DNA from: Paludibacter sp.
GTDB lineage: Bacteria > Bacteroidota > Bacteroidia > Bacteroidales > Paludibacteraceae
Length of the DNA: 64,000 bases
Direction: 5' to 3'
NCBI GenBank assembly: GCA_031292575.1
Contig: JARLGX010000008.1
Location: 214,028-278,027 of the forward strand
Shown here: positions 1 through 64,000 of the stretch, one piece after another
Position numbering within the stretch: position 1 is the stretch's first letter
Layout of the letters: each line of letters opens with the position of its first letter
Program-made: the position numbers and the translations under genes
The notes under the pieces: model-generated
What the model saw: only the letters and a program-made list of their open reading frames with translations
Told to the model about the DNA's origin: nothing
Database searches by the model: none

Positions 1-94
1 TCAAGGTTTGAATATTTTCTCACGGGTGACTTACATTTGGTGGGTAATAGCTTTTATTACAGGCGGATTATTGGTGGCATTAAGACATGCTTAA
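1..94 (+). CDS. C-terminal end of a membrane protein (partial, runs off window start)
   Basis: Frame 2 reads ...QGLNIFSRVTYIWWVIAFITGGLLVALRHA* with a hydrophobic C-terminal segment and stop at 92-94. Confidence 0.45.
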   Translation, partial: QGLNIFSRVTYIWWVIAFITGGLLVALRHA

Positions 95-296
95 GAGTTT
101 ATGGTTTGTTAAATTATTCAATCTAGATATTCTCAAGAATAAAAAATAGTTTCATAGCAAGTGAAGCTATTTTTTTTGTGTTTGTTTTCAGAAATAACAA
201 TTTCAACTGGCTGAACCATTCGTTTTGGATAAGTGTTTTAGAGTTCAAAAAAACATAAATCAGGAAGCCATATTCACTTCCACAAAAATTACTACA

Positions 297-1319
297 ATGA
301 AATATAATGAACTTGGAAAAACCGGCGTATTGGTTTCAGAGCTTTGTCTGGGAACCATGACTTTCGGAGGTAAAGGTTACTGGCAGGCCATTGGGCAATT
401 ACCTCAGGATGAAGTAAATAAAATTGTGAAAACTTCTTTGGATAACGGTATAAATTTTATTGATACGGCCAATGCATATTCCGAAGGGCTTTCGGAGACA
501 TTGTTGGGAGAATCGCTGAAGAAGTTGGGTATTTCACATCAGAATGTAGTCATTGCCACTAAAGTCAGATTACGAATGGGCTCAGGTGCCAATCAGGTTG
601 GACTTTCACGCCTTCACATCATGGACTCGGTGAACGACAGCTTAAAACGCCTTCAACTTTCGCATATCGATTTGCTATACATCCATGGAGTTGATCCAAT
701 TACGCCAATTGAAGAAACTATGCGCGGACTTGAAGATGTGGTTCGATCGGGGAAAGTACGTTACATCGGCATAAGCAATCATCCGGCTTGGATGGTGATG
801 AAAGCCAATAGCTATGCAGAAAAAATGGGCTGGACAAGATTCGTGGCTTCGCAAAATTATTATACCATTGCGGGTCGTGACATTGAACGTGAAATTGTTC
901 CAATGGCTTTAAGTGAAGGTGTAAGCATAATGCCATGGAGCCCGCTTGCCGGAGGTTTCTTATCGGGAAAATATACCAGAAACACCGAAATTGCTGGTAA
1001 TAGCCGCCGCGATTCATTTGATTTTCCTCCTGTCAATAAAGAAAAAGCCTACGACATTATTGACGTAATGGCCGTAATTGGCAAACAGCACAACGTTTCA
1101 GTGGCAACGGTTGCATTAAATTGGGTAATAAAGCAACCTGGCATAACCAGTACAATTATAGGAGCTAAAACATTGGAACAATTAAATGACAATATCAAAG
1201 CAACCAGTTTGGAACTTACGCCTGATGAATTAAAACAATTGAACGAAGTTAGCGCACTTTCTCCAGAATATCCTGGCTGGATGGTGAACAGACAATTGCA
1301 AGGTCGTTGGCCGGAATAA
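297..1319 (+). CDS. aldo/keto reductase
   Basis: MKYNELGKTGVLVSELCLGTMTFGG... with AKR-type FIDTANAYSEG and YIGISNHPAW segments; start at 297 preferred over the ORF-track start at 225. Confidence 0.9.
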   Translation: MKYNELGKTGVLVSELCLGTMTFGGKGYWQAIGQLPQDEVNKIVKTSLDNGINFIDTANAYSEGLSETLLGESLKKLGISHQNVVIATKVRLRMGSGANQVGLSRLHIMDSVNDSLKRLQLSHIDLLYIHGVDPITPIEETMRGLEDVVRSGKVRYIGISNHPAWMVMKANSYAEKMGWTRFVASQNYYTIAGRDIEREIVPMALSEGVSIMPWSPLAGGFLSGKYTRNTEIAGNSRRDSFDFPPVNKEKAYDIIDVMAVIGKQHNVSVATVALNWVIKQPGITSTIIGAKTLEQLNDNIKATSLELTPDELKQLNEVSALSPEYPGWMVNRQLQGRWPE

Positions 1320-1362
1320 ATATCGGCTATACATTCTAATTCAATTTTACAAATATACCCGA

Positions 1363-1974
1363 ATGATAACCAACGACTTAAACAAATTTCCTGAAAAGTA
1401 TAATCCAAAAGACTTACAAATCCTGTCCTTCACTAAAAAGCAAAATTTTGAAGAATGGTTAGAGCAAAATTATACTTTAGAAGAAGGAATATGGTTACGG
1501 TTTTACAAAAAGAACTCGGGAATTAAGACAATTATTTATACTGAAGCCTTGGATATAGCCCTTTGCTATGGCTGGATTGATGGGCAAGTAAAAAAGTATG
1601 ATGAAAATTCATATATCCAGAAATTCACTCATCGAAGAGCTAAAAGCATGTGGTCCAAAAGGAATAAAGAACGTGTTGAGTACCTTGAAAAAGAATGTAA
1701 ATTGAAACCCTCAGGTATAATTGAAATTGAAAAAGCTAAAGCAGATGGAAGATGGGAAAGAGCCTACGATTCTCCAAGCTACATGATAATGCCTGAAGAT
1801 TTTATGCGGGAACTATCAAAAAACAAAAAAGCTTTTGATTTTTTTGAATCTTTAAACAAAACAAACAAGTATACAATTGGTTGGCGACTACAAACAGCCA
1901 AGAATCTTGATGCAAGAGTAAAATTGATGGGGAAAATTTTATTGATGATGGAAAATCAAAAAAAATTTCATTGA
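1363..1974 (+). CDS. YdeI/OmpD-associated family protein
   Basis: EEWLEQNYTLEEGIWLRFYKKNSG...ALCYGWIDGQVKKYD...YIQKFTHRRAKSMWSKRN is typical of the YdeI family. Confidence 0.8.
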   Translation: MITNDLNKFPEKYNPKDLQILSFTKKQNFEEWLEQNYTLEEGIWLRFYKKNSGIKTIIYTEALDIALCYGWIDGQVKKYDENSYIQKFTHRRAKSMWSKRNKERVEYLEKECKLKPSGIIEIEKAKADGRWERAYDSPSYMIMPEDFMRELSKNKKAFDFFESLNKTNKYTIGWRLQTAKNLDARVKLMGKILLMMENQKKFH

Positions 1975-2081
1975 TCATTTACAAGAATAAACAATGCTTA
2001 AACAATATAGCTATTTAAGCCTAGAACAATTAAAAATTAACAACGAAAGTATTACTTTTGCAAATAAAAAAACAATCATCT

Positions 2082-2615
2082 ATGGCAGACGAAAAAAAAG
2101 AACCATGGTTAAATTATTTAGCCCTAACAACAATTATTTTTGCAGTAGCAGCAACATTATCAACGTTTAAAGGCGGTGGTTATTCGACCAAATCAATGTT
2201 AAGTCAGGAACAAGCTTCCGATAAGTGGTCATATTTTCAGAGTAAGGGTATGAAAATGTATATTTACGAGACTCAGAAAGAAGCTCTGGCACTTAATATT
2301 CTGCGGATTCCTGATAGCGAAAAGTCAGTAAAAGAGGCTTACCAAAAAAAAATTAATGATTTTGGGATGTCAATAAAAAAGTTTGAGAAAGAAAAAGCTG
2401 AAATAAAAAAAGAAGCTGAACAATTAGAATCTTTACGCGACGAAGCCCAAATTCATTCCAAAGCATTTGGTATGGCAGTAATATTTTTGCAGATTTCTAT
2501 ATTACTTTCCTCCATTGGCGCATTAATCAAAAGAAAATATCTTTGGTATGGGGCAATTGGTGTTGGGGCTGTTGGTATTTTTTATTTTCTAAATGGGTTC
2601 TTATTATTCTTATAA
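2082..2615 (+). CDS. DUF4337-like membrane protein
   Basis: MADEKKEPWLNYLALTTIIFAVAATLSTFKGGGYSTKSMLSQEQASDKWSYFQSKGMK with C-terminal TM segments. Confidence 0.7.
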   Translation: MADEKKEPWLNYLALTTIIFAVAATLSTFKGGGYSTKSMLSQEQASDKWSYFQSKGMKMYIYETQKEALALNILRIPDSEKSVKEAYQKKINDFGMSIKKFEKEKAEIKKEAEQLESLRDEAQIHSKAFGMAVIFLQISILLSSIGALIKRKYLWYGAIGVGAVGIFYFLNGFLLFL

Positions 2616-2753
2616 TAAAAGACTTTTCGTTATTTCTGTTCTTAAACATTTATAAATAGCAATAAAATAACTTTGGTCTCTGTGAAAGAATTTCAAGTAT
2701 GAAGATTTTCAAAAAAGCTTTTGTTAAAACAAATCCATAAGCCCAGTATATTT

Positions 2754-2781
2754 AAAAAAGCGGACAAATATCCGCTTTTTT
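2754..2781. terminator. bidirectional intrinsic terminator between convergent genes
   Basis: AAAAAAGCGGA-caaata-TCCGCTTTTTT, perfect stem flanked by A and T tracts. Confidence 0.85.
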
Positions 2782-2797
2782 ATTACTGATAATAAGA

Positions 2798-3379
2798 TCA
2801 GACATTTATCCTTTTCCCAATAATTCTTTCTTCCCAAAACACCCACATTCCGAAAATCACTAAATAATATAAGTATTTGAAAAAGTATAGATGCAAAAAA
2901 TTGAACCAGTGAGGATGGTATTCTATGCAGGCTGTTATAGTGCAGATTCTGAATATATTAAATAAATACACTACCACCAAACCGAATGGAACATACCACA
3001 GTTTTTTTATCCATGGGCCACGGTTGAAAGCTATAATACAAAAGAAAATATACGCTTGCTTCAATCCCGTACATGCCCATATTATCAAAACAGAGTTCCC
3101 ATTAGCGTGTCTTAGTGAATTATTTGGTAGTAGTGATACGCTTGAGCCTAAGAAATTCAAAACACTTTCAGTTACATGTGCAACATGATGAGCCATCATT
3201 GTAAATGGCGGTGTTATATCAAATCCCCAGAAAGTTATCGTTGAGTTAATACTCTCCGATTCATCGCCAATCACATCATATTTCCAAAAGAAGTTTGATA
3301 ACATTAAAATTACTGCAAATAAAATAACAGCCCGATAAGGTTCCAATTCTTCAGGCAATTTTAAGTTAGGTAATTTCAT
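2798..3379 (-). CDS. exosortase/archaeosortase family protein
   Basis: Multi-TM protein with ACTGLKQ (Cys), FNIFRI (Arg) and FLHLYFFKY (His) segments characteristic of exosortases. Confidence 0.8.
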   Translation of the reverse strand: MKLPNLKLPEELEPYRAVILFAVILMLSNFFWKYDVIGDESESINSTITFWGFDITPPFTMMAHHVAHVTESVLNFLGSSVSLLPNNSLRHANGNSVLIIWACTGLKQAYIFFCIIAFNRGPWIKKLWYVPFGLVVVYLFNIFRICTITACIEYHPHWFNFLHLYFFKYLYYLVIFGMWVFWEERIIGKRINV

Positions 3380-3395
3380 ATCACACTATTTAATG

Positions 3396-4424
3396 CTAAA
3401 ATTTATTTGAAACCCGAGCAAATGGAACTTCCTCGATAGAACAAAAATCGTTATGCTGATATTTGAAATAACCCGTAATTGCAATCATGGCAGCATTGTC
3501 GGTAGTAAAAGCAAAAGGCGGAATATACACGTTCCAACCATACTTAATTCCATGATCGTGAAAGGCTTGGCGTAAAGCAGAGTTGGCCGAGACACCTCCA
3601 GCAACAGCTACCTGATTAATATTTAAATCTTTTGCAGCTTTTCGAAGTTTATTCATTAAAACATCAACAACTGTAACTTGCAGCGAAGCACAAAGATCAT
3701 TTAGGTTCTTTTCTACAAAATTTGGATCTTCCTTTATTTTATCGCGCAACAAATACAAAAACGATGTTTTCAACCCGCTAAAGCTATAATTATAATCTGG
3801 AATTTGCGGTTTGTTGAATGTAAAGGCTTTCGGATTTCCTTCTTTTGCTAAGCGGTCAATATGAGGTCCACCAGGATATGGAAGCCCCATTACTTTGGCA
3901 CATTTGTCAAAAGCCTCACCGGCTGCATCGTCAATGGTTTGTCCAATTACTTCCATATCGTTGTAAGATTTTACCAAAACAATCTGCGAATTTCCACCAG
4001 ATACAAGCAAACAAAGAAATGGAAATTCAGGTTGTTTTTCATCAGGTTTACCTTCGCTGATGAAATGGGCTAATACATGTGCTTGCAGATGATTAACATC
4101 TATAAGCGGAAGATTCAAAGCCTGTGAAAGTCCTTTAGCAAAAGATGTCCCTACAAGTAGCGACCCCAATAAACCCGGACCGCGAGTAAAAGCAATAGCA
4201 CTTAGCTCAGTTTTGTCAATGTTAGCACGTTTCAAAGCCTCGTGAACTACCGGAATAATGTTGAGTTGATGAGCTCGCGATGCCAATTCGGGAACAACCC
4301 CACCAAAACTGGTATGAACAGCTTGGTTTGCAATAACATTCGAAAGCATCACACCATCACAAATTACTGATGCTGATGTATCGTCGCATGATGATTCAAT
4401 ACCTAATATAATTGTTGAATTCAT
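3396..4424 (-). CDS. tsaD: tRNA N6-adenosine threonylcarbamoyltransferase
   Basis: ILGIESSCDDTSASV..., VNHLQAHVLAHF, LLVSGGNSQIV, GEAFDKCAKVMGLPYPGGPHID. Confidence 0.97.
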   Translation of the reverse strand: MNSTIILGIESSCDDTSASVICDGVMLSNVIANQAVHTSFGGVVPELASRAHQLNIIPVVHEALKRANIDKTELSAIAFTRGPGLLGSLLVGTSFAKGLSQALNLPLIDVNHLQAHVLAHFISEGKPDEKQPEFPFLCLLVSGGNSQIVLVKSYNDMEVIGQTIDDAAGEAFDKCAKVMGLPYPGGPHIDRLAKEGNPKAFTFNKPQIPDYNYSFSGLKTSFLYLLRDKIKEDPNFVEKNLNDLCASLQVTVVDVLMNKLRKAAKDLNINQVAVAGGVSANSALRQAFHDHGIKYGWNVYIPPFAFTTDNAAMIAITGYFKYQHNDFCSIEEVPFARVSNKF

Positions 4425-4548
4425 TATCTAAATTGAAAATTGGGTTTTTAATTTGTCATGTTACATTTTAAAAGTACAAGTCTTTCATGGCATAACAATT
4501 GTTCTTTATAAATTTTAAATTATTAATTGCTTTGTTAGAAGCGTTTCC

Positions 4549-7500
4549 TTGCGTAATTCACAAATTATTATTTACTTTTGCGAAACAAAGATCAAAGGTA
4601 TAAAAAAAACAGCTAAAATATTGGGGTTTAGTGTTGGGGGAGTTATTTTATTTCTCACACTTTTGGTTGTGCTTCTTCAAACCAGCATGATGCAGCAGTT
4701 TATTTCCAAAACTATTGTAACTCAGCTTGCCGAAAAACTTCATACCAAAGTAACTATTGGTAAAATAGAGTATACGCTTTTCAATAATATTTCTCTTCAC
4801 AATTTATACATCGAAGATCAACAAAAAGACACTCTTATATTTGTAAAACAGGCCGATGCACACTTCAAATTTTGGAAATTCTTTCAGGGGAAAATTATTT
4901 TCACTTCAGTTGATCTTGCTCAATTATATGGTAACCTGATAATTGATAAAAATGGACATTCCAATCTCGATTTTGTTATTAAAGCATTCAAGCAACCTCA
5001 AAAAAAAGACTCTACCCAAATAGAATATCAAATTAGGCATTTCGGGCTTAAAAACTCCCGATTTAATTATACAAACTTACAGCAATTCAAACCTTTACCA
5101 TCAGGTGTTTTTAATGCTAATAATTTGAAATTTAAAAATATAAATGCTGACATTTCCCTTGAAATTTTTCAGAAAGACAGCATCAATGTCAAAGTTAAAA
5201 GTTTAAGTGCCGAAGAACGTACCGGATTAATTCTTAAGGATTTTAAAACTCAGGTTAACGTTTCATCTAAAAACGTTAAAATCCCTTTCATTGATATTAA
5301 ATTACCAAAATCACAGGTGCATTTGACTGATATTCAATTAAAGTACGATAGTTTGGCTGACTTTAAGCACTTTGCTGAGAAAGTGCGGTGGAATGCACCC
5401 ATTACGCTTTCTTCGATAGCATTCTCTGATCTTAAAGCCTTTGTGCCGGAGTTTAAGAATGTGAGAGGCTCAGCCACTATCAAAGGATTAATTACAGGGA
5501 GAATATCAAGTCTTCATTTTCAAAAAATGGAAGTAAAATATGGGAATTCATTTTTGTTCCATGCCGACTTAGATGTTAATGGTCTTCCCAATTTAAGAGA
5601 GGCGTTTATTTATGGACAAATCAAAGAGTTACAGTTTGAAAAGGGAGATTTGCAGGATTTTATTTCTGAAATTTCCAATAACCCCTTTATACTTCCAAAG
5701 GAAATAAGCCAATTAGGATTAATTAAATATAAAGGAAACATATCAGGATTTCTGAATAATCTGGTAGTATTTGGAAATCTGAATACAAATATTGGAAGCG
5801 TATCTACGGATATTTTGTTAAAGTTCGGAAATGAGCTCAGAAATCTCGCTTATAATGGAACGATTAAATCTGATAACCTTCAGTTAGGGAAATTATTAAG
5901 TAATAAGCAATTAGGCAAACTGTCGTTTAGTTTGAACACGAAAGGAACAAAAAACGAAAATTCAAAACTTCAGGGAATTCTCACTGCTAAGGTAAATGAG
6001 CTTCAATTTAATAATTATTCTTATCAAGATGTCCAATTTGGAGGGAAATATGATGGAAAAGGGTTTGATGGAACTGTTGATTTACAAGACCAAAATATAA
6101 ACGCACATTTTAACGGAAAAATTGATTTAACGCAAAAACTACCTGTTTACGATTTTGATTTGAAAGTAAATAAAGTTAATTTGAACGCGTTGAAATTAAC
6201 TGACAAATACCCTGGCTCTATTCTTTCATTCAATGGGAAAACCAATATAATTGGAAATTCGCTCGATAATATTAATGGATTCATACGTTTTGACAGTATT
6301 CAATTCACAAATAAGGATAAAATATTGAATATCGAAAAGATTCAATTTACCTCCCGCATTGATGACCGTTCCACTCATTTTGTTATTGCATCTGATTATG
6401 TAAATGGCGGATTTAGTGGTAATTTTAAATATAGTACTGTAAAATATACTATCGACAAAATTGTTCAAAAATATTTACCATCTCTATCATTACCAGGCAA
6501 AAAAAACGATGAGACTTCGCAAAACAATATAGATATTGATCTTAAAATTGAAAACACAAGTGAAATTTCTAACGTTCTGGATTTACCATATTCTATTGAA
6601 GGAATATCGACAATTAAAGGCTCAATTGATGAAAAATCGAATAAAATAGATGTTTCAGCCAACTTCCCGATGCTTAAATCGAATAAGCAGCAAATTGAAA
6701 ATATCACATTTCACTTCGATAATCCTAAAAAACAGTTACAACTTACTACCAGAGCCCAGTTAGAAACGAAAGATGGATTACAAAATATTTATATAATTGC
6801 CTCTGCAATAAAAGATTCGGTAAAAACAAAATTAGGTTGGCAAAATACTCAGGAGGTAACAAATGCAGGAGAAATTAATACTTTGACACGGTTTAAAAAA
6901 GAGGGAGACAAAACTTCGGCCGTATTACAAATCTCACCATCTCAAGTAATTATTTCAGATTCGGTCTGGAATATACATCCATGTAGAATTGACTTTAAAT
7001 CAGACAGTACCATTCAAATTCATAACTTCGTATTTGACAACCACAAACAATTTGTACACATCAACGGAATTGCATCCAAAAGTCAGACAGACAGTGTAAA
7101 TTTAGTTATGAATAATTTAGACTTGGATTTTGTAATGGGATTATTAAAATTAAAAGGTACCAGTATTGGGGGAATTGTAACCGGAAGAGCTACTTTACTC
7201 AGTTTACTGCAACAACCAATTTTTGAAGCAAATATAAAAGTAAAAGATCTTATGCTTAATCATAAGCTGGTTGGCGATGGGAATGTAACTTCAAATTGGG
7301 ATAAATTAAATAGTCAACTACTTGCTCATGGAGCCTTTGTGAATGAAAAAAAAGACACCATTGTTGTAGCCAATGGAGTTTTTACTCCCAAAACAGACAC
7401 AATAAGCGTTGTTTTTAACGCACATAATTTTAATATCGAGTTTTTAAATCAATACTTTCAAAGCGTTGTACAAGATGTAAAAGGATATGCAACAGGCAAA

Positions 7501-9072
7501 GTCAGATTATTTGGACTTTTGAAACACGGTATCAGTTTCGAAGGAGATGCTTATGTTGATAAAGGACAGGCTTCCGTAAAAACCCTAAAAACTACTTATT
7601 ATTTTAATGATTACGTTCATTTATCAAGAGACACAATTTCTCTCAGAAATATAAAAATATATGATCAGGAACGAAACCCTGCTAGTTTAAATGCAACATT
7701 AACACATAATGGGTTTTTTCATGACATGAAATTTGATGTAAAAATCGCTGGAGATAATATTCTGGCACTCAATACCCAAGCCGAAGACAATGATTATTTC
7801 TTTGGAAAAGCCTACGCCAACGGTACTGTTCATATCTATGGAGATGAGAAAGAAGCTAATATCTTTGTAAATGCAATATCTCAACCCAATACTAAATGCT
7901 ACATTCAAATGGGTGGTGCGTCCAAAGCTTCCGATAATAGCTTTATCCACTTTGTGAATAAAAACGATAATGAACTTACTGTAAACAGTTTACCACATAA
8001 AATTATTGGGTCAGATATGAATGTAAAAGTAAATCTTCAAATTGAAGTTACACCCGATGCAGAAATGGAGTTAATTGTTGATCCTAAAGGTGGTGATGTA
8101 ATAACTGGAAAAGGGAATGGAAATTTAAGAATTGAATTTGATACTTTCTCCGATATAAAATTATACGGAACGTATACTATTAATAGTGGATATTATTTAT
8201 TTACACTTCAAAATTTGATACGCAAGGAGTTTAAAATTGATCAAGGAAGTACACTTGCCTGGACTGGAAACCCTTATAATGCTCAATGCAACATTAGAGC
8301 TTTATACCCACTAACAGCATCGTTAAGAGATTTAATGGGTCAAAGCCAACTCGGAGATATGCGCTCTACTGTTCCTGTAAATTGTGTATTGAAGCTGAAT
8401 GATAACATTATGAAACCAAACATTAAATTCGAAATTGATCTACCTCAAAGCGATGAAGGAGTAAAGCAGTTGGTACGAAATATTATAAATACTGATGAAA
8501 TGATGAATCGTCAAATTCTCTATTTATTGGTATTTAATAAATTCTATGCCCCCGATTACATGGCTGGCGCATCCAATGCAAATGTGGGCCCAAGCGAAGC
8601 ATTATCATTTGGTGTTTCAACATTGAGCGCTCAGTTAAATAATTGGATTTCCCAGTTGTCAAAAAGCAATAACCTGTCGATTGGATTCGATTATCGACAA
8701 ACCGATCAGCAAAGTAGCGATATTCAAGCGCAATTTCTCTACCAGCCAAGTAATCGTTGGATTATGAATGGAAACATCGGATATCGGAATGATTTAATTT
8801 CGAATAGTTCAACTAACACGAATAGATTTATTAGCGATGTAGACATTCAATACCTGCTAAATGAGTCTGGTAAATTACGTTTAAAGGGGTACAATCACAC
8901 GATCGATCGCTATCAACTACAACTTCGTACTGCAACACAAACTCAGGGTTTAGGTTTTATTTACAAAGAAGATTTTAATAGTGTAAAAGAATTGTTCAAT
9001 TATTATTGGCACTTAATTGTTGGAACTAAAAAAACTAAAACAGATGAAAAACAAACTTCTACAAAAAAATAA
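4549..9072 (+). CDS. TamB-like (DUF490) translocation/assembly module protein
   Basis: About 1500 aa, N-terminal TM anchor, long repetitive beta-rich body and C-terminal DUF490-like end (DVITGKGNGNLRIEFDTFSDIKLYGTYTINSGYYLFTLQNLIRKEFKIDQGSTLAWTGNPYNA). Confidence 0.88.
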   Translation: MRNSQIIIYFCETKIKGIKKTAKILGFSVGGVILFLTLLVVLLQTSMMQQFISKTIVTQLAEKLHTKVTIGKIEYTLFNNISLHNLYIEDQQKDTLIFVKQADAHFKFWKFFQGKIIFTSVDLAQLYGNLIIDKNGHSNLDFVIKAFKQPQKKDSTQIEYQIRHFGLKNSRFNYTNLQQFKPLPSGVFNANNLKFKNINADISLEIFQKDSINVKVKSLSAEERTGLILKDFKTQVNVSSKNVKIPFIDIKLPKSQVHLTDIQLKYDSLADFKHFAEKVRWNAPITLSSIAFSDLKAFVPEFKNVRGSATIKGLITGRISSLHFQKMEVKYGNSFLFHADLDVNGLPNLREAFIYGQIKELQFEKGDLQDFISEISNNPFILPKEISQLGLIKYKGNISGFLNNLVVFGNLNTNIGSVSTDILLKFGNELRNLAYNGTIKSDNLQLGKLLSNKQLGKLSFSLNTKGTKNENSKLQGILTAKVNELQFNNYSYQDVQFGGKYDGKGFDGTVDLQDQNINAHFNGKIDLTQKLPVYDFDLKVNKVNLNALKLTDKYPGSILSFNGKTNIIGNSLDNINGFIRFDSIQFTNKDKILNIEKIQFTSRIDDRSTHFVIASDYVNGGFSGNFKYSTVKYTIDKIVQKYLPSLSLPGKKNDETSQNNIDIDLKIENTSEISNVLDLPYSIEGISTIKGSIDEKSNKIDVSANFPMLKSNKQQIENITFHFDNPKKQLQLTTRAQLETKDGLQNIYIIASAIKDSVKTKLGWQNTQEVTNAGEINTLTRFKKEGDKTSAVLQISPSQVIISDSVWNIHPCRIDFKSDSTIQIHNFVFDNHKQFVHINGIASKSQTDSVNLVMNNLDLDFVMGLLKLKGTSIGGIVTGRATLLSLLQQPIFEANIKVKDLMLNHKLVGDGNVTSNWDKLNSQLLAHGAFVNEKKDTIVVANGVFTPKTDTISVVFNAHNFNIEFLNQYFQSVVQDVKGYATGKVRLFGLLKHGISFEGDAYVDKGQASVKTLKTTYYFNDYVHLSRDTISLRNIKIYDQERNPASLNATLTHNGFFHDMKFDVKIAGDNILALNTQAEDNDYFFGKAYANGTVHIYGDEKEANIFVNAISQPNTKCYIQMGGASKASDNSFIHFVNKNDNELTVNSLPHKIIGSDMNVKVNLQIEVTPDAEMELIVDPKGGDVITGKGNGNLRIEFDTFSDIKLYGTYTINSGYYLFTLQNLIRKEFKIDQGSTLAWTGNPYNAQCNIRALYPLTASLRDLMGQSQLGDMRSTVPVNCVLKLNDNIMKPNIKFEIDLPQSDEGVKQLVRNIINTDEMMNRQILYLLVFNKFYAPDYMAGASNANVGPSEALSFGVSTLSAQLNNWISQLSKSNNLSIGFDYRQTDQQSSDIQAQFLYQPSNRWIMNGNIGYRNDLISNSSTNTNRFISDVDIQYLLNESGKLRLKGYNHTIDRYQLQLRTATQTQGLGFIYKEDFNSVKELFNYYWHLIVGTKKTKTDEKQTSTKK

Positions 9073-9706
9073 TTTAGCTATAATCAGCTTCTTGCTTTTA
9101 ATGAGCAATATTCTATACGCACAAAATATTGCAGACTATTATGTCAATATTCCCGATATTTTAAACCCAACACTAAGCAGACAAAACCGGCTCGAGCTGC
9201 TTGAATACCACAAAGTAGGTCAGGATAGCATTACCAATCGTTTTGGAAATCAAGCCCGTTTAGTGAGTTTAGATTCCTTGAATAGACGTATTGTAGTAAA
9301 AAACACTCCGACATCTATCTTTGAAATGAAAATCTTAAATTTGGAAGATAAAACACCAATAATTGGGATTATCCGCACGGTTTGTTCTCCAGTTTGTCTT
9401 TCATCAATAGAGTTTTACGATACCGCATGGAATCAAATCCCAATTCAATTTTTAATGCCAAAAGCAATTGAATGGGCAGACATAAAAAGCATTCCAGATC
9501 AAAAAGTTGATGTCAATTGGGTTAAAAACATGATGGATGTTAGTTTCATAACGTTGAATTTTTCATCTGAAAACCAATTTATTATAGCTAAAAACAACAC
9601 GTTGGATTTTTTGAGTGAAGCAGACAGAAAAATAATTGCTCCTTATATAAATAGTAAAACAATTACGTATAAATTGCAAGGACGAACGTGGGTGCAGTTG
9701 CCATAA
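9044..9706 (+). CDS. DUF3256-like secreted protein
   Basis: MKNKLLQKNNLAIISFLLLMSNILYAQNIADYYVNIPD signal peptide; Bacteroidales-type DUF3256 layout. Confidence 0.65.
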   Translation: MKNKLLQKNNLAIISFLLLMSNILYAQNIADYYVNIPDILNPTLSRQNRLELLEYHKVGQDSITNRFGNQARLVSLDSLNRRIVVKNTPTSIFEMKILNLEDKTPIIGIIRTVCSPVCLSSIEFYDTAWNQIPIQFLMPKAIEWADIKSIPDQKVDVNWVKNMMDVSFITLNFSSENQFIIAKNNTLDFLSEADRKIIAPYINSKTITYKLQGRTWVQLP

Positions 9707-9744
9707 AAAAAGCCCCGACAATGATTTTTTGTCGGGGCTTTTTT
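9705..9744 (+). terminator. intrinsic terminator
   Basis: AAAAAAAGCCCCGACaatgattttttGTCGGGGCTTTTTT. Confidence 0.9.
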
Positions 9745-9760
9745 ATGATTCGTTGCAACC

Positions 9761-10021
9761 TTATTTTTTGCTTTCGCTACGTTTTGCATAGCGAGTCATA
9801 AATTTATCAACACGTCCTGCAGTATCCACCAATTTTGATTTTCCTGTATAGAAAGGGTGTGATGAACTTGAAATTTCCATTTTTACTACTGGATAAGTAA
9901 CACCATCAATATCGATAGTTTCTTTTGTGTTTACGGTTGAACGTGAAATAAAAGTGTCACCGTTCGACATATCTTTAAATGCTACCGGACGATAATTTTC
10001 TGGATGGATTCCGCTTTTCAT
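9761..10021 (-). CDS. rpmE2: 50S ribosomal protein L31 type B
   Basis: [30 protein letters not shown]...[22 protein letters not shown], without the zinc Cys residues. Confidence 0.96.
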
Positions 10022-10190
10022 ATCTGTATGTTTTAATTATTTTTCTAACTTATTGATAGGGCTTGCAAAAGTACTAATTTTCATCTAATTATCAAACAAA
10101 ATCTGATATTTTTATTTCTCCTGATAAAATATTGATTCAATTATTCCGAAATAAATTTACAATCAACTGAAAACAAGAATATTAAAAGAA

Positions 10191-11090
10191 CTATTTTGAA
10201 CCTAAATACAATAAAAACATTCCAACCAACACTCCAATTAAATCAATTACCTTTAATTTGATATTTTTGTCACGCATTATTATTGCTCCATATAGAAATG
10301 GCACAATAACTCCCGAACGCCGAATTGTGGAAACAACAGAAATCATTGAATTAGGCAATGTAAGAGCATAAAAATACACAAAGTCAGCAGTTACCAAGAA
10401 AAATGAAATCCAAAAGATTGACCATTTAAATTTAAAAGCTGTAGTTTTTTTTCGCGTAGGCACCCATAAAAATATGGTAATTAACCCCATAATAATTGCC
10501 TGATAAAATGTATAATATACTTGAACAGACATAACATCATATCTGTTCATCAAGTATTTATCGTACAAACCACTTAGTGCACCTGTCAGAGTGGCTAAAA
10601 TTATAAACCAAAACCATTTATTTGTTTTGAAGGAAATACCTTCTTTTTTCCCTACGAATGAGAACATGAAAAACGAAACCAACGTCAAAGCAACACCTGC
10701 CACCTGATAAGCATTCAGTTTTTCGCTGAAAATTAGCACTGCACCTATAACAGTCCAAACGGGTTGTGTAGCTTTAATAGGTGATGCCAGCGAAAGTGGC
10801 AGATGTTTCAAAGCGAAATAAGCAAAAAGCCAAGAAGTTAAAACGATTATCGCTTTTAGAACAAATAAAATATGCGCATGGAAATTAACCGATGGAACAA
10901 AAAATATAGAATTTTGAAGTATGGTCGAGGAAAATCTTGATAACAATAAAAAAGGTAAAAGAGTCAGACAAGAAAATAATATCGAAACAAAAATCACTGG
11001 TATAACAGCATTATCTTTCAGCGAAACTTTTTTAAAAACTTCATAAGAACCTAATAGAAGAGCAGAAATAAATGCAAGAAATAACCACAT
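10191..11090 (-). CDS. EamA/DMT-family transporter
   Basis: About 10 predicted TM segments; SLASPIKATQPVWTVIGAVLIFSEKL. Confidence 0.85.
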   Translation of the reverse strand: MWLFLAFISALLLGSYEVFKKVSLKDNAVIPVIFVSILFSCLTLLPFLLLSRFSSTILQNSIFFVPSVNFHAHILFVLKAIIVLTSWLFAYFALKHLPLSLASPIKATQPVWTVIGAVLIFSEKLNAYQVAGVALTLVSFFMFSFVGKKEGISFKTNKWFWFIILATLTGALSGLYDKYLMNRYDVMSVQVYYTFYQAIIMGLITIFLWVPTRKKTTAFKFKWSIFWISFFLVTADFVYFYALTLPNSMISVVSTIRRSGVIVPFLYGAIIMRDKNIKLKVIDLIGVLVGMFLLYLGSK

Positions 11091-11111
11091 AAAATTTATA
11101 ATTTAAAAAAA

Positions 11112-11879
11112 TTACACTTGAATATCTATCTTGAAAATTTCTTTCGGATATTCAATGTTAACTAAATATAACCCGTGTGCCGATACCGAAGTTCCTGCTT
11201 TGCAGCGGTTTTTTGATTCTATAACTGTTCTAAAATCTTCAATTGACATTTTATGACGACCAACTTCGAACAATGTACCTACAATTGCCCGAACCATATT
11301 CCGCAAAAAACGATCGGCCTGAATAGTAAAAATCCATTCGTCGTTGGTTTGAGTCCATTCGGCATGAGTAATCAAACAGTTATTCGTTTTCACATCGGTA
11401 TGAAGTTTGCTAAAGCTTGTAAAGTCGCGATATTCTTTTAAAATACTCGCAGCTTTATTCATTGCTTCAAAATCAAGCGGATTAAATGATCTGGAGGCAA
11501 GCTCATTTACAAATACATTTTTCCGAGTTACAATGTGATATTCATATCGGCGAGAAACTGCATCAAACCGGGCATGAGCATCAGCTTGAACTTCTACAAT
11601 TTTGAACACAGCAATGTCATTAGGAAGAAAGCTGTTGAGTTTTTCTACTAGATCAAATTCAGTTAGAAGTTCAACACTCAAATCAAAATGCGCCACCATT
11701 AATTTGGCGTGAACGCCGGTGTCGGTTCGTCCGGCTCCAGTCAGTTCTAATTCTGTTCGTAAAATTGTACACAAAGCCTTTGTCAGCACTTCTTGTACCG
11801 ATATCCCATTGGGTTGAATTTGCCAGCCGTGATAAGCTGTGCCTTTGTATGAGAAGTAAATAAAGAACCTTTTTTTCAC
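11112..11879 (-). CDS. truA: tRNA pseudouridine(38-40) synthase
   Basis: [54 protein letters not shown]. Confidence 0.96.
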
Positions 11880-11936
11880 GCTGCAAAGATACGAGTATAA
11901 TTAATAATTCGCAATCAATAATTCAGATTTAAACAA

Positions 11937-11975
11937 CAAAACAGCAGATTAACAAAGAGTCAATCTGCTGTTTTG
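11937..11975 (-). terminator. intrinsic terminator downstream of acyl-CoA ligase
   Basis: CAAAACAGCAGATT-aacaaagagtc-AATCTGCTGTTTTG. Confidence 0.75.
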
Positions 11976-11992
11976 GTTTGAAATTATGACTT

Positions 11993-13756
11993 TTATTGAA
12001 ATAGCTTTTCAATTCTATCAGCGTAAAATTCTTCAATCACACTTCGTTTTATTTTAAGAGTTGGAGAAAGGTAGCCATCAGCAGCTGTCCATTCATCAGG
12101 AACAAGTTGATACCGTTTAATTTTTTCATAATCTCCAAAAAACTGGTTGTAATGTTTTACCTCTTCCTGAAACCGCTTTATTATAATTTCATTTTCAATT
12201 ATTTCTAAGTTCGATATGCATGTAATTTTATGTTTCACGCACCATGATTTTAAATAGACAAAATCAGGTGAAATAAGTGCAGCAGCAAATTTTTTATTTT
12301 CACCCAAAACAATCATATTTTCAATAAAGGGAGATTCCGTGAATTTTGTTTCAATAGCCTGCGGATTCACATATTTTCCGAACGAAGTTTTGAAAATACT
12401 CTTTAATCGACCAGTGATAATTAACTGACCTTCAGTTGTAAATTTACCGGTATCGCCAGTATGAAACCAACCATCGGCATCAATTACTTCAGCAGTCAAT
12501 TCGGGATCTTTATAATAGCCCAGCATTACATTATGACCACGACAAATAATTTCGTCACGGTCACCTAATTTTACTTCTACTCCCTGAAGAGGCAAACCCA
12601 CAGTACCAAATTTTCGACCATGTTTGCCTCGTTGGCTGACAGCTATTACCGGCGATGTCTCGCTAAGTCCATAACCCTCGAAAACCGGCATCCCGATGGC
12701 AGAAAAAAATGATGCAATATGAGGTTGAATGGCTGATCCCCCTGAAACCACAATGTCAAAATTGCCACCAATAGCAGCTCTCCATTTTGAATATATCAGT
12801 TTGTCAGCCACTTTGTGTTTTAAATTGTAATACCAACCCATGTCTTCGAGTTGATAATGAGTTGCCAAGTTGAAGGCCCAATAATAAAGCCTTTTGCTAA
12901 AGAATGGTAGCTTTTTGCCCGAAAGGAAGAGTTTATCGTAAATTTTTTCAAGCAAACGAGGAACTGCCGACATCATAGTTGGGCTAATTTCTTTGATATT
13001 TTCGGCAATAGTTCCTAAACTTTCGGCATAGTAAACCGACATGCCCAAATATTGATACAGATATACCAACATTCGCTCGTAAGCATGGCAGAGAGGCAAG
13101 AAACTCAAAGCTTTATTACTCCATTTTGCTGGTGTAGATTCCAGATTTTTTAATTGATTTACAATATTGCTGTGCGAAAGCATAACCCCTTTTGGATAAC
13201 CTGTTGTTCCAGAAGTGTATATAATTGTAGCTAAATCAGTTGATTGAATCTGTGTTTTTAGTTGAGCAAGCTTCTCTGGTTGAGGATCTTTTTTTCCTGT
13301 TTCGATTAGTTGATCTAAATATTTGTATTCACTTCCCTGATTATCAAAAGTGTAAACAAATTTAAGGGTTTTTGTTTCTTCAAAGATAGGCTGGAGTTTA
13401 TTCCGCAGTTCTTTCCCTTCTATAAAGATCATTTTCATTTCTGCATGATTCAGAATATGCCGATAATCTTCCTGACTTATAGTTGGGTAAATTGGAATTG
13501 AGATGGCTCCAATTTGCATAATAGCAAAGTCGATCATATTCCACTCCGGTCTGTTACTGCTCACAACTCCAACTTTATCACCGGGATTAATACCTATTTT
13601 CAGCATCCCATAGCTTATCTCATTTGTAAGCTCTATGTATTTCTGAATATTGAATTTTAGCCATTTGCCGTCGCGTTTACAAGCAAGAGCGGCATCTTGA
13701 TTTGGAAATTTTTCCAAGTAATTATCCAAAATATCAAATAAGCGGGTAACCTCCAT
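11993..13756 (-). CDS. long-chain fatty acid--CoA ligase (AMP-dependent synthetase)
   Basis: IIYTSGTTGYPKGVMLSHSN, FEGYGLSETSPVIAVS, DGWFHTGDTGKF. Confidence 0.95.
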   Translation of the reverse strand: MEVTRLFDILDNYLEKFPNQDAALACKRDGKWLKFNIQKYIELTNEISYGMLKIGINPGDKVGVVSSNRPEWNMIDFAIMQIGAISIPIYPTISQEDYRHILNHAEMKMIFIEGKELRNKLQPIFEETKTLKFVYTFDNQGSEYKYLDQLIETGKKDPQPEKLAQLKTQIQSTDLATIIYTSGTTGYPKGVMLSHSNIVNQLKNLESTPAKWSNKALSFLPLCHAYERMLVYLYQYLGMSVYYAESLGTIAENIKEISPTMMSAVPRLLEKIYDKLFLSGKKLPFFSKRLYYWAFNLATHYQLEDMGWYYNLKHKVADKLIYSKWRAAIGGNFDIVVSGGSAIQPHIASFFSAIGMPVFEGYGLSETSPVIAVSQRGKHGRKFGTVGLPLQGVEVKLGDRDEIICRGHNVMLGYYKDPELTAEVIDADGWFHTGDTGKFTTEGQLIITGRLKSIFKTSFGKYVNPQAIETKFTESPFIENMIVLGENKKFAAALISPDFVYLKSWCVKHKITCISNLEIIENEIIIKRFQEEVKHYNQFFGDYEKIKRYQLVPDEWTAADGYLSPTLKIKRSVIEEFYADRIEKLFQ

Positions 13757-13787
13757 AATATCTTATTAATCAATGTAAATTAGCTGA

Positions 13788-14654
13788 TTATTGAAAAACA
13801 ACGGTACGGTTTTTATAAGCAAGAATTTTTCGTTCAATGTGTTTTTCCACCGCATGCGAAAGGACTATTTTTTCCAAATCGCGTCCTTTCTTGATTAGTT
13901 CTTCAACCGTATCTTTGTGAGAAATGTGTGTAACATCTTGTTCAATAATAGGACCTGCATCCAAATCACTGGTAACATAATGACTAGTAGCTCCAATAAC
14001 TTTCACTCCTCGTTCGTGAGCTGCATGATATGGCTTTGCTCCTGCGAAAGCTGGTAAAAACGAATGATGAATATTGATAATTCGATTCGGATAGTGGTCT
14101 ATAAAATTTGGAGAAAGCACTTGCATGTAACGTGCTAATACGCAAAAGTTAATCCCATGTTCTTTCAGCAATTCTAGCTGCTTAGCTTCTTGTTCTGCCT
14201 TATTTTCTTTCGTAATCGGGAAAAAATGATAAGCAATACCAAAGCGTTTGGCAACACTCTCCATATCGGGATGATTGCTAATGATCAGTGGGATTTCAAC
14301 ATGCCATTCGTCGGCCGAATAACGAGCTAAAAGGTCATACAGGCAATGAGACATTTTTGAAACAAAAATTGCCATGCGAGGTTTTGAATCAGAAAAATAC
14401 AAACGAAAAATCATATTGAAACGACTTGCAATAAGTGTTTCGAAATATTCTTCAATTTTATCTTTCGGTATTTGAAATGTATTTAAATCCCACTCAACAC
14501 GCATAAAGAACACTTTTTCTTCACGGTTTACGTATTGGTCTAAGTATAGGATATTCCCTTTGTGTTGATTTATGAATTCGGTAACAACAGCTAAAATTCC
14601 CGGTCTGTCAGGGCAGTGCATTAGAAGAACTGCCGTATTTTCATTTCCCTTCAT
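13788..14654 (-). CDS. purU: formyltetrahydrofolate deformylase
   Basis: N-terminal ACT domain (LLMHCPDRPGILAVVTEFI) plus formyltransferase domain (LARYMQVLSP, NIHHSFLPAFAGAKPYHAAHERGVKVIGATSHYVTSDLDAGPIIEQ). Confidence 0.96.
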   Translation of the reverse strand: MKGNENTAVLLMHCPDRPGILAVVTEFINQHKGNILYLDQYVNREEKVFFMRVEWDLNTFQIPKDKIEEYFETLIASRFNMIFRLYFSDSKPRMAIFVSKMSHCLYDLLARYSADEWHVEIPLIISNHPDMESVAKRFGIAYHFFPITKENKAEQEAKQLELLKEHGINFCVLARYMQVLSPNFIDHYPNRIINIHHSFLPAFAGAKPYHAAHERGVKVIGATSHYVTSDLDAGPIIEQDVTHISHKDTVEELIKKGRDLEKIVLSHAVEKHIERKILAYKNRTVVFQ

Positions 14655-14936
14655 TCAAATTTTAATTTTCAATTAACTGATTGCAAAGATAGCATTTTAA
14701 TCGGAGAAGGTTATTTCCCTGAACCCAAAATGTTTAATATTTGCTTAACACAAAAAAAGCAACTCATTTCTGAATTGCTTTTAGCGGTACGGACGGGAAA
14801 TGAACTTTCCCTCTTTATCCAGTAAATATCAGTTGTTTAGTGTTGTAAATACTTGTCTTAGTAACGCTTTAGTAACGACGTTTTGTCTATTGCAGTCCTT
14901 TGCTGGCTATTAAATGCCTGCTCAAAATTATAGGTA

Positions 14937-14944
14937 CAAAGATA
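14937..14944 (-). promoter_or_regulatory. orphan Bacteroidetes-type -7 box (TATCTTTG)
   Basis: On the minus strand TTG-N18-TATCTTTG points left into a region without an ORF, ending at a hairpin plus T-tract near 14752-14783. Confidence 0.5.
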
Positions 14945-15005
14945 AATAATTTTTAGTAAGTACAATTCTTTTTTATTTTTTTATGACACCCCCCTATTAA
15001 TAGGT

Positions 15006-15095
15006 TCATACTACGGCAATCGTGTCCGCTCCCGTATGAGGGAGATGTTCAACCTCATTGCATTCGATAGTGGAGCGAAAGATAAGAGAAAGTAA
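15006..15095 (+). pseudogene. C-terminal gene remnant, possibly of an IstB/DnaC-like ATPase
   Basis: Frame reads SYYGNRVRSRMREMFNLIAFDSGAKDKRK* with no plausible upstream start; family assignment tentative. Confidence 0.5.
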
Positions 15096-15146
15096 AACAA
15101 TTGTGGGGTTTATCAAATTATTATGTGATTTTACAATCAAATTATT

Positions 15147-15169
15147 GGCAATAAATACAGATTACTGCC
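15147..15169. repeat. palindromic box 1, putative AbiEi operator
   Basis: GGCAATAA-atacaga-TTACTGCC, upstream of abiEi. Confidence 0.65.
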
Positions 15170-15202
15170 ATTAATTAGTTTTTATTTATATCTTTGCATT
15201 AA

Positions 15203-15946
15203 ATATTTAAGACTATCGCAACTACAAAATTATATATCGAAGAATTAAAGCTGTTTTTCAAAGCAACAGAACGTTTTGAAACAACAGATATTTTTGCTTT
15301 CTACAAGCAATTAGATCCCTATATCAATCCTAAAACAGTCAATTGGAGGGTCTATTCATTAGTTCAGTTAGGCATTATTAATCGGGTTGGTAGGGGCAAA
15401 TTTACGTTAGGAAACCAACAAAACTATTTACCCGATATTTCCCCTAAAATAAAAACGATATATTCTAAAATAAAAAAGGAATTCCCATTTTTAAATATCT
15501 GTGTTTGGAATACCTCCACAATCAATGAATTTATGCGTCATCAACCTGGTCGCTTTTATTTTCTTATTGAGGTCGAAAAAGATTCAATTCAATCCGTTTT
15601 TTATTATCTGAAAGAGTTGAATTACGCTGTCTTTTCAGATCCGACAAGTGATATTTTAGACAAATATTTACCAAACAATAAAGACATCCTTATAGTCAAA
15701 TCGTTGGTCACAGAAGCACCAACTCAAAATATCAAAGGCATTGATACAATTTCATTAGAAAAATTACTGGTAGATATTTATTGTGATGATGTAATTTTCG
15801 CTCCACAACAAGGTGCAGAAATGCGTACTATTTTTGAAACTGCACTAACTAAATATGCTGTTAATCAAAGTAGGATGTTACGTTATGCAAGCAGAAAAGG
15901 AAAAAAGGAAAGTTTTACCAAATATCTGAATTCAATTTCAAATTAG
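15203..15946 (+). CDS. AbiEi-like type IV antitoxin (5' end uncertain, non-ATG start)
   Basis: The ORF track starts at 15533, but the frame is open from 15203 (TTKLYIEELKLFFKATERFETTDIFAFYKQLDPYINPKTVNWRVYSLVQLGIINRVGRGKFTLG), an N-terminal winged-helix-like segment; followed by an AbiEii toxin. Confidence 0.75.
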   Translation: MFKTIATTKLYIEELKLFFKATERFETTDIFAFYKQLDPYINPKTVNWRVYSLVQLGIINRVGRGKFTLGNQQNYLPDISPKIKTIYSKIKKEFPFLNICVWNTSTINEFMRHQPGRFYFLIEVEKDSIQSVFYYLKELNYAVFSDPTSDILDKYLPNNKDILIVKSLVTEAPTQNIKGIDTISLEKLLVDIYCDDVIFAPQQGAEMRTIFETALTKYAVNQSRMLRYASRKGKKESFTKYLNSISN

Positions 15947-15947
15947 C

Positions 15948-15970
15948 GGCAGTAAATATCAATTACTGCC
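15948..15970. repeat. palindromic box 2, putative AbiEi operator
   Basis: GGCAGTAA-atatcaa-TTACTGCC, perfect 8-bp arms, between antitoxin and toxin; 19/23 identical to box 1. Confidence 0.7.
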
Positions 15971-15982
15971 AATTTATAGTTT

Positions 15983-17047
15983 ATGATAGATAAAAAAAAC
16001 ATATCGCTGGAATGGATTAACAGCGTGTCTCGGGCTAACAAAAATGCAGATAAGATTCTTGTAGAAAAAGTTATTCGTGCATTGCTGTTATTGGAAGGGC
16101 TTGTCCACGATGGAATCCCTTTTGTCTTCAAAGGAGGAACAGCATTAATGCTTCATTTAAACTCCACTAAAAGACTATCGATTGACATTGATATTATTTT
16201 ACCGGAAGTACCGGAAGATTTCGATACAAGGCTTGATACCATTGCAGGTCAACAGGGATTCCTTAGAAAAGAAGAGCAAGTTCGGAACACTGAAACAGCT
16301 ATTAGTAAAAAACATTATAAATTCTTCTATACACCTCTACACCAAACAAATAAAGAAGAGGAGTATATATTACTAGACATTTTACTTGAAGAAGTAAATT
16401 ATCAGGAACTAATTCAACTTCCGATAGAATCTACATTTGTGCCATTGATAGGTGATTCTCTTTTAGTAAACATACCTTCATTAGAAGATTTACTTGGAGA
16501 CAAATTAACAGCATTTGCTCCAAACACCACAGGAATTCCATATTTCAAACATGAAGATAGTATGAGCATGGAAATTATCAAACAACTTTACGATGTCGGT
16601 AATTTATTTGAGGTCGCAAACAATATAGATACATTAAAAACAACATTCAATATTTTTGCAGAAACAGAACTAACATACCGTCCTGACGAAAATACAGTAC
16701 CGGATGTTTTAGAAGACATTTTCCAAACAGCTCTTTGTATAGCAAGCAAAGGCACAGACGGCAAAGGGAACTATACTGAATTATTAGTAGGAATTCAACG
16801 GGTAAATCCATTTATTTTCTCAGAAAACTATCATTTGGAAAAAGCAATTGCACATGCCTCAAAAGCAGCATATCTTTCTACAATAATTAAACATGACACA
16901 GCCCAAATTGAAAAATTCGAAAATCCTTTACAAGTAAAAGATTGGCTTATTTCAGACACTCATTACAACAAACTCAACAAACTTAAAAAATCAAATCCGG
17001 AAGCTTTTTTTTACTGGTATAAGATATTTGAAACAATAAATAAATAG
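15983..17047 (+). CDS. AbiEii/AbiGii-family nucleotidyltransferase toxin
   Basis: FVFKGGTALMLHLNSTKRLSIDIDIIL nucleotidyltransferase signature; paired with AbiEi-like gene. Confidence 0.9.
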   Translation: MIDKKNISLEWINSVSRANKNADKILVEKVIRALLLLEGLVHDGIPFVFKGGTALMLHLNSTKRLSIDIDIILPEVPEDFDTRLDTIAGQQGFLRKEEQVRNTETAISKKHYKFFYTPLHQTNKEEEYILLDILLEEVNYQELIQLPIESTFVPLIGDSLLVNIPSLEDLLGDKLTAFAPNTTGIPYFKHEDSMSMEIIKQLYDVGNLFEVANNIDTLKTTFNIFAETELTYRPDENTVPDVLEDIFQTALCIASKGTDGKGNYTELLVGIQRVNPFIFSENYHLEKAIAHASKAAYLSTIIKHDTAQIEKFENPLQVKDWLISDTHYNKLNKLKKSNPEAFFYWYKIFETINK

Positions 17048-17091
17048 TATAAATCAAGCATTTCTTTTAACGATTATATAAAACAAATTGA

Positions 17092-18324
17092 ATGAACCTA
17101 GATTTTTCACAAAGCAATACGAGGTTACTTACCCACGGTTTTCATAAATACCCTGCAAAGATGGTACCCCAAATTGCAAGTGCTTTAATATCAGAATTTG
17201 GGGCAAATGCATCTTTGTTGTTCGATCCTTACTGTGGGACCGGCACTTCATTAGTTGAAGCCAATGTTAGAGGAGTTGACTCAATTGGTTCTGATTTAAA
17301 CCCTTTAGCAATTTTAATTTCAAAAGTCAAAACAACACCAATAGAATTGCAGACCTTAGAATTACATTTAAATGATTTTTATAAATACCTATTTCCATTC
17401 AGATACCATCTCAACCCTAAAGATTACATTGTTGTAAATTTTCCAAGGATTGATTTTTGGTTTTCAAAAGAAGTCAAAAACAAACTTTCAATAATTAAAG
17501 ATTATGTAAATAGTATTGAGAACATTGATATAAAAGATTTTTTCAAGATTGCTTTTAGTCATACTATCAGAGAGTGCTCATTTACAAGAAACAATGAGTT
17601 TAAATTGTATAAAATGTCTGAAGATCAAATAAAATCATTCAACCCTGAACCATTTGGTATAATGGAAGAGATTTTAGGGATGAATTATTTAGGGCTAAAA
17701 AGTTTTATTGAAGAACGTAAAAATGCAAAAACAACATCTCTTATATATGACTTTAATACAATAGATAATATACCACAATCAATAATCATTGACAAATCAA
17801 TTGACATTGTTGTAACATCTCCACCTTATGGTGATTCTTCTACAACCGTTGCATATGGTCAATTTTCCGCTCTTTCTAATCAATGGTTAGACCTCATGGA
17901 AAATGGTAGATCTCTTGATAAGAATCTAATGGGTGGCTCAAGAATAACTGATTTGCCAAACTTTGAAAGCAAAGTATTAAATAAAGATATTGAGGCTGTA
18001 AAAAAAATTGATGATAAAAGGGCTTTGGATGTAATTTCCTTTTATTCTGACTATGAAAAGTCGATAAAAAATATTTCTACAGTAATCAAACCAAATGGAT
18101 ATGCTTGCTATGTTGTAAGCAATAGGAATGTGAAGGGAAATATATTACATACAGATGAAATTACAAAAGATTTTTTTCAACAATGTGGTTTTAATCACAT
18201 AAATACATTCTACAGAAAAATATCAAATAAACGGCTACCTAGATATAATAGTCCAAAAGGAGAAATTGGTAGCAGGGCAGAATTAATGAATACAGAGTCA
18301 ATAATAATCATGCAAAAACAATAA
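17092..18324 (+). CDS. site-specific DNA methyltransferase (N4/N6 amino type)
   Basis: LLFDPYCGTGTSLVEANVRG (SAM-binding) and VVTSPPYGDSSTTVAYGQ (catalytic S/TPPY). Confidence 0.9.
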   Translation: MNLDFSQSNTRLLTHGFHKYPAKMVPQIASALISEFGANASLLFDPYCGTGTSLVEANVRGVDSIGSDLNPLAILISKVKTTPIELQTLELHLNDFYKYLFPFRYHLNPKDYIVVNFPRIDFWFSKEVKNKLSIIKDYVNSIENIDIKDFFKIAFSHTIRECSFTRNNEFKLYKMSEDQIKSFNPEPFGIMEEILGMNYLGLKSFIEERKNAKTTSLIYDFNTIDNIPQSIIIDKSIDIVVTSPPYGDSSTTVAYGQFSALSNQWLDLMENGRSLDKNLMGGSRITDLPNFESKVLNKDIEAVKKIDDKRALDVISFYSDYEKSIKNISTVIKPNGYACYVVSNRNVKGNILHTDEITKDFFQQCGFNHINTFYRKISNKRLPRYNSPKGEIGSRAELMNTESIIIMQKQ

Positions 18325-18325
18325 T

Positions 18326-21184
18326 ATGAGAGATTTGTCTTTTTTTTCAGAAAATCAACAGGATGCCATTAAAACGAATGATAAGCATCTTCGAATTATT
18401 GCTTGTGCTGGCTCAGGAAAAACCACAACAGTCGCTGGGAAGGTTGCTTATCTTTTAGACCCGAATAATGGATTTGACATCAAACCACAAAATATCATTG
18501 CGTTCACTTATACTGAAAAAGCTGCTGCCGAATTAAAAAACAAGATTCTCAATGAGGTTGATAATTATAGAGGCATGGCAGATATGTATATTGGGACTAT
18601 TCATGGGTGGTGTTTAAAATCTCTGCAAGAAAATGAATATAAGTACCAAAGTTATTCTGTATTAGATGATATTAAGCTAAAATTATTCGTCGATAAGAAC
18701 TATGACAATATTGGAATGAAAGAAATATATAAACTTTCAAATCCAGCTGTACCACTTCGGAGATTTATTGACACTTCATTATTCGTCCGTATAATGGACA
18801 TATTACGTGAGTCAGATATTACTCCGGGAGAAACTATTCCAGCCAATTTTGTTCTTGCAAAAAAGAAGTATCAAGATTTGTTGATGAGTAAGCGCTACTT
18901 TGATTTTTCTATGATTATGGAAAAGGCGATGGATTGTCTTGCCCATGGAACAAATCTAACAAGGAAAATTCAGGATAATATAAAATATTTAATTGTAGAT
19001 GAGTATCAAGATGTGAATCCCCTTCAAGAAAAACTGATCAACCGATTACAAGAAATAAGTCAATGTAAGCTGGTTGTCGTCGGAGATGATGATCAAAACA
19101 TATATCAATGGAGAGGTAGCAATAATAAATACATTATTGAATTTGAAAATAAGTTCCAGCCCGAAAATGTCAAAACAATACCCTTGTCAATCAATTATAG
19201 AAGTTCTGAAGGAATTACTCGACTTGCTGAAACATTCATTTCTAATAACATAAAAAGAATTCCGGATAAAGAGATGTTATCCGCCAAAAATCAAATATTC
19301 ATAAAAGGTCAAGATATTTTATATAATCGATATAATTCAGTAGATGATGAAAATGAAGCAATCGCTAATTATATAGATAATATCTTAGGTGTCGTTTTTA
19401 ATGAAAATGGAGATGCCCCTAGAGGAATTTCTTTCTCCGATATAAGCATCCTACTAAGAACTTGGAATAAGGCCGAATCTATTGTTGAAGCTCTTAACCG
19501 ACATAATATACCATATATTACTGCAGGTGTGAACCAGCTTTTTGAAATGGATGAAATTAAGGCTTCACTAGGGATTTTTACTTACTTATATGGAGATATT
19601 GATAAGGCAGAGTTAGAACAACTTTGGATGAATATTCTAGGGAATAACTATCCTGTTGAAAAACTAAGAGAAGCTATATTACAACTAGATTTGAAAGACC
19701 CCAAAATCGACGCGGTTAAAGATAACTGGGAATATTCTTTACAGGATATATTTTGGAATTTCTTAAGTAATGCTGAAATCACAGAGGAAACTTTTGTCGA
19801 TAGTTCAACTAGTGAATTAAAATTTAGGACCACCCAAAAGGCAGAAATAATATTTTTCAATTTCGGTAAATTTAGCCAAGTTATAAATGATTTTGAAATC
19901 GTTAATTTTAATAGCTCTGGTCCGTCATTTCATTTGTTTAGCTTCTTGAGTTTCGTAACTTATGTAGCCAAAGATTATTATCCCGAAGGCTGGATGAATA
20001 ATCCATACAGAACTCCAAATGCAGTTCAAATTATGACAATACATCAGTCTAAAGGATTAGAGTTTCCTGTTGTAATCATTCCTTGTTTAAATCATAATTA
20101 TCTACCGTCAAAGAAAAAGGGTGGGCTTAACGAATGGCATTTTTTAGACAGGTCATTAATTAAAGAACAGTATAGATACGAGGGTGATCCTGACAAAGAA
20201 GATGAAAGAAGATTGCTCTATGTAGCTTTAACTAGAAGTCAAAAATATCTTTTACTAACACAAGCGCCAGATCTTCGAAATCAATTATATAAAAAGGAAT
20301 CCGAATACATTCAAGAACTTAATGATGCAAAAATCGGATCACTCCCGATTTTAGTAACGGATTTAAAACAAGGATTCTCAAATCTAGTTAAACAAGATCA
20401 AAGTCCCAAAGAAAAAGTCAAAAATATTTCATTAGACTTTACGAGCCTTAAAGACATATTTGATTGTCCTTATAGGTTTAAATTAATTTCTGTATTTGGA
20501 TTTTGTTATCCATTGAATCAAAGAATGGGGGTCGGAAAGTCATTTCATAATTGCTTGATGGAAATCCACAAAGAAGCAAAAATTGGAAATTTATTTTCAA
20601 AAGAAAAACTTAATGAACTCATAGATAGACAAACACATTTCCCATATATAACAAAATCAACAAAACTTCGGCAACCGTTGTATGACAAAGTAAAAAATAA
20701 TGTTGAAGCTTATTATGAGGATAATAAAGAAGAATTTAAAAACATTGAATTTGTTGAGCAGGAAATTCAATACAAAGTAGATAAAAGTATTTTAATTGTT
20801 GGAAGAATTGATTTAATTAAAAAAGTTTCAGAGGCAGGAATTTATGAAACTACTATTGTAGAATTCAAAAGTGATGAGGACAGTGCTGATGCCCCAATAA
20901 CAAAAGATCAATTAAGGTTATATGCTTTAGGTCACAGAGAATTAACCGGTGAAATTGCAAACTATATCATGACTTATGTCATTGGTAAAAATAGATCAAA
21001 AACGCCTGAAAAACTTTACGAGGAAGATTTGACTGAGATTGAAGGTAAAATAAAGCACTCAGTAGAATTAATAAGAGATGAACATTTTATAACTACATCA
21101 GACTTAAATATCTGTAAAGAAAATTGTCATCAAATTAGATTATGTGCAAATCGATTAAAAAATAACCTTAAACCTCGTAGATAG
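18326..21184 (+). CDS. UvrD/Rep-family helicase fused to PD-(D/E)XK (RecB/AddB-like) nuclease
   Basis: IIACAGSGKTTTVAGKVAYLL, VDEYQDVNPLQEKLI, VVGDDDQNIYQWRGS, MTIHQSKGLEFPVVIIP, ERRLLYVALTRSQ; C-terminal ETTIVEFKSDE...QLRLYALGH and CPY...CKENCHQIRLC, suggesting an Fe-S-capped nuclease. Confidence 0.92.
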   Translation: MRDLSFFSENQQDAIKTNDKHLRIIACAGSGKTTTVAGKVAYLLDPNNGFDIKPQNIIAFTYTEKAAAELKNKILNEVDNYRGMADMYIGTIHGWCLKSLQENEYKYQSYSVLDDIKLKLFVDKNYDNIGMKEIYKLSNPAVPLRRFIDTSLFVRIMDILRESDITPGETIPANFVLAKKKYQDLLMSKRYFDFSMIMEKAMDCLAHGTNLTRKIQDNIKYLIVDEYQDVNPLQEKLINRLQEISQCKLVVVGDDDQNIYQWRGSNNKYIIEFENKFQPENVKTIPLSINYRSSEGITRLAETFISNNIKRIPDKEMLSAKNQIFIKGQDILYNRYNSVDDENEAIANYIDNILGVVFNENGDAPRGISFSDISILLRTWNKAESIVEALNRHNIPYITAGVNQLFEMDEIKASLGIFTYLYGDIDKAELEQLWMNILGNNYPVEKLREAILQLDLKDPKIDAVKDNWEYSLQDIFWNFLSNAEITEETFVDSSTSELKFRTTQKAEIIFFNFGKFSQVINDFEIVNFNSSGPSFHLFSFLSFVTYVAKDYYPEGWMNNPYRTPNAVQIMTIHQSKGLEFPVVIIPCLNHNYLPSKKKGGLNEWHFLDRSLIKEQYRYEGDPDKEDERRLLYVALTRSQKYLLLTQAPDLRNQLYKKESEYIQELNDAKIGSLPILVTDLKQGFSNLVKQDQSPKEKVKNISLDFTSLKDIFDCPYRFKLISVFGFCYPLNQRMGVGKSFHNCLMEIHKEAKIGNLFSKEKLNELIDRQTHFPYITKSTKLRQPLYDKVKNNVEAYYEDNKEEFKNIEFVEQEIQYKVDKSILIVGRIDLIKKVSEAGIYETTIVEFKSDEDSADAPITKDQLRLYALGHRELTGEIANYIMTYVIGKNRSKTPEKLYEEDLTEIEGKIKHSVELIRDEHFITTSDLNICKENCHQIRLCANRLKNNLKPRR

Positions 21185-21186
21185 TA

Positions 21187-21972
21187 ATGGGAGCATATAA
21201 GGACAGAAAAATTGCTAAAGCCAATTTAAAAAAACTTGTTGAAGATCCTTCAAAAGTTTTATTCATTCATTATTCTCAAAGTAGAACATTTGATGAAGAT
21301 TACGGTAACATATCTCCAATAATTACATCTATAGTTATTAAGTCTCTTGACAATCAAATTGACCAACTATTTGCTATTCATTTAGAAGCAGATAAGGCAG
21401 ATATTCCGGTTGAACAAATACAGGATTCATACAGAGAATTAGAATTGAGAATTCTAAATTCATTTAATAATTTTGTAAAAAGGCATCAAGATTGCATCTG
21501 GGTTCATTGGGAAATGAAAAATGTTCAATTTGGATTCGATGCAATAAAACATAGATATGAAAAAATAGTCAATAACACAAATGATTATTGCGAAATCCCA
21601 ACAAACAAAAAGCAAAATCTTAAAATAATACTTGAAGGCATTTATGGAGAAAACTTTGTATCCGGTCCTGATTATTTAAAATCATTATTGTCTGAAAACA
21701 ACAGTAGAATTACAAACAATGAATATTTAAGTATTGATAATGAATCACAGGAATTTGAGCATAAAAATTTTATGAGTGTTGTTAATTCGATAGATACAAA
21801 AGTTGAATTTATTAGAAATGCAACAAAAAAATTGACTCGGAATAAATTAATTGTTTCTCATAAAAACAGGTTTGCTATTTTTGTAGATGTAGTAAATCAT
21901 CCAGTCTTTACTTTCATCGGTTGGGTTGCAACTATTTTAGGAGTAATTTTAGCAATAATAGCACTTAAATAA
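21187..21972 (+). CDS. uncharacterised protein with one C-terminal TM helix
   Basis: 2-bp gap from the helicase gene; soluble N-terminal domain (VLFIHYSQSRTFDEDYG...WVHWEMKNVQFGFDAIKHRYE) and C-terminal TM (FTFIGWVATILGVILAIIALK). Confidence 0.75.
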   Translation: MGAYKDRKIAKANLKKLVEDPSKVLFIHYSQSRTFDEDYGNISPIITSIVIKSLDNQIDQLFAIHLEADKADIPVEQIQDSYRELELRILNSFNNFVKRHQDCIWVHWEMKNVQFGFDAIKHRYEKIVNNTNDYCEIPTNKKQNLKIILEGIYGENFVSGPDYLKSLLSENNSRITNNEYLSIDNESQEFEHKNFMSVVNSIDTKVEFIRNATKKLTRNKLIVSHKNRFAIFVDVVNHPVFTFIGWVATILGVILAIIALK

Positions 21973-22136
21973 GCTAGTCACAATAACTCCGTATAACTTA
22001 TTTCGATCAATTAACATTATTTAGATAACAATAATATTGAATATCTTCGAGAAATGTTTCATTTCATTAAAGTTGACTATGTTACAAACTCCTAAAAAAC
22101 TACAACTGATTATAAGTGTGAATTATTTAAGTTAGT

Positions 22137-24230
22137 TCAGCCTATTGAAATAGGACGAGGTTTATCCGTCCAATAAAAACATAACATTTCGCAATCGACT
22201 AGTTCCTGCTGTGTTTCATTAAAGATAGCTGAATATGGACTTTCTATATAATTTAATCCTGTTTTGTTACAAATCATTTTTTTTACATTTATAAGTGGAG
22301 CCATATATAATTGCTGTGTCCTTAATAATTCCGCTAAGTCTTCTTTCCCTTCATCGAATTCAATCTCGTACAAGTTATGATTTGATTTATCTGGAAATGA
22401 CATGTTTTTTATATCCTTCAGAATTAACCGCCTCGTAAAAAATAACATCCCATCATCTTTAATTATCTCGGATAATACTGGATATTGATTTTCAATACCA
22501 TTCTCTTTTATGAATTTTGATTGAGCAGTCAACCATGATTTGAAGCCATCTCTGTGAGTAGGAATACTATCGAAAGATTTAAACCATAGGTCCAAATCAA
22601 AAATATGCCCAATAAAGCTGATTAGAACTTCATTTTCGTCAATATCCCATGACAATGAAAAAGAGATAACTTCATTACTGTTGTTTTTTAATAGCTGTGT
22701 TATTAATAATTTTATTCCATCAACAGTTTCATTCACTAGTTTTTGGGTGTTTGTATCGCCATGAGTTATACAAGGTATATTACAATAATAATCTTCTGGA
22801 ATAATGAACAAACAATCATTTGGTAAATCTATACTTGCTCCAACTCGCCTTATCGCTTTAACTAATTCAACTGTAAAGTATTCTAGAGCTTTGAATTTTC
22901 CATTTTCTAACAATATCTCATCACAAGAAGATATATATCTGTTTATAGTTTTTTTCTTGACTTTTTCTCTATACGACACATACAATCTTATTCCCTCTCC
23001 TTTATTTATGGAATAAGGAAGATACTTTTCAAAAGCAGTTTTAGTTTCATCTTGTTTTTCTAAGTCAATATTAGGCTTTTGCAACTCAAAATACTCATAA
23101 ATCTGAGGATTACCCTGAAGATATTTAGTAACTAAACTCTTCCATGACGATAAAGGTAAACTTCCATCTATTCTGAAAAGTTTAGTATATTGACTCCTTC
23201 TACCCATTTCTGTCATTTTTTTATCAAGCCTATCTATCATTAGGTCTGTATCATAAGCTCTGATTGCACCATCAAAATGATTAAAACTCTTATTTTTACT
23301 ATCATATATTGAGTGAACATAACGACAAGTGTATGTATCTTTTAAAGTTGGTGCAGGTTCATTCTTAACTTCCTCCATCTCAAAAGTATATAAGTCATTA
23401 TCATTCTTCCATACAAACTCCGTTTTTACTAGATTGTAATATAATTTCTCATAGTCGCTGCTTCCATAAGTAGTTAATCCTGAAGGAATAGATGAAATAT
23501 CATCATTGTATTTCGGTCCCCACCAGTATTCAAACTCCATTCCTGTAATAAAGGATGGTGCATAACCTAAAAAATCACCATCAATCTTTATCTTGATTTT
23601 AACGTCAGCTACTTTCGCAAAAGATAAAAACTCATCTATAAACTCCCAATTAAAGTTATTGAATATCGAAGTTGATTTGCGAAAATAAGGATGCAATATA
23701 ACGGCTAAGTCAGAATCTTTTTTTTTGAATACTCCCTGTGATAAGTGTTCAAATTTATCCAAAAACCATTGTATTTCTATTAAACCATCTTTGTCCAGTT
23801 GATTGGATAAGTCTGGAAAAGCATTGAATACAATATCATTATATCCATATAGGACAATGCTGTTATAAAACCATTTTCCTTTATCTTCGATGTATAATTC
23901 TTTTAAAGCATCAATAAATTGTGTGTAATGAGGTTGTATTTGAGTGTTTAAATGGTGCGTAAAGTACTTACTTTTAGCGTCAGATATTATTTCATAATCA
24001 TTTTCACTGTCAGCAACCCACGTACAGCCCATGACTAAAACTTTGTTGGGGGCAAAAAATAATCCTTTCGTAAAAGACCACCCTGCAGTTCGGTGGATAT
24101 CGTGCGAGATATTAGTAGGAGTGCCAACTATAGAACCTTGCCAAATTGTATCCTCTAAAGCAGAAATAGTAAATTGAATTCCGTCTCTACTTGGTTGATC
24201 GGAAAGGAAAACTCCCAAGTATTTCATCAT
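22137..24230 (-). CDS. uncharacterised 697-aa protein, partner of SIR2 gene
   Basis: Long ORF starting with a 4-bp overlap of the SIR2 gene stop; no family recognised. Confidence 0.8.
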   Translation of the reverse strand: MMKYLGVFLSDQPSRDGIQFTISALEDTIWQGSIVGTPTNISHDIHRTAGWSFTKGLFFAPNKVLVMGCTWVADSENDYEIISDAKSKYFTHHLNTQIQPHYTQFIDALKELYIEDKGKWFYNSIVLYGYNDIVFNAFPDLSNQLDKDGLIEIQWFLDKFEHLSQGVFKKKDSDLAVILHPYFRKSTSIFNNFNWEFIDEFLSFAKVADVKIKIKIDGDFLGYAPSFITGMEFEYWWGPKYNDDISSIPSGLTTYGSSDYEKLYYNLVKTEFVWKNDNDLYTFEMEEVKNEPAPTLKDTYTCRYVHSIYDSKNKSFNHFDGAIRAYDTDLMIDRLDKKMTEMGRRSQYTKLFRIDGSLPLSSWKSLVTKYLQGNPQIYEYFELQKPNIDLEKQDETKTAFEKYLPYSINKGEGIRLYVSYREKVKKKTINRYISSCDEILLENGKFKALEYFTVELVKAIRRVGASIDLPNDCLFIIPEDYYCNIPCITHGDTNTQKLVNETVDGIKLLITQLLKNNSNEVISFSLSWDIDENEVLISFIGHIFDLDLWFKSFDSIPTHRDGFKSWLTAQSKFIKENGIENQYPVLSEIIKDDGMLFFTRRLILKDIKNMSFPDKSNHNLYEIEFDEGKEDLAELLRTQQLYMAPLINVKKMICNKTGLNYIESPYSAIFNETQQELVDCEMLCFYWTDKPRPISIG

Positions 24231-25467
24231 GACATTTTTGGATTTAAATCAGTAATTTTAAGTGTCTCAAGTTGCTTAATCACGAGTTTTGCACTACTCC
24301 CTATTTGGGCCACAAAACTTTTAACTAAGTCGCCAGCAAAAGGATCTACAATATAACATGGTTTTCCTTTTCCGAACTTTTCAATCAGAATTTTATTAAT
24401 TTCTGTATCCTTACATCCATATCCAATTATTATTAACATGTCAGCAGCTTTGATATTGTTCTCAAACATCTTAAATAACTGTTTGTATAGCAATGGTTCT
24501 CTATATCTTATTATTTTAGAAGAGGTTCCAGTCAAAAAATCAGAGTGATAGTTTACCCAACAATTTTCATAGATTATATTTCCGTCCTTATCCATCTTTT
24601 CTTTATAAAAATTAGTGGAGCCTACTCCCCATTTACTTTTTATATAATTTTCAGGAATAAACGCATTCCCCTGAGTTCCAGAATAAACATAATAGTCCTT
24701 ACTACCATGCAGTTTATAAAACCTAATTTTGCCTGTATATTTCCCTGTATATCTTGACAATCGACACATATAGTTTCGATTATCATGGAGCAGTTTACCA
24801 TAATATGGTGAATTGAGTTCTTCAAAACCATCACTCAAGTTTCCATTTAGCCATTCTGTATTATTCAACCGCTCAAAAAATAAATCATGATTTAATGTGT
24901 GAATATTCAAAGTGTAATCTTTTGACAAGTGCTCAATACAATTAAGCAAGCCCGTATATCCATCGAAAGTCGGTTTCAAATAAAAGGCTTCATCATCATG
25001 CCAATTTTTACCATCTCTATCTTTTAGATAAGAAGACACTAGTTGATTGAATATGTTGTCTACTTGAAATAAATAATCTTCAAATTCACTTTTGTCACCA
25101 TCATACTTCTTCTCAAAAAAAAATCGTTTAGGGCTGAATCGTTTTTTGCTTCATTTTTGAAGTAATCGTAGAATTCTTCATAATCAAACACTTTGATAAT
25201 GTCATTGTAAAAATGCATTAAATCAATGCAAAATTTAAAATACAAATCATAATGACTAATTGACCCTAAGTCCGGTTTTGTTCCATCGATATTTGTCACT
25301 AAATGACCATCATTTGCAAAAGCAAAATCATCTACAGTACAATTCAATAGTTTTTCGTTGAGTTGATTACCTATTGGATACCCCTTTGGTGCAGAAAAAC
25401 CAGCTCCTAATAAGAAGGAAATTGACTTGACTTTTTTACAATTAAATAGTTTCTCAAAAAAACTCAT
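24227..25467 (-). CDS. SIR2-like domain protein, frame interrupted at a T9 tract
   Basis: ORF 25060-25467 has LLGAGFSAPKGYPIG; ORF 24227-25039 has HTLNHDLFFE, YKLHGSKDYY, IIGYGCKDTEINK. Adding one T at 25115-25123 joins them in frame. Confidence 0.85.
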
Positions 25468-25708
25468 AGCAGATTGATTTTAATTTGATTATTATTTGCA
25501 AAAATACTAATAAATTGAAACTGAGAACTATTTTATGCTATTATTTTTTAATATCTAAATAAAACAATCTGTTTTTATGAGTCTTGGCTGCATATTCTTC
25601 AATTACAAAGAAATGTTTTCATAAATGAAATAGACAATGTCTTTTTTGGTTCTTTGTAAATTAAAAATATATAAAATCCATATTATCTTTGTCTGAAAAT
25701 AATTAAAT

Positions 25709-26917
25709 ATGGGGCAAGTAAAACAAAGTTATATTGAAGCAGAAGAAAGAGGTTTTAATGATCCTCCAGAAAAACTTGTTTGCGCAAATCATTTTGATGA
25801 TCCTGCAATTAAAAGATATATACGATCTAATTCAATTAAAGGAACTTGGAAGTGTGATTACTGTAATAAAAAACATAAAGTCGTAGATTTGTTATCTGTT
25901 GTATCATTTATTAATGATAGAGTAGGCAGATATTTTGGAGACATCAACAATCAGGATTTATATCTGGCTTCTTCATTTGAAATTGAAGATGATGAACCAT
26001 CGGGTTTTGGTTTCTACGATGCTTGTGGGTATGCTATGCCTAAAGGAAGGCATACCTACTCTTTCGAAGAATTAATTTTTGAAACCGACCTTGATATAAA
26101 TAATTTAAAATTAAGTGAAGATATTTCGGAATGTTTTTGGGATAAAACATACTGCCTAATTGAACCATTTATTAGTACTGAATCTGAAGAATTGTTATTC
26201 CGTTGGAAGGATTTTTGTAATACAATAAAGCATTCACGTCGTTATACGTTCTTAAAAACCTTAGAGGTTTCGAATAAAAAGTCATCAGAAAACGGATTAG
26301 AAGATATACTTACTGAAATTGGAAAGGCAGTTGAAGAAGGCCATTTGATTAGAATAATAGACTGCGATTCGCAAATATACAGATGTCGAGTCCACAATAA
26401 GGATGAAAAAGTTGATCGTTTTGAGCATCTTGCATCTCCTCCTGATGAAAGAGCAAAGCAAAATAGGATGAGCCCAGCAGGTATATCAATGTTTTATGGT
26501 GCTTTTGATGAGAAAACAGCGATTATTGAAGTAAAAAGTGGAATGGATGATACACCTGATTCAATTACAACAACAGCCATTTTTAAAACAAAGAAAAAAC
26601 TGAGAGTAATCGACTTTACAGGGTTACAAAATAAAATTAGTTATTATGAAGATTACAACTATTATATAATTGAGTTTCTGAAATCATTCGTAAATGGGAT
26701 TGCACAAAAGATTATCCATGATGACAGAATTCATATCGAATATATACCGACACAAATTATTACAGAGTATTTCAGATACATTTTTAAAGCTAATAGAAAC
26801 CATAAAGTTGATGGACTAATATATAGAAGCTCAGAAAATAAAGGAGGTAAGTGCTGTGTTTTATTTTTAGACAGAAATAAATGCCCAGACTACATGTACC
26901 TATCAAGCATAATTTAA
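25709..26917 (+). CDS. HEPN/RES N-terminal domain and RES domain protein
   Basis: N-terminal CANHFDDPAIKRYI...WKCDYCNKKHKVVDL; C-terminal RES-like RCRVHNKDEKVDRFEHLASPPDERAKQNRMSPAGISMFYGAFDEKTAIIEV. Confidence 0.85.
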   Translation: MGQVKQSYIEAEERGFNDPPEKLVCANHFDDPAIKRYIRSNSIKGTWKCDYCNKKHKVVDLLSVVSFINDRVGRYFGDINNQDLYLASSFEIEDDEPSGFGFYDACGYAMPKGRHTYSFEELIFETDLDINNLKLSEDISECFWDKTYCLIEPFISTESEELLFRWKDFCNTIKHSRRYTFLKTLEVSNKKSSENGLEDILTEIGKAVEEGHLIRIIDCDSQIYRCRVHNKDEKVDRFEHLASPPDERAKQNRMSPAGISMFYGAFDEKTAIIEVKSGMDDTPDSITTTAIFKTKKKLRVIDFTGLQNKISYYEDYNYYIIEFLKSFVNGIAQKIIHDDRIHIEYIPTQIITEYFRYIFKANRNHKVDGLIYRSSENKGGKCCVLFLDRNKCPDYMYLSSII

Positions 26918-27036
26918 ACATATAAAAATCCAACTCCGATTTGAATCATTCATTTAAGTAATTGCATTCAGTATACTTGACAATCCAGATTGTCTAAGCA
27001 ATACCGCTAATAATTGGAATAAAATAGGGCTGTATA

Positions 27037-28071
27037 TTATTTAGCGCTAATCCTTCTTTCTAGAGATGGATGTCTTAAAGGTGCAATTTCAAAATTCTCG
27101 ATACCACATATTATTTTGAAAAAAGATAATTCTAATTCGATGTGAAAATCCTCAGTGCACATAAGCAAGAATCTTCGATCATCTTTAGTGTTAATAATTT
27201 TATTTTTACTTTTAGATGGTACTTTCTTTGTTTTATAAACATCAACAATACACTTTTCAACGTACTCTTTACTTATAGTTTCATCAAAAAAGAGTTGACT
27301 TTCACTGTTTAGGTATTGCATCACATTAAACTGATGTATATCATCAATATTATCTGTCGAAATACAATTTATTGAGTCCCCACATCTGTATACATTAGAA
27401 TCATAAAAACATATCATCAAACGGGGATGAATAGGATAAAAGATCTGAAGACCTTTAACTGGTAATCCAGTAGCACCAGCATAGAAACCTGCTTTTTCCA
27501 TATACTGATTATAGAGTATTACCGGAGAATCAGAAGTTATAAATGGTAAGTCGCTCAAATTCACAATAAATTTACAATCGAGATAATCTAAAAGATATCC
27601 CTTGTTTCCTGATTGTCCCAAAATCAATAACGTAGCTTCTTCATGATATATTTTTAATCCATCAAATTGTTTCACTTTATCCGGCTCAAAATATGGGAGT
27701 AGCTTTTGAAAAACATCATTGAGCTGTTCTAACAGATCATTCCCAGCTTTAGGGGTTCTAAATAATTGATATAAAATAAACCTTTTCAAAGCAGTAAATG
27801 CAACAGAGTCATGAGGAGGTGGCAGTAAAATCTTTTCGTCTGTCCAAAAATGAAATAATTTCGCCATAGCACTTTCTAATTTTGCAAGCTCGGTCTCAAC
27901 GTCATCTTCCTTACCATATAAAAAATCTTTACTTGCTTGATGTTTAATAGGAGCACTTTGGATGAACATATTATTGTTGTAATTATACAGTCCAATAGTT
28001 TTACCGTCCTCATTGACAGAAAAACGTTTAAGATAAAACCTTGGAACATAATGATGATTTTTTTTACTCAT
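27037..28071 (-). CDS. DUF4238 domain protein
   Basis: MSKKNHHYVPRFYLKRFSVNEDG...; SDLPFITSDSPVILYN. Confidence 0.88.
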   Translation of the reverse strand: MSKKNHHYVPRFYLKRFSVNEDGKTIGLYNYNNNMFIQSAPIKHQASKDFLYGKEDDVETELAKLESAMAKLFHFWTDEKILLPPPHDSVAFTALKRFILYQLFRTPKAGNDLLEQLNDVFQKLLPYFEPDKVKQFDGLKIYHEEATLLILGQSGNKGYLLDYLDCKFIVNLSDLPFITSDSPVILYNQYMEKAGFYAGATGLPVKGLQIFYPIHPRLMICFYDSNVYRCGDSINCISTDNIDDIHQFNVMQYLNSESQLFFDETISKEYVEKCIVDVYKTKKVPSKSKNKIINTKDDRRFLLMCTEDFHIELELSFFKIICGIENFEIAPLRHPSLERRISAK

Positions 28072-28185
28072 TGATATAATTTATTTATTGCAAATATAAT
28101 GTTTTATTACAACTTATGTAGTTCAAATTATAAGTCAGGCTTCTCATGAAAGTAAATTACGGGCAGCTCCGCAGGTCAAATCCCC

Positions 28186-28243
28186 AGCCCCAAAAAATCC
28201 TCACCATTCGTACCTCATGGCTTGCACAGTCTTTTTTGGGGCT
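28186..28243. repeat. 12-bp perfect inverted repeat
   Basis: AGCCCCAAAAAA (28186-28197) and TTTTTTGGGGCT (28232-28243), 34-nt loop. Confidence 0.7.
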
Positions 28244-28615
28244 TCCGCACAATTAACCCTTCAGTTATTTTTTCTGTCACACTTTTTGTAATCAACACAC
28301 ATTTGGCACATTGCTTTTTCTCTTTCCTCAAAAAAATCAATAAGCCAATCCACCCAGAGGCAAAAAGGAAACAGGCACTCCAACCGCCACCACCGTGCCT
28401 GAAATGCGCCAGAAAAAAATAACCCGAAGCTATTATACATAACAAGTATTAATGGTCATTTCCATGCCTAACGGCAAATTAACAGGGAACCTCATTACTT
28501 AATTATGTATAATAATCCCACAAAATCAATGCTTTGCTCCGCTGTCCGAAGATCTCAAGATTTCCCCACCACCCATTAGTTGTTGCAGTATAAAAAAACA
28601 GAACGAGTTTTATTT

Positions 28616-28960
28616 CCATGTGCTTGCGGTAGTTTCATTCTCTTTACTCATTACGTTTCGGGGGACGCAGTTCGTGTCTCACAACGCATACACAGTTTCG
28701 CTACATTGCGTTCAGTTCTGTTCATTTCACCCACCTCAACACCGTACAACATAGGTGTTAGCCATTCCATTACACAATCCACGCAGTCATTTCATTACGC
28801 TTCCCGGCTGTAATCCTCACACAACTAAATCCACACACAAACAGCCAGTATAGCTCCATTTCAGTCCCCAACGTCTGTTTCATTATACGCTTAATCCACC
28901 CATGCCCTTTTCCAACGCATTTCCAATGGCTTATTTTTCATACTGCGGCGAGTTATCCCC
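28616..28960. repeat. diverged long direct repeat, copy A
   Basis: Shares CCATGTGCTTGCGGTA and gcccttttccAaCGCATTTCCA...CGGCGAGT..cCCCA with copy B. Confidence 0.6.
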
Positions 28961-29242
28961 AATTTAAGCACCTGAAGGCAGAACGGAAAGTAATTACAAC
29001 TTATCGGTGCGTTATTTAGGCATACCGTCAACCCGAGAGTAAAGCCCCGAAAACCACTTATAATTTTCATTGAAGGTCTATTTCAAGTAGCAACGAAAAT
29101 AATAAAAGGTTTTCAAAATATGGGGACAGATGTCAAGCTCCTTTCAGCAGCTTGCTAGTTGCATGGCACTTCGTGCATTTCCTCATTTATCCCACCGCCC
29201 TGTAGTTATAGCAGAAAACAAAAACATTCCGGGTTGGTTTAT

Positions 29243-29491
29243 CCATGTGCTTGCGGTATATACATTCCATTCAAGCCCATTACATTCCAGGAGCTACGTT
29301 CGTACCTCACTTCGCACCCTTACATTTCATTCTACTTTCATTTTATGTACACACCTCAGCACCGCACAGCTTCAGTAGTCTTCTTCCTTTCCATTCCGCA
29401 GGCTCCATTCATGCAGTCAGTCACTACCCAAGCCCTTTTCCACCGCATTTCCACCGTTATGTTTTTTATTTTCTACGGCGAGTAAGCCCCA
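29243..29491. repeat. diverged long direct repeat, copy B
   Basis: Same ordered blocks as copy A, offset about 627 bp at the start and 530 bp at the end. Confidence 0.6.
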
Positions 29492-29602
29492 ATGAAGAGA
29501 ACTCTCTATAATTCGAATATTCGAACTTTGTTTCCAATCTGCCTCATAATACGTTTACTTCCAGAATAGATTGTTTTCATTCGTTCAAGTCGGTATTTCA
29601 TT

Positions 29603-29757
29603 TTTCAGGAGCGAAAGTATTTACGGGGTCTTAACGGTCGGAAAAGGTCAAGCCGCAAGCGGTTTTGCAATAAATCTTCCTGCTTCACTACGTTCAGAGA
29701 GTATTTATCGCAAAAACCTTGTCCGCTCTAACCCCTACACAGGATAAGCTCCTGAAA
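29603..29757. other. nested inverted-repeat structure downstream of the tra operon
   Basis: Outer arms TTTCAGGAGC (29603-29612) / GCTCCTGAAA (29748-29757); inner arms GGTTTTGCAATAAAT / ATTTATCGCAAAAACC. Confidence 0.6.
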
Positions 29758-29922
29758 CGAAAACGACCGACCCGACCGAAAGACGCAAAAAAAAAATGTC
29801 GGATAAACAAGATGCAGATAAAAATGAAACTCTACTCCCTCACCTCTTGAATCCGCATAAAATTAAAATCAAAAAAAACGGACTATTAAAAATATAAGAC
29901 TACTTTCATTGAGAAACAAAAA

Positions 29923-29956
29923 GAAAATCCGATGCCTTGACAGTCATCGGATTTTC
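29923..29956 (-). terminator. intrinsic terminator of the tra operon
   Basis: GAAAATCCGATG-ccttgacagt-CATCGGATTTTC, perfect 12-bp stem, downstream of traQ. Confidence 0.8.
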
Positions 29957-30091
29957 ACTTGAGATTGTTTATTATGATTCTCTACCTAACGGTTCTACTA
30001 ATCTGGTCGAAAATCTATTTATTTGGAAAACACACCGGCACTAAAACAGAATAAGACAATCGGCATACAACATGATATGCTATCTTGATTT

Positions 30092-30523
30092 TTATTCCGT
30101 TGCATTATTAAAGGTAAAAGTCAGTTGCTTCACCTGCCCGAAATTATCCTCCACATAAACGTCTATAGTTTGTTGATCCGTTGATGCAGAAGTATAATAA
30201 AGCCTGAATATCCCTTTATCCAGCGGATAACGATCATTCGGTTTAAACACGGTTCCGTCCTCCATCTGGAGAGAACCTTTACCGGCCGGCTGAAAATACC
30301 GAATGGTATAAGTTGCTCCGTCATACAGCCCTTCACGTTTGAGTTCACACCTGATTTCGGCGGTTTCACCTTTTACTATTTGTGTTTGTACAGGCATTGT
30401 TTCTACAGTAAACGGAAACACCTGCTGAACATCCAACTTGTTATCACAAGAGGTGCAACAAAAAAGGGTGGCGATCACAAAGCCACACATAACCGTATTG
30501 AATACTTTCCTTTTCATACACAT
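30092..30523 (-). CDS. traQ: conjugal transfer protein TraQ-like (DUF3872)
   Basis: Lipoprotein-like FVIATLFCCTSCDNKLDVQQVFPFTVETMPVQTQIVKGETAEIRC at the tra operon end. Confidence 0.8.
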   Translation of the reverse strand: MCMKRKVFNTVMCGFVIATLFCCTSCDNKLDVQQVFPFTVETMPVQTQIVKGETAEIRCELKREGLYDGATYTIRYFQPAGKGSLQMEDGTVFKPNDRYPLDKGIFRLYYTSASTDQQTIDVYVEDNFGQVKQLTFTFNNATE

Positions 30524-30529
30524 TATTTT

Positions 30530-31105
30530 TTAAAGAATAAACTTGATTCCTGCACCGACTTGTGTGTGGAAATGCCCCGTTGAACCTCCCCACAAACACC
30601 GTTCACGAGTATGAAGCAATAAGAGGATACGATCGGAAAGATAACTTTCCAACTCCAACGAGATTGCACCCCCATAGATAAAAGCATCTTCATTCGTCAA
30701 ACGTGAACCGTCAAGCAGGACCTTCTCACCCCAATTTACGGTCTCGTAACCTGCAAGAGCCGATCCACCGAGGTAGAGGAAGAATATCTTGTTGGCATCG
30801 GAAAGGACATGGATATAATAGCCACCTTCGGTTGTAAATTGTGTCGTTGGAATACGGGTATCTTTATACGGATTGTATTTTTGAAGATACTCACCGCCGA
30901 ATAGCCACTTATTCCCGCCTATCGTATACGTGGAAAGAGTCGTACTGAAATAGTATCCCGTCTCTTTTTGGTTGGCGTAGTTATACAGACCATCTACCAT
31001 CCCGGTCGTTAGCTGGATACCCCGCATCCTCGGGAGGCATCGTTGAGCATTCGCCTGCCCGACAAGGGCAAGCGACGCTACTACAAAGAACAAGAACTTT
31101 CTCAT
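30530..31105 (-). CDS. traO: conjugal transfer protein TraO
   Basis: MRKFLFFVVASLALVGQANAQRCLPRMRGIQLTTGMVDGLY. Confidence 0.88.
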   Translation of the reverse strand: MRKFLFFVVASLALVGQANAQRCLPRMRGIQLTTGMVDGLYNYANQKETGYYFSTTLSTYTIGGNKWLFGGEYLQKYNPYKDTRIPTTQFTTEGGYYIHVLSDANKIFFLYLGGSALAGYETVNWGEKVLLDGSRLTNEDAFIYGGAISLELESYLSDRILLLLHTRERCLWGGSTGHFHTQVGAGIKFIL

Positions 31106-31106
31106 G

Positions 31107-32021
31107 TTACTTCACTTTTAATTCGTTGATAACTTTGGCACGTACCAGATCTTCATTCTCAATGGTGAACGACTGGTGGCGCCCCCCATTTTTCTCGTTC
31201 AAGTCTACTACCAATTGCTTGTCATCGGGAATGGTGAATTTATCCATTGCAAATACTGTACACTCATCTTTCTTTCCGGCTACACGGATAGCATAGTTGT
31301 AGGCGCGAAGCGGGAAAATGACCTGTTCCTGTATGGCAGTGCGTTTAGCAACTTTTTTATCTACGATTTTGAACGTGATAAAATCCACGTCAAACGGTAC
31401 GTTGGAAGAATTTCTAATCTGTGTGTGGAAGTATAGCAGCCCGTTGTGGGTATAAATCCCTTTCAGCAGGTACTGGATACCGAAACGTTTGCAACCGATG
31501 TGTTTCACCTCGCGCTTGTCGTTCTTGTAGATGGATTTCATAATCATATGCACCAGCATTGGGCTCTCACTTCCCAGTTCTTTCAGGTAGATTTCCATTG
31601 CATTATTCGGACGATTCACTTCCTCACCATCATGGATAAAGTCGGTCATTTCTACATTCAAGAGTAATGGCTCATTGGCATACTTTACGTTGAAAGTGTA
31701 GAACGAGCCATCTTCAGTAATCACCGAGAGATTGGTCTCCTGCCGGAAATTCTTTACTGTTGCTTTCACCCGGATTACATTTTCAGCTCCGTCCGCCTTA
31801 CCTGCAATCAGGTTAGGAGAACCTAAATCGACATAGCGCACCGCCGAAGGGAAGATGATGTGTACTGTCTTATCGTAAGTCACTTCCAGCCCGCGAGGTG
31901 GAATCATACGGTCAAACGTTAGTTTTTTAGTCAGACCTTGGTAAAGGTCACCTGTTGTTTCTTGTGCATGTACTGCAAACAGGCTCATCATAAGAGCCAT
32001 AGTTAATAAGAACTTTTTCAT
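31107..32021 (-). CDS. traN: conjugative transposon protein TraN (DUF4138)
   Basis: LTFDRMIPPRGLEVTYDKTVHIIFPSAVRYVDLGSPNLIAGKADGAENVIRVKA. Confidence 0.92.
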   Translation of the reverse strand: MKKFLLTMALMMSLFAVHAQETTGDLYQGLTKKLTFDRMIPPRGLEVTYDKTVHIIFPSAVRYVDLGSPNLIAGKADGAENVIRVKATVKNFRQETNLSVITEDGSFYTFNVKYANEPLLLNVEMTDFIHDGEEVNRPNNAMEIYLKELGSESPMLVHMIMKSIYKNDKREVKHIGCKRFGIQYLLKGIYTHNGLLYFHTQIRNSSNVPFDVDFITFKIVDKKVAKRTAIQEQVIFPLRAYNYAIRVAGKKDECTVFAMDKFTIPDDKQLVVDLNEKNGGRHQSFTIENEDLVRAKVINELKVK

Positions 32022-32075
32022 TTTATTTGTGGATTTTAGTGTTTGGGTCTAAAGACCCGTTGTTAATAATAGAAT

Positions 32076-33443
32076 TTAATTTTCCGGTTGGTATAGCATG
32101 ACCTTACATCCGGCTTTCAGGTGCACCTTGACGGTGTGCATTTTCTTGGCGATATACTGTGAAGTACCTTGAATAGCTCCTTTACCTAAATCGGAAGCCA
32201 GTTGTGCTCCTGCATTAGTCGAGATATTAATACTGCTTCCGAGTGAAGACCCCATGTTAGCGGCTACTTCTTTGATGGCACTGGACTCCATTGAATTGGG
32301 GATAAAAATACCTTCCTGTCCGTCATTATCGAATACCGACAACTCGACAGGGGTAATTGTTCCTGCGTATTCAAGGGAAGTGATGGTGATGTTCAGCCTT
32401 TCGCCTTGTATCTTTGCAGCACCGATAATAATGGCATTGCGTGGTATAACGGTTCCCCTTACATTCATCGGTTCCAATATCCGCAGACGAACGGTTTGTC
32501 CGTCAGTCAAGGTTTGATCTCCGTGTATGCACGCTGCAATTGTATTCTTTTCCTGTGAGATACTGTTACCAACAGCCGTGTAAAAGCCTACATTGCGCGA
32601 TTGGGAATAAGCAGTTATAAATGCTGTGTCACTCAGCGGTTGGGCAAGAGCTGATACAAGTTTTGTTGTGACCTGTGTGACAGGAGTTATTGCTGTTTTC
32701 CCATTTGCTGTATTTCCATTGCGTTTTTTCTCTGAATGCACCTTTTCACCGGAGGAGCTTGTCTGCACCGGTTGCCCGGCTTGTCCTGAAGGCATATATT
32801 TTGCTGCCAACTCATAGGATTTTTCAAGCAGGGCAACCTGATCATTCATGGTTGATTTCGGAGTTTCCTGTGAAGCCAGACGTTTCTCCAGTTCATCAAT
32901 ACGCTGTTGAAGTTCCTCCTTTTTGGAATCCTCTTTCGGCGAGTCATAAAAATTACCCAGTGTGCGGTTCATGGTCTGGTAAGCGGCTGTGGAGGACAAT
33001 ATAGTCTGTCGGGGGCGGTAACTTCCTCCACCAGTAGAAGTATATGCCGGTTGTTTCCCCGTTTCAGCATTTGTCAAACCAACACTTTTTTCAGATGCTT
33101 CTTTTTCGTTACCAAATAAAGAAGCGAGGTCTTGCATTGTACTGTTACGTTCTTTCTGCTTATCCTCCATTTTAGCATGTTCGTAAGCTTTTTGCTTATC
33201 GCCAATAATACCGGTATCGGTCGGGAGTGGCATGTCCGTGTTGAATTTCTGACCCTGCTCTTCCTTTTTCTTGTCTTTAGCGGACGGAGCAAAGATTAGC
33301 CACATTGAACCAGCAAAAAGCAGGAACATAAGTGGATACACCAGCATTTTCTTGCGTTTTTGACGCTGCTCTTCCGTCAAGGTCTTTTCAGGCTTTCTTG
33401 GTGTAGTTGAAGCCTTGTCTAACTTGTTTTCTTCCATAATCAT
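32076..33443 (-). CDS. traM: conjugative transposon protein TraM
   Basis: KKMLVYPLMFLLFAGSMWLIFAPS...GFYTAVGNSISQEKNTIAACIHGDQTLTDGQTVRLRILEPMNVRGTVIPRNAIIIGAAKIQGERL. Confidence 0.92.
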   Translation of the reverse strand: MIMEENKLDKASTTPRKPEKTLTEEQRQKRKKMLVYPLMFLLFAGSMWLIFAPSAKDKKKEEQGQKFNTDMPLPTDTGIIGDKQKAYEHAKMEDKQKERNSTMQDLASLFGNEKEASEKSVGLTNAETGKQPAYTSTGGGSYRPRQTILSSTAAYQTMNRTLGNFYDSPKEDSKKEELQQRIDELEKRLASQETPKSTMNDQVALLEKSYELAAKYMPSGQAGQPVQTSSSGEKVHSEKKRNGNTANGKTAITPVTQVTTKLVSALAQPLSDTAFITAYSQSRNVGFYTAVGNSISQEKNTIAACIHGDQTLTDGQTVRLRILEPMNVRGTVIPRNAIIIGAAKIQGERLNITITSLEYAGTITPVELSVFDNDGQEGIFIPNSMESSAIKEVAANMGSSLGSSINISTNAGAQLASDLGKGAIQGTSQYIAKKMHTVKVHLKAGCKVMLYQPEN

Positions 33444-33706
33444 ACTATTTTATAAGCGTTGATACTATCTTGCTTCGAATGCAAGTCTAACTGTTTGATA
33501 TGTTCTATCTCTATTTGTTGACCGTCATTTTTGCCAATACGGTAAAGTGCTGTCCCGAGCGTGGAGAAAGCACATATTGCAAATAAGGTGAGGAGACCAA
33601 AGACGACGACAAGCCTCATTTTAGGTGATAAGCTCTCCAATTTACAGCGCAGTCGTTCATCCTGTCTGTTTCTCCAATTCTTAATACATTTTATTAGATT
33701 TTTCAT
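33440..33706 (-). CDS. traL: conjugative transposon protein TraL (DUF3989)
   Basis: Small single-TM protein between TraM and TraK; overlaps traM by 4 bp. Confidence 0.78.
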   Translation of the reverse strand: MKNLIKCIKNWRNRQDERLRCKLESLSPKMRLVVVFGLLTLFAICAFSTLGTALYRIGKNDGQQIEIEHIKQLDLHSKQDSINAYKIV

Positions 33707-33708
33707 CT

Positions 33709-34362
33709 TTATCTCTCCTGTGTTTTTAAATCCTTGTTTTCAAGAATGGTGAATCCTTCGATGGTGAACCCATTGGGATTATTGTCACTACGGGTGGCAT
33801 TCAGCAGATGACAGGTCGTTACAAGGCTTCGTTCTGTTACGTTGCTTTCACGGATAATCATTTGTCGGGCATAGGTATTGACCAAATAAGGGTAGCGATC
33901 AAAGTTGCAGACCACACTATCCACCTGAACTACCTGATTGATATTGCCGGCAATAATGCGGTTATAATATCCTTTCTCTACAAAGTCACTGTAGTAGTTG
34001 TATGCACTTTTATCAGCCAATAGCAAAGCCCGTTTTATATTATTGTCAATGGCACTCTTATCGGGAGACAGCGTGAAAAATAGCTCGTGAAAGCGGCGGA
34101 CATGTTCTCTTGCTTCCGCAGGACGGTTTTGAGAAAGATCTTGCGAGAGGGCAAGCATCAATGATTTGCCACCGTCCAGCACGTATATCTTTTCACGCTG
34201 TTTCTGCGCGAACTCGTAGGAACTCCAAACGGAGTATCCTACGATAACGGCACATAGGGAAACGAAAACGATTCCGAACAAGCGTATTTGCCTGAAACTT
34301 GTTTCGATGTTCTTTAAACTTTTAAATTCCATATTTTTGAATCTCATATTTTTATATTTCAT
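33709..34362 (-). CDS. traK: conjugative transposon protein TraK
   Basis: MEFKSLKNIETSFRQIRLFGIVFVSLCAVIVGYSVW; operon position. Confidence 0.9.
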   Translation of the reverse strand: MKYKNMRFKNMEFKSLKNIETSFRQIRLFGIVFVSLCAVIVGYSVWSSYEFAQKQREKIYVLDGGKSLMLALSQDLSQNRPAEAREHVRRFHELFFTLSPDKSAIDNNIKRALLLADKSAYNYYSDFVEKGYYNRIIAGNINQVVQVDSVVCNFDRYPYLVNTYARQMIIRESNVTERSLVTTCHLLNATRSDNNPNGFTIEGFTILENKDLKTQER

Positions 34363-34383
34363 ACTTGTTTTGTTTTTCCCTTT

Positions 34384-35397
34384 TTACTTTTTCAGTAGAC
34401 GACCGGCTACATTACCGGTCATAGCCCCGGCTACACTTCCGGCAACACCCCCTGCACGATTAGCTGTCTGACCGATATTACGTCCGTAGCTGCCCATTCC
34501 ACCGGCTTGAATAATCCAACCGGAAACGGTCGGTATGGTGAAATAGCCGATAATGCCAATGATCATGAATATAATATATACACTATTACTGGCATCGATG
34601 GAGTAATTGGGGTTATTTTGTAATTCCGAAATATCGTTTTGCAGCATCAACACTTGTATTTTAGCCAATATACTGCTGAATAAATCTGATACGGGTAGCC
34701 ATAGATAAACCTGCACATAGCGGCAGATCCATTGTGTGAGCGTACTTTGAAATCCATCCCAGACAGAAATGGCAAAGGCTATCGGTCCGAGTATCGCCAA
34801 TACGATAAGAAAGAAGGTACGGATGGTATCAATCACCAGGGCGGCAGCCGCAAATAATAATTCCAATACTTCTCGGAAAAAATCCCGGATAGACTTTTTC
34901 ATGCTGTACATTCCCCGTTCGATATACATTCCCGCCATAGTCACCACATCCTCCGGTGACCAGCCAAGCTCGTCCAATTGCTTATCGAACTCCTCGTTAC
35001 TGACCAGATAAGCCGTTTCCGGGTTTCGCATCATGGATTCATATTCCAATTTGTCTTTCTGTTCCCTGTATTTGTTCATATCAAAAGTCTGACTTTCGAG
35101 CAGTTGGTTCGTTCCCTGTACAATGGGACTTAATACCCCGTTAATCGTTCCGAGCACAATAGTTGGAAAAAACATAATACAAAAACCTATCGCAAACGGA
35201 CGTAACATCGGATACACGTCAATCACCTCGGCATGGGAGAGTGATTGCCACACCCGTACAGACATATAAAACAGGGCTCCTAATCCTGCCACGCCTTTTG
35301 CCACCCCGGACATATTGGAGCAAAGTGGCATCATCTCCGTATACAGTGAGCGAAGAATGGTGTGCAGGTTATCAAAATCAATGGTTAGTAGCATCAT
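34384..35397 (-). CDS. traJ: conjugative transposon protein TraJ
   Basis: MLLTIDFDNLHTILRSLYTEMMPLCSNMSGVAKGVAGLGALFYMSVRVWQSL; multi-TM. Confidence 0.92.
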   Translation of the reverse strand: MMLLTIDFDNLHTILRSLYTEMMPLCSNMSGVAKGVAGLGALFYMSVRVWQSLSHAEVIDVYPMLRPFAIGFCIMFFPTIVLGTINGVLSPIVQGTNQLLESQTFDMNKYREQKDKLEYESMMRNPETAYLVSNEEFDKQLDELGWSPEDVVTMAGMYIERGMYSMKKSIRDFFREVLELLFAAAALVIDTIRTFFLIVLAILGPIAFAISVWDGFQSTLTQWICRYVQVYLWLPVSDLFSSILAKIQVLMLQNDISELQNNPNYSIDASNSVYIIFMIIGIIGYFTIPTVSGWIIQAGGMGSYGRNIGQTANRAGGVAGSVAGAMTGNVAGRLLKK

Positions 35398-35400
35398 AAA

Positions 35401-36030
35401 TTACCAATATCTATCGTTATTACTTCCATAAAGAGCCAATATCCTTGACGTATCATTTTTCTTTTTCGCCCGCAAGTAGCTAACCGAAATATTCTTGTTA
35501 GTGTAGTAGGTAACCAGGTTGCGGTAGCGTTTTGCCGAGTTGTAGCATTTGTCTATCACGTCCATGCGTTCCTTATCGGTCATTGAAAGTGTGGTGATGT
35601 TGACTACGTCTTTCATCTCTTTCAAGACATCATTGCTCTCTTCCAGTAGTTTCGTGTAGCCAAAGGCAATGGCTCCTAATTCCTCTACTGTATAGTTATC
35701 GTCCCGCAACATCTTTTGGAAGCTATTCACATAAACATCCGAGATCTCTCCAATCATCAGGATGGTTTGTTGCACCTTGCGGGCATCTTTGATCAGGTTA
35801 TTTACGGACTTCAATGCGTCGTAATACTTCTTTCCCTGATCATAGATTTTCACCGTTTGCTGAAAGTTCGACAACATATTTTTTGCCGTGGTCGAAGTCT
35901 CTACAATTTGTTTTGTGGTGTTGATAATCCCCTGTGCGAGATTCGTGGGATCGGTTACGACCCATTGTGCGCTTGCTTTTCCTGTGAAGAGCAGGCACAA
36001 ACTAAAAATGATCAAAATTTTTGTTTTCAT
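35401..36030 (-). CDS. traI: conjugal transfer protein TraI (DUF4141)
   Basis: SAQWVVTDPTNLAQGIINTTKQIVETSTTAKNMLSNFQQTVKIYDQGKKYYDAL. Confidence 0.88.
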   Translation of the reverse strand: MKTKILIIFSLCLLFTGKASAQWVVTDPTNLAQGIINTTKQIVETSTTAKNMLSNFQQTVKIYDQGKKYYDALKSVNNLIKDARKVQQTILMIGEISDVYVNSFQKMLRDDNYTVEELGAIAFGYTKLLEESNDVLKEMKDVVNITTLSMTDKERMDVIDKCYNSAKRYRNLVTYYTNKNISVSYLRAKKKNDTSRILALYGSNNDRYW

Positions 36031-36054
36031 ATTCTTATGGATTTTAGTGGTTGA

Positions 36055-36420
36055 TTATTGTTTTACACCGACCCGGGTATAGTCCCCATGCGGTGAGAAG
36101 GTCAGTACATCTGTCGCCTCGTTATAGGCGATCTCGATACGAAACCCCGTGTTGATAAATAAATTACCGTTTTCTTCCTTTAGCAAGAAAGTTTCCGGTC
36201 GAAGCGTTCTTGTAATGCCCGCACGCCTGAATATCGTGACTTTATAGATATTCCCTTCGCAGAATATCACTACATCGGGCTCGCCATTCACGCTTACCCA
36301 ATTGCCACATAGTTTATCACGGTTGGTTTCTTTTGCAATACTGCAGGCTTGCAGCAATAGGACTGCTACGCCTACGAAATAGATGCTCAATAAGAGCAGC
36401 CGGTTTTTACTGTAATTCAT
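36055..36420 (-). CDS. DUF3876 lipoprotein-like protein
   Basis: Small lipoprotein-like ORF between TraI and TraG, typical tra operon position. Confidence 0.72.
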   Translation of the reverse strand: MNYSKNRLLLLSIYFVGVAVLLLQACSIAKETNRDKLCGNWVSVNGEPDVVIFCEGNIYKVTIFRRAGITRTLRPETFLLKEENGNLFINTGFRIEIAYNEATDVLTFSPHGDYTRVGVKQ

Positions 36421-36446
36421 ATGCTTTCGTTTTAAATGGATTTATA

Positions 36447-38954
36447 TTATGCTTTGTCTTTCCTGCTTTCGGCAAGCTGTTTGATAGCCGCTTCTATATC
36501 TCCACCGAGCTTTTCGGCAAGATTCAAAACCTCCATCTTCTCCGTTTCTTCGGTGGTGTACGCGAGATATTCTTCAGCACTAACTTCGGTTGCATAGACG
36601 GCAGATTGAGTGCCTCCCAAACCGATCCAAACCTCTTTGTAAAGCCTTGAGGGGTGATTAGCCATATTGATAGAGAGTATCTGTGACTTTTCCTTTTCCG
36701 TCAGCCCGAGCAATGCCTGTATCTGGTCGAACTTGTTCATGTACTTGCGCTGGTCGAGAAGGATCTTACAATCACTGTTGTTGATGATACTTTCCTTTAC
36801 CACGGGTGAACTGATAATGTCGTCCACTTCCTGCGTTACCACAATGGCTTCTCCGAAATACTTACGAACAGTCTTGTACATATATTTCAGGTATTCAGCC
36901 ATGTTGGCGGATGCAATGGCTTTCCACGCTTCCTCAACCACCAATTGTTTCCTCACACCTTTCAGCCGGCGCATCTTATTGATAAAGGCTTCCATGATAA
37001 TGATAGTCACTACCGGAAAGAGTTCTTTATTTTCCTTGATGGCATCAATTTCAAAGACAATAAACCGTTTAGATAGCAGGTCGATGTTCTTGCTTGAATT
37101 GAGCAGAAAATCAAACCGTCCGCCCTTGTAATATTGCCGTAGCGTAGTGAGCAGGTTGTCGACATTAAAGTCTTCTTTATTGACTTTAATATCCCTTTGG
37201 TCTAATCCGGTACGATAGATGTCCCGCATAAAATCATAGAAAGTATTGAAACACGGAGTAATACTCCTGTCGGCTTTTATCTGCTCGATATAAGCTGTTA
37301 CCGCACTTCCCAACTCGCCTGATTCCGTTTTGGATATTTTCTCGTCCTCGCTTTTCCAAAGGGTTAACAACAAAGTTTTGATACTGTCTTTCTTTTCTAC
37401 GTCGAACAGATAATCATCAGTATAGAACGGATTGAAGGAAATCGGATTCTCTTCGGTATAGGTAAAATAAATACCATCTTCACCTTTTGTTTTTTGATGG
37501 ATCATCTCACACAATCCCTGATAAGAATTACCTGTATCTACGAGTAGTACATGTGAACCTTGCTCATAATACTGTCTGACCATATGGTTCATGAAGAACG
37601 ATTTTCCACTACCACTTGGTCCCAACACAAATTTATTCCGGTTGGTAATGATTCCCTTTTTCATCGGTAGATCGGAAATGTCCAGATGCAAGGGTTTCCC
37701 GCTGATACGGTCAACCATTTTTATCCCGAACGGGCTGGGTGAACTTCGGTAGTTTGTTTCTTCCGTAAAGAAGCATAAGGCTTGTTCGATGAAGGTGTAA
37801 AACGATTCTTCCGCAGGGAAATCCGCTGCATTCCCCGGAATGGCTGACCAGAAAAGTGCCGGACAGTCCACGGTGTTATGGCGCGGTGTACATTCCATGG
37901 ATGCCAATTGACTGCCCACATCATTTTTGATGTGTTTCAATTCTTCCCTATCATCACTCCATGCCATGACATTAAAATGTGCCCGAATGGAAGTAAGACC
38001 GTAAGAGTGTGCTTCATTCAGATACTCGTCTATCCATTCCTTGTTGATAGAATTACTCCGGCTATATTGGGAGAGTGACTGCATATTGCGGGCAGACTTT
38101 TCAAAGCGTTGCAAATTCTCTTCGCTGTTATCAATAAACAAATACTGGTTGTACAGGTGATTGCTGGGAAGAAGGAGTCCGACAGGACTTGCAAACGACA
38201 AACGGCAATCACTCCTGTCAGTTGAAAGCCGCTCGTAGCGGGTATCTGTTGCCACATGACCCGGCAAGTCCTTTACATCGGAAAGTGTATGCAGACACAA
38301 TAAATTATCACCTATACGCATTTCCTCTGCTGAAAGCGATATGTCCTGCAAACAGGTGGTATTCTCCAGTGAGAGCGAGAAGTATTTTTCAATAAGTCCG
38401 GCAGTAGCATCCGTTCCTGTTATCTCATTGGCTGAAAGTCGATGAAGGCGAATAAAACCACTATCGTTCATAATGCGCTCAAACTGTTCGCAGGCTTCAA
38501 TAAACTTTCCCGTTATTTCCTTATCCCTGATTTCTTTGGGAATAATAAAGCCCCTGCATAGTGTGTTGAAATTGCTTTGCTTGCGGCTACGTTCTTTCGT
38601 CGTTTTTGTCAGGAATAGGAAACAAGAGTGATTCAGATAAGGTCGTTCATTGAAATGACGTTCAAAGGAACGGCTTAAAAAACTCATATCCTCTTTTTGA
38701 AGTTCTGCTTGATAATGTCCCTTGACAAACCAATCTTGTTTGTGCACGATCGAAAAATCGGGTAACACCTTTATGGCTTTGCACCAGGCAGCATGTATAG
38801 CTTCATATTCTGCTGAAGTCACCGTATATAATTCCGGCAGTTCTACCCGAAAGGCTACCGTGATGTCAGCATCTTTGGAAATAATGCAGTCATGTTCGAC
38901 GGCCAGCAGCGGAAATTTACTTTCCAGCGTAGCAGCTTTTACTGTATTTCTCAT
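36447..38954 (-). CDS. traG: TraG-family conjugation ATPase (VirB4-like)
   Basis: Walker A FVLGPSGSGKSFFMNHMVRQYYEQG and Walker B-region RKQLVVEEAWKAIAS. Confidence 0.95.
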   Translation of the reverse strand: MRNTVKAATLESKFPLLAVEHDCIISKDADITVAFRVELPELYTVTSAEYEAIHAAWCKAIKVLPDFSIVHKQDWFVKGHYQAELQKEDMSFLSRSFERHFNERPYLNHSCFLFLTKTTKERSRKQSNFNTLCRGFIIPKEIRDKEITGKFIEACEQFERIMNDSGFIRLHRLSANEITGTDATAGLIEKYFSLSLENTTCLQDISLSAEEMRIGDNLLCLHTLSDVKDLPGHVATDTRYERLSTDRSDCRLSFASPVGLLLPSNHLYNQYLFIDNSEENLQRFEKSARNMQSLSQYSRSNSINKEWIDEYLNEAHSYGLTSIRAHFNVMAWSDDREELKHIKNDVGSQLASMECTPRHNTVDCPALFWSAIPGNAADFPAEESFYTFIEQALCFFTEETNYRSSPSPFGIKMVDRISGKPLHLDISDLPMKKGIITNRNKFVLGPSGSGKSFFMNHMVRQYYEQGSHVLLVDTGNSYQGLCEMIHQKTKGEDGIYFTYTEENPISFNPFYTDDYLFDVEKKDSIKTLLLTLWKSEDEKISKTESGELGSAVTAYIEQIKADRSITPCFNTFYDFMRDIYRTGLDQRDIKVNKEDFNVDNLLTTLRQYYKGGRFDFLLNSSKNIDLLSKRFIVFEIDAIKENKELFPVVTIIIMEAFINKMRRLKGVRKQLVVEEAWKAIASANMAEYLKYMYKTVRKYFGEAIVVTQEVDDIISSPVVKESIINNSDCKILLDQRKYMNKFDQIQALLGLTEKEKSQILSINMANHPSRLYKEVWIGLGGTQSAVYATEVSAEEYLAYTTEETEKMEVLNLAEKLGGDIEAAIKQLAESRKDKA

Positions 38955-39277
38955 TCTTCTTTCTTTTTAGTGGTGAATAATCGGGAGAGTTTGCGTCGAT
39001 TGATAATGTACTTGGGATGGCTTTTGGAAGCAGCTAATTTCATCAAACCGTGTTCACCGTATTTAGTATTCAGGGCAAAGGTCTGCCACACCAATACTGA
39101 TGTTGCGAATACTCCGAAACCGATACAGAACCACTGGCTAATGCCTATCAAGTACATGATCACAAAGAGCACAAAGATGGCAAGTAACCCACCCACGAAG
39201 ATGAACAGGTATTGTGCTTTAAGCCCTTTGAACTCGACTGAACCTCCAATCCCTTTGTTGATTGAATACTCTGCCAT
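38951..39277 (-). CDS. traF: conjugative protein TraF (DUF4133)
   Basis: EYSINKGIGGSVEFKGLKAQYLFIFVGGLLAIF; 4-bp overlap with traG. Confidence 0.88.
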   Translation of the reverse strand: MAEYSINKGIGGSVEFKGLKAQYLFIFVGGLLAIFVLFVIMYLIGISQWFCIGFGVFATSVLVWQTFALNTKYGEHGLMKLAASKSHPKYIINRRKLSRLFTTKKKEE

Positions 39278-39281
39278 AATT

Positions 39282-39578
39282 TTAGAGAAAGAAGGAGCGC
39301 AGGATTGTTGCCGCTACGATTAAGAAGATACAGGCACCAAACCAGCTTGCCGCTGTTTTCGATGTGTCGGGATCTCCGCTGGAAAATTTACCATAAACTT
39401 TTACTCCTCCAATGAGACCAACGACGGCTCCGATGGCATAGATGAGTTTGGTTGCCGGATCAAAGTAGGAAGAGACCATACTTGTTGCTTCCGTGATTCC
39501 TGCCGTGCCATTGCCCTGGGCAACGGCTGCTACAGCCAGAAGAAGGGCTGCCGATAAAAGAAAGGATTTCTTAGTCAT
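39282..39578 (-). CDS. traE: conjugative protein TraE (DUF4134)
   Basis: GNGTAGITEATSMVSSYFDPATKLIYAIGAVVGLIGGVKVYGKFSSGDPDTSKTAASWFGACIFL. Confidence 0.92.
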   Translation of the reverse strand: MTKKSFLLSAALLLAVAAVAQGNGTAGITEATSMVSSYFDPATKLIYAIGAVVGLIGGVKVYGKFSSGDPDTSKTAASWFGACIFLIVAATILRSFFL

Positions 39579-39717
39579 AAATAGTTCTTGAGTTGTGCCG
39601 GGTGGTTGGATCGTCCGCCCGACGGATAAATACTGAGAATTTTAGTGGTGGATTTTAGTGGTTCACACTGAGGCTAGCCGTAATCGATTTTCTTCATTGT
39701 TTCTTGTTTTTTTATTG

Positions 39718-40419
39718 TTAGACAAAATCCCGAATGTCAAACCCACTGATGTCGGTTGGTATTTCGGTTGTATATTGGAGTTGGACTACCTCCCCGGCAA
39801 TATCCCCGTCCCTTGAGATTGAATGACTAAGAAAGTAGTCCATTAACTCCGTTATCTTTTTAGAACGAAGGGAGGAGCTTTTTATCAGTTGAGTAAAAAG
39901 CTCGTTACCCTCCAGTTCGGTAAATACCTGTCCGGCTCGATGGCTTTCATTTTCCGTTGCTGCAGGACTATTGGCAATTTTCATTGCCTCGCCGATTTCT
40001 TCAAAACTCACTCCGGTGGCAAAGCCCGTTGTTGGAAGCTCATCTTCCGTTTCATTTTCTCCGTATTCGAATGCTACATCTGAAATCTGAATATGGGTGA
40101 ATGCTTCGTCCAACTTATCATCCGGTAATCGTGCCGATGTTGGATTATCCATTTCGTCTGCGAAAGTAATATCGATATCCGTAATTTCTTCACTTTCAAT
40201 GGAAGTGGCAGCTTGTGGCGTCTGTTTGGTAGCTAGTGGCGTTTTCACTTCCATTTTGAAAAGGCTTTTCCCAACAATATTCTCTACATCATCAAGTAGC
40301 TTTATCGGAGGTAATACATCGGCTCTTTGCTGATTGCTTTCTTGTCTCTTTTCACGTAGCAGGCAAAAAACCAGATAAGCATTATACACAAGCAGTAGGC
40401 ATATTAATAGCGTTTCCAT
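39718..40419 (-). CDS. traD: conjugal transfer protein TraD-like
   Basis: N-terminal TM and conserved C-terminal half, positioned between TraE and DUF3408 genes. Confidence 0.7.
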   Translation of the reverse strand: METLLICLLLVYNAYLVFCLLREKRQESNQQRADVLPPIKLLDDVENIVGKSLFKMEVKTPLATKQTPQAATSIESEEITDIDITFADEMDNPTSARLPDDKLDEAFTHIQISDVAFEYGENETEDELPTTGFATGVSFEEIGEAMKIANSPAATENESHRAGQVFTELEGNELFTQLIKSSSLRSKKITELMDYFLSHSISRDGDIAGEVVQLQYTTEIPTDISGFDIRDFV

Positions 40420-40428
40420 AGACTCTGA

Positions 40429-40749
40429 TTAAAATATGGATTCTTCTTTACGTTCATCATACAATTCGGTAATTTCTCCCTGAAATGTAGCAAAATGGTG
40501 AGCCAGCACATTGTCCATATAGCTGGCGATGGAGAGCTCATTTCCTCCGATAACTTGAGTGATTTTCAATATGCGATCGTGGTAATCTTTGCGAATGCAG
40601 ACTTGTTTCCCCTGTCTGGCGGTGAAATTTGCAGCTTTCATAAAAAATGCCGAATATGTCCTCTTACTTTCCATATTGGTTTTTCTATTAAAAAGCCATT
40701 TCCATATTTTCATTTTCCTTATTTGTTTCATATCAGTATACCTCCTCAT
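40429..40749 (-). CDS. DUF3408 protein
   Basis: QGKQVCIRKDYHDRILKITQVIGGNELSIASYMDNVLAHHFATFQGEITELY. Confidence 0.82.
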   Translation of the reverse strand: MRRYTDMKQIRKMKIWKWLFNRKTNMESKRTYSAFFMKAANFTARQGKQVCIRKDYHDRILKITQVIGGNELSIASYMDNVLAHHFATFQGEITELYDERKEESIF

Positions 40750-41176
40750 AATATTTTTTATACAGTTTTTTTATCTCTTCCTCATATTGAGCAAAATGTT
40801 GTGTCAGTACATGGTCAATGTACCCCGACAAGGACAGTTCGCTTTTACCTATGACCCGAATAATACGCAGGATACGGTCATGGTAATCCTTTCGTACGTA
40901 AACGAGTTTCCCGGAACGGACTGACATTTCGGCAACCCGAATAAACAGTTCCATATATTCATTTTCCTTTTCCAGAACGTCTTTTTGCCCACGAGCAGGC
41001 GTTTTCTTTTCTTTCTGCGGTGCGGAAGTCTCTTTCTCCTGAACTACCTGTTCCGGCACATCCGGTTCATTGATACTTGTTCCCGGCGGATTCGAGAGGA
41101 ATGCCGGTGGAAGATCCGGACGGAAAGATTCGATGATTTCTCCTGCATTTACATCTACCTGAAGTTTTTTCGCCAT
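40733..41176 (-). CDS. DUF3408 protein
   Basis: SGKLVYVRKDYHDRILRIIRVIGKSELSLSGYIDHVLTQHFAQYEEEIKKLY. Confidence 0.85.
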   Translation of the reverse strand: MAKKLQVDVNAGEIIESFRPDLPPAFLSNPPGTSINEPDVPEQVVQEKETSAPQKEKKTPARGQKDVLEKENEYMELFIRVAEMSVRSGKLVYVRKDYHDRILRIIRVIGKSELSLSGYIDHVLTQHFAQYEEEIKKLYKKYYEEVY

Positions 41177-41185
41177 GATTCTTTA

Positions 41186-41941
41186 TCATTTTAAAATGGT
41201 TAGTAGTTCGTCTGTCAATCTGTCAATGTTACTGCCTTTTGCCAGTGTTTTATCCGGGGGAAACAGGGTAGAGCGAAACATGGCTTTTGTGCCGTCTTCA
41301 GCAACCTCCCTGCGGAAGCGTTTACTGTCGGGAAGAAATGTTTTCAGAATAGAGATACCGAGTTCTCCAACAACTTTTTCATAAACGTGATACAAGTCGG
41401 TTTTCTCCCGTCCATCCACCATATTCCAAAGCAAATGGAGTCCCTTGATATTAGATTTTCCAGTACTGATAAGGTGGTCGTTTACGATAACTGCAAACCG
41501 TAGGGAACTTTCCATAACTACCCGGTCGGCAACTATCGGACAGAAGATGTAATCCATTGTGGCAATTGTATTGATAACGCCGCTGTTATTGACGGTTCCC
41601 GGCAGATCGAAGAAAATAAAATCCAACGGCATTCCTGTTTTGATAAATCTTCCGGCATTTTCTATCGCCTGTTCGGGACGGCTTTCCAGAATAGGATAGG
41701 CTTTTTTGCCTAAATGCTTGAACTGCTCATAAGCCAATGCTTTGAAATGTTCATTTTGTTCGATACTTTTCAAATCGCGCTCTCGCATATCCTTGATACT
41801 AAATTGTGGAAAGTCACAATCAAGGACTGCCACATTGTACCCCTTCACGTAGTGCAGATAACTTGCCACAAGCACTGTGAGGGTTGTCTTACCGGTTCCT
41901 CCTTTTTGGGTGGAGAAAGCCACAAATAAAGGCTCTTTCAT
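41186..41941 (-). CDS. traA: ParA-family ATPase TraA
   Basis: FVAFSTQKGGTGKTTLTVLVASYLHYVKGYNVAVLDCDFPQFSI deviant Walker A; FIFFDLPGT. Confidence 0.92.
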   Translation of the reverse strand: MKEPLFVAFSTQKGGTGKTTLTVLVASYLHYVKGYNVAVLDCDFPQFSIKDMRERDLKSIEQNEHFKALAYEQFKHLGKKAYPILESRPEQAIENAGRFIKTGMPLDFIFFDLPGTVNNSGVINTIATMDYIFCPIVADRVVMESSLRFAVIVNDHLISTGKSNIKGLHLLWNMVDGREKTDLYHVYEKVVGELGISILKTFLPDSKRFRREVAEDGTKAMFRSTLFPPDKTLAKGSNIDRLTDELLTILK

Positions 41942-41972
41942 ACTTTTTAAATTTTTAATTAATTATACAATC

Positions 41973-42220
41973 AGTTTATAGATCACTTTTTATGTTTATA
42001 AATCAGTTGATTATCTTCTTGTTTTATTAATTTGCAAACAGTCCTATTTATCTGTTTATCAATTGACCTGCAAATTAGTTTATCAGTCTGTTTATGTGCA
42101 TACTGCCATAATAATTTACTGATACTCTTATAAATTAATCAATACATCAACAGGCTTATCAGTTTATCCATTTACTCGTATATCAGTTTACCTGTTTGTC
42201 CGTCCGTTTACTTGTCTATC
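41973..42220. repeat. degenerate short-repeat array (GTTTAT/GTTTAC, often preceded by TATCA)
   Basis: Eight GTTTAY hexamers on the + strand in about 250 bp upstream of traA, e.g. tatcagtttatcc, tatcagtttacctgtttg. Confidence 0.55.
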
Positions 42221-42499
42221 GACAAATTGGTTGATTAATCAGGAAATATATCTGATATATCTGTTGACTTCTATATTTCTCAACTGTCATACAAATTGTC
42301 TTATCAATCAATTTATCGGCAAATAAACAAGTAAAATTTATCACTTGTATCGGTTGTAAGGTTAGTGGAAGCTAGTGGCGTTTAGATGGCAGCTTGTGGC
42401 ACTTTCACCACTTATAAATCAATATATAAAGACTTTACTTTTGTCCCCCAAGCGACAAAGCGCATCATGAATGCTTCACCCGCAATGAATAGGGGCTAA

Positions 42500-42680
42500 C
42501 TAGTAATCCGTCCGAAGGCGGATTTTTATGTTCTCAAAAACATAGCAAGGTATCTTTTGAGTTACTCGAAATAAATTCGGTAACTCAAAAGTACTTGCCC
42601 TTGCAGGGGGCTGGCAACCCTCCGAAGTCGGGCTGCCTGTTTCAACCTGCGGTGGCATTTGAATAGCGGGCTTTTGTCGT
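42500..42680. other. candidate oriT region upstream of mob genes
   Basis: CTTTTGAGTTACTCGAA-ataaa-TTCGGTAACTCAAAAG (42554-42591) followed by GTACTTGCCCTTGCAGGGGGCTGG; adjacent to relaxase operon. Confidence 0.55.
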
Positions 42681-42702
42681 GATATTCTAAAATCCAAGTA
42701 AT

Positions 42703-43131
42703 ATGAATGAAAAGAAGAAAAGCAAGCAGGGACGCAACCGCAAGAATGATCCGGCTGTATTCTGTTATATGGTTCGCTTTACCGCCCAGGAACATGCTCG
42801 TTTCCTTACGATGTACGAGCAAGCAGGCGTATATGCCAAAGCAGTATTTATCAAAGCCCGGGTATTTGATGAGGTGTTTAAAGTAATGAAAGTAGATAAA
42901 ACACTGGTTGATTATTACACGCAACTCTCCGCGTTTCATGCTCAATTTCGTGCTGTGGGAGTAAATTATAACCAAACTGTGAAGGAACTAAAGAGCCATT
43001 TTTCAGAGAAAAAGGCAATGGCTTTGTTGTATAAATTGGAAAAACAGACAATGGAACTCGCTGCTTTAAGCCGTCAGATCATTTCACTCACTCAGGAATT
43101 TCAACAACAATGGTCGCAAAAATCAGTATAG
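42703..43131 (+). CDS. plasmid mobilization relaxosome protein (BmgB/MobA-type)
   Basis: MVRFTAQEHARFLTMYEQAGVYAKAVFIKARVF...FRAVGVNYNQTVKELKS; directly upstream of relaxase. Confidence 0.82.
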   Translation: MNEKKKSKQGRNRKNDPAVFCYMVRFTAQEHARFLTMYEQAGVYAKAVFIKARVFDEVFKVMKVDKTLVDYYTQLSAFHAQFRAVGVNYNQTVKELKSHFSEKKAMALLYKLEKQTMELAALSRQIISLTQEFQQQWSQKSV

Positions 43132-44348
43132 GTAGTTCACTTTATGGAGCATTGGCTTATAACGGGGAGAAGATAAATGAGGAGAAAGGTAAACTTCTTG
43201 TGACAAACAAAATCTTTGATGACGGGACCGGCAAAGTTGATATTCACCGTGCAGTAGAGGATTTCAACTGCTATATGCCCTTGCAAGTGCGTACCGAAAA
43301 ACCGGTGATCCACATTTCCCTGAATCCACATCCTGACGACAAGTTGACGGATCTAGAACTGGCGGACATCGCACGGGAATATATGGAGAAGCTGGGTTAC
43401 GGTAACCAACCTTATATGGTATATAAACACGAGGATATTGCCCGGCATCATTTGCATATCGTATCGATCCGAGTGGATGAAAATGGTAAGTGCCTGAACA
43501 ATGCATATAACTTTCATCGAAGTAAAGCCATTAGCCGGGAACTTGAAAAAGAGTACGGACTGCATACTGCCGAACGGCAGCGGCCGACAGGACAAGAACT
43601 GGTACACAAAGTCAATCCGTCGGATGGCAATGTAAAGAAGCAGGTTGGAAATATCACAAAATCCTTGCTTCACTATCATTTCCAAAGCTTGGGTGAATAT
43701 CGTGCATTGCTCTCACTCTACAATGTAACGGTAGAGGAAGTGAAGGGTGAAGCCCGTGGACGGGAATATCATGGGTTGATTTATTCCGCTACAGATGATA
43801 GGGGTAATAAAGTAGGTAATCCCTTCAAGTCCTCCCGTTTCGGAAAAAACGTTGGTTACGAAGCTATAGAAAAACATGTTGCTTTCTCCAAAGAACATAT
43901 ACGAGAAAAGAAACTAGCTACACGTACCAAAGCTGCTGTTATCACTGCCTTGAAACAGACCACTAATCGTGGGGAGTTTATCTTAGCACTTAAGACGAAA
44001 GGTATTGATACGGTACTGCGTGAAACTGATGCAGGACGCATTTATGGGGCAACATTCATTGATCACCAAACGGGTTGTGTGTTGAACGGATCGCGTTTGG
44101 GAAAAGAGCTTTCGGCTAATGCCTTGCAGGAACATTTTGCATCACCACTTGCTGATGTCCGGTTACCAAATCTCACACCGACACACGAACCTACATCTCA
44201 GTTTGAGCCGACTTCACAACAAAACGACTTTTTCGGTGGCGGCTTGGATTTATTGTCGTTTGACACGCAAGGAACGGATAGAGATGAAGAAGCCTTTATC
44301 CGTCAAATGAAACGAAAGAAAAAGAAAAAAGAACAACGTAAAATGTAA
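43110..44348 (+). CDS. relaxase/mobilization nuclease
   Basis: PVIHISLNPHPDDKLTDLELADIAREYMEKLGYGNQPYMVYKHEDIARHHLHIVSIRVDENGK. Confidence 0.93.
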   Translation: MVAKISIGSSLYGALAYNGEKINEEKGKLLVTNKIFDDGTGKVDIHRAVEDFNCYMPLQVRTEKPVIHISLNPHPDDKLTDLELADIAREYMEKLGYGNQPYMVYKHEDIARHHLHIVSIRVDENGKCLNNAYNFHRSKAISRELEKEYGLHTAERQRPTGQELVHKVNPSDGNVKKQVGNITKSLLHYHFQSLGEYRALLSLYNVTVEEVKGEARGREYHGLIYSATDDRGNKVGNPFKSSRFGKNVGYEAIEKHVAFSKEHIREKKLATRTKAAVITALKQTTNRGEFILALKTKGIDTVLRETDAGRIYGATFIDHQTGCVLNGSRLGKELSANALQEHFASPLADVRLPNLTPTHEPTSQFEPTSQQNDFFGGGLDLLSFDTQGTDRDEEAFIRQMKRKKKKKEQRKM

Positions 44349-44352
44349 AACT

Positions 44353-46362
44353 ATGCAACAAGAAGATGATCTGCGGGCACTGGCGAAAATTATGGATTTT
44401 CTGCGTGCCGTGAGTATATTATTAGCTATCATGAATATTTACTGGTACTGCTATGGAGCAATACGGTGCTGGAACGTGAATATTGGAGTGGTCGATAAAA
44501 TCCTGATGAATTTCAATCGTTCTGCCGGATTATTTTCCTCCGCTCTCTGGACAAAACTATTTGCAGTACTACTGCTTGGTTTGTCTTGTATGGGAACAAA
44601 GGGAGTAAAGGAAGAGAAAATCACCTGGTTGAAAATTTGGATTATAATGAGTGCAGGATTTACGCTGTTCTTTCTGAATGGGTGGATACTTTCGTTGACA
44701 TTGACATTGATAACGAATGCAGTTTTATATATTGCAACCATGGCAACCGGCTATATCTGTTTTTTAATGGCAGGTTTATGGATGAGCCGACTGCTGAAAT
44801 ACAATTTGATGGATGATGTTTTCAACAACGAAAACGAATCCTTTATGCAGGAAACGAGATTGCTTGTCAACGAGTATTCAGTCAATCTTCCCACTCGCTT
44901 CTATTACAAGAAAAAATGGAACAATGGATGGATAAATGTGGTGAATCCGTTTAGGGCGACTGCTGTTTTGGGAACACCGGGCAGCGGAAAGTCTTATGCT
45001 GTTGTAAATAATTTTATCAAGCAACAGATTGAGAAAGGGTATTGTCAGTATGTGTACGATTTCAAATTTCCTGATTTGTCGATAATTGCCTATAATCACT
45101 TAATCAATCACTTGGAAGGATATAAAGTAAAACCGAAATTCTACGTGATCAACTTTGACGATCCCCGCCGCTCTCATCGCTGTAACCCGATCCATCCCGA
45201 TTTTATGGAAGATATAACGGATGCTTACGAGAGTGCATATACCATCATGCTTAATCTGAATAAAACCTGGGTACAGAAACAGGGAGACTTCTTTGTGGAA
45301 AGTCCGATTATCCTTTTTGCAGCTATTATCTGGTATCTGAAAATTTATCAAGAGGGTAAATACTGCACATTTCCACATGCTATTGAGTTTCTAAATCGCA
45401 GGTATGAAGATATATTTCCGATTCTGACTTCCTATCCTGAACTTGAAAACTACTTGTCACCCTTTATGGATGCATGGCTTGGAGGAGCGGCAGAGCAACT
45501 ACAAGGACAGATTGCAAGTGCTAAGATTCCGCTTTCCCGTATGATCTCACCACAATTGTATTGGGTGATGTCGGATAGTGAGTTTACATTGGATATCAAT
45601 AACCAGGATGAGCCAAAAATCCTTTGTGTTGGTAATAATCCCGACCGGCAAAACATTTACGGAGCTGCGTTGGGACTGTATAATAGCCGTATCGTGAAAC
45701 TAATCAATAAAAAAGGGAAACTCAAAAGCTCGGTTATCATTGACGAGTTGCCGACCATTTATTTTAAAGGATTGGATAATCTGATAGCTACAGCACGTTC
45801 CAATAAAGTGGCCGTATGTCTGGGATTTCAGGATTTCAGTCAGTTGGTGCGTGATTATGGGGACAAGGAGGCTAAAGTCGTAATGAACACGGTCGGCAAT
45901 ATCTTCTCCGGTCAGGTGGTAGGTGAAACAGCTAAAACGCTTTCGGAAAGGTTTGGTAAGGTTTTACAGAAACGTCAGAGCATTACGATTAATCGGAATG
46001 ACAAGTCCACCTCTATTAATACACAGATGGATAGTTTGATCCCGCCCAGTAAAATATCAGGATTGACACAAGGCATGTTTGTCGGTTCGGTAAGCGATAA
46101 CTTCGATGAACGTATTGAGCAGAAGATTTTCCATGCGGAGATTGTTGTAGACAATGCAAAAGTAAGTGTAGAAACAAAAAGCTATAAATCCATTCCTATT
46201 ATTACTGACTTTATAGATGAGAACGGCAACGACCGAATGAAAGAGCAAATACAGGATAATTACAGCCACATCAAGGCAGAGATAAAGCAACTGGTGAAAG
46301 ATGAATTAAAACGAATTGAGGATGATCCTGAATTAGCGCATCTTCTACAGCAACGGGGATAA
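44353..46362 (+). CDS. MobC-type conjugal transfer coupling protein (T4CP)
   Basis: N-terminal TM block with IYWYCYG (YWFCY-like), Walker A AVLGTPGSGKSYAVVNNFIKQQ, SSVIIDELPTIYFKGLDNLIATARSNKVAVCLGFQDFSQL. Confidence 0.92.
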   Translation: MQQEDDLRALAKIMDFLRAVSILLAIMNIYWYCYGAIRCWNVNIGVVDKILMNFNRSAGLFSSALWTKLFAVLLLGLSCMGTKGVKEEKITWLKIWIIMSAGFTLFFLNGWILSLTLTLITNAVLYIATMATGYICFLMAGLWMSRLLKYNLMDDVFNNENESFMQETRLLVNEYSVNLPTRFYYKKKWNNGWINVVNPFRATAVLGTPGSGKSYAVVNNFIKQQIEKGYCQYVYDFKFPDLSIIAYNHLINHLEGYKVKPKFYVINFDDPRRSHRCNPIHPDFMEDITDAYESAYTIMLNLNKTWVQKQGDFFVESPIILFAAIIWYLKIYQEGKYCTFPHAIEFLNRRYEDIFPILTSYPELENYLSPFMDAWLGGAAEQLQGQIASAKIPLSRMISPQLYWVMSDSEFTLDINNQDEPKILCVGNNPDRQNIYGAALGLYNSRIVKLINKKGKLKSSVIIDELPTIYFKGLDNLIATARSNKVAVCLGFQDFSQLVRDYGDKEAKVVMNTVGNIFSGQVVGETAKTLSERFGKVLQKRQSITINRNDKSTSINTQMDSLIPPSKISGLTQGMFVGSVSDNFDERIEQKIFHAEIVVDNAKVSVETKSYKSIPIITDFIDENGNDRMKEQIQDNYSHIKAEIKQLVKDELKRIEDDPELAHLLQQRG

Positions 46363-46418
46363 AATAGGCTAATCATTAATGAATCATAGACTTTTAGCAT
46401 TATAGATTTAATATCAGC

Positions 46419-46455
46419 AATAAGGGCAGTAACTTTAAAAATTACTGCCCTTATT
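46419..46455. terminator. bidirectional terminator between coupling-protein gene and rteC
   Basis: AATAAGGGCAGTAA-ctttaaaaa-TTACTGCCCTTATT, perfect 14-bp stem between convergent genes. Confidence 0.8.
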
Positions 46456-46462
46456 ATTGAAA

Positions 46463-47083
46463 TCATTTACGTGCCTGTTCCCGTTCATCATCCAGTTGCA
46501 TCCGGCGGTTCAAACGCTCCCGCATTTTATCAAGATAATAGGTACGACTGTCGTTCTTACGCCGCTTCATATCCACATAGGCACTGTAGCAGTCTTTGAT
46601 TTCAATACCAAATTGAGAACTAATAAAGCCTGCCAATTCGGTAATCGGTGTTTCTCCATTATGAATACTCCGCATTTCAATAAGTCCATAAATGAGTTCT
46701 ACCAACTCGATGGTGCTTCCCGTCCACTGATAAGAAATAACAGGGGATTGATTTATGTTGTCGGATATGGATAGTGGTGGCACTTGGGTTTGCATATGCT
46801 TCAGCGTATGCCGGATAAATGAGAGGGCTTTGCGGGTATAGAGAAAACAAAGGTCTGATTCTTTATTTATATCCAGATTGAGGCGGCAAGTTTCGCATAA
46901 ACTTTGTAATTCAGTTTCCGTGTAGGTCATTGCAAAAAGTAGTTCGTATCTGCTGGCAGTTCCGATACATAAGTCGAATACCGTTTTTATGAAATCACAG
47001 TAAGCACTCGATAACTTGCATTCGTCTTTATCAATGGTTATTTGTCGAAAGAACTCGGTATCTGTCAATACGAAATAGTCCAT
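46463..47083 (-). CDS. rteC: RteC-like regulator
   Basis: MDYFVLTDTEFFRQITIDKDECKLSSAYCDF...; position next to rteB/rteA. Confidence 0.82.
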   Translation of the reverse strand: MDYFVLTDTEFFRQITIDKDECKLSSAYCDFIKTVFDLCIGTASRYELLFAMTYTETELQSLCETCRLNLDINKESDLCFLYTRKALSFIRHTLKHMQTQVPPLSISDNINQSPVISYQWTGSTIELVELIYGLIEMRSIHNGETPITELAGFISSQFGIEIKDCYSAYVDMKRRKNDSRTYYLDKMRERLNRRMQLDDEREQARK

Positions 47084-47319
47084 ACTCTTTTCTATTTAAG
47101 ATTACACACTTCATTTTCTCTGCATTCACACATAAGAATAATGACAATGTATATTCCAAAAAAAAGTAATTGTTAATAAAACAACCTAATTATATTGATT
47201 TACAGCACTATAACTTTAAAGATAAATTATTATGACAATTTATTGAATAGTAAAAGTGTAATAGCATCTTACATTTTGTAAAGTTAACTTGTGCCTTCGG
47301 TACAGGACAATGAATCTTT

Positions 47320-47724
47320 TTATTTGATTTTGTGATAGATAAGACAACGGGAAGTGTCTCTTAGTGAAAACTCTTTTGCCAATATCCAATCGGAGGGGGA
47401 GGTGAGGTCAAACAGCTTGATACCGTTTTCTTTTTGATCAGGAAGTATATATAAAATCAGTTCTTCTACCAAATGGTATAGAAAGAGTCCTTTTATCAAA
47501 TCCAATGTTTCGGGGGTGGCTTCTACGAGATAGTTTGTGTTGGAAGATTGCCGTTTTTCTTCCAGCAGGGCAATCAGTGAACTCTCCTTATGCAGCATCA
47601 GGTCTGCACGTTTTTGCAAAGCACTAAAGCCGTATTTAGTGGAACTAATCTGTTTTTCTCTCTTGTTTTCCCGTTTAAGCAGATAGCCATCGGTGGATAT
47701 TGTTGCCACAATTTGTATTTTCAT
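47320..47724 (-). CDS. hypothetical protein (N-terminus resembles RibD/DHFR-like proteins)
   Basis: MKIQIVATISTDGYLLKRENKREKQ; located between rteC and rteB. Confidence 0.55.
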   Translation of the reverse strand: MKIQIVATISTDGYLLKRENKREKQISSTKYGFSALQKRADLMLHKESSLIALLEEKRQSSNTNYLVEATPETLDLIKGLFLYHLVEELILYILPDQKENGIKLFDLTSPSDWILAKEFSLRDTSRCLIYHKIK

Positions 47725-47806
47725 GCCTCTTGTCTATTTGTAAACATAGTTTCAAGATGCAAAAAGCGTGGAACTCACGCTACTCAACAAAGGCTCTGGT
47801 AAGCCC

Positions 47807-47873
47807 AAACAGGATAGCGCAAGCCCACGCTATGTCAAAACATAGCATAAGCATCACGCAATAATTCCTGTTT
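47807..47873. other. nested inverted-repeat leader
   Basis: AAACAGGA (47807-47814)/TCCTGTTT (47866-47873) enclosing GCTATGT-caaa-ACATAGC (47829-47846); neighbouring AGCGTG-gaact-CACGCT at 47765-47781. Confidence 0.55.
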
Positions 47874-48023
47874 CTAAAATTTACCAGATTTTTGTTTGAA
47901 ACGTCTTGCGAACTTATGTATTATATCTATAACGGGAAAACTCTGTTCACCGTTTAATCTTTCTAATTACGTCGTCAAAGATACGCATTTATCACGAATC
48001 TCATGGAACATGAAATAGCTTTT

Positions 48024-49313
48024 CTATTCAATTCCATACTTTTTCATTTTTTCATAAAGCGTGGGACGGCTTATTTTAAGCAAGTTAGCAGCCATAGCCT
48101 TGTTGTTCCGGGCTGCATCAAGTGCTTTGATAATATGTTCCCGTTCTTCGTTTTCGGCTTTCAGCGCATAACCATCAGCCGTTACGTGTAAGTCAATATC
48201 CAGCTCTTTCACACCAATGGCATCGTTATCTGCCAATAGCACCGCACTACGTACACAATGCCGTAACTCACGCACGTTTCCCGGCCACCCATAGGCTTGC
48301 ATTATTTTCTGCGTTTCTGCATCAAATCGAATGACTTTTTTGCTGAATTCAATGCAACTTTGTTCCCTGAAGAACTCCGCCAATGGCAGAATATCTTCCC
48401 TGCATTCTGCAAGCGAGGGAACGTTGATGATGAATTCACATAGACGATGGTATAAATCTTCCCTGAAGCGTCCCGTTTCAATCGCTTTTCCTATATGTTC
48501 GTTGGTGGCAGCGATAATTCGTACATTGGCGTTCATTTCCTGTTTGCCTCCGACAGGGCGGTAACTGCGTTCTTGCAAAGCCCTTAACAATAAAGCTTGT
48601 ATCTCGTATGGAAGATTACACACCTCGTCCAGAAACAGCGTCCCGCCACTGGCAGCGTTTAATACGCCAAGTTTGTCATCCATTGCTCCTGTGAATGCTC
48701 CTTTAGTGTGTCCGAAGAACTCCGAAGCCGCCAATTCTTTCGGGATAGCCCCACAATCAACAGCTACAAAAGAGTTACCTGCCCGTGGACTTGCAGCATG
48801 GATACTTCGTGCCACATGCTCCTTGCCTGTGCCGCTGTCTCCCCGAATTAGTACTGACATGTCAGTATTTGCCACTAATTGCGCCCTTCGCTCCATTTCC
48901 CGTATGGCTCTGCTCTCTCGCCGGAAGATCAGGGAACGTTCCGGTTTATTTCTTCGTTGCAAAAGTTCCCTGAGAAGACTGTACAGTTTATCCGGATTTA
49001 TAGGCTTAGGTAGGTAGTCTTCTGCTCCCAGTTTCATGGCTTGTACGGCAGAAGATATCCCGGAGTATTCTGTCATCACGATAAAAGGTATACGAATTTG
49101 TTGTTTATTCATCCATTTTAAAACATCTTCTACACCGTCACCATCGGATAACCGGATATCCGAAAGGATAATGTCTGCATTGGTGGAAGTAATCAGTTTG
49201 CGTGCCTGCACGACAGAACCTGTATGTTCCGTTTGCAGTCCTTTCCGCTCCAGCCAGTTGCACAACATTCGACAGAGAACAACATTGTCTTCGATAATCA
49301 GAATTTTATTCAT
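48024..49313 (-). CDS. rteB: sigma-54-dependent response regulator RteB-like
   Basis: ILIIEDNVVLCRMLCNWL receiver, RGDSGTGKEHVARSIHAASPRAGNSFVAVDCGAI and GAFTGAMDDKLG AAA+ motifs, C-terminal Fis-type HTH. Confidence 0.94.
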   Translation of the reverse strand: MNKILIIEDNVVLCRMLCNWLERKGLQTEHTGSVVQARKLITSTNADIILSDIRLSDGDGVEDVLKWMNKQQIRIPFIVMTEYSGISSAVQAMKLGAEDYLPKPINPDKLYSLLRELLQRRNKPERSLIFRRESRAIREMERRAQLVANTDMSVLIRGDSGTGKEHVARSIHAASPRAGNSFVAVDCGAIPKELAASEFFGHTKGAFTGAMDDKLGVLNAASGGTLFLDEVCNLPYEIQALLLRALQERSYRPVGGKQEMNANVRIIAATNEHIGKAIETGRFREDLYHRLCEFIINVPSLAECREDILPLAEFFREQSCIEFSKKVIRFDAETQKIMQAYGWPGNVRELRHCVRSAVLLADNDAIGVKELDIDLHVTADGYALKAENEEREHIIKALDAARNNKAMAANLLKISRPTLYEKMKKYGIE

Positions 49314-51705
49314 AGACCTCTTTGATCTTTTCTGCTGCCTGCATTGTCAGCTGCTTTCCGGTGGCAATAACCCGGTCTACTGCATTCCGTATTTTTTCGC
49401 TCTTCATTCCATTTTCTTCTGCAAGCACCTGACATAATTCCCTCAGTGGAATATCTACTCGTACGATTTCCCATAATGGAAGCAGATGATGTACCAGTAA
49501 GGTAGTTGCCTGGCAGTCTTCCTTTTCTGTACTTTCCATGAGCATTTGCATATCCTTTTCCGTCTCGCGAATCAGCAGTTTGAGCATCTCTTCTCCGTTT
49601 TGTTCACTGGAAAGTAACTCGGAAAAATTTGCTTGCAAACCGAATTGGTTACTATGTCCCCCTACGCAGCCTTCCACAGCAGATAATAGTTCGGTAATGG
49701 AAAATGGCTTGTACAGACATCCGGCAAATCCGGCAGCTGTGAAATCAGCCTCCCCGAAGTCAACACGGGCAGTTGCGGCAAGCACCGGTATTGTTCTTGA
49801 AGTTCCAATATCAGATGTTCGTAGTAGTTCAAGTAAGTCAAATCCGCTCATTTGTGGCATCTGTATGTCTGTAATAAGCAAATCGTATTCATTATCTCTC
49901 ATTTTCTGTATCAACTCCTGAATGTCTCGGCAAATGTCACAATGTACCCGGGAACGGGTCAGCATATCCCGAGTCATCAAAAGGAGCACGGCATCATTGT
50001 CAATGACCAGTACCCGTATTCTTGCAGGCAATTTAGAAGATAGTGCAACTTCATGTGTGAAATGTTGTTCTTCTGCCACGAGCAAAGGCATCAGAATGGT
50101 AAACGTGCTGCCTTTACCAAGTTCACTTTGTACCTCGATCTTGCCATTTAGTAGTGCAGTAAGCCCTTGAACAATGGCTAGCCCCAACCCGAAGCCTTCT
50201 CGGATTTTAGCGTTTTCCAACCGCTCGAAAGGTTTGAAAATTTGTCCAATCTGTTCTGATGTCAGACCTGTCCCTGTATCTGACACTTCGATGGTCAGTG
50301 TTCCTTCCTGATAACAAAGCCTCAACCGCACCTCACCTTCTGATGTAAATTTCACAGCATTCGAAAGCAGATTTCCTGCTATCTGAATAAGTCGTTCCCG
50401 ATCACCCGTCACCACTGCATCCCCACCAATACATTCAGTACTGAATTCCAATCCGGCTCTATGTGCTATCTCATTGAACTCGGCAGTCAATGTATCTGCC
50501 AGGCTTTTTATCCTGAATGGAGCACTATTGGGTTGTTCCTTTCCCGTATCCAATCGATAGAAATTTAGCAGAGTATTCAATAGGAAGGTCATGTTGTCGG
50601 AAGATTGGAGGATAGTGTCACACAAGTGGGTACGTTTCTCTTTGTAACGTTCGTCTATCAACAATTCTGTGCATCCCCGAATAGCAGTAAGTGGTGCACG
50701 TAAATCGTGGCTCACAGTCAGCATCATGTTTTTACGGGCGCGAAGAAGTTCTTCATTGCTGTGGTTCAACTGTTCTAACTGTATCCGATAGCGATACCTG
50801 TTCTTTAGGTCATGACGCAGGATAAGATAGAGTACAATGGCAAGTAGTGTAGCGCCGATCCCCAGACCGGAAACAAGCAGTAAGGCTTTTTCCTGTCCGA
50901 GTAAATAAGACTCTGTTTTTTCCTTCATTTGAAGTTGTTCAATAATATTGAACTCTGTGATTAAACGGTTGATTTCGCTATTCAGATAAACATTTTGCTT
51001 GTTCAAACTATCCATGTGAGTAAATAATTGTTTATTCTGTTTATCGTGAGTAAGTCGTATCTGATTCGATAGAGAACGAAGTAAGGTATCGGAACGAGCC
51101 TGATTCTTCTGCAGAATAGCTTCATTTTCCGTTTCCGTCTGATCCTGTATTTTTTTCTTGTTTCGGAATAAACCAAGAAAACCTCCGCTCTTTTTCTCGC
51201 TTTTCCCATAGTTATCTCCAATTTGTTCCGCAAGATGTCGCCTATCTTGTTTAGCTTGTTGTATTATGTTGGGTATGTGCTTATTTAGTAATTCATGGGT
51301 GGTCTGTAATTTCTTCAAATCTTTTACGATGGCAAGAATCTGAGTATTTTTAGCTGAAAGCAGAGCTAAAATAGAAGTAATACGATTACGTTGACTTTTG
51401 TTCAATATCTGTTTTTGCAGTTCTTGTAATAATACTGTGACCTTATTTAGTTTTTCCTTGTAAACAGGAAGTTCTTTTTCATCCCAAGCAATCACCTGTC
51501 CGTTCAATTGGGAAATATCAAGTATCTGTAAAGTAATGGCCTCGACCTGTTCTCGTTGGGCCAATGCTTTCTCTGCGCGTTTGTCTATAACTGATAGTTG
51601 TCGGTTTTCTCGGTAGATAAATATTAGAAGAACAAGGAAGAGCAACACGAGTGCTACATAGCCTACGATGATCTTAAGCTTTAAAGAGAGCAATGAAGAA
51701 GCCAT
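49306..51705 (-). CDS. rteA: hybrid sensor histidine kinase RteA-like
   Basis: TM + HisKA (MLTVSHDLRAPLTAIRGCTELL) + HATPase (GNLLSNAVKFTSEGEVRL, GFGLGLAIVQGL) + receiver (LLITDIQMPQMSGFDLL). Confidence 0.93.
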   Translation of the reverse strand: MASSLLSLKLKIIVGYVALVLLFLVLLIFIYRENRQLSVIDKRAEKALAQREQVEAITLQILDISQLNGQVIAWDEKELPVYKEKLNKVTVLLQELQKQILNKSQRNRITSILALLSAKNTQILAIVKDLKKLQTTHELLNKHIPNIIQQAKQDRRHLAEQIGDNYGKSEKKSGGFLGLFRNKKKIQDQTETENEAILQKNQARSDTLLRSLSNQIRLTHDKQNKQLFTHMDSLNKQNVYLNSEINRLITEFNIIEQLQMKEKTESYLLGQEKALLLVSGLGIGATLLAIVLYLILRHDLKNRYRYRIQLEQLNHSNEELLRARKNMMLTVSHDLRAPLTAIRGCTELLIDERYKEKRTHLCDTILQSSDNMTFLLNTLLNFYRLDTGKEQPNSAPFRIKSLADTLTAEFNEIAHRAGLEFSTECIGGDAVVTGDRERLIQIAGNLLSNAVKFTSEGEVRLRLCYQEGTLTIEVSDTGTGLTSEQIGQIFKPFERLENAKIREGFGLGLAIVQGLTALLNGKIEVQSELGKGSTFTILMPLLVAEEQHFTHEVALSSKLPARIRVLVIDNDAVLLLMTRDMLTRSRVHCDICRDIQELIQKMRDNEYDLLITDIQMPQMSGFDLLELLRTSDIGTSRTIPVLAATARVDFGEADFTAAGFAGCLYKPFSITELLSAVEGCVGGHSNQFGLQANFSELLSSEQNGEEMLKLLIRETEKDMQMLMESTEKEDCQATTLLVHHLLPLWEIVRVDIPLRELCQVLAEENGMKSEKIRNAVDRVIATGKQLTMQAAEKIKEVYE

Positions 51706-51817
51706 AGACAGCTATTTGTTGTTTATTTGTGCTAAATGTGATTAAAAAACAACACAATAATTAAGTGACTTATTAACTGGAGATTATAGTCCATTTAATC
51801 TAATTTTTATCACATAT

Positions 51818-52456
51818 TTATTTGATATAAACTAATGATAGATTTTTGAATTCAATCGCTTTACCTTCGTTTTGAAAGCCAATAAATCCGTTATTCACAG
51901 TTAATCCGGTTACATAATTTTGTAAGACACCATTTACAAATACTTTTAAGGTATTATGTATACAAATTACTTTCATCGAATTCCATTCTCCAAGTAGTTT
52001 TTCATTTGAAAATTGCATCTTTTTTACAGTAGAACTAACTGAATCTGTACATTCTTTTGCCCACAATCCGTTCATACAAATAATATCACCTGCTGCATCT
52101 GCTTTTAGTTGAACCTGATAACAAACAGGCCAAACTATATCTTTGGGCTGAATATGAACTAACACACCACTATTTCCGAGTATTTTAGTCCAACGCCACT
52201 CTATAGACAATTCGTAATTTGAAAACATCTTCTTTGTTCTGAGATAACCACTAGAAATGCCGTTTATATGCAAAACACCTTTATCCATTTTAAATACTTC
52301 AGAAGAATTAACTTCTTTGTCATTCAAAATATATACCCATTTTGAGAAGTCAGATTTCTTAAAGAACTGTTGAGTGGTTGATGATTGTTGTGAAACTGCA
52401 GGGATTGAAAAAATCAGAAAAAATGCAGATAAAAACGCGATTAAATAAGTTTTCAT
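51818..52456 (-). CDS. DUF1080 (3-keto-disaccharide hydrolase-like) protein
   Basis: Signal peptide; YELSIEWRWTKILGNSGVLVHIQPKDIVWPVCYQVQLKADAAGDI. Confidence 0.85.
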   Translation of the reverse strand: MKTYLIAFLSAFFLIFSIPAVSQQSSTTQQFFKKSDFSKWVYILNDKEVNSSEVFKMDKGVLHINGISSGYLRTKKMFSNYELSIEWRWTKILGNSGVLVHIQPKDIVWPVCYQVQLKADAAGDIICMNGLWAKECTDSVSSTVKKMQFSNEKLLGEWNSMKVICIHNTLKVFVNGVLQNYVTGLTVNNGFIGFQNEGKAIEFKNLSLVYIK

Positions 52457-52499
52457 TATAATAAAGTATAGAAGAGAATGTCAATAAGTATACTGATAG

Positions 52500-53654
52500 T
52501 TATCTTACTGTAATTTTCAATGGATTTCGTAATGCTTCTCTAAAATTATTTACCGCATTATTCCACGATTCGTCGGTAGGAAAATGCCATTTACTCCATC
52601 CTCCACCAAAATAATATGTAAATGTATCACCTGCATTGTAAGAATTTGTCATCAATGCTTCTCCATCAATTACAAAAGCTTTGATTACTTTTGTTGGAAT
52701 ATAAACGCCTACATAATTGCTTCCAGCTGGAACTTTGTAGTCTGAAACAGCCTCCTCAGCATAAACAGAAATTCCAGTCGAGACGTCTTGTTTCAGGATT
52801 CCTTTTCCATCATGAAGATATATTCCTGCAGCCAGTTCCATTTTCTTATTAGCACCAATGTATTTTACACAAGCTTTATTTAAAATTGAGCCGGCATTTG
52901 TCGTTATGATAATTTCTTCTTTATAGAAAGTATCGGCAATTTTCACCGAATCATAAATCAGTTTAAATTCTGAACGTAAAGGTCCAACTTCAATTACTTT
53001 ATAACTCGTAAAATGATTACCAATACATAATTTATTATCAATAAATGGTGCAATGCCTCCACAACCCATGGTGTGAGCTACTTTATAAAAATCAAGTCCT
53101 AGTCCGTGATCAATATGATAAGAAATTTTATTGTAAATATCATCTCTATACCGTTGATCTATAACCAAATTATCCGTACATTTTGCCCAAAAATCAACGC
53201 CATTACTTGGATTTTCATTAGCCAAAGCCGGACCATACATTCTGTAAGCAGCCATATCATTTTCCCATGCAAAATCGTCTTTTCGTTCAGGAACAAATCG
53301 AGCAAAAGTCTTTGGCTTTACAATTGATGGTTTCCCTTCTGTCATAGAATATCTTATAGTAGAATTAGGTTTTACATCGATCTGAAAAATCAATGACTGA
53401 GGTCTTTTATTCCCGTTGTAAATTAATTGGTAAGGTACTTCTTTATTTTGATTGTTTTTCAATACGTATAATTTTGTATCGAAAGAAACATTTAAATCAG
53501 AAAGATTAACTTCAACTATTTCAGCTTTTCTATCAATTCCTAAATTGTTTGTTACAAATATTGAATGTTGAGCAGTTAAACTTGAAACAAAAAAAAGTGT
53601 GGCCAATATGGGAAATGCAATTTTTTTCATAAGAACATAGTTGTAAATTATCAA
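52500..53654 (-). CDS. DUF4861 family protein
   Basis: NDMAAYRMYGPALANENPSNGVDFWAKCTDNLVIDQRY...HIDHGLGLDFYKVAHTMGCGGIAPFIDNKL. Confidence 0.85.
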   Translation of the reverse strand: MIIYNYVLMKKIAFPILATLFFVSSLTAQHSIFVTNNLGIDRKAEIVEVNLSDLNVSFDTKLYVLKNNQNKEVPYQLIYNGNKRPQSLIFQIDVKPNSTIRYSMTEGKPSIVKPKTFARFVPERKDDFAWENDMAAYRMYGPALANENPSNGVDFWAKCTDNLVIDQRYRDDIYNKISYHIDHGLGLDFYKVAHTMGCGGIAPFIDNKLCIGNHFTSYKVIEVGPLRSEFKLIYDSVKIADTFYKEEIIITTNAGSILNKACVKYIGANKKMELAAGIYLHDGKGILKQDVSTGISVYAEEAVSDYKVPAGSNYVGVYIPTKVIKAFVIDGEALMTNSYNAGDTFTYYFGGGWSKWHFPTDESWNNAVNNFREALRNPLKITVR

Positions 53655-53659
53655 TTGAA

Positions 53660-54439
53660 TTATTTAGGTTGCTTTCCGATATATGCAAGAATACCACCAT
53701 CTACATACAAAATATGCCCATTTACAAAGTTAGATGCTTCTGAAGCTAAGAAAACTGCAGGCCCCATCAAATCTTCTGGAGTTCCCCAGCGAGCAGCTGG
53801 AGTTTTTGCAATAATAAATTCATTGAAAGGATGACCGGATACGCGTATTGGTAATGTTTGGGGAGTTTCTATATAACCAGGGCCAAGTCCATTGCATTGA
53901 ATATTGTATTCACCATATTCAGACGCAATATTTTTGGTCAGCATTTTCAAACCTCCTTTTGCTGCAGCATAGGCTGAGACTGTTTCACGCCCTAATTCAC
54001 TCATCATGGAGCAAATGTTGATTATTTTACCGTGACCTTTTTTAATCATGCTTGGAATAACTGCTTTTGAAACGATAAATGGTCCATTCAAATCAATATC
54101 AATCACCTGGCGAAAATCAGTGGCACTCATTTCAATCATTGGAATACGTTTAATAATACCAGCATTATTTGCCAGAATATCAATTATACCTACTTCTTTT
54201 TCTATTTGGATAATCATGCTATTGATCTGAGTTTCGTTGGTTACATCGGCTATGTATCCATATGCCTTAATACCATCTGTAGAATAAGCAGCTATTCCTT
54301 TGTCAACTAAATCCTGGTTAATATCATTGAAAACTATAGTAGCACCTGCTTTTGCGAAACCTATGGCAATAGCATATCCTATCCCATAAGAAGCTCCAGT
54401 TACAAGAGCAACTTTCCCTGTTAAATCAAATTGGTTCAT
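53660..54439 (-). CDS. SDR-family oxidoreductase (gluconate 5-dehydrogenase/KduD-like)
   Basis: GKVALVTGASYGIGYAIAIGFAKAGA, NNAGIIKRIPM, SAYAAAKGGLKMLTKNIASEYG, PAARWGTPEDLMGPAVFLASEASNFVNGHILYVDGG. Confidence 0.93.
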   Translation of the reverse strand: MNQFDLTGKVALVTGASYGIGYAIAIGFAKAGATIVFNDINQDLVDKGIAAYSTDGIKAYGYIADVTNETQINSMIIQIEKEVGIIDILANNAGIIKRIPMIEMSATDFRQVIDIDLNGPFIVSKAVIPSMIKKGHGKIINICSMMSELGRETVSAYAAAKGGLKMLTKNIASEYGEYNIQCNGLGPGYIETPQTLPIRVSGHPFNEFIIAKTPAARWGTPEDLMGPAVFLASEASNFVNGHILYVDGGILAYIGKQPK

Positions 54440-54864
54440 TCTTTAAATTTTAATTTATTTAAATGTCTATAAAGTAAATGAAACTATAATGTCCTTTTTG
54501 CTCTAAAAACTTTATTTTTCCATTAATTCTTTTTATATCGAAATTCAGGTTGTTATAGTTCATGTTTCCACTAGTTATACATGAATATTGATAATTTAGA
54601 ATTGAATTTCTTTTAAAATTAATATTATTTGGAACTTTGTTCTAATGTCCCATTAGAAAATTACACTCAATTCATTCCCTTTAAAGGTTATATAGAGCTA
54701 ACCTAAAGCTCATATTTCTTTCTCAAAACCCAAATATTTCTACTTTCCAAAAATTCAAAATATCTTGGTTTTCAATGACTTTTATATGTCTATTTTATCT
54801 TTCTACAATAATTTTCTAAACTTCTTGTGGTGAAACATCGTGCTAAGTAATTTTTCTTTAAATA

Positions 54865-56085
54865 TCAATTAATAAAAAGTTTTTCCCCTCTATTAAGCTT
54901 TTCTAAACGTAATAATGCTTCATAATAATAATAATCTGCATAAATTATTGAAGCATTGATTTCGGAACCATTTGGCCAATGCCCAGTTGAATGAAGTAAA
55001 AAAGAAGGATTACTTTTACCACTTTGATATGCAGGACTACTTAAACTTTCAAGCATTTTTAAAGCATCATTTTTATAAACCAAAGCTTTATTTGAATCCA
55101 AATAAGTTGACATTTCAAGTAAAGCAGAGGCCACAACACAAGCTGCTGAGGCATCTTTCGGTGCATTCGGTATTTGTGGTGCATCAAAATCCCAATAAGG
55201 AACAAAGTCTTGAGGTAATCTTTTTAAATAAACATTAGCAACTTTCTGTGCAAAATTAAGATATTTTATATCGTGAGTCTCCCTGTAACAAACCGTAAAT
55301 CCGTAAATTGCCCATGCCTGACCACGTGCCCACATTGATTTATCACTATAGCCTTGATGAGTGATCCCTTTGATAAATTTACCAGTCAATGTATCGTAAA
55401 GTGCCACGTGATAACAAGAATAATCTGGTTTGAATTGATTTTTCATGGTATGGTCAGCGTGAGATACAGCTATATCATACAATCTTTTACCACCACCATG
55501 CTTAGAAGCCCAAAACAATAATTCCAGATTAATCATATTGTCAATAATAGTATTATAAGGCCAGTTATTAAATTCCATTTCACGTGGCCAAGAAAGTATT
55601 GTACCTACTTTGGGGTTAAATAATGTAGCTAAAGTATCAGCAGAATCAATTAGTATTTTCTTGTATGCTGAATTACCTGTCAAACGATATCCATTACCAA
55701 AACTGGTAAATACGAGAAAGCCCAAATCATGATCATAAGCGTGAGTATGGGACAAAAATGCCAATGATTGGGTAAACTTTTCAGCATATTGTTTTATGTT
55801 CGGGTCGTGCGTATTTTCATAGTCATACCACAGTACACCCGGCCAGAATCCGGAAGTCCATTCTTCTTTTGTTGCTTTTTTACAATTCCAGATGTTCGAC
55901 CCATTCAAAATATTCCGGGGCATTATGGTATAATCAATGGTTGAATCCCCTTTCAACTCTGTCAATGTCCTCTGTGTTTGTGCTGAACAATATTCGAGCG
56001 GTTTACTGACATCGAGTGTTTCAACTTTAACTGAGTTACAAGCACACATCACTAACAAACTAAAACCTATTAAAAACTTATTCAT
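54865..56085 (-). CDS. glycoside hydrolase family 88 (unsaturated glucuronyl hydrolase)
   Basis: WTSGFWPGVLWYDYENT, HDLGFLVFTSFGNGYRLTG, DKSMWARGQAWAIYGFTVCYRET, DFDAPQIPNAPKDASAACVVASALLE. Confidence 0.93.
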   Translation of the reverse strand: MNKFLIGFSLLVMCACNSVKVETLDVSKPLEYCSAQTQRTLTELKGDSTIDYTIMPRNILNGSNIWNCKKATKEEWTSGFWPGVLWYDYENTHDPNIKQYAEKFTQSLAFLSHTHAYDHDLGFLVFTSFGNGYRLTGNSAYKKILIDSADTLATLFNPKVGTILSWPREMEFNNWPYNTIIDNMINLELLFWASKHGGGKRLYDIAVSHADHTMKNQFKPDYSCYHVALYDTLTGKFIKGITHQGYSDKSMWARGQAWAIYGFTVCYRETHDIKYLNFAQKVANVYLKRLPQDFVPYWDFDAPQIPNAPKDASAACVVASALLEMSTYLDSNKALVYKNDALKMLESLSSPAYQSGKSNPSFLLHSTGHWPNGSEINASIIYADYYYYEALLRLEKLNRGEKLFIN

Positions 56086-56095
56086 GATATAAAAA

Positions 56096-57250
56096 TTATT
56101 TTGCTGCTTTCAAAAAGAAAGCGCAATAAGTTAGATATAAAGCACTAATCAATATTACAATTACAGAACCAACTTGTGAATGGATACTATCTGACATAAT
56201 CCCCATAAAAAAAGGTATTACAGCTCCACCAAATACGCCTGTTATCATCAACCCTGAAATCTCATTCGCTTTATCAGGGCGAATCTGAATGGCTTTGGCA
56301 TAAATGATCGGAAAAACATTGGCTATTGTAAATCCCACTACACCATATAAGGCAAATAAGGCAATCTTACCCGGAACAACTAAGAGTGTTGCTATAGCCA
56401 AAACTGCAATTACAATATTAATTTTAAAAAATTTATCAGAAGAAACTTTAGCTAACAAAAAAGCTCCAATAAATGCACCGGCTGTTCGGAAAGCAAAATA
56501 AGCACTTGGACCGAAACCCGCATCGGTCGCCGAAAGTCCGCAACGTTCCATTAAAATCTTCGGTGCTGCTGTATTCAAACCAACATCTACACCGACTACG
56601 AAAAGAATTCCAAGAAATAATTGTAGGATTCGCATATCTGTAAGCAAATTAAGTACTTCTCCAAAAGAAGAGGCTTTACCATGTTCTATTTCTTCCTCAA
56701 TAGGAGTAGCCATAAGCCAAATCGTTAATAAAACAGTTATAACAGCATAAATTGGAAAAATTAATTGCCAATGACCCAATTGATTGGCCGCAAATACAGC
56801 AATAAATGGTCCGCAAAATGACGAAATTGCTTTTACAAACTGACCTGCAGTAAGACTACTGGTCAATTTATCACCTTTAACTATATTCGTCAACAATGGA
56901 TTTAATGAAACCTGAAGGATGGTATTGGCAATACCCAATAATGCAAAAGCAATAAGTGACATAACGAATGTATAACCAATTAATGGCAAGAACATCGCGA
57001 TAATTGTAATTGCATTACTCAGTAAAACAGTTTTCTTTCGTCCAATTTTATTCATTAAAATTCCAGTTGGAACTGAGAAAATTAAGAACATGGAAAAGAG
57101 TGCTACCGGAATCATATTTGACAATGTGTCACTCAAACCAAAATCTGCTTTTACGTGGGTAGAAGTAATACCTACCACATCACAAAATCCCATAATGAAA
57201 AAGCCAAACAAAACGGGAAGAATCTTTGAAATTAAATTTTCTTTTTTCAT
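56096..57250 (-). CDS. MFS transporter (FucP-like sugar permease)
   Basis: 12-TM-like protein; NMIPVALFSMFLIFSVPTGILMNKIGRKKT. Confidence 0.88.
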   Translation of the reverse strand: MKKENLISKILPVLFGFFIMGFCDVVGITSTHVKADFGLSDTLSNMIPVALFSMFLIFSVPTGILMNKIGRKKTVLLSNAITIIAMFLPLIGYTFVMSLIAFALLGIANTILQVSLNPLLTNIVKGDKLTSSLTAGQFVKAISSFCGPFIAVFAANQLGHWQLIFPIYAVITVLLTIWLMATPIEEEIEHGKASSFGEVLNLLTDMRILQLFLGILFVVGVDVGLNTAAPKILMERCGLSATDAGFGPSAYFAFRTAGAFIGAFLLAKVSSDKFFKINIVIAVLAIATLLVVPGKIALFALYGVVGFTIANVFPIIYAKAIQIRPDKANEISGLMITGVFGGAVIPFFMGIMSDSIHSQVGSVIVILISALYLTYCAFFLKAAK

Positions 57251-57289
57251 TCTATCATTTATATCAATTTTTTATACCTAATTATATTA

Positions 57290-58918
57290 TCAATTATTTT
57301 TATCAATATGAAACCAATCAAAATCAGCATATCCACGGGTTCCGGTTTTTAATGGATTCAAACAAAAAATGCCGACTTTTGCACCTATCCATTTGCCCTG
57401 TCGAGCTCTAAAAGGCTGACCAAAAGGAATGAATTTCGTTCCATCTATGCCGTAACTAAAAGTGCAAATTGCACCATTTTTTACTTCTACACGCAAATAA
57501 ACCTTTGACTCAGAGATTGATTTTGTAGCCAATATTGTTTCAGTGCTTTTCTGTTCAGCATCAATGCATGTGCTTTGCTGAAGTTCAAAACCATTTTCTT
57601 TCTTTACCAGAGCTAAGTATGAATAATCCCATCCCATTACAATCAGTCCTGTTTTTTCCTCAGTAGTTTTAGAATAAAAATCAACTTTGGTTGTCGCTGC
57701 AAATTCCTCAGTCGGCATTTTTTGCAACAACAAATTCGGAACTTGCCAGAAATTCACATAATCTTCAGGTAAAAATTCAGCATAAAGACGCATAAAACCT
57801 AAGCGCGATGGCATTCCGGTCGATTGTTTTGGATTAGCATGCCACTGCCACTGCAAACCCAGTTTTTCGGAATTAAACTCATCACTTTCCACCGGTGTTT
57901 CTATCGGATATGTTTTACCAACATTTGGTTTCTTGTAGCTCAAAACGGGTTCACCACAACCATCACCATCTTTATCTACACCGATTACAGGCCAGTTATT
58001 CACCCATTTCATAGGTTGCAAATGAATTACACGCCCATAAGCTCCCTTATCCTGAAAATTCATAAACCATGATTCACCGGTTTGAGTTTCGACCCATCCA
58101 CCCTGATGTGGTCCGTTGATCGACGTTTTCCCCTGAGCCATAACTGTTCTGCATTCGTAAGGTCCATAAACATTTTTCGACCGCAGAGCAATCTGCCAAC
58201 CCTGTTCAACACCTCCCGCTGGAGCCATTATATAGTAATAGCCGTTTCGTTTATAAAATTTAGGACCTTCGGTGGTAAAATTCCCGTCAGGTATTCCATC
58301 GTAGACCAATGCCGTTTCACCTATTACTTTTGAAGCATCCGCATTTAACTCATTCACAGTTAAAATACTGTTCAGTCCTGCACGACTTGCAGCCCAACCG
58401 TGAACCAAAAAGACACGACCATCATCGTCCCAAAGTGGCGAAGGATCAATTAATCCCTTTCCGGGCAATACCAAAATCGGTTCAGTCCAATCACCTTCAG
58501 GATTTTTAGTCTTAATCATATAAATTCCATAATCCGGATCACCCCAGAAAATAAAGAATTCATTGTTATGGAACCGGATACAAGGTGCCCAAACACCTTT
58601 ACCATGCATCGGTTTGCTAAAAACATCATCCGGCAAAACACGCTTCATGGCATAATTCACTAAACGCCAATTCACTAAATCATATGAATGGAGAATTGGA
58701 ATGGCCGGAGCACATCCAAAACTGGAGGCTGTCATATAATAATCATCTCCCACCCGGCAAACATCCGGATCTGAATAATCCGCATTGATAATAGGGTTTT
58801 TATAGGTTCCATCACCATTATCAGCCACCCAAACTTTTGAGACATAGTTATTTTGTGCATAGTTTCCGATGCACAAAAACAATGGAACAAACAATAAAAT
58901 TAACTTGACTCTATTCAT
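57290..58918 (-). CDS. glycoside hydrolase family 43 protein
   Basis: NPIINADYSDPDVCRVGDDYYMTASSFGCAPAIPILHSYDLVNW, FTTEGPKFYKRNGYYYIMAPAGGVEQGW; C-terminal sandwich domain. Confidence 0.93.
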   Translation of the reverse strand: MNRVKLILLFVPLFLCIGNYAQNNYVSKVWVADNGDGTYKNPIINADYSDPDVCRVGDDYYMTASSFGCAPAIPILHSYDLVNWRLVNYAMKRVLPDDVFSKPMHGKGVWAPCIRFHNNEFFIFWGDPDYGIYMIKTKNPEGDWTEPILVLPGKGLIDPSPLWDDDGRVFLVHGWAASRAGLNSILTVNELNADASKVIGETALVYDGIPDGNFTTEGPKFYKRNGYYYIMAPAGGVEQGWQIALRSKNVYGPYECRTVMAQGKTSINGPHQGGWVETQTGESWFMNFQDKGAYGRVIHLQPMKWVNNWPVIGVDKDGDGCGEPVLSYKKPNVGKTYPIETPVESDEFNSEKLGLQWQWHANPKQSTGMPSRLGFMRLYAEFLPEDYVNFWQVPNLLLQKMPTEEFAATTKVDFYSKTTEEKTGLIVMGWDYSYLALVKKENGFELQQSTCIDAEQKSTETILATKSISESKVYLRVEVKNGAICTFSYGIDGTKFIPFGQPFRARQGKWIGAKVGIFCLNPLKTGTRGYADFDWFHIDKNN

Positions 58919-59021
58919 CTTCTATTTAATGGAAATTATCTAATACAAGTACATGTATAAATACGTTGCTAACACAAAACTCACTTAACTGGAATACAAA
59001 TTATTTTTTGTCCAATTGTCT

Positions 59022-60851
59022 TTATTTTAAAAATGTTGTTATTGCATTTGTAAATTCAGGAGGTTGCTCTATACACGAGAAATGACCTGCACCTTTAATC
59101 GTAACTACTTTACTAACGGGGATGAATGATGCTAATTCGTTGATTGCTTTTTTAGTCCCATCAAAGTCGCATTCTCCCACGATAAACAACACCGGAATTT
59201 TCAGCTTATTATTCTGATAAAAATTACGGGCAGCTGTACCCAGAAATACTTTCGACGATTCGCGATGTGCTACTTGCCACATACGCCAGTCGTCAATTAA
59301 TGACATCAGAAACGGAGAATCGATGCACGAACCTTTTAGCATGGACATTTTCCAGTTGGATTTAAAAATTTTCAGGTCTTTCTCCGGATCTCGTGGCTGC
59401 AGGTCAAAGGTGAGCGCCCCATCCGCCAGTACTGCCGACTTAACGCACTCAGGATGTACAGTCATAAAATCGGAAATCACCATAGCCCCCAACGATAAAC
59501 CGACCAAGTAAGCCTTGTCTATTCTCATTACAGCCATGAACTTTTTTAAATCCTCGCATGCTGTAAAATCTTGCCCTTCAACAGGCATCGACGAGAGTCC
59601 GTACCCCCGTAAATCGTAGCGAATAACACGATAATGTTTAGCTAACTCATTAAACTGTTTGTCCCACATGCGACGATCAACACTGTGTGCATGAAGCAAA
59701 ATCAAAGGTTCACCTTGCCCTTTTTCTTCATAAAAAAGCATAGCACCACCAATATTGGCAAATCCTTGTTTTACTCCCTGAGATTGAATAATTGTTGAGG
59801 TGAGTTTAGAAATGACCGCCGCGTCATAAAACGGAGAGAACCCATCACTACGTGCCGCGCTGCCTTGGACATGAGTAATGAAAAATCCGTAAACACTGTC
59901 GCGTTTATTGATCCACGGATAAGCTCCCGCCCAACCGGGACTACTTATTTGATATGCAACTTTATTCGAGTCTACTTTTTCGCGCCACTCGCCAAAACCG
60001 TAAATCCCTTTATGAAAATCACCGAAAGCCTTTTCTATATATTCTCCAGCAAGCACCCGTGCATCGTGCACTTGATCGGCTTGCATTTCGGCTACGGTTT
60101 CATTTTTTAAAATACGCTTTCCTTTAAAGGTTCCATTATGATAAATCATATTCAGAAATTGCATATAATCATTTAGGGTTGTTTGAAATCCACCTGCAAG
60201 CATCGGAGCGTGTCCGCCGTCAAGGTTGATGGGAACAAAGTGAGAGTTTATCATTCCCAAAGGTCTGGCAATTTCTTGTTCAAAAACAGTTTCAAAATCT
60301 TTTCCATAAGCCACTTCCGCCATTCGTCCTGCCACTTGCATGGCCAAACCTCCGTATTGAAAACGACTTCCGGCTCTGAACGTAGTATCTAATTTAAGTA
60401 TTCTGGCAACCGATTTTTTTAATACGGCAAACGTGTCAATTTCAGGAACGGGCAAATAATCCTTAATACCCGATGTATGTGAAAGCAACTGGCGGAGTTT
60501 TATTTTCCCTTGTGGATTTCCACCGAATTCTGGCAACCACTGTTCTACCGTATCATCCCAGCCAAGTTTTGTTTTATCCACCACTGCTGCAATGGTTGCA
60601 GCTGCCACCCATTTCCCAGCCGAAGCCACATAGACTTTAGTGTCGGGGGTATAAGTACCATAAGACTGCTGAAAAACAACCTGATTATTTCGGACAATAC
60701 AAACGGATGCTCCGGGATAATAACTCTTTTGAATCCAGCTTCCGATAAGTTGATCCAATGGAGAAAAGTCATATTTTTTAAATTCCTGACATTGTGAAAC
60801 TGTAAACGCACAACTTAATATCAGGGCTACTAAGAATCTATTTCTATTCAT
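59022..60851 (-). CDS. fusion: serine beta-lactamase-like domain + alpha/beta hydrolase domain
   Basis: N-half VASAGKWVAAATIAAVV (SxxK), LLSHTSGI, YGG; C-half LILLHAHSVDRRMWDKQFNELAKHYRVIRYDLRGYGLSS, YLVGLSLGAMVISDF, KGAGHFSCIEQP. Confidence 0.9.
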   Translation of the reverse strand: MNRNRFLVALILSCAFTVSQCQEFKKYDFSPLDQLIGSWIQKSYYPGASVCIVRNNQVVFQQSYGTYTPDTKVYVASAGKWVAAATIAAVVDKTKLGWDDTVEQWLPEFGGNPQGKIKLRQLLSHTSGIKDYLPVPEIDTFAVLKKSVARILKLDTTFRAGSRFQYGGLAMQVAGRMAEVAYGKDFETVFEQEIARPLGMINSHFVPINLDGGHAPMLAGGFQTTLNDYMQFLNMIYHNGTFKGKRILKNETVAEMQADQVHDARVLAGEYIEKAFGDFHKGIYGFGEWREKVDSNKVAYQISSPGWAGAYPWINKRDSVYGFFITHVQGSAARSDGFSPFYDAAVISKLTSTIIQSQGVKQGFANIGGAMLFYEEKGQGEPLILLHAHSVDRRMWDKQFNELAKHYRVIRYDLRGYGLSSMPVEGQDFTACEDLKKFMAVMRIDKAYLVGLSLGAMVISDFMTVHPECVKSAVLADGALTFDLQPRDPEKDLKIFKSNWKMSMLKGSCIDSPFLMSLIDDWRMWQVAHRESSKVFLGTAARNFYQNNKLKIPVLFIVGECDFDGTKKAINELASFIPVSKVVTIKGAGHFSCIEQPPEFTNAITTFLK

Positions 60852-60984
60852 AATCTTGCGAATGTTGTATGAATAGAAATACGAAGCGGATTAAGTTTTC
60901 ACCTAATCCGCTTCTATTAATTATTGTAAAAAAGTTTTTTATTCTATTTCAAATACTTGATTCTTAAGGTTCCACTTGGGGGAT

Positions 60985-62931
60985 TTAGGGAGCTGGGGTT
61001 ATCATTATCGCAACTCCCCCACTCGCTTTCAAGTCGAAGTTCAACACATCACCACCTTTAATTTTCTTTTCGGTGACACTTACTTTAGTTTTTGTAGGAA
61101 CCTTGTCGTCATCCTGATACATTTTCACTGAGTATTTCTTCCCTTTTTCGAGAAAATCAGTTGGAATAGTTATTCTACGTGCTTCAGTGTTGGTAATTGA
61201 ACCCACAAACCATTCAGCACCACTGCGGCGTGCTATAGTAACAAATTCACCAACTTTTCCATCAATCACTTTGGTATCATCCCAAACTGTTTTTACCTTG
61301 TCGAAAAACTCTATTTCCGGTTCGCCGTGATAAGCTGAAGGTTGGTCATACCAATACAAGAACTGAATAGGACTGTAATATACAACGGATAATGCAAGTT
61401 GATGTGCATGTGTATTTTTCACACGCGTATTGTAATAACAAATTGTATAATCTGCAGGACCTGCCAAAAAGCGGGTAAATGGTAAAATCGTATTATGGTC
61501 AGCATCAGGCATCTCCTCGTTTCCACGAACACCTTCCTGAGTCATCAAATTAGGATAAGTACGACTGAATCCTGTTGGGCGATATTCATCGTGAATATCC
61601 ACCATCAAGCCATATTCGGCGCATTTTTTTACTGCTTCGTGTAACCAGGTTGTCCAATACTGGTTTCCCACCTGCACAAATCCAAATTTAATTCCTTTAA
61701 TACCCCATTTTTTATAAAGAGGTAGAATAGAATCTAATTGTTGTATTAATGCTCGTTGATTTACATAGAGCCAAAGTCCAATCCCTTTAGAAGCCGCATA
61801 AGATGTAAGTTCTGGAATATTAAAATTTTTAGTTTGGGAAACAGTTTTTGCGTCTGAACTCATTTTCATTTCAGAGCCATACCAACCTCCATCTAAGTGA
61901 ATATATTGTAGTCCGTGTTCAGCAGCAAAATCAACACATTTCTTTGCATCCTCCTGAGTCATTTTTGCTACACGCATCACTTTTCCGGGTTTAATCCACG
62001 AAGTATCTTTAATTTTATTTGTTGGATTCAGGTTGAAAATTATGTCCTTATTTTTTATTAAATCAATAGGTTTTTCACCCACCATAATTATCCTCCAAGG
62101 AGTTGAATAAGCGGGAATCACATCTACACTGCTGTAAATTGAAGCTTGTAAGGTATTTGATTTTGTTGGATTCAGACTGAATTTCATTCTGGCGTAGTCC
62201 ACCATTTCTGCTTCAGCCAATGCTACGGTTAACCCATTCTTAAGTTCCATGGTAAGCGGACGTTCACTTTCTCCTTTCCAGTTATTTAGCGGTAGTAATG
62301 AATAAGGCCCCTGTGCCCAGGGTTCGTAATAAGCCAATGTTCCTACCGGCATGACGAATTGTGTTTGTTCTCCCACAATATGTAAAAACAAACCATTAGT
62401 TGGTTCCGGGAAATGATACCGAATAGCCACCCCTTCATTGTAAGCACGAACAACCACATCCATGAAGTAGCTTTTATTTTTGTCATAACCACCTTCCAAT
62501 TTCAAAGCATCTTTTTCTCCTTTTCGAAAGCTTACAATCATCTCATTGTAATTGTTTCGTATTGAATCGTGTTCTCCATAAACCGGTTTCCAGGTTTCAT
62601 CGAACGAGGTGCGTTGAACTCCTGTAAAATTGAGATTCTCACCCCAGACTTTACAAGTATCATTAGGAACAGCCAGCGCCGATTCGAAAGTCTGATTTCT
62701 AATCAGTACACCCAACTCAGATTCCTGCACAACTGTTTTTCCTTTATAAGAAAGTGTATAGTACATCTGGTTTTCCCCCTTTGCAATTTCTTTCTGATAA
62801 AAGCTAAACTCGTAAGCACCATCAGGCGAAGTCAGTTTATTTTCTGTTTCTTTCAGAATAGTCTGTGCATTTGCCAACATTGGCAGCAAAAATAAAATAG
62901 CTACTAATAGATTTAATTTGAGAATTTTCAT
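60985..62931 (-). CDS. glycoside hydrolase family 97 protein
   Basis: LTSPDGAYEFSFYQKEI, GWYGSEMK, MVDIHDEYRPTGFSRTYPNLMTQEGVRGNEE, NTEARRITIPTDFLEKGKKYSVKMYQDD. Confidence 0.93.
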   Translation of the reverse strand: MKILKLNLLVAILFLLPMLANAQTILKETENKLTSPDGAYEFSFYQKEIAKGENQMYYTLSYKGKTVVQESELGVLIRNQTFESALAVPNDTCKVWGENLNFTGVQRTSFDETWKPVYGEHDSIRNNYNEMIVSFRKGEKDALKLEGGYDKNKSYFMDVVVRAYNEGVAIRYHFPEPTNGLFLHIVGEQTQFVMPVGTLAYYEPWAQGPYSLLPLNNWKGESERPLTMELKNGLTVALAEAEMVDYARMKFSLNPTKSNTLQASIYSSVDVIPAYSTPWRIIMVGEKPIDLIKNKDIIFNLNPTNKIKDTSWIKPGKVMRVAKMTQEDAKKCVDFAAEHGLQYIHLDGGWYGSEMKMSSDAKTVSQTKNFNIPELTSYAASKGIGLWLYVNQRALIQQLDSILPLYKKWGIKGIKFGFVQVGNQYWTTWLHEAVKKCAEYGLMVDIHDEYRPTGFSRTYPNLMTQEGVRGNEEMPDADHNTILPFTRFLAGPADYTICYYNTRVKNTHAHQLALSVVYYSPIQFLYWYDQPSAYHGEPEIEFFDKVKTVWDDTKVIDGKVGEFVTIARRSGAEWFVGSITNTEARRITIPTDFLEKGKKYSVKMYQDDDKVPTKTKVSVTEKKIKGGDVLNFDLKASGGVAIMITPAP

Positions 62932-63078
62932 TTTTTATTTTTTAAAACATTGTGTTAATTAATAGTCTAAATCGAGTAACAAAATTTAATCTTTCCGAAA
63001 TCATATTTGTTTAATTAAGCAAGCTTATAGATCTTATATTAAGGGAAATAATTACACTTTCAAATGATCCTAAAGAGA

Positions 63079-64000
63079 TTATTTACATTTCAAATAATCT
63101 TCGTACCTACAGATTTCTCCATTTTCAGTAATTCCTTCAATCACTACTGAATAATTGTTTTCATTATCGGCTGTATAAAACTTTACATGAATGATTCCAT
63201 TGCTATCAGATTTTAGTGCAGGATTCCAATAAATAGTAGATCTCAAATCAGGCTGAGAACTTTTCAAAACACTATCTACTTCATATTTAGGAACATAAAA
63301 GTATTCTGGCTTTTGATACCCAAGTGGAGAAATATGAGCTAAACTAATTGGAGTTCCTTTTTTGACTTCAACACCAGATTTCAATGTAATGGCAATTACA
63401 CCATTTCCCCCACGTAAGCCAAAAATAGCGGCATTTGCTCCTTTAAAAACCTGAATTCTCTCAATATCATTTGTGGTCAAATATGAAATATCACTAATAT
63501 CATTCATTTCTACATTGTCAACTAAAAACAACGGATTATAATTGCTACCTCTGATAGAAACACTTTCTCCAGTTACACGAATTCCCGGAATAGTATAAAG
63601 AAAGTTTAGAAAAGTCATACCCGAATATTTCTCAAGTTGGTCAGATTTAACTTCCTCATCAGCCATTCCTGAATAATACTCATTCTGCGTATCAGTAACT
63701 TTGTTCGCTTTAACAGTGACTTCTCCCAGATTAATTACGCGCATTCCACCTTCATAGTAATACTTATCTTTACTTTGTTTGAAGTACTCTTCATTAGGTG
63801 AATTATCATTATTTAAAGGAGTTGGGATAAATTCATTCGATTTTGGAAACTCATCAGAATCCGGAACAATTTCGACGTCGGTTAAACTTCTTGATTTTTT
63901 AGCTTTCAGTATAAAAGTAGTACTATCAGGAAATTCAATACCATCAATTAAGTAACGACCTACGCTGTCGGTTTTAGCTATTTTAATTGAATTTTTATAT
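63079..64000 (-). CDS. TonB-dependent receptor plug-domain protein (partial, runs off window end)
   Basis: YSGMTFLNFLYTIPGIRVTGESVSIRGSNYNPLFLVDNVEMNDISDISYLTTNDIERIQVFKGANAAIFGLRGGNGVIAITLKSG; frame continues upstream past 63744. Confidence 0.82.
   Translation of the reverse strand, partial: YKNSIKIAKTDSVGRYLIDGIEFPDSTTFILKAKKSRSLTDVEIVPDSDEFPKSNEFIPTPLNNDNSPNEEYFKQSKDKYYYEGGMRVINLGEVTVKANKVTDTQNEYYSGMADEEVKSDQLEKYSGMTFLNFLYTIPGIRVTGESVSIRGSNYNPLFLVDNVEMNDISDISYLTTNDIERIQVFKGANAAIFGLRGGNGVIAITLKSGVEVKKGTPISLAHISPLGYQKPEYFYVPKYEVDSVLKSSQPDLRSTIYWNPALKSDSNGIIHVKFYTADNENNYSVVIEGITENGEICRYEDYLKCK

Follow-up and report, generated by a model that had tools for sequence, protein, structure and literature searches.

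Five plus-strand genes lie close together in a 64,000-nucleotide stretch of a Paludibacter sp. genome (hereafter the window), which raises the question of which of them belong together and what such a unit would do. A sequence-only reading had proposed that an AbiE pair, a DNA methyltransferase (MTase), a helicase-nuclease and a membrane protein constitute one compound defence system in which AbiE guards the locus against loss.

A conserved three-gene operon

Three of the genes form the core of the locus. MT (17092–18324, plus strand) encodes a 410-aa MTase of a type II restriction-modification (R-M)-like family, HEL (18326–21184, plus strand) encodes a 952-aa protein with a UvrD-type SF1 helicase and a C-terminal PD-(D/E)XK nuclease, and C261 (21187–21972, plus strand) encodes a 261-aa membrane-tailed protein of the phrog_8766 family. 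The gap is 1 bp between MT and HEL and 2 bp between HEL and C261, with 44 bp between the AbiEii gene and MT, and 36 bp before AbiEii. For AbiEii, the MTase, the helicase-nuclease and the 261-aa protein, the sequence-only reading had given the exact coordinates and the exact gaps of 44, 1 and 2 bp, and its domain calls hold (AbiEii, N6/N4 MTase, UvrD, PDDEXK_1 and, in the 261-aa protein, a single hydrophobic helix at the C-terminus).

HEL rather than the MTase was chosen as the marker of the system, because relatives of the MTase in Bacteroidota occur without HEL and C261, and the plasmid-annotated ones show restriction enzymes instead. When ~85,000 species genomes were scanned with an alignment of the HEL C-terminus, four close loci were obtained, located in a Bacteroidetes MAG (L075), Flavobacterium ajazii (L076), Reichenbachiella faecimaris (L077) and Salinimicrobium profundisediminis (L078). 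All four carry MT-HEL-C261 in the same order and orientation, with genes that overlap or adjoin closely (largest gap ~60 bp). Two divergent loci were added by a class-wide sample, namely L113, which carries MT, HEL and a C261-like gene, and L112, which carries MT and HEL without C261; seven loci including the window were thus considered, and the four close ones are all from Bacteroidota. That independent genomes carry the three genes with order and orientation unchanged rules out a chance neighbourhood, and MT-HEL-C261 is a real gene cluster and a conserved three-gene operon. The joint occurrence elsewhere on which the earlier proposal depended was seen in L075–L078 and, in divergent form, in L113. 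The lack of C261 in L112 shows that this gene is not an absolute requirement. The distribution is sparse, and no close HEL homologue was found in viral contigs.

HEL is related to helicase-nucleases of R-M loci

HEL was matched by the Pfam UvrD domain (2.9e-49) and, at its C-terminus, by PDDEXK_1 (PF12705/pfam12705; 1.5e-15), which was also found in all 7 aligned members. The nuclease residues D829, K848, Q862 and Y866 and the cysteines C714, C930, C934 and C940 were invariant in seven homologues, and we take the arrangement of the four cysteines to be the pattern of AddB/Cas4-type Fe-S nucleases. The HEL C-terminal profile gave no match in PDB. HEL is presumably an active nuclease.

HEL matches the UvrD-Cas4 fusions, in which an N-terminal UvrD SF1 helicase is followed, in the same order, by a C-terminal nuclease of the same family (pfam12705) with the conserved nuclease residues and the four cysteines, in an R-M-type neighbourhood. 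These fusions adjoin Type III R-M genes (Mod/Res) or Dcm/Vsr, and a defence role was predicted for them (Hudaiberdiev et al. 2017, PMC5704561). The window differs in that HEL is preceded by a type II-like amino-MTase and followed by C261, and the reported contexts occur in more distant HEL homologues rather than in the window. The Priestia homologue is accompanied by a C5 MTase, an MspI-family enzyme and Vsr, the Vibrio homologue by Dcm and an MvaI/BcnI enzyme, the Athalassotoga homologue by an MTase and a DEAD helicase, and the homologues in L114 and L115 by a C5 MTase, with a Vsr-like gene (named from sequence) in L115. HEL relatives thus occupy R-M loci, repeating the contexts of PMC5704561. 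The sequence-only reading had been unable to match the gene triplet to a named system; the helicase does fit the UvrD-Cas4 fusion, while the context MT-HEL-C261 was not found described.

Exchange of the methyltransferase

MT is an N6/N4 MTase (PADLOC PDLC03322, 3.2e-122), with motif I (DPYCGTGT) near residue 45 and SPPY near residue 243. Relatives of the window MT pair with MvaI/BcnI-family or other putative restriction enzymes, without HEL or C261.

Comparisons between the window and its four close relatives showed that HEL was 68–76% and C261 61–69% identical, whereas MT was only 27–30% identical. The MTs of L075–L078 were 56–80% identical among themselves. The reverse pattern was observed for the two divergent loci, to which the window MT was 61% (L113) and 57% (L112) identical but the window HEL only 47% and 43%, respectively. 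In the maximum-likelihood tree of HEL, the window grouped with L075 and L076 (99/96) inside a five-member clade (100/100), whereas in the tree of MT it grouped with L112 and L113 (100/100). The AU test rejected a grouping of the window MT with those of the four close loci (p 8e-118). This strong conflict between the trees indicates that the MTase was swapped at the MT/HEL boundary. HEL is nearer to the four close loci than to L112/L113 over its full length and MT shows the opposite over its full length, which places the breakpoint at the boundary between the two genes. Recombination inside HEL was considered and rejected, as windowed identity to each relative showed no lineage switch. The lineage of the window has therefore exchanged its MTase for one of a different clade and kept HEL-C261. 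In other respects the two MTase clades both fall within type II R-M-like families.

The exchange points to a HEL-C261 pair that carries no fixed recognition sequence, in which case target selection may also fall to the MTase, as it does to Mod in Type III enzymes, and the choice of target would lie with the exchanged module. Two MTases could share a recognition site even at only 27% identity, and the swap would then be uninformative on which component sets the target.

C261 has a predicted exonuclease-like fold and predicted membrane tail

C261 had no significant sequence match in Pfam, NCBIfam or PDB, although weak matches to Pfam DNA_pol_B_exo1 were present, and a comparison of its profile with one phage polymerase gave no match. 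An AlphaFold2 model of C261 was confident (pLDDT 85), and its best PDB matches were family B DNA polymerases, at a moderate level (E about 1e-3, TM 0.45–0.5). We take the match to cover the polymerase-type 3'-5' exonuclease domain, in agreement with the weak DNA_pol_B_exo1 matches. The first strand of DEDD 3'-5' exonucleases carries a catalytic DxE. At this place in the C261 family an invariant HYS was found (26 aligned members), as mapped by sequence and predicted strand rather than by residue-level superposition, so C261 is unlikely to be a normal exonuclease.

At its C-terminus the window C261 has a hydrophobic helix (about residues 239–260), which is shared by the five close members and would locate C261 to the membrane. 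The C261-like protein of L113 has a shorter hydrophobic stretch followed by a further hydrophilic tail. The phrog_8766 proteins of prophages belong to the same family, and many of them also have a C-terminal hydrophobic helix; unlike C261 in its operon, they are mostly encoded by solitary genes in prophages and plasmids. Single phrog_8766 genes were observed in many phage or prophage contigs (L079–L106). In some of these, L089 among them, the gene sits between phage genes of the opposite strand, as accessory cargo would. On an Agrobacterium plasmid (L072, 2875–6810), a C261 homologue is located 3' of a TrlF-family ATPase gene, a possible two-gene system.

Proposed function of the operon

The operon has likenesses to three known defence systems and lacks a defining partner of each, and membership in them was rejected. 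MT falls in the same family as the MTases of Type II R-M systems (MvaI/BcnI and related), which have a cognate restriction enzyme, whereas the window has a helicase-nuclease and C261 instead, and no cognate restriction endonuclease was found among nine tested neighbours. A Type III R-M system would work in a similar way, in that the MTase may supply recognition to an ATP-driven nuclease, but Res is an SF2 protein, while the window has no Res and its motor is an SF1 UvrD-type helicase with a Cas4-like nuclease. The helicase domain of HEL matches GajB profiles of Gabija (GajA/GajB). Gabija also has GajA, for which no match was found among nine window proteins in the PADLOC matches listed, whereas HEL has a built-in nuclease and an MTase as its linked partner. 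In the literature searched, which left subscription journals mostly outside, we found neither a named system for MT-HEL-C261 nor a report of its activity. The helicase family and its link to R-M are already known; the MT-HEL-C261 operon, the exchangeable MTase and the fold of C261 were not found described.

The reading that we favour, with the chances for and against it about balanced, is that MT-HEL-C261 is a horizontally acquired R-M-like defence module with a plug-in MTase, in which HEL destroys unmarked DNA and C261 is placed at the inner membrane. The MTase would methylate the host's own DNA and probably also set which sites count as self, and HEL would unwind and degrade DNA without the MTase mark. 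C261 would hold or license the machine at the inner membrane, and its exonuclease-like, probably inactive domain may serve to bind the ends or strands of DNA. The MTase would be a plug-in part, exchangeable while HEL-C261 stays, and the whole would presumably act against phages or plasmids. The sequence-only reading had likewise described a system of modification, helicase-nuclease and membrane components, and the three core genes are indeed a conserved unit of that appearance, from which AbiE is to be removed. A more specific form of the favoured reading is tentative and rather doubtful at present, namely an ATP-dependent R-M system in which a UvrD-Cas4 protein and a membrane-tailed exonuclease-like protein stay constant and specificity comes from the plugged-in type II-like MTase, so that a single gene replacement would shift both the self mark and the attacked sites.

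The main rival, which we regard as unlikely yet to be taken seriously, is that HEL acts after cleavage by another agent. DNA ends would come from a separate endonuclease, phage replication or breakage, HEL-C261 would degrade from them in the fashion of RecBCD/AddAB, and the MTase would protect against some restriction enzyme of the cell, with no need for contact between MTase and HEL. HEL is built like the end-processing enzymes of the AddAB/RecB type, HNH nuclease genes adjoin the core in L077 and L112, dedicated restriction enzymes adjoin the HEL relatives in Priestia and Vibrio, and an exchange of the MTase would be easy if the partners do not interact. However, the tight coupling of MT and HEL (1 bp gap or overlap) was retained even after the exchange, and neither the window nor L075, L076 or L078 has next to the core an endonuclease of the kind that this explanation calls for. 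The absence of an adjacent restriction enzyme gene from these same four loci also counts against the R-M-like reading, as do the small number of loci (seven), the dispensability of C261 in L112 and the fact that UvrD-family proteins also act in repair.

The surrounding island and the AbiE pair

The cluster was acquired horizontally, as similarity to a congener ends at 14707 and none of 60 other genomes of the host's family, two of them of the same genus, contains HEL. Transfer genes of a Bacteroidota conjugative transposon (TraO, DUF4138, TraM, TraG, YWFCY/T4SS coupling protein) are located nearby at about 30–47 kb, and from this proximity we infer that a conjugative element carries the cluster as cargo. 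The G+C content was about 0.43 in the conjugative transposon genes (30000–47000) and about 0.31 in the defence genes. No direct repeats were found at the island ends.

A gene for a DUF4238 protein (27037–28071, minus strand) is probably a displaced fourth member of the operon. Its homologues lie directly 3' of C261 in L075 and L076, to which the window protein is 54% and 53% identical, and close homologues are scarce, occurring in 2 of 149 genomes, one of which is that of the window. Between C261 and this gene are located a gene for a 697-aa protein, a SIR2-like gene and a RES-domain gene. The SIR2-like gene (24227–25467, minus strand) is broken into two frames by nine consecutive A near 25115–25125, and the break may reflect a sequencing error, a recent mutation or phase variation. 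The gene for the 697-aa protein (22137–24230, minus strand) overlaps it by 4 bp, and this protein had no match in Pfam, NCBIfam or PADLOC, and only weak plasmid matches, in Pseudomonas. Because the SIR2 half matches Argonaute-associated SIR2 profiles (PADLOC), the 697-aa protein might, as a guess, be a divergent Argonaute partner. The RES-domain protein (25709–26917, plus strand) has an N-terminal HEPN_RES_NTD1 domain, and its gene, in the same island, is probably of the toxin type. The sequence-only reading had not noted the exchange of the MTase, the predicted exonuclease-like fold of C261, the likely fourth gene or the probable enclosing conjugative element.

These surroundings bear on a second rival, in which an orphan MTase and an accessory helicase-nuclease make up an operon for DNA repair, for replication or for maintaining the mobile element, and not for defence. 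Roles of UvrD-family helicases in repair and replication (PMC5704561) and the probable position of the cluster as conjugative cargo fit this explanation, but the relatives of the MTase are R-M enzymes, the AbiE, SIR2 and RES neighbours are typical of defence islands, and the distribution is sparse, all of which makes it improbable.

The AbiE pair is a neighbour of the core. AbiEii (15983–17047, plus strand; Pfam, 1.6e-20) is preceded by a frame that is open at 15203–15946 (plus strand), closed upstream by TAA at 15200–15202, and gives a full-length AbiEi match (residues 9–245, 1.6e-86). The sequence-only reading had wrongly started abiEi at 15147, where no frame starts; this position is the first base of a 23-bp imperfect palindrome (15147–15169) upstream of abiEi, which has a second copy (15948–15970) between abiEi and abiEii. 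Shuffled sequences gave no such pair. Since AbiE is known to be autoregulated, the palindromes may be AbiEi operators. The AbiEi frame has no ATG, GTG or TTG before 15533 (the first 330 nt). A Bacteroidota-type -7 motif at 15189 would start a transcript at about the first codon of this frame, so that translation may begin at a non-canonical codon without a leader; alternatively, the gene may have lost its 5' end.

AbiE was beside the core in none of the six other core loci, for which reason we regard it as a neighbour and reject it as a component, and no core gene was found near AbiE homologues in 13 other Bacteroidota genomes (loci of only about 4 kb), contrary to the proposal that AbiE belongs to or guards the system. 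A compound system of all five genes with AbiE guarding against loss is thus highly improbable, even though the short gaps allow one transcript and -7 motifs of the Bacteroidota type (TAnnTTTG) in the 350 bp before each of the five genes occur only in the AbiE region (15189 and 15829), since about 0.25 such motifs are expected by chance per 350 bp (an estimate) and their lack before the core is weak evidence. AbiE beside R-M-type genes recurs, though not with MT-HEL-C261; in L119 (747–4049), the gene immediately after an AbiE pair encodes a different DNA MTase, as named from sequence.

Implications

UvrD-Cas4 fusions were predicted in 2017 to act in defence, and a constant effector pair with an exchanged MTase makes the way in which targets are found directly testable by an MTase swap. 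For the C261 family, whose members are membrane-tailed, appear to share an exonuclease fold and are solitary in prophages, the operon provides the first stable partner.
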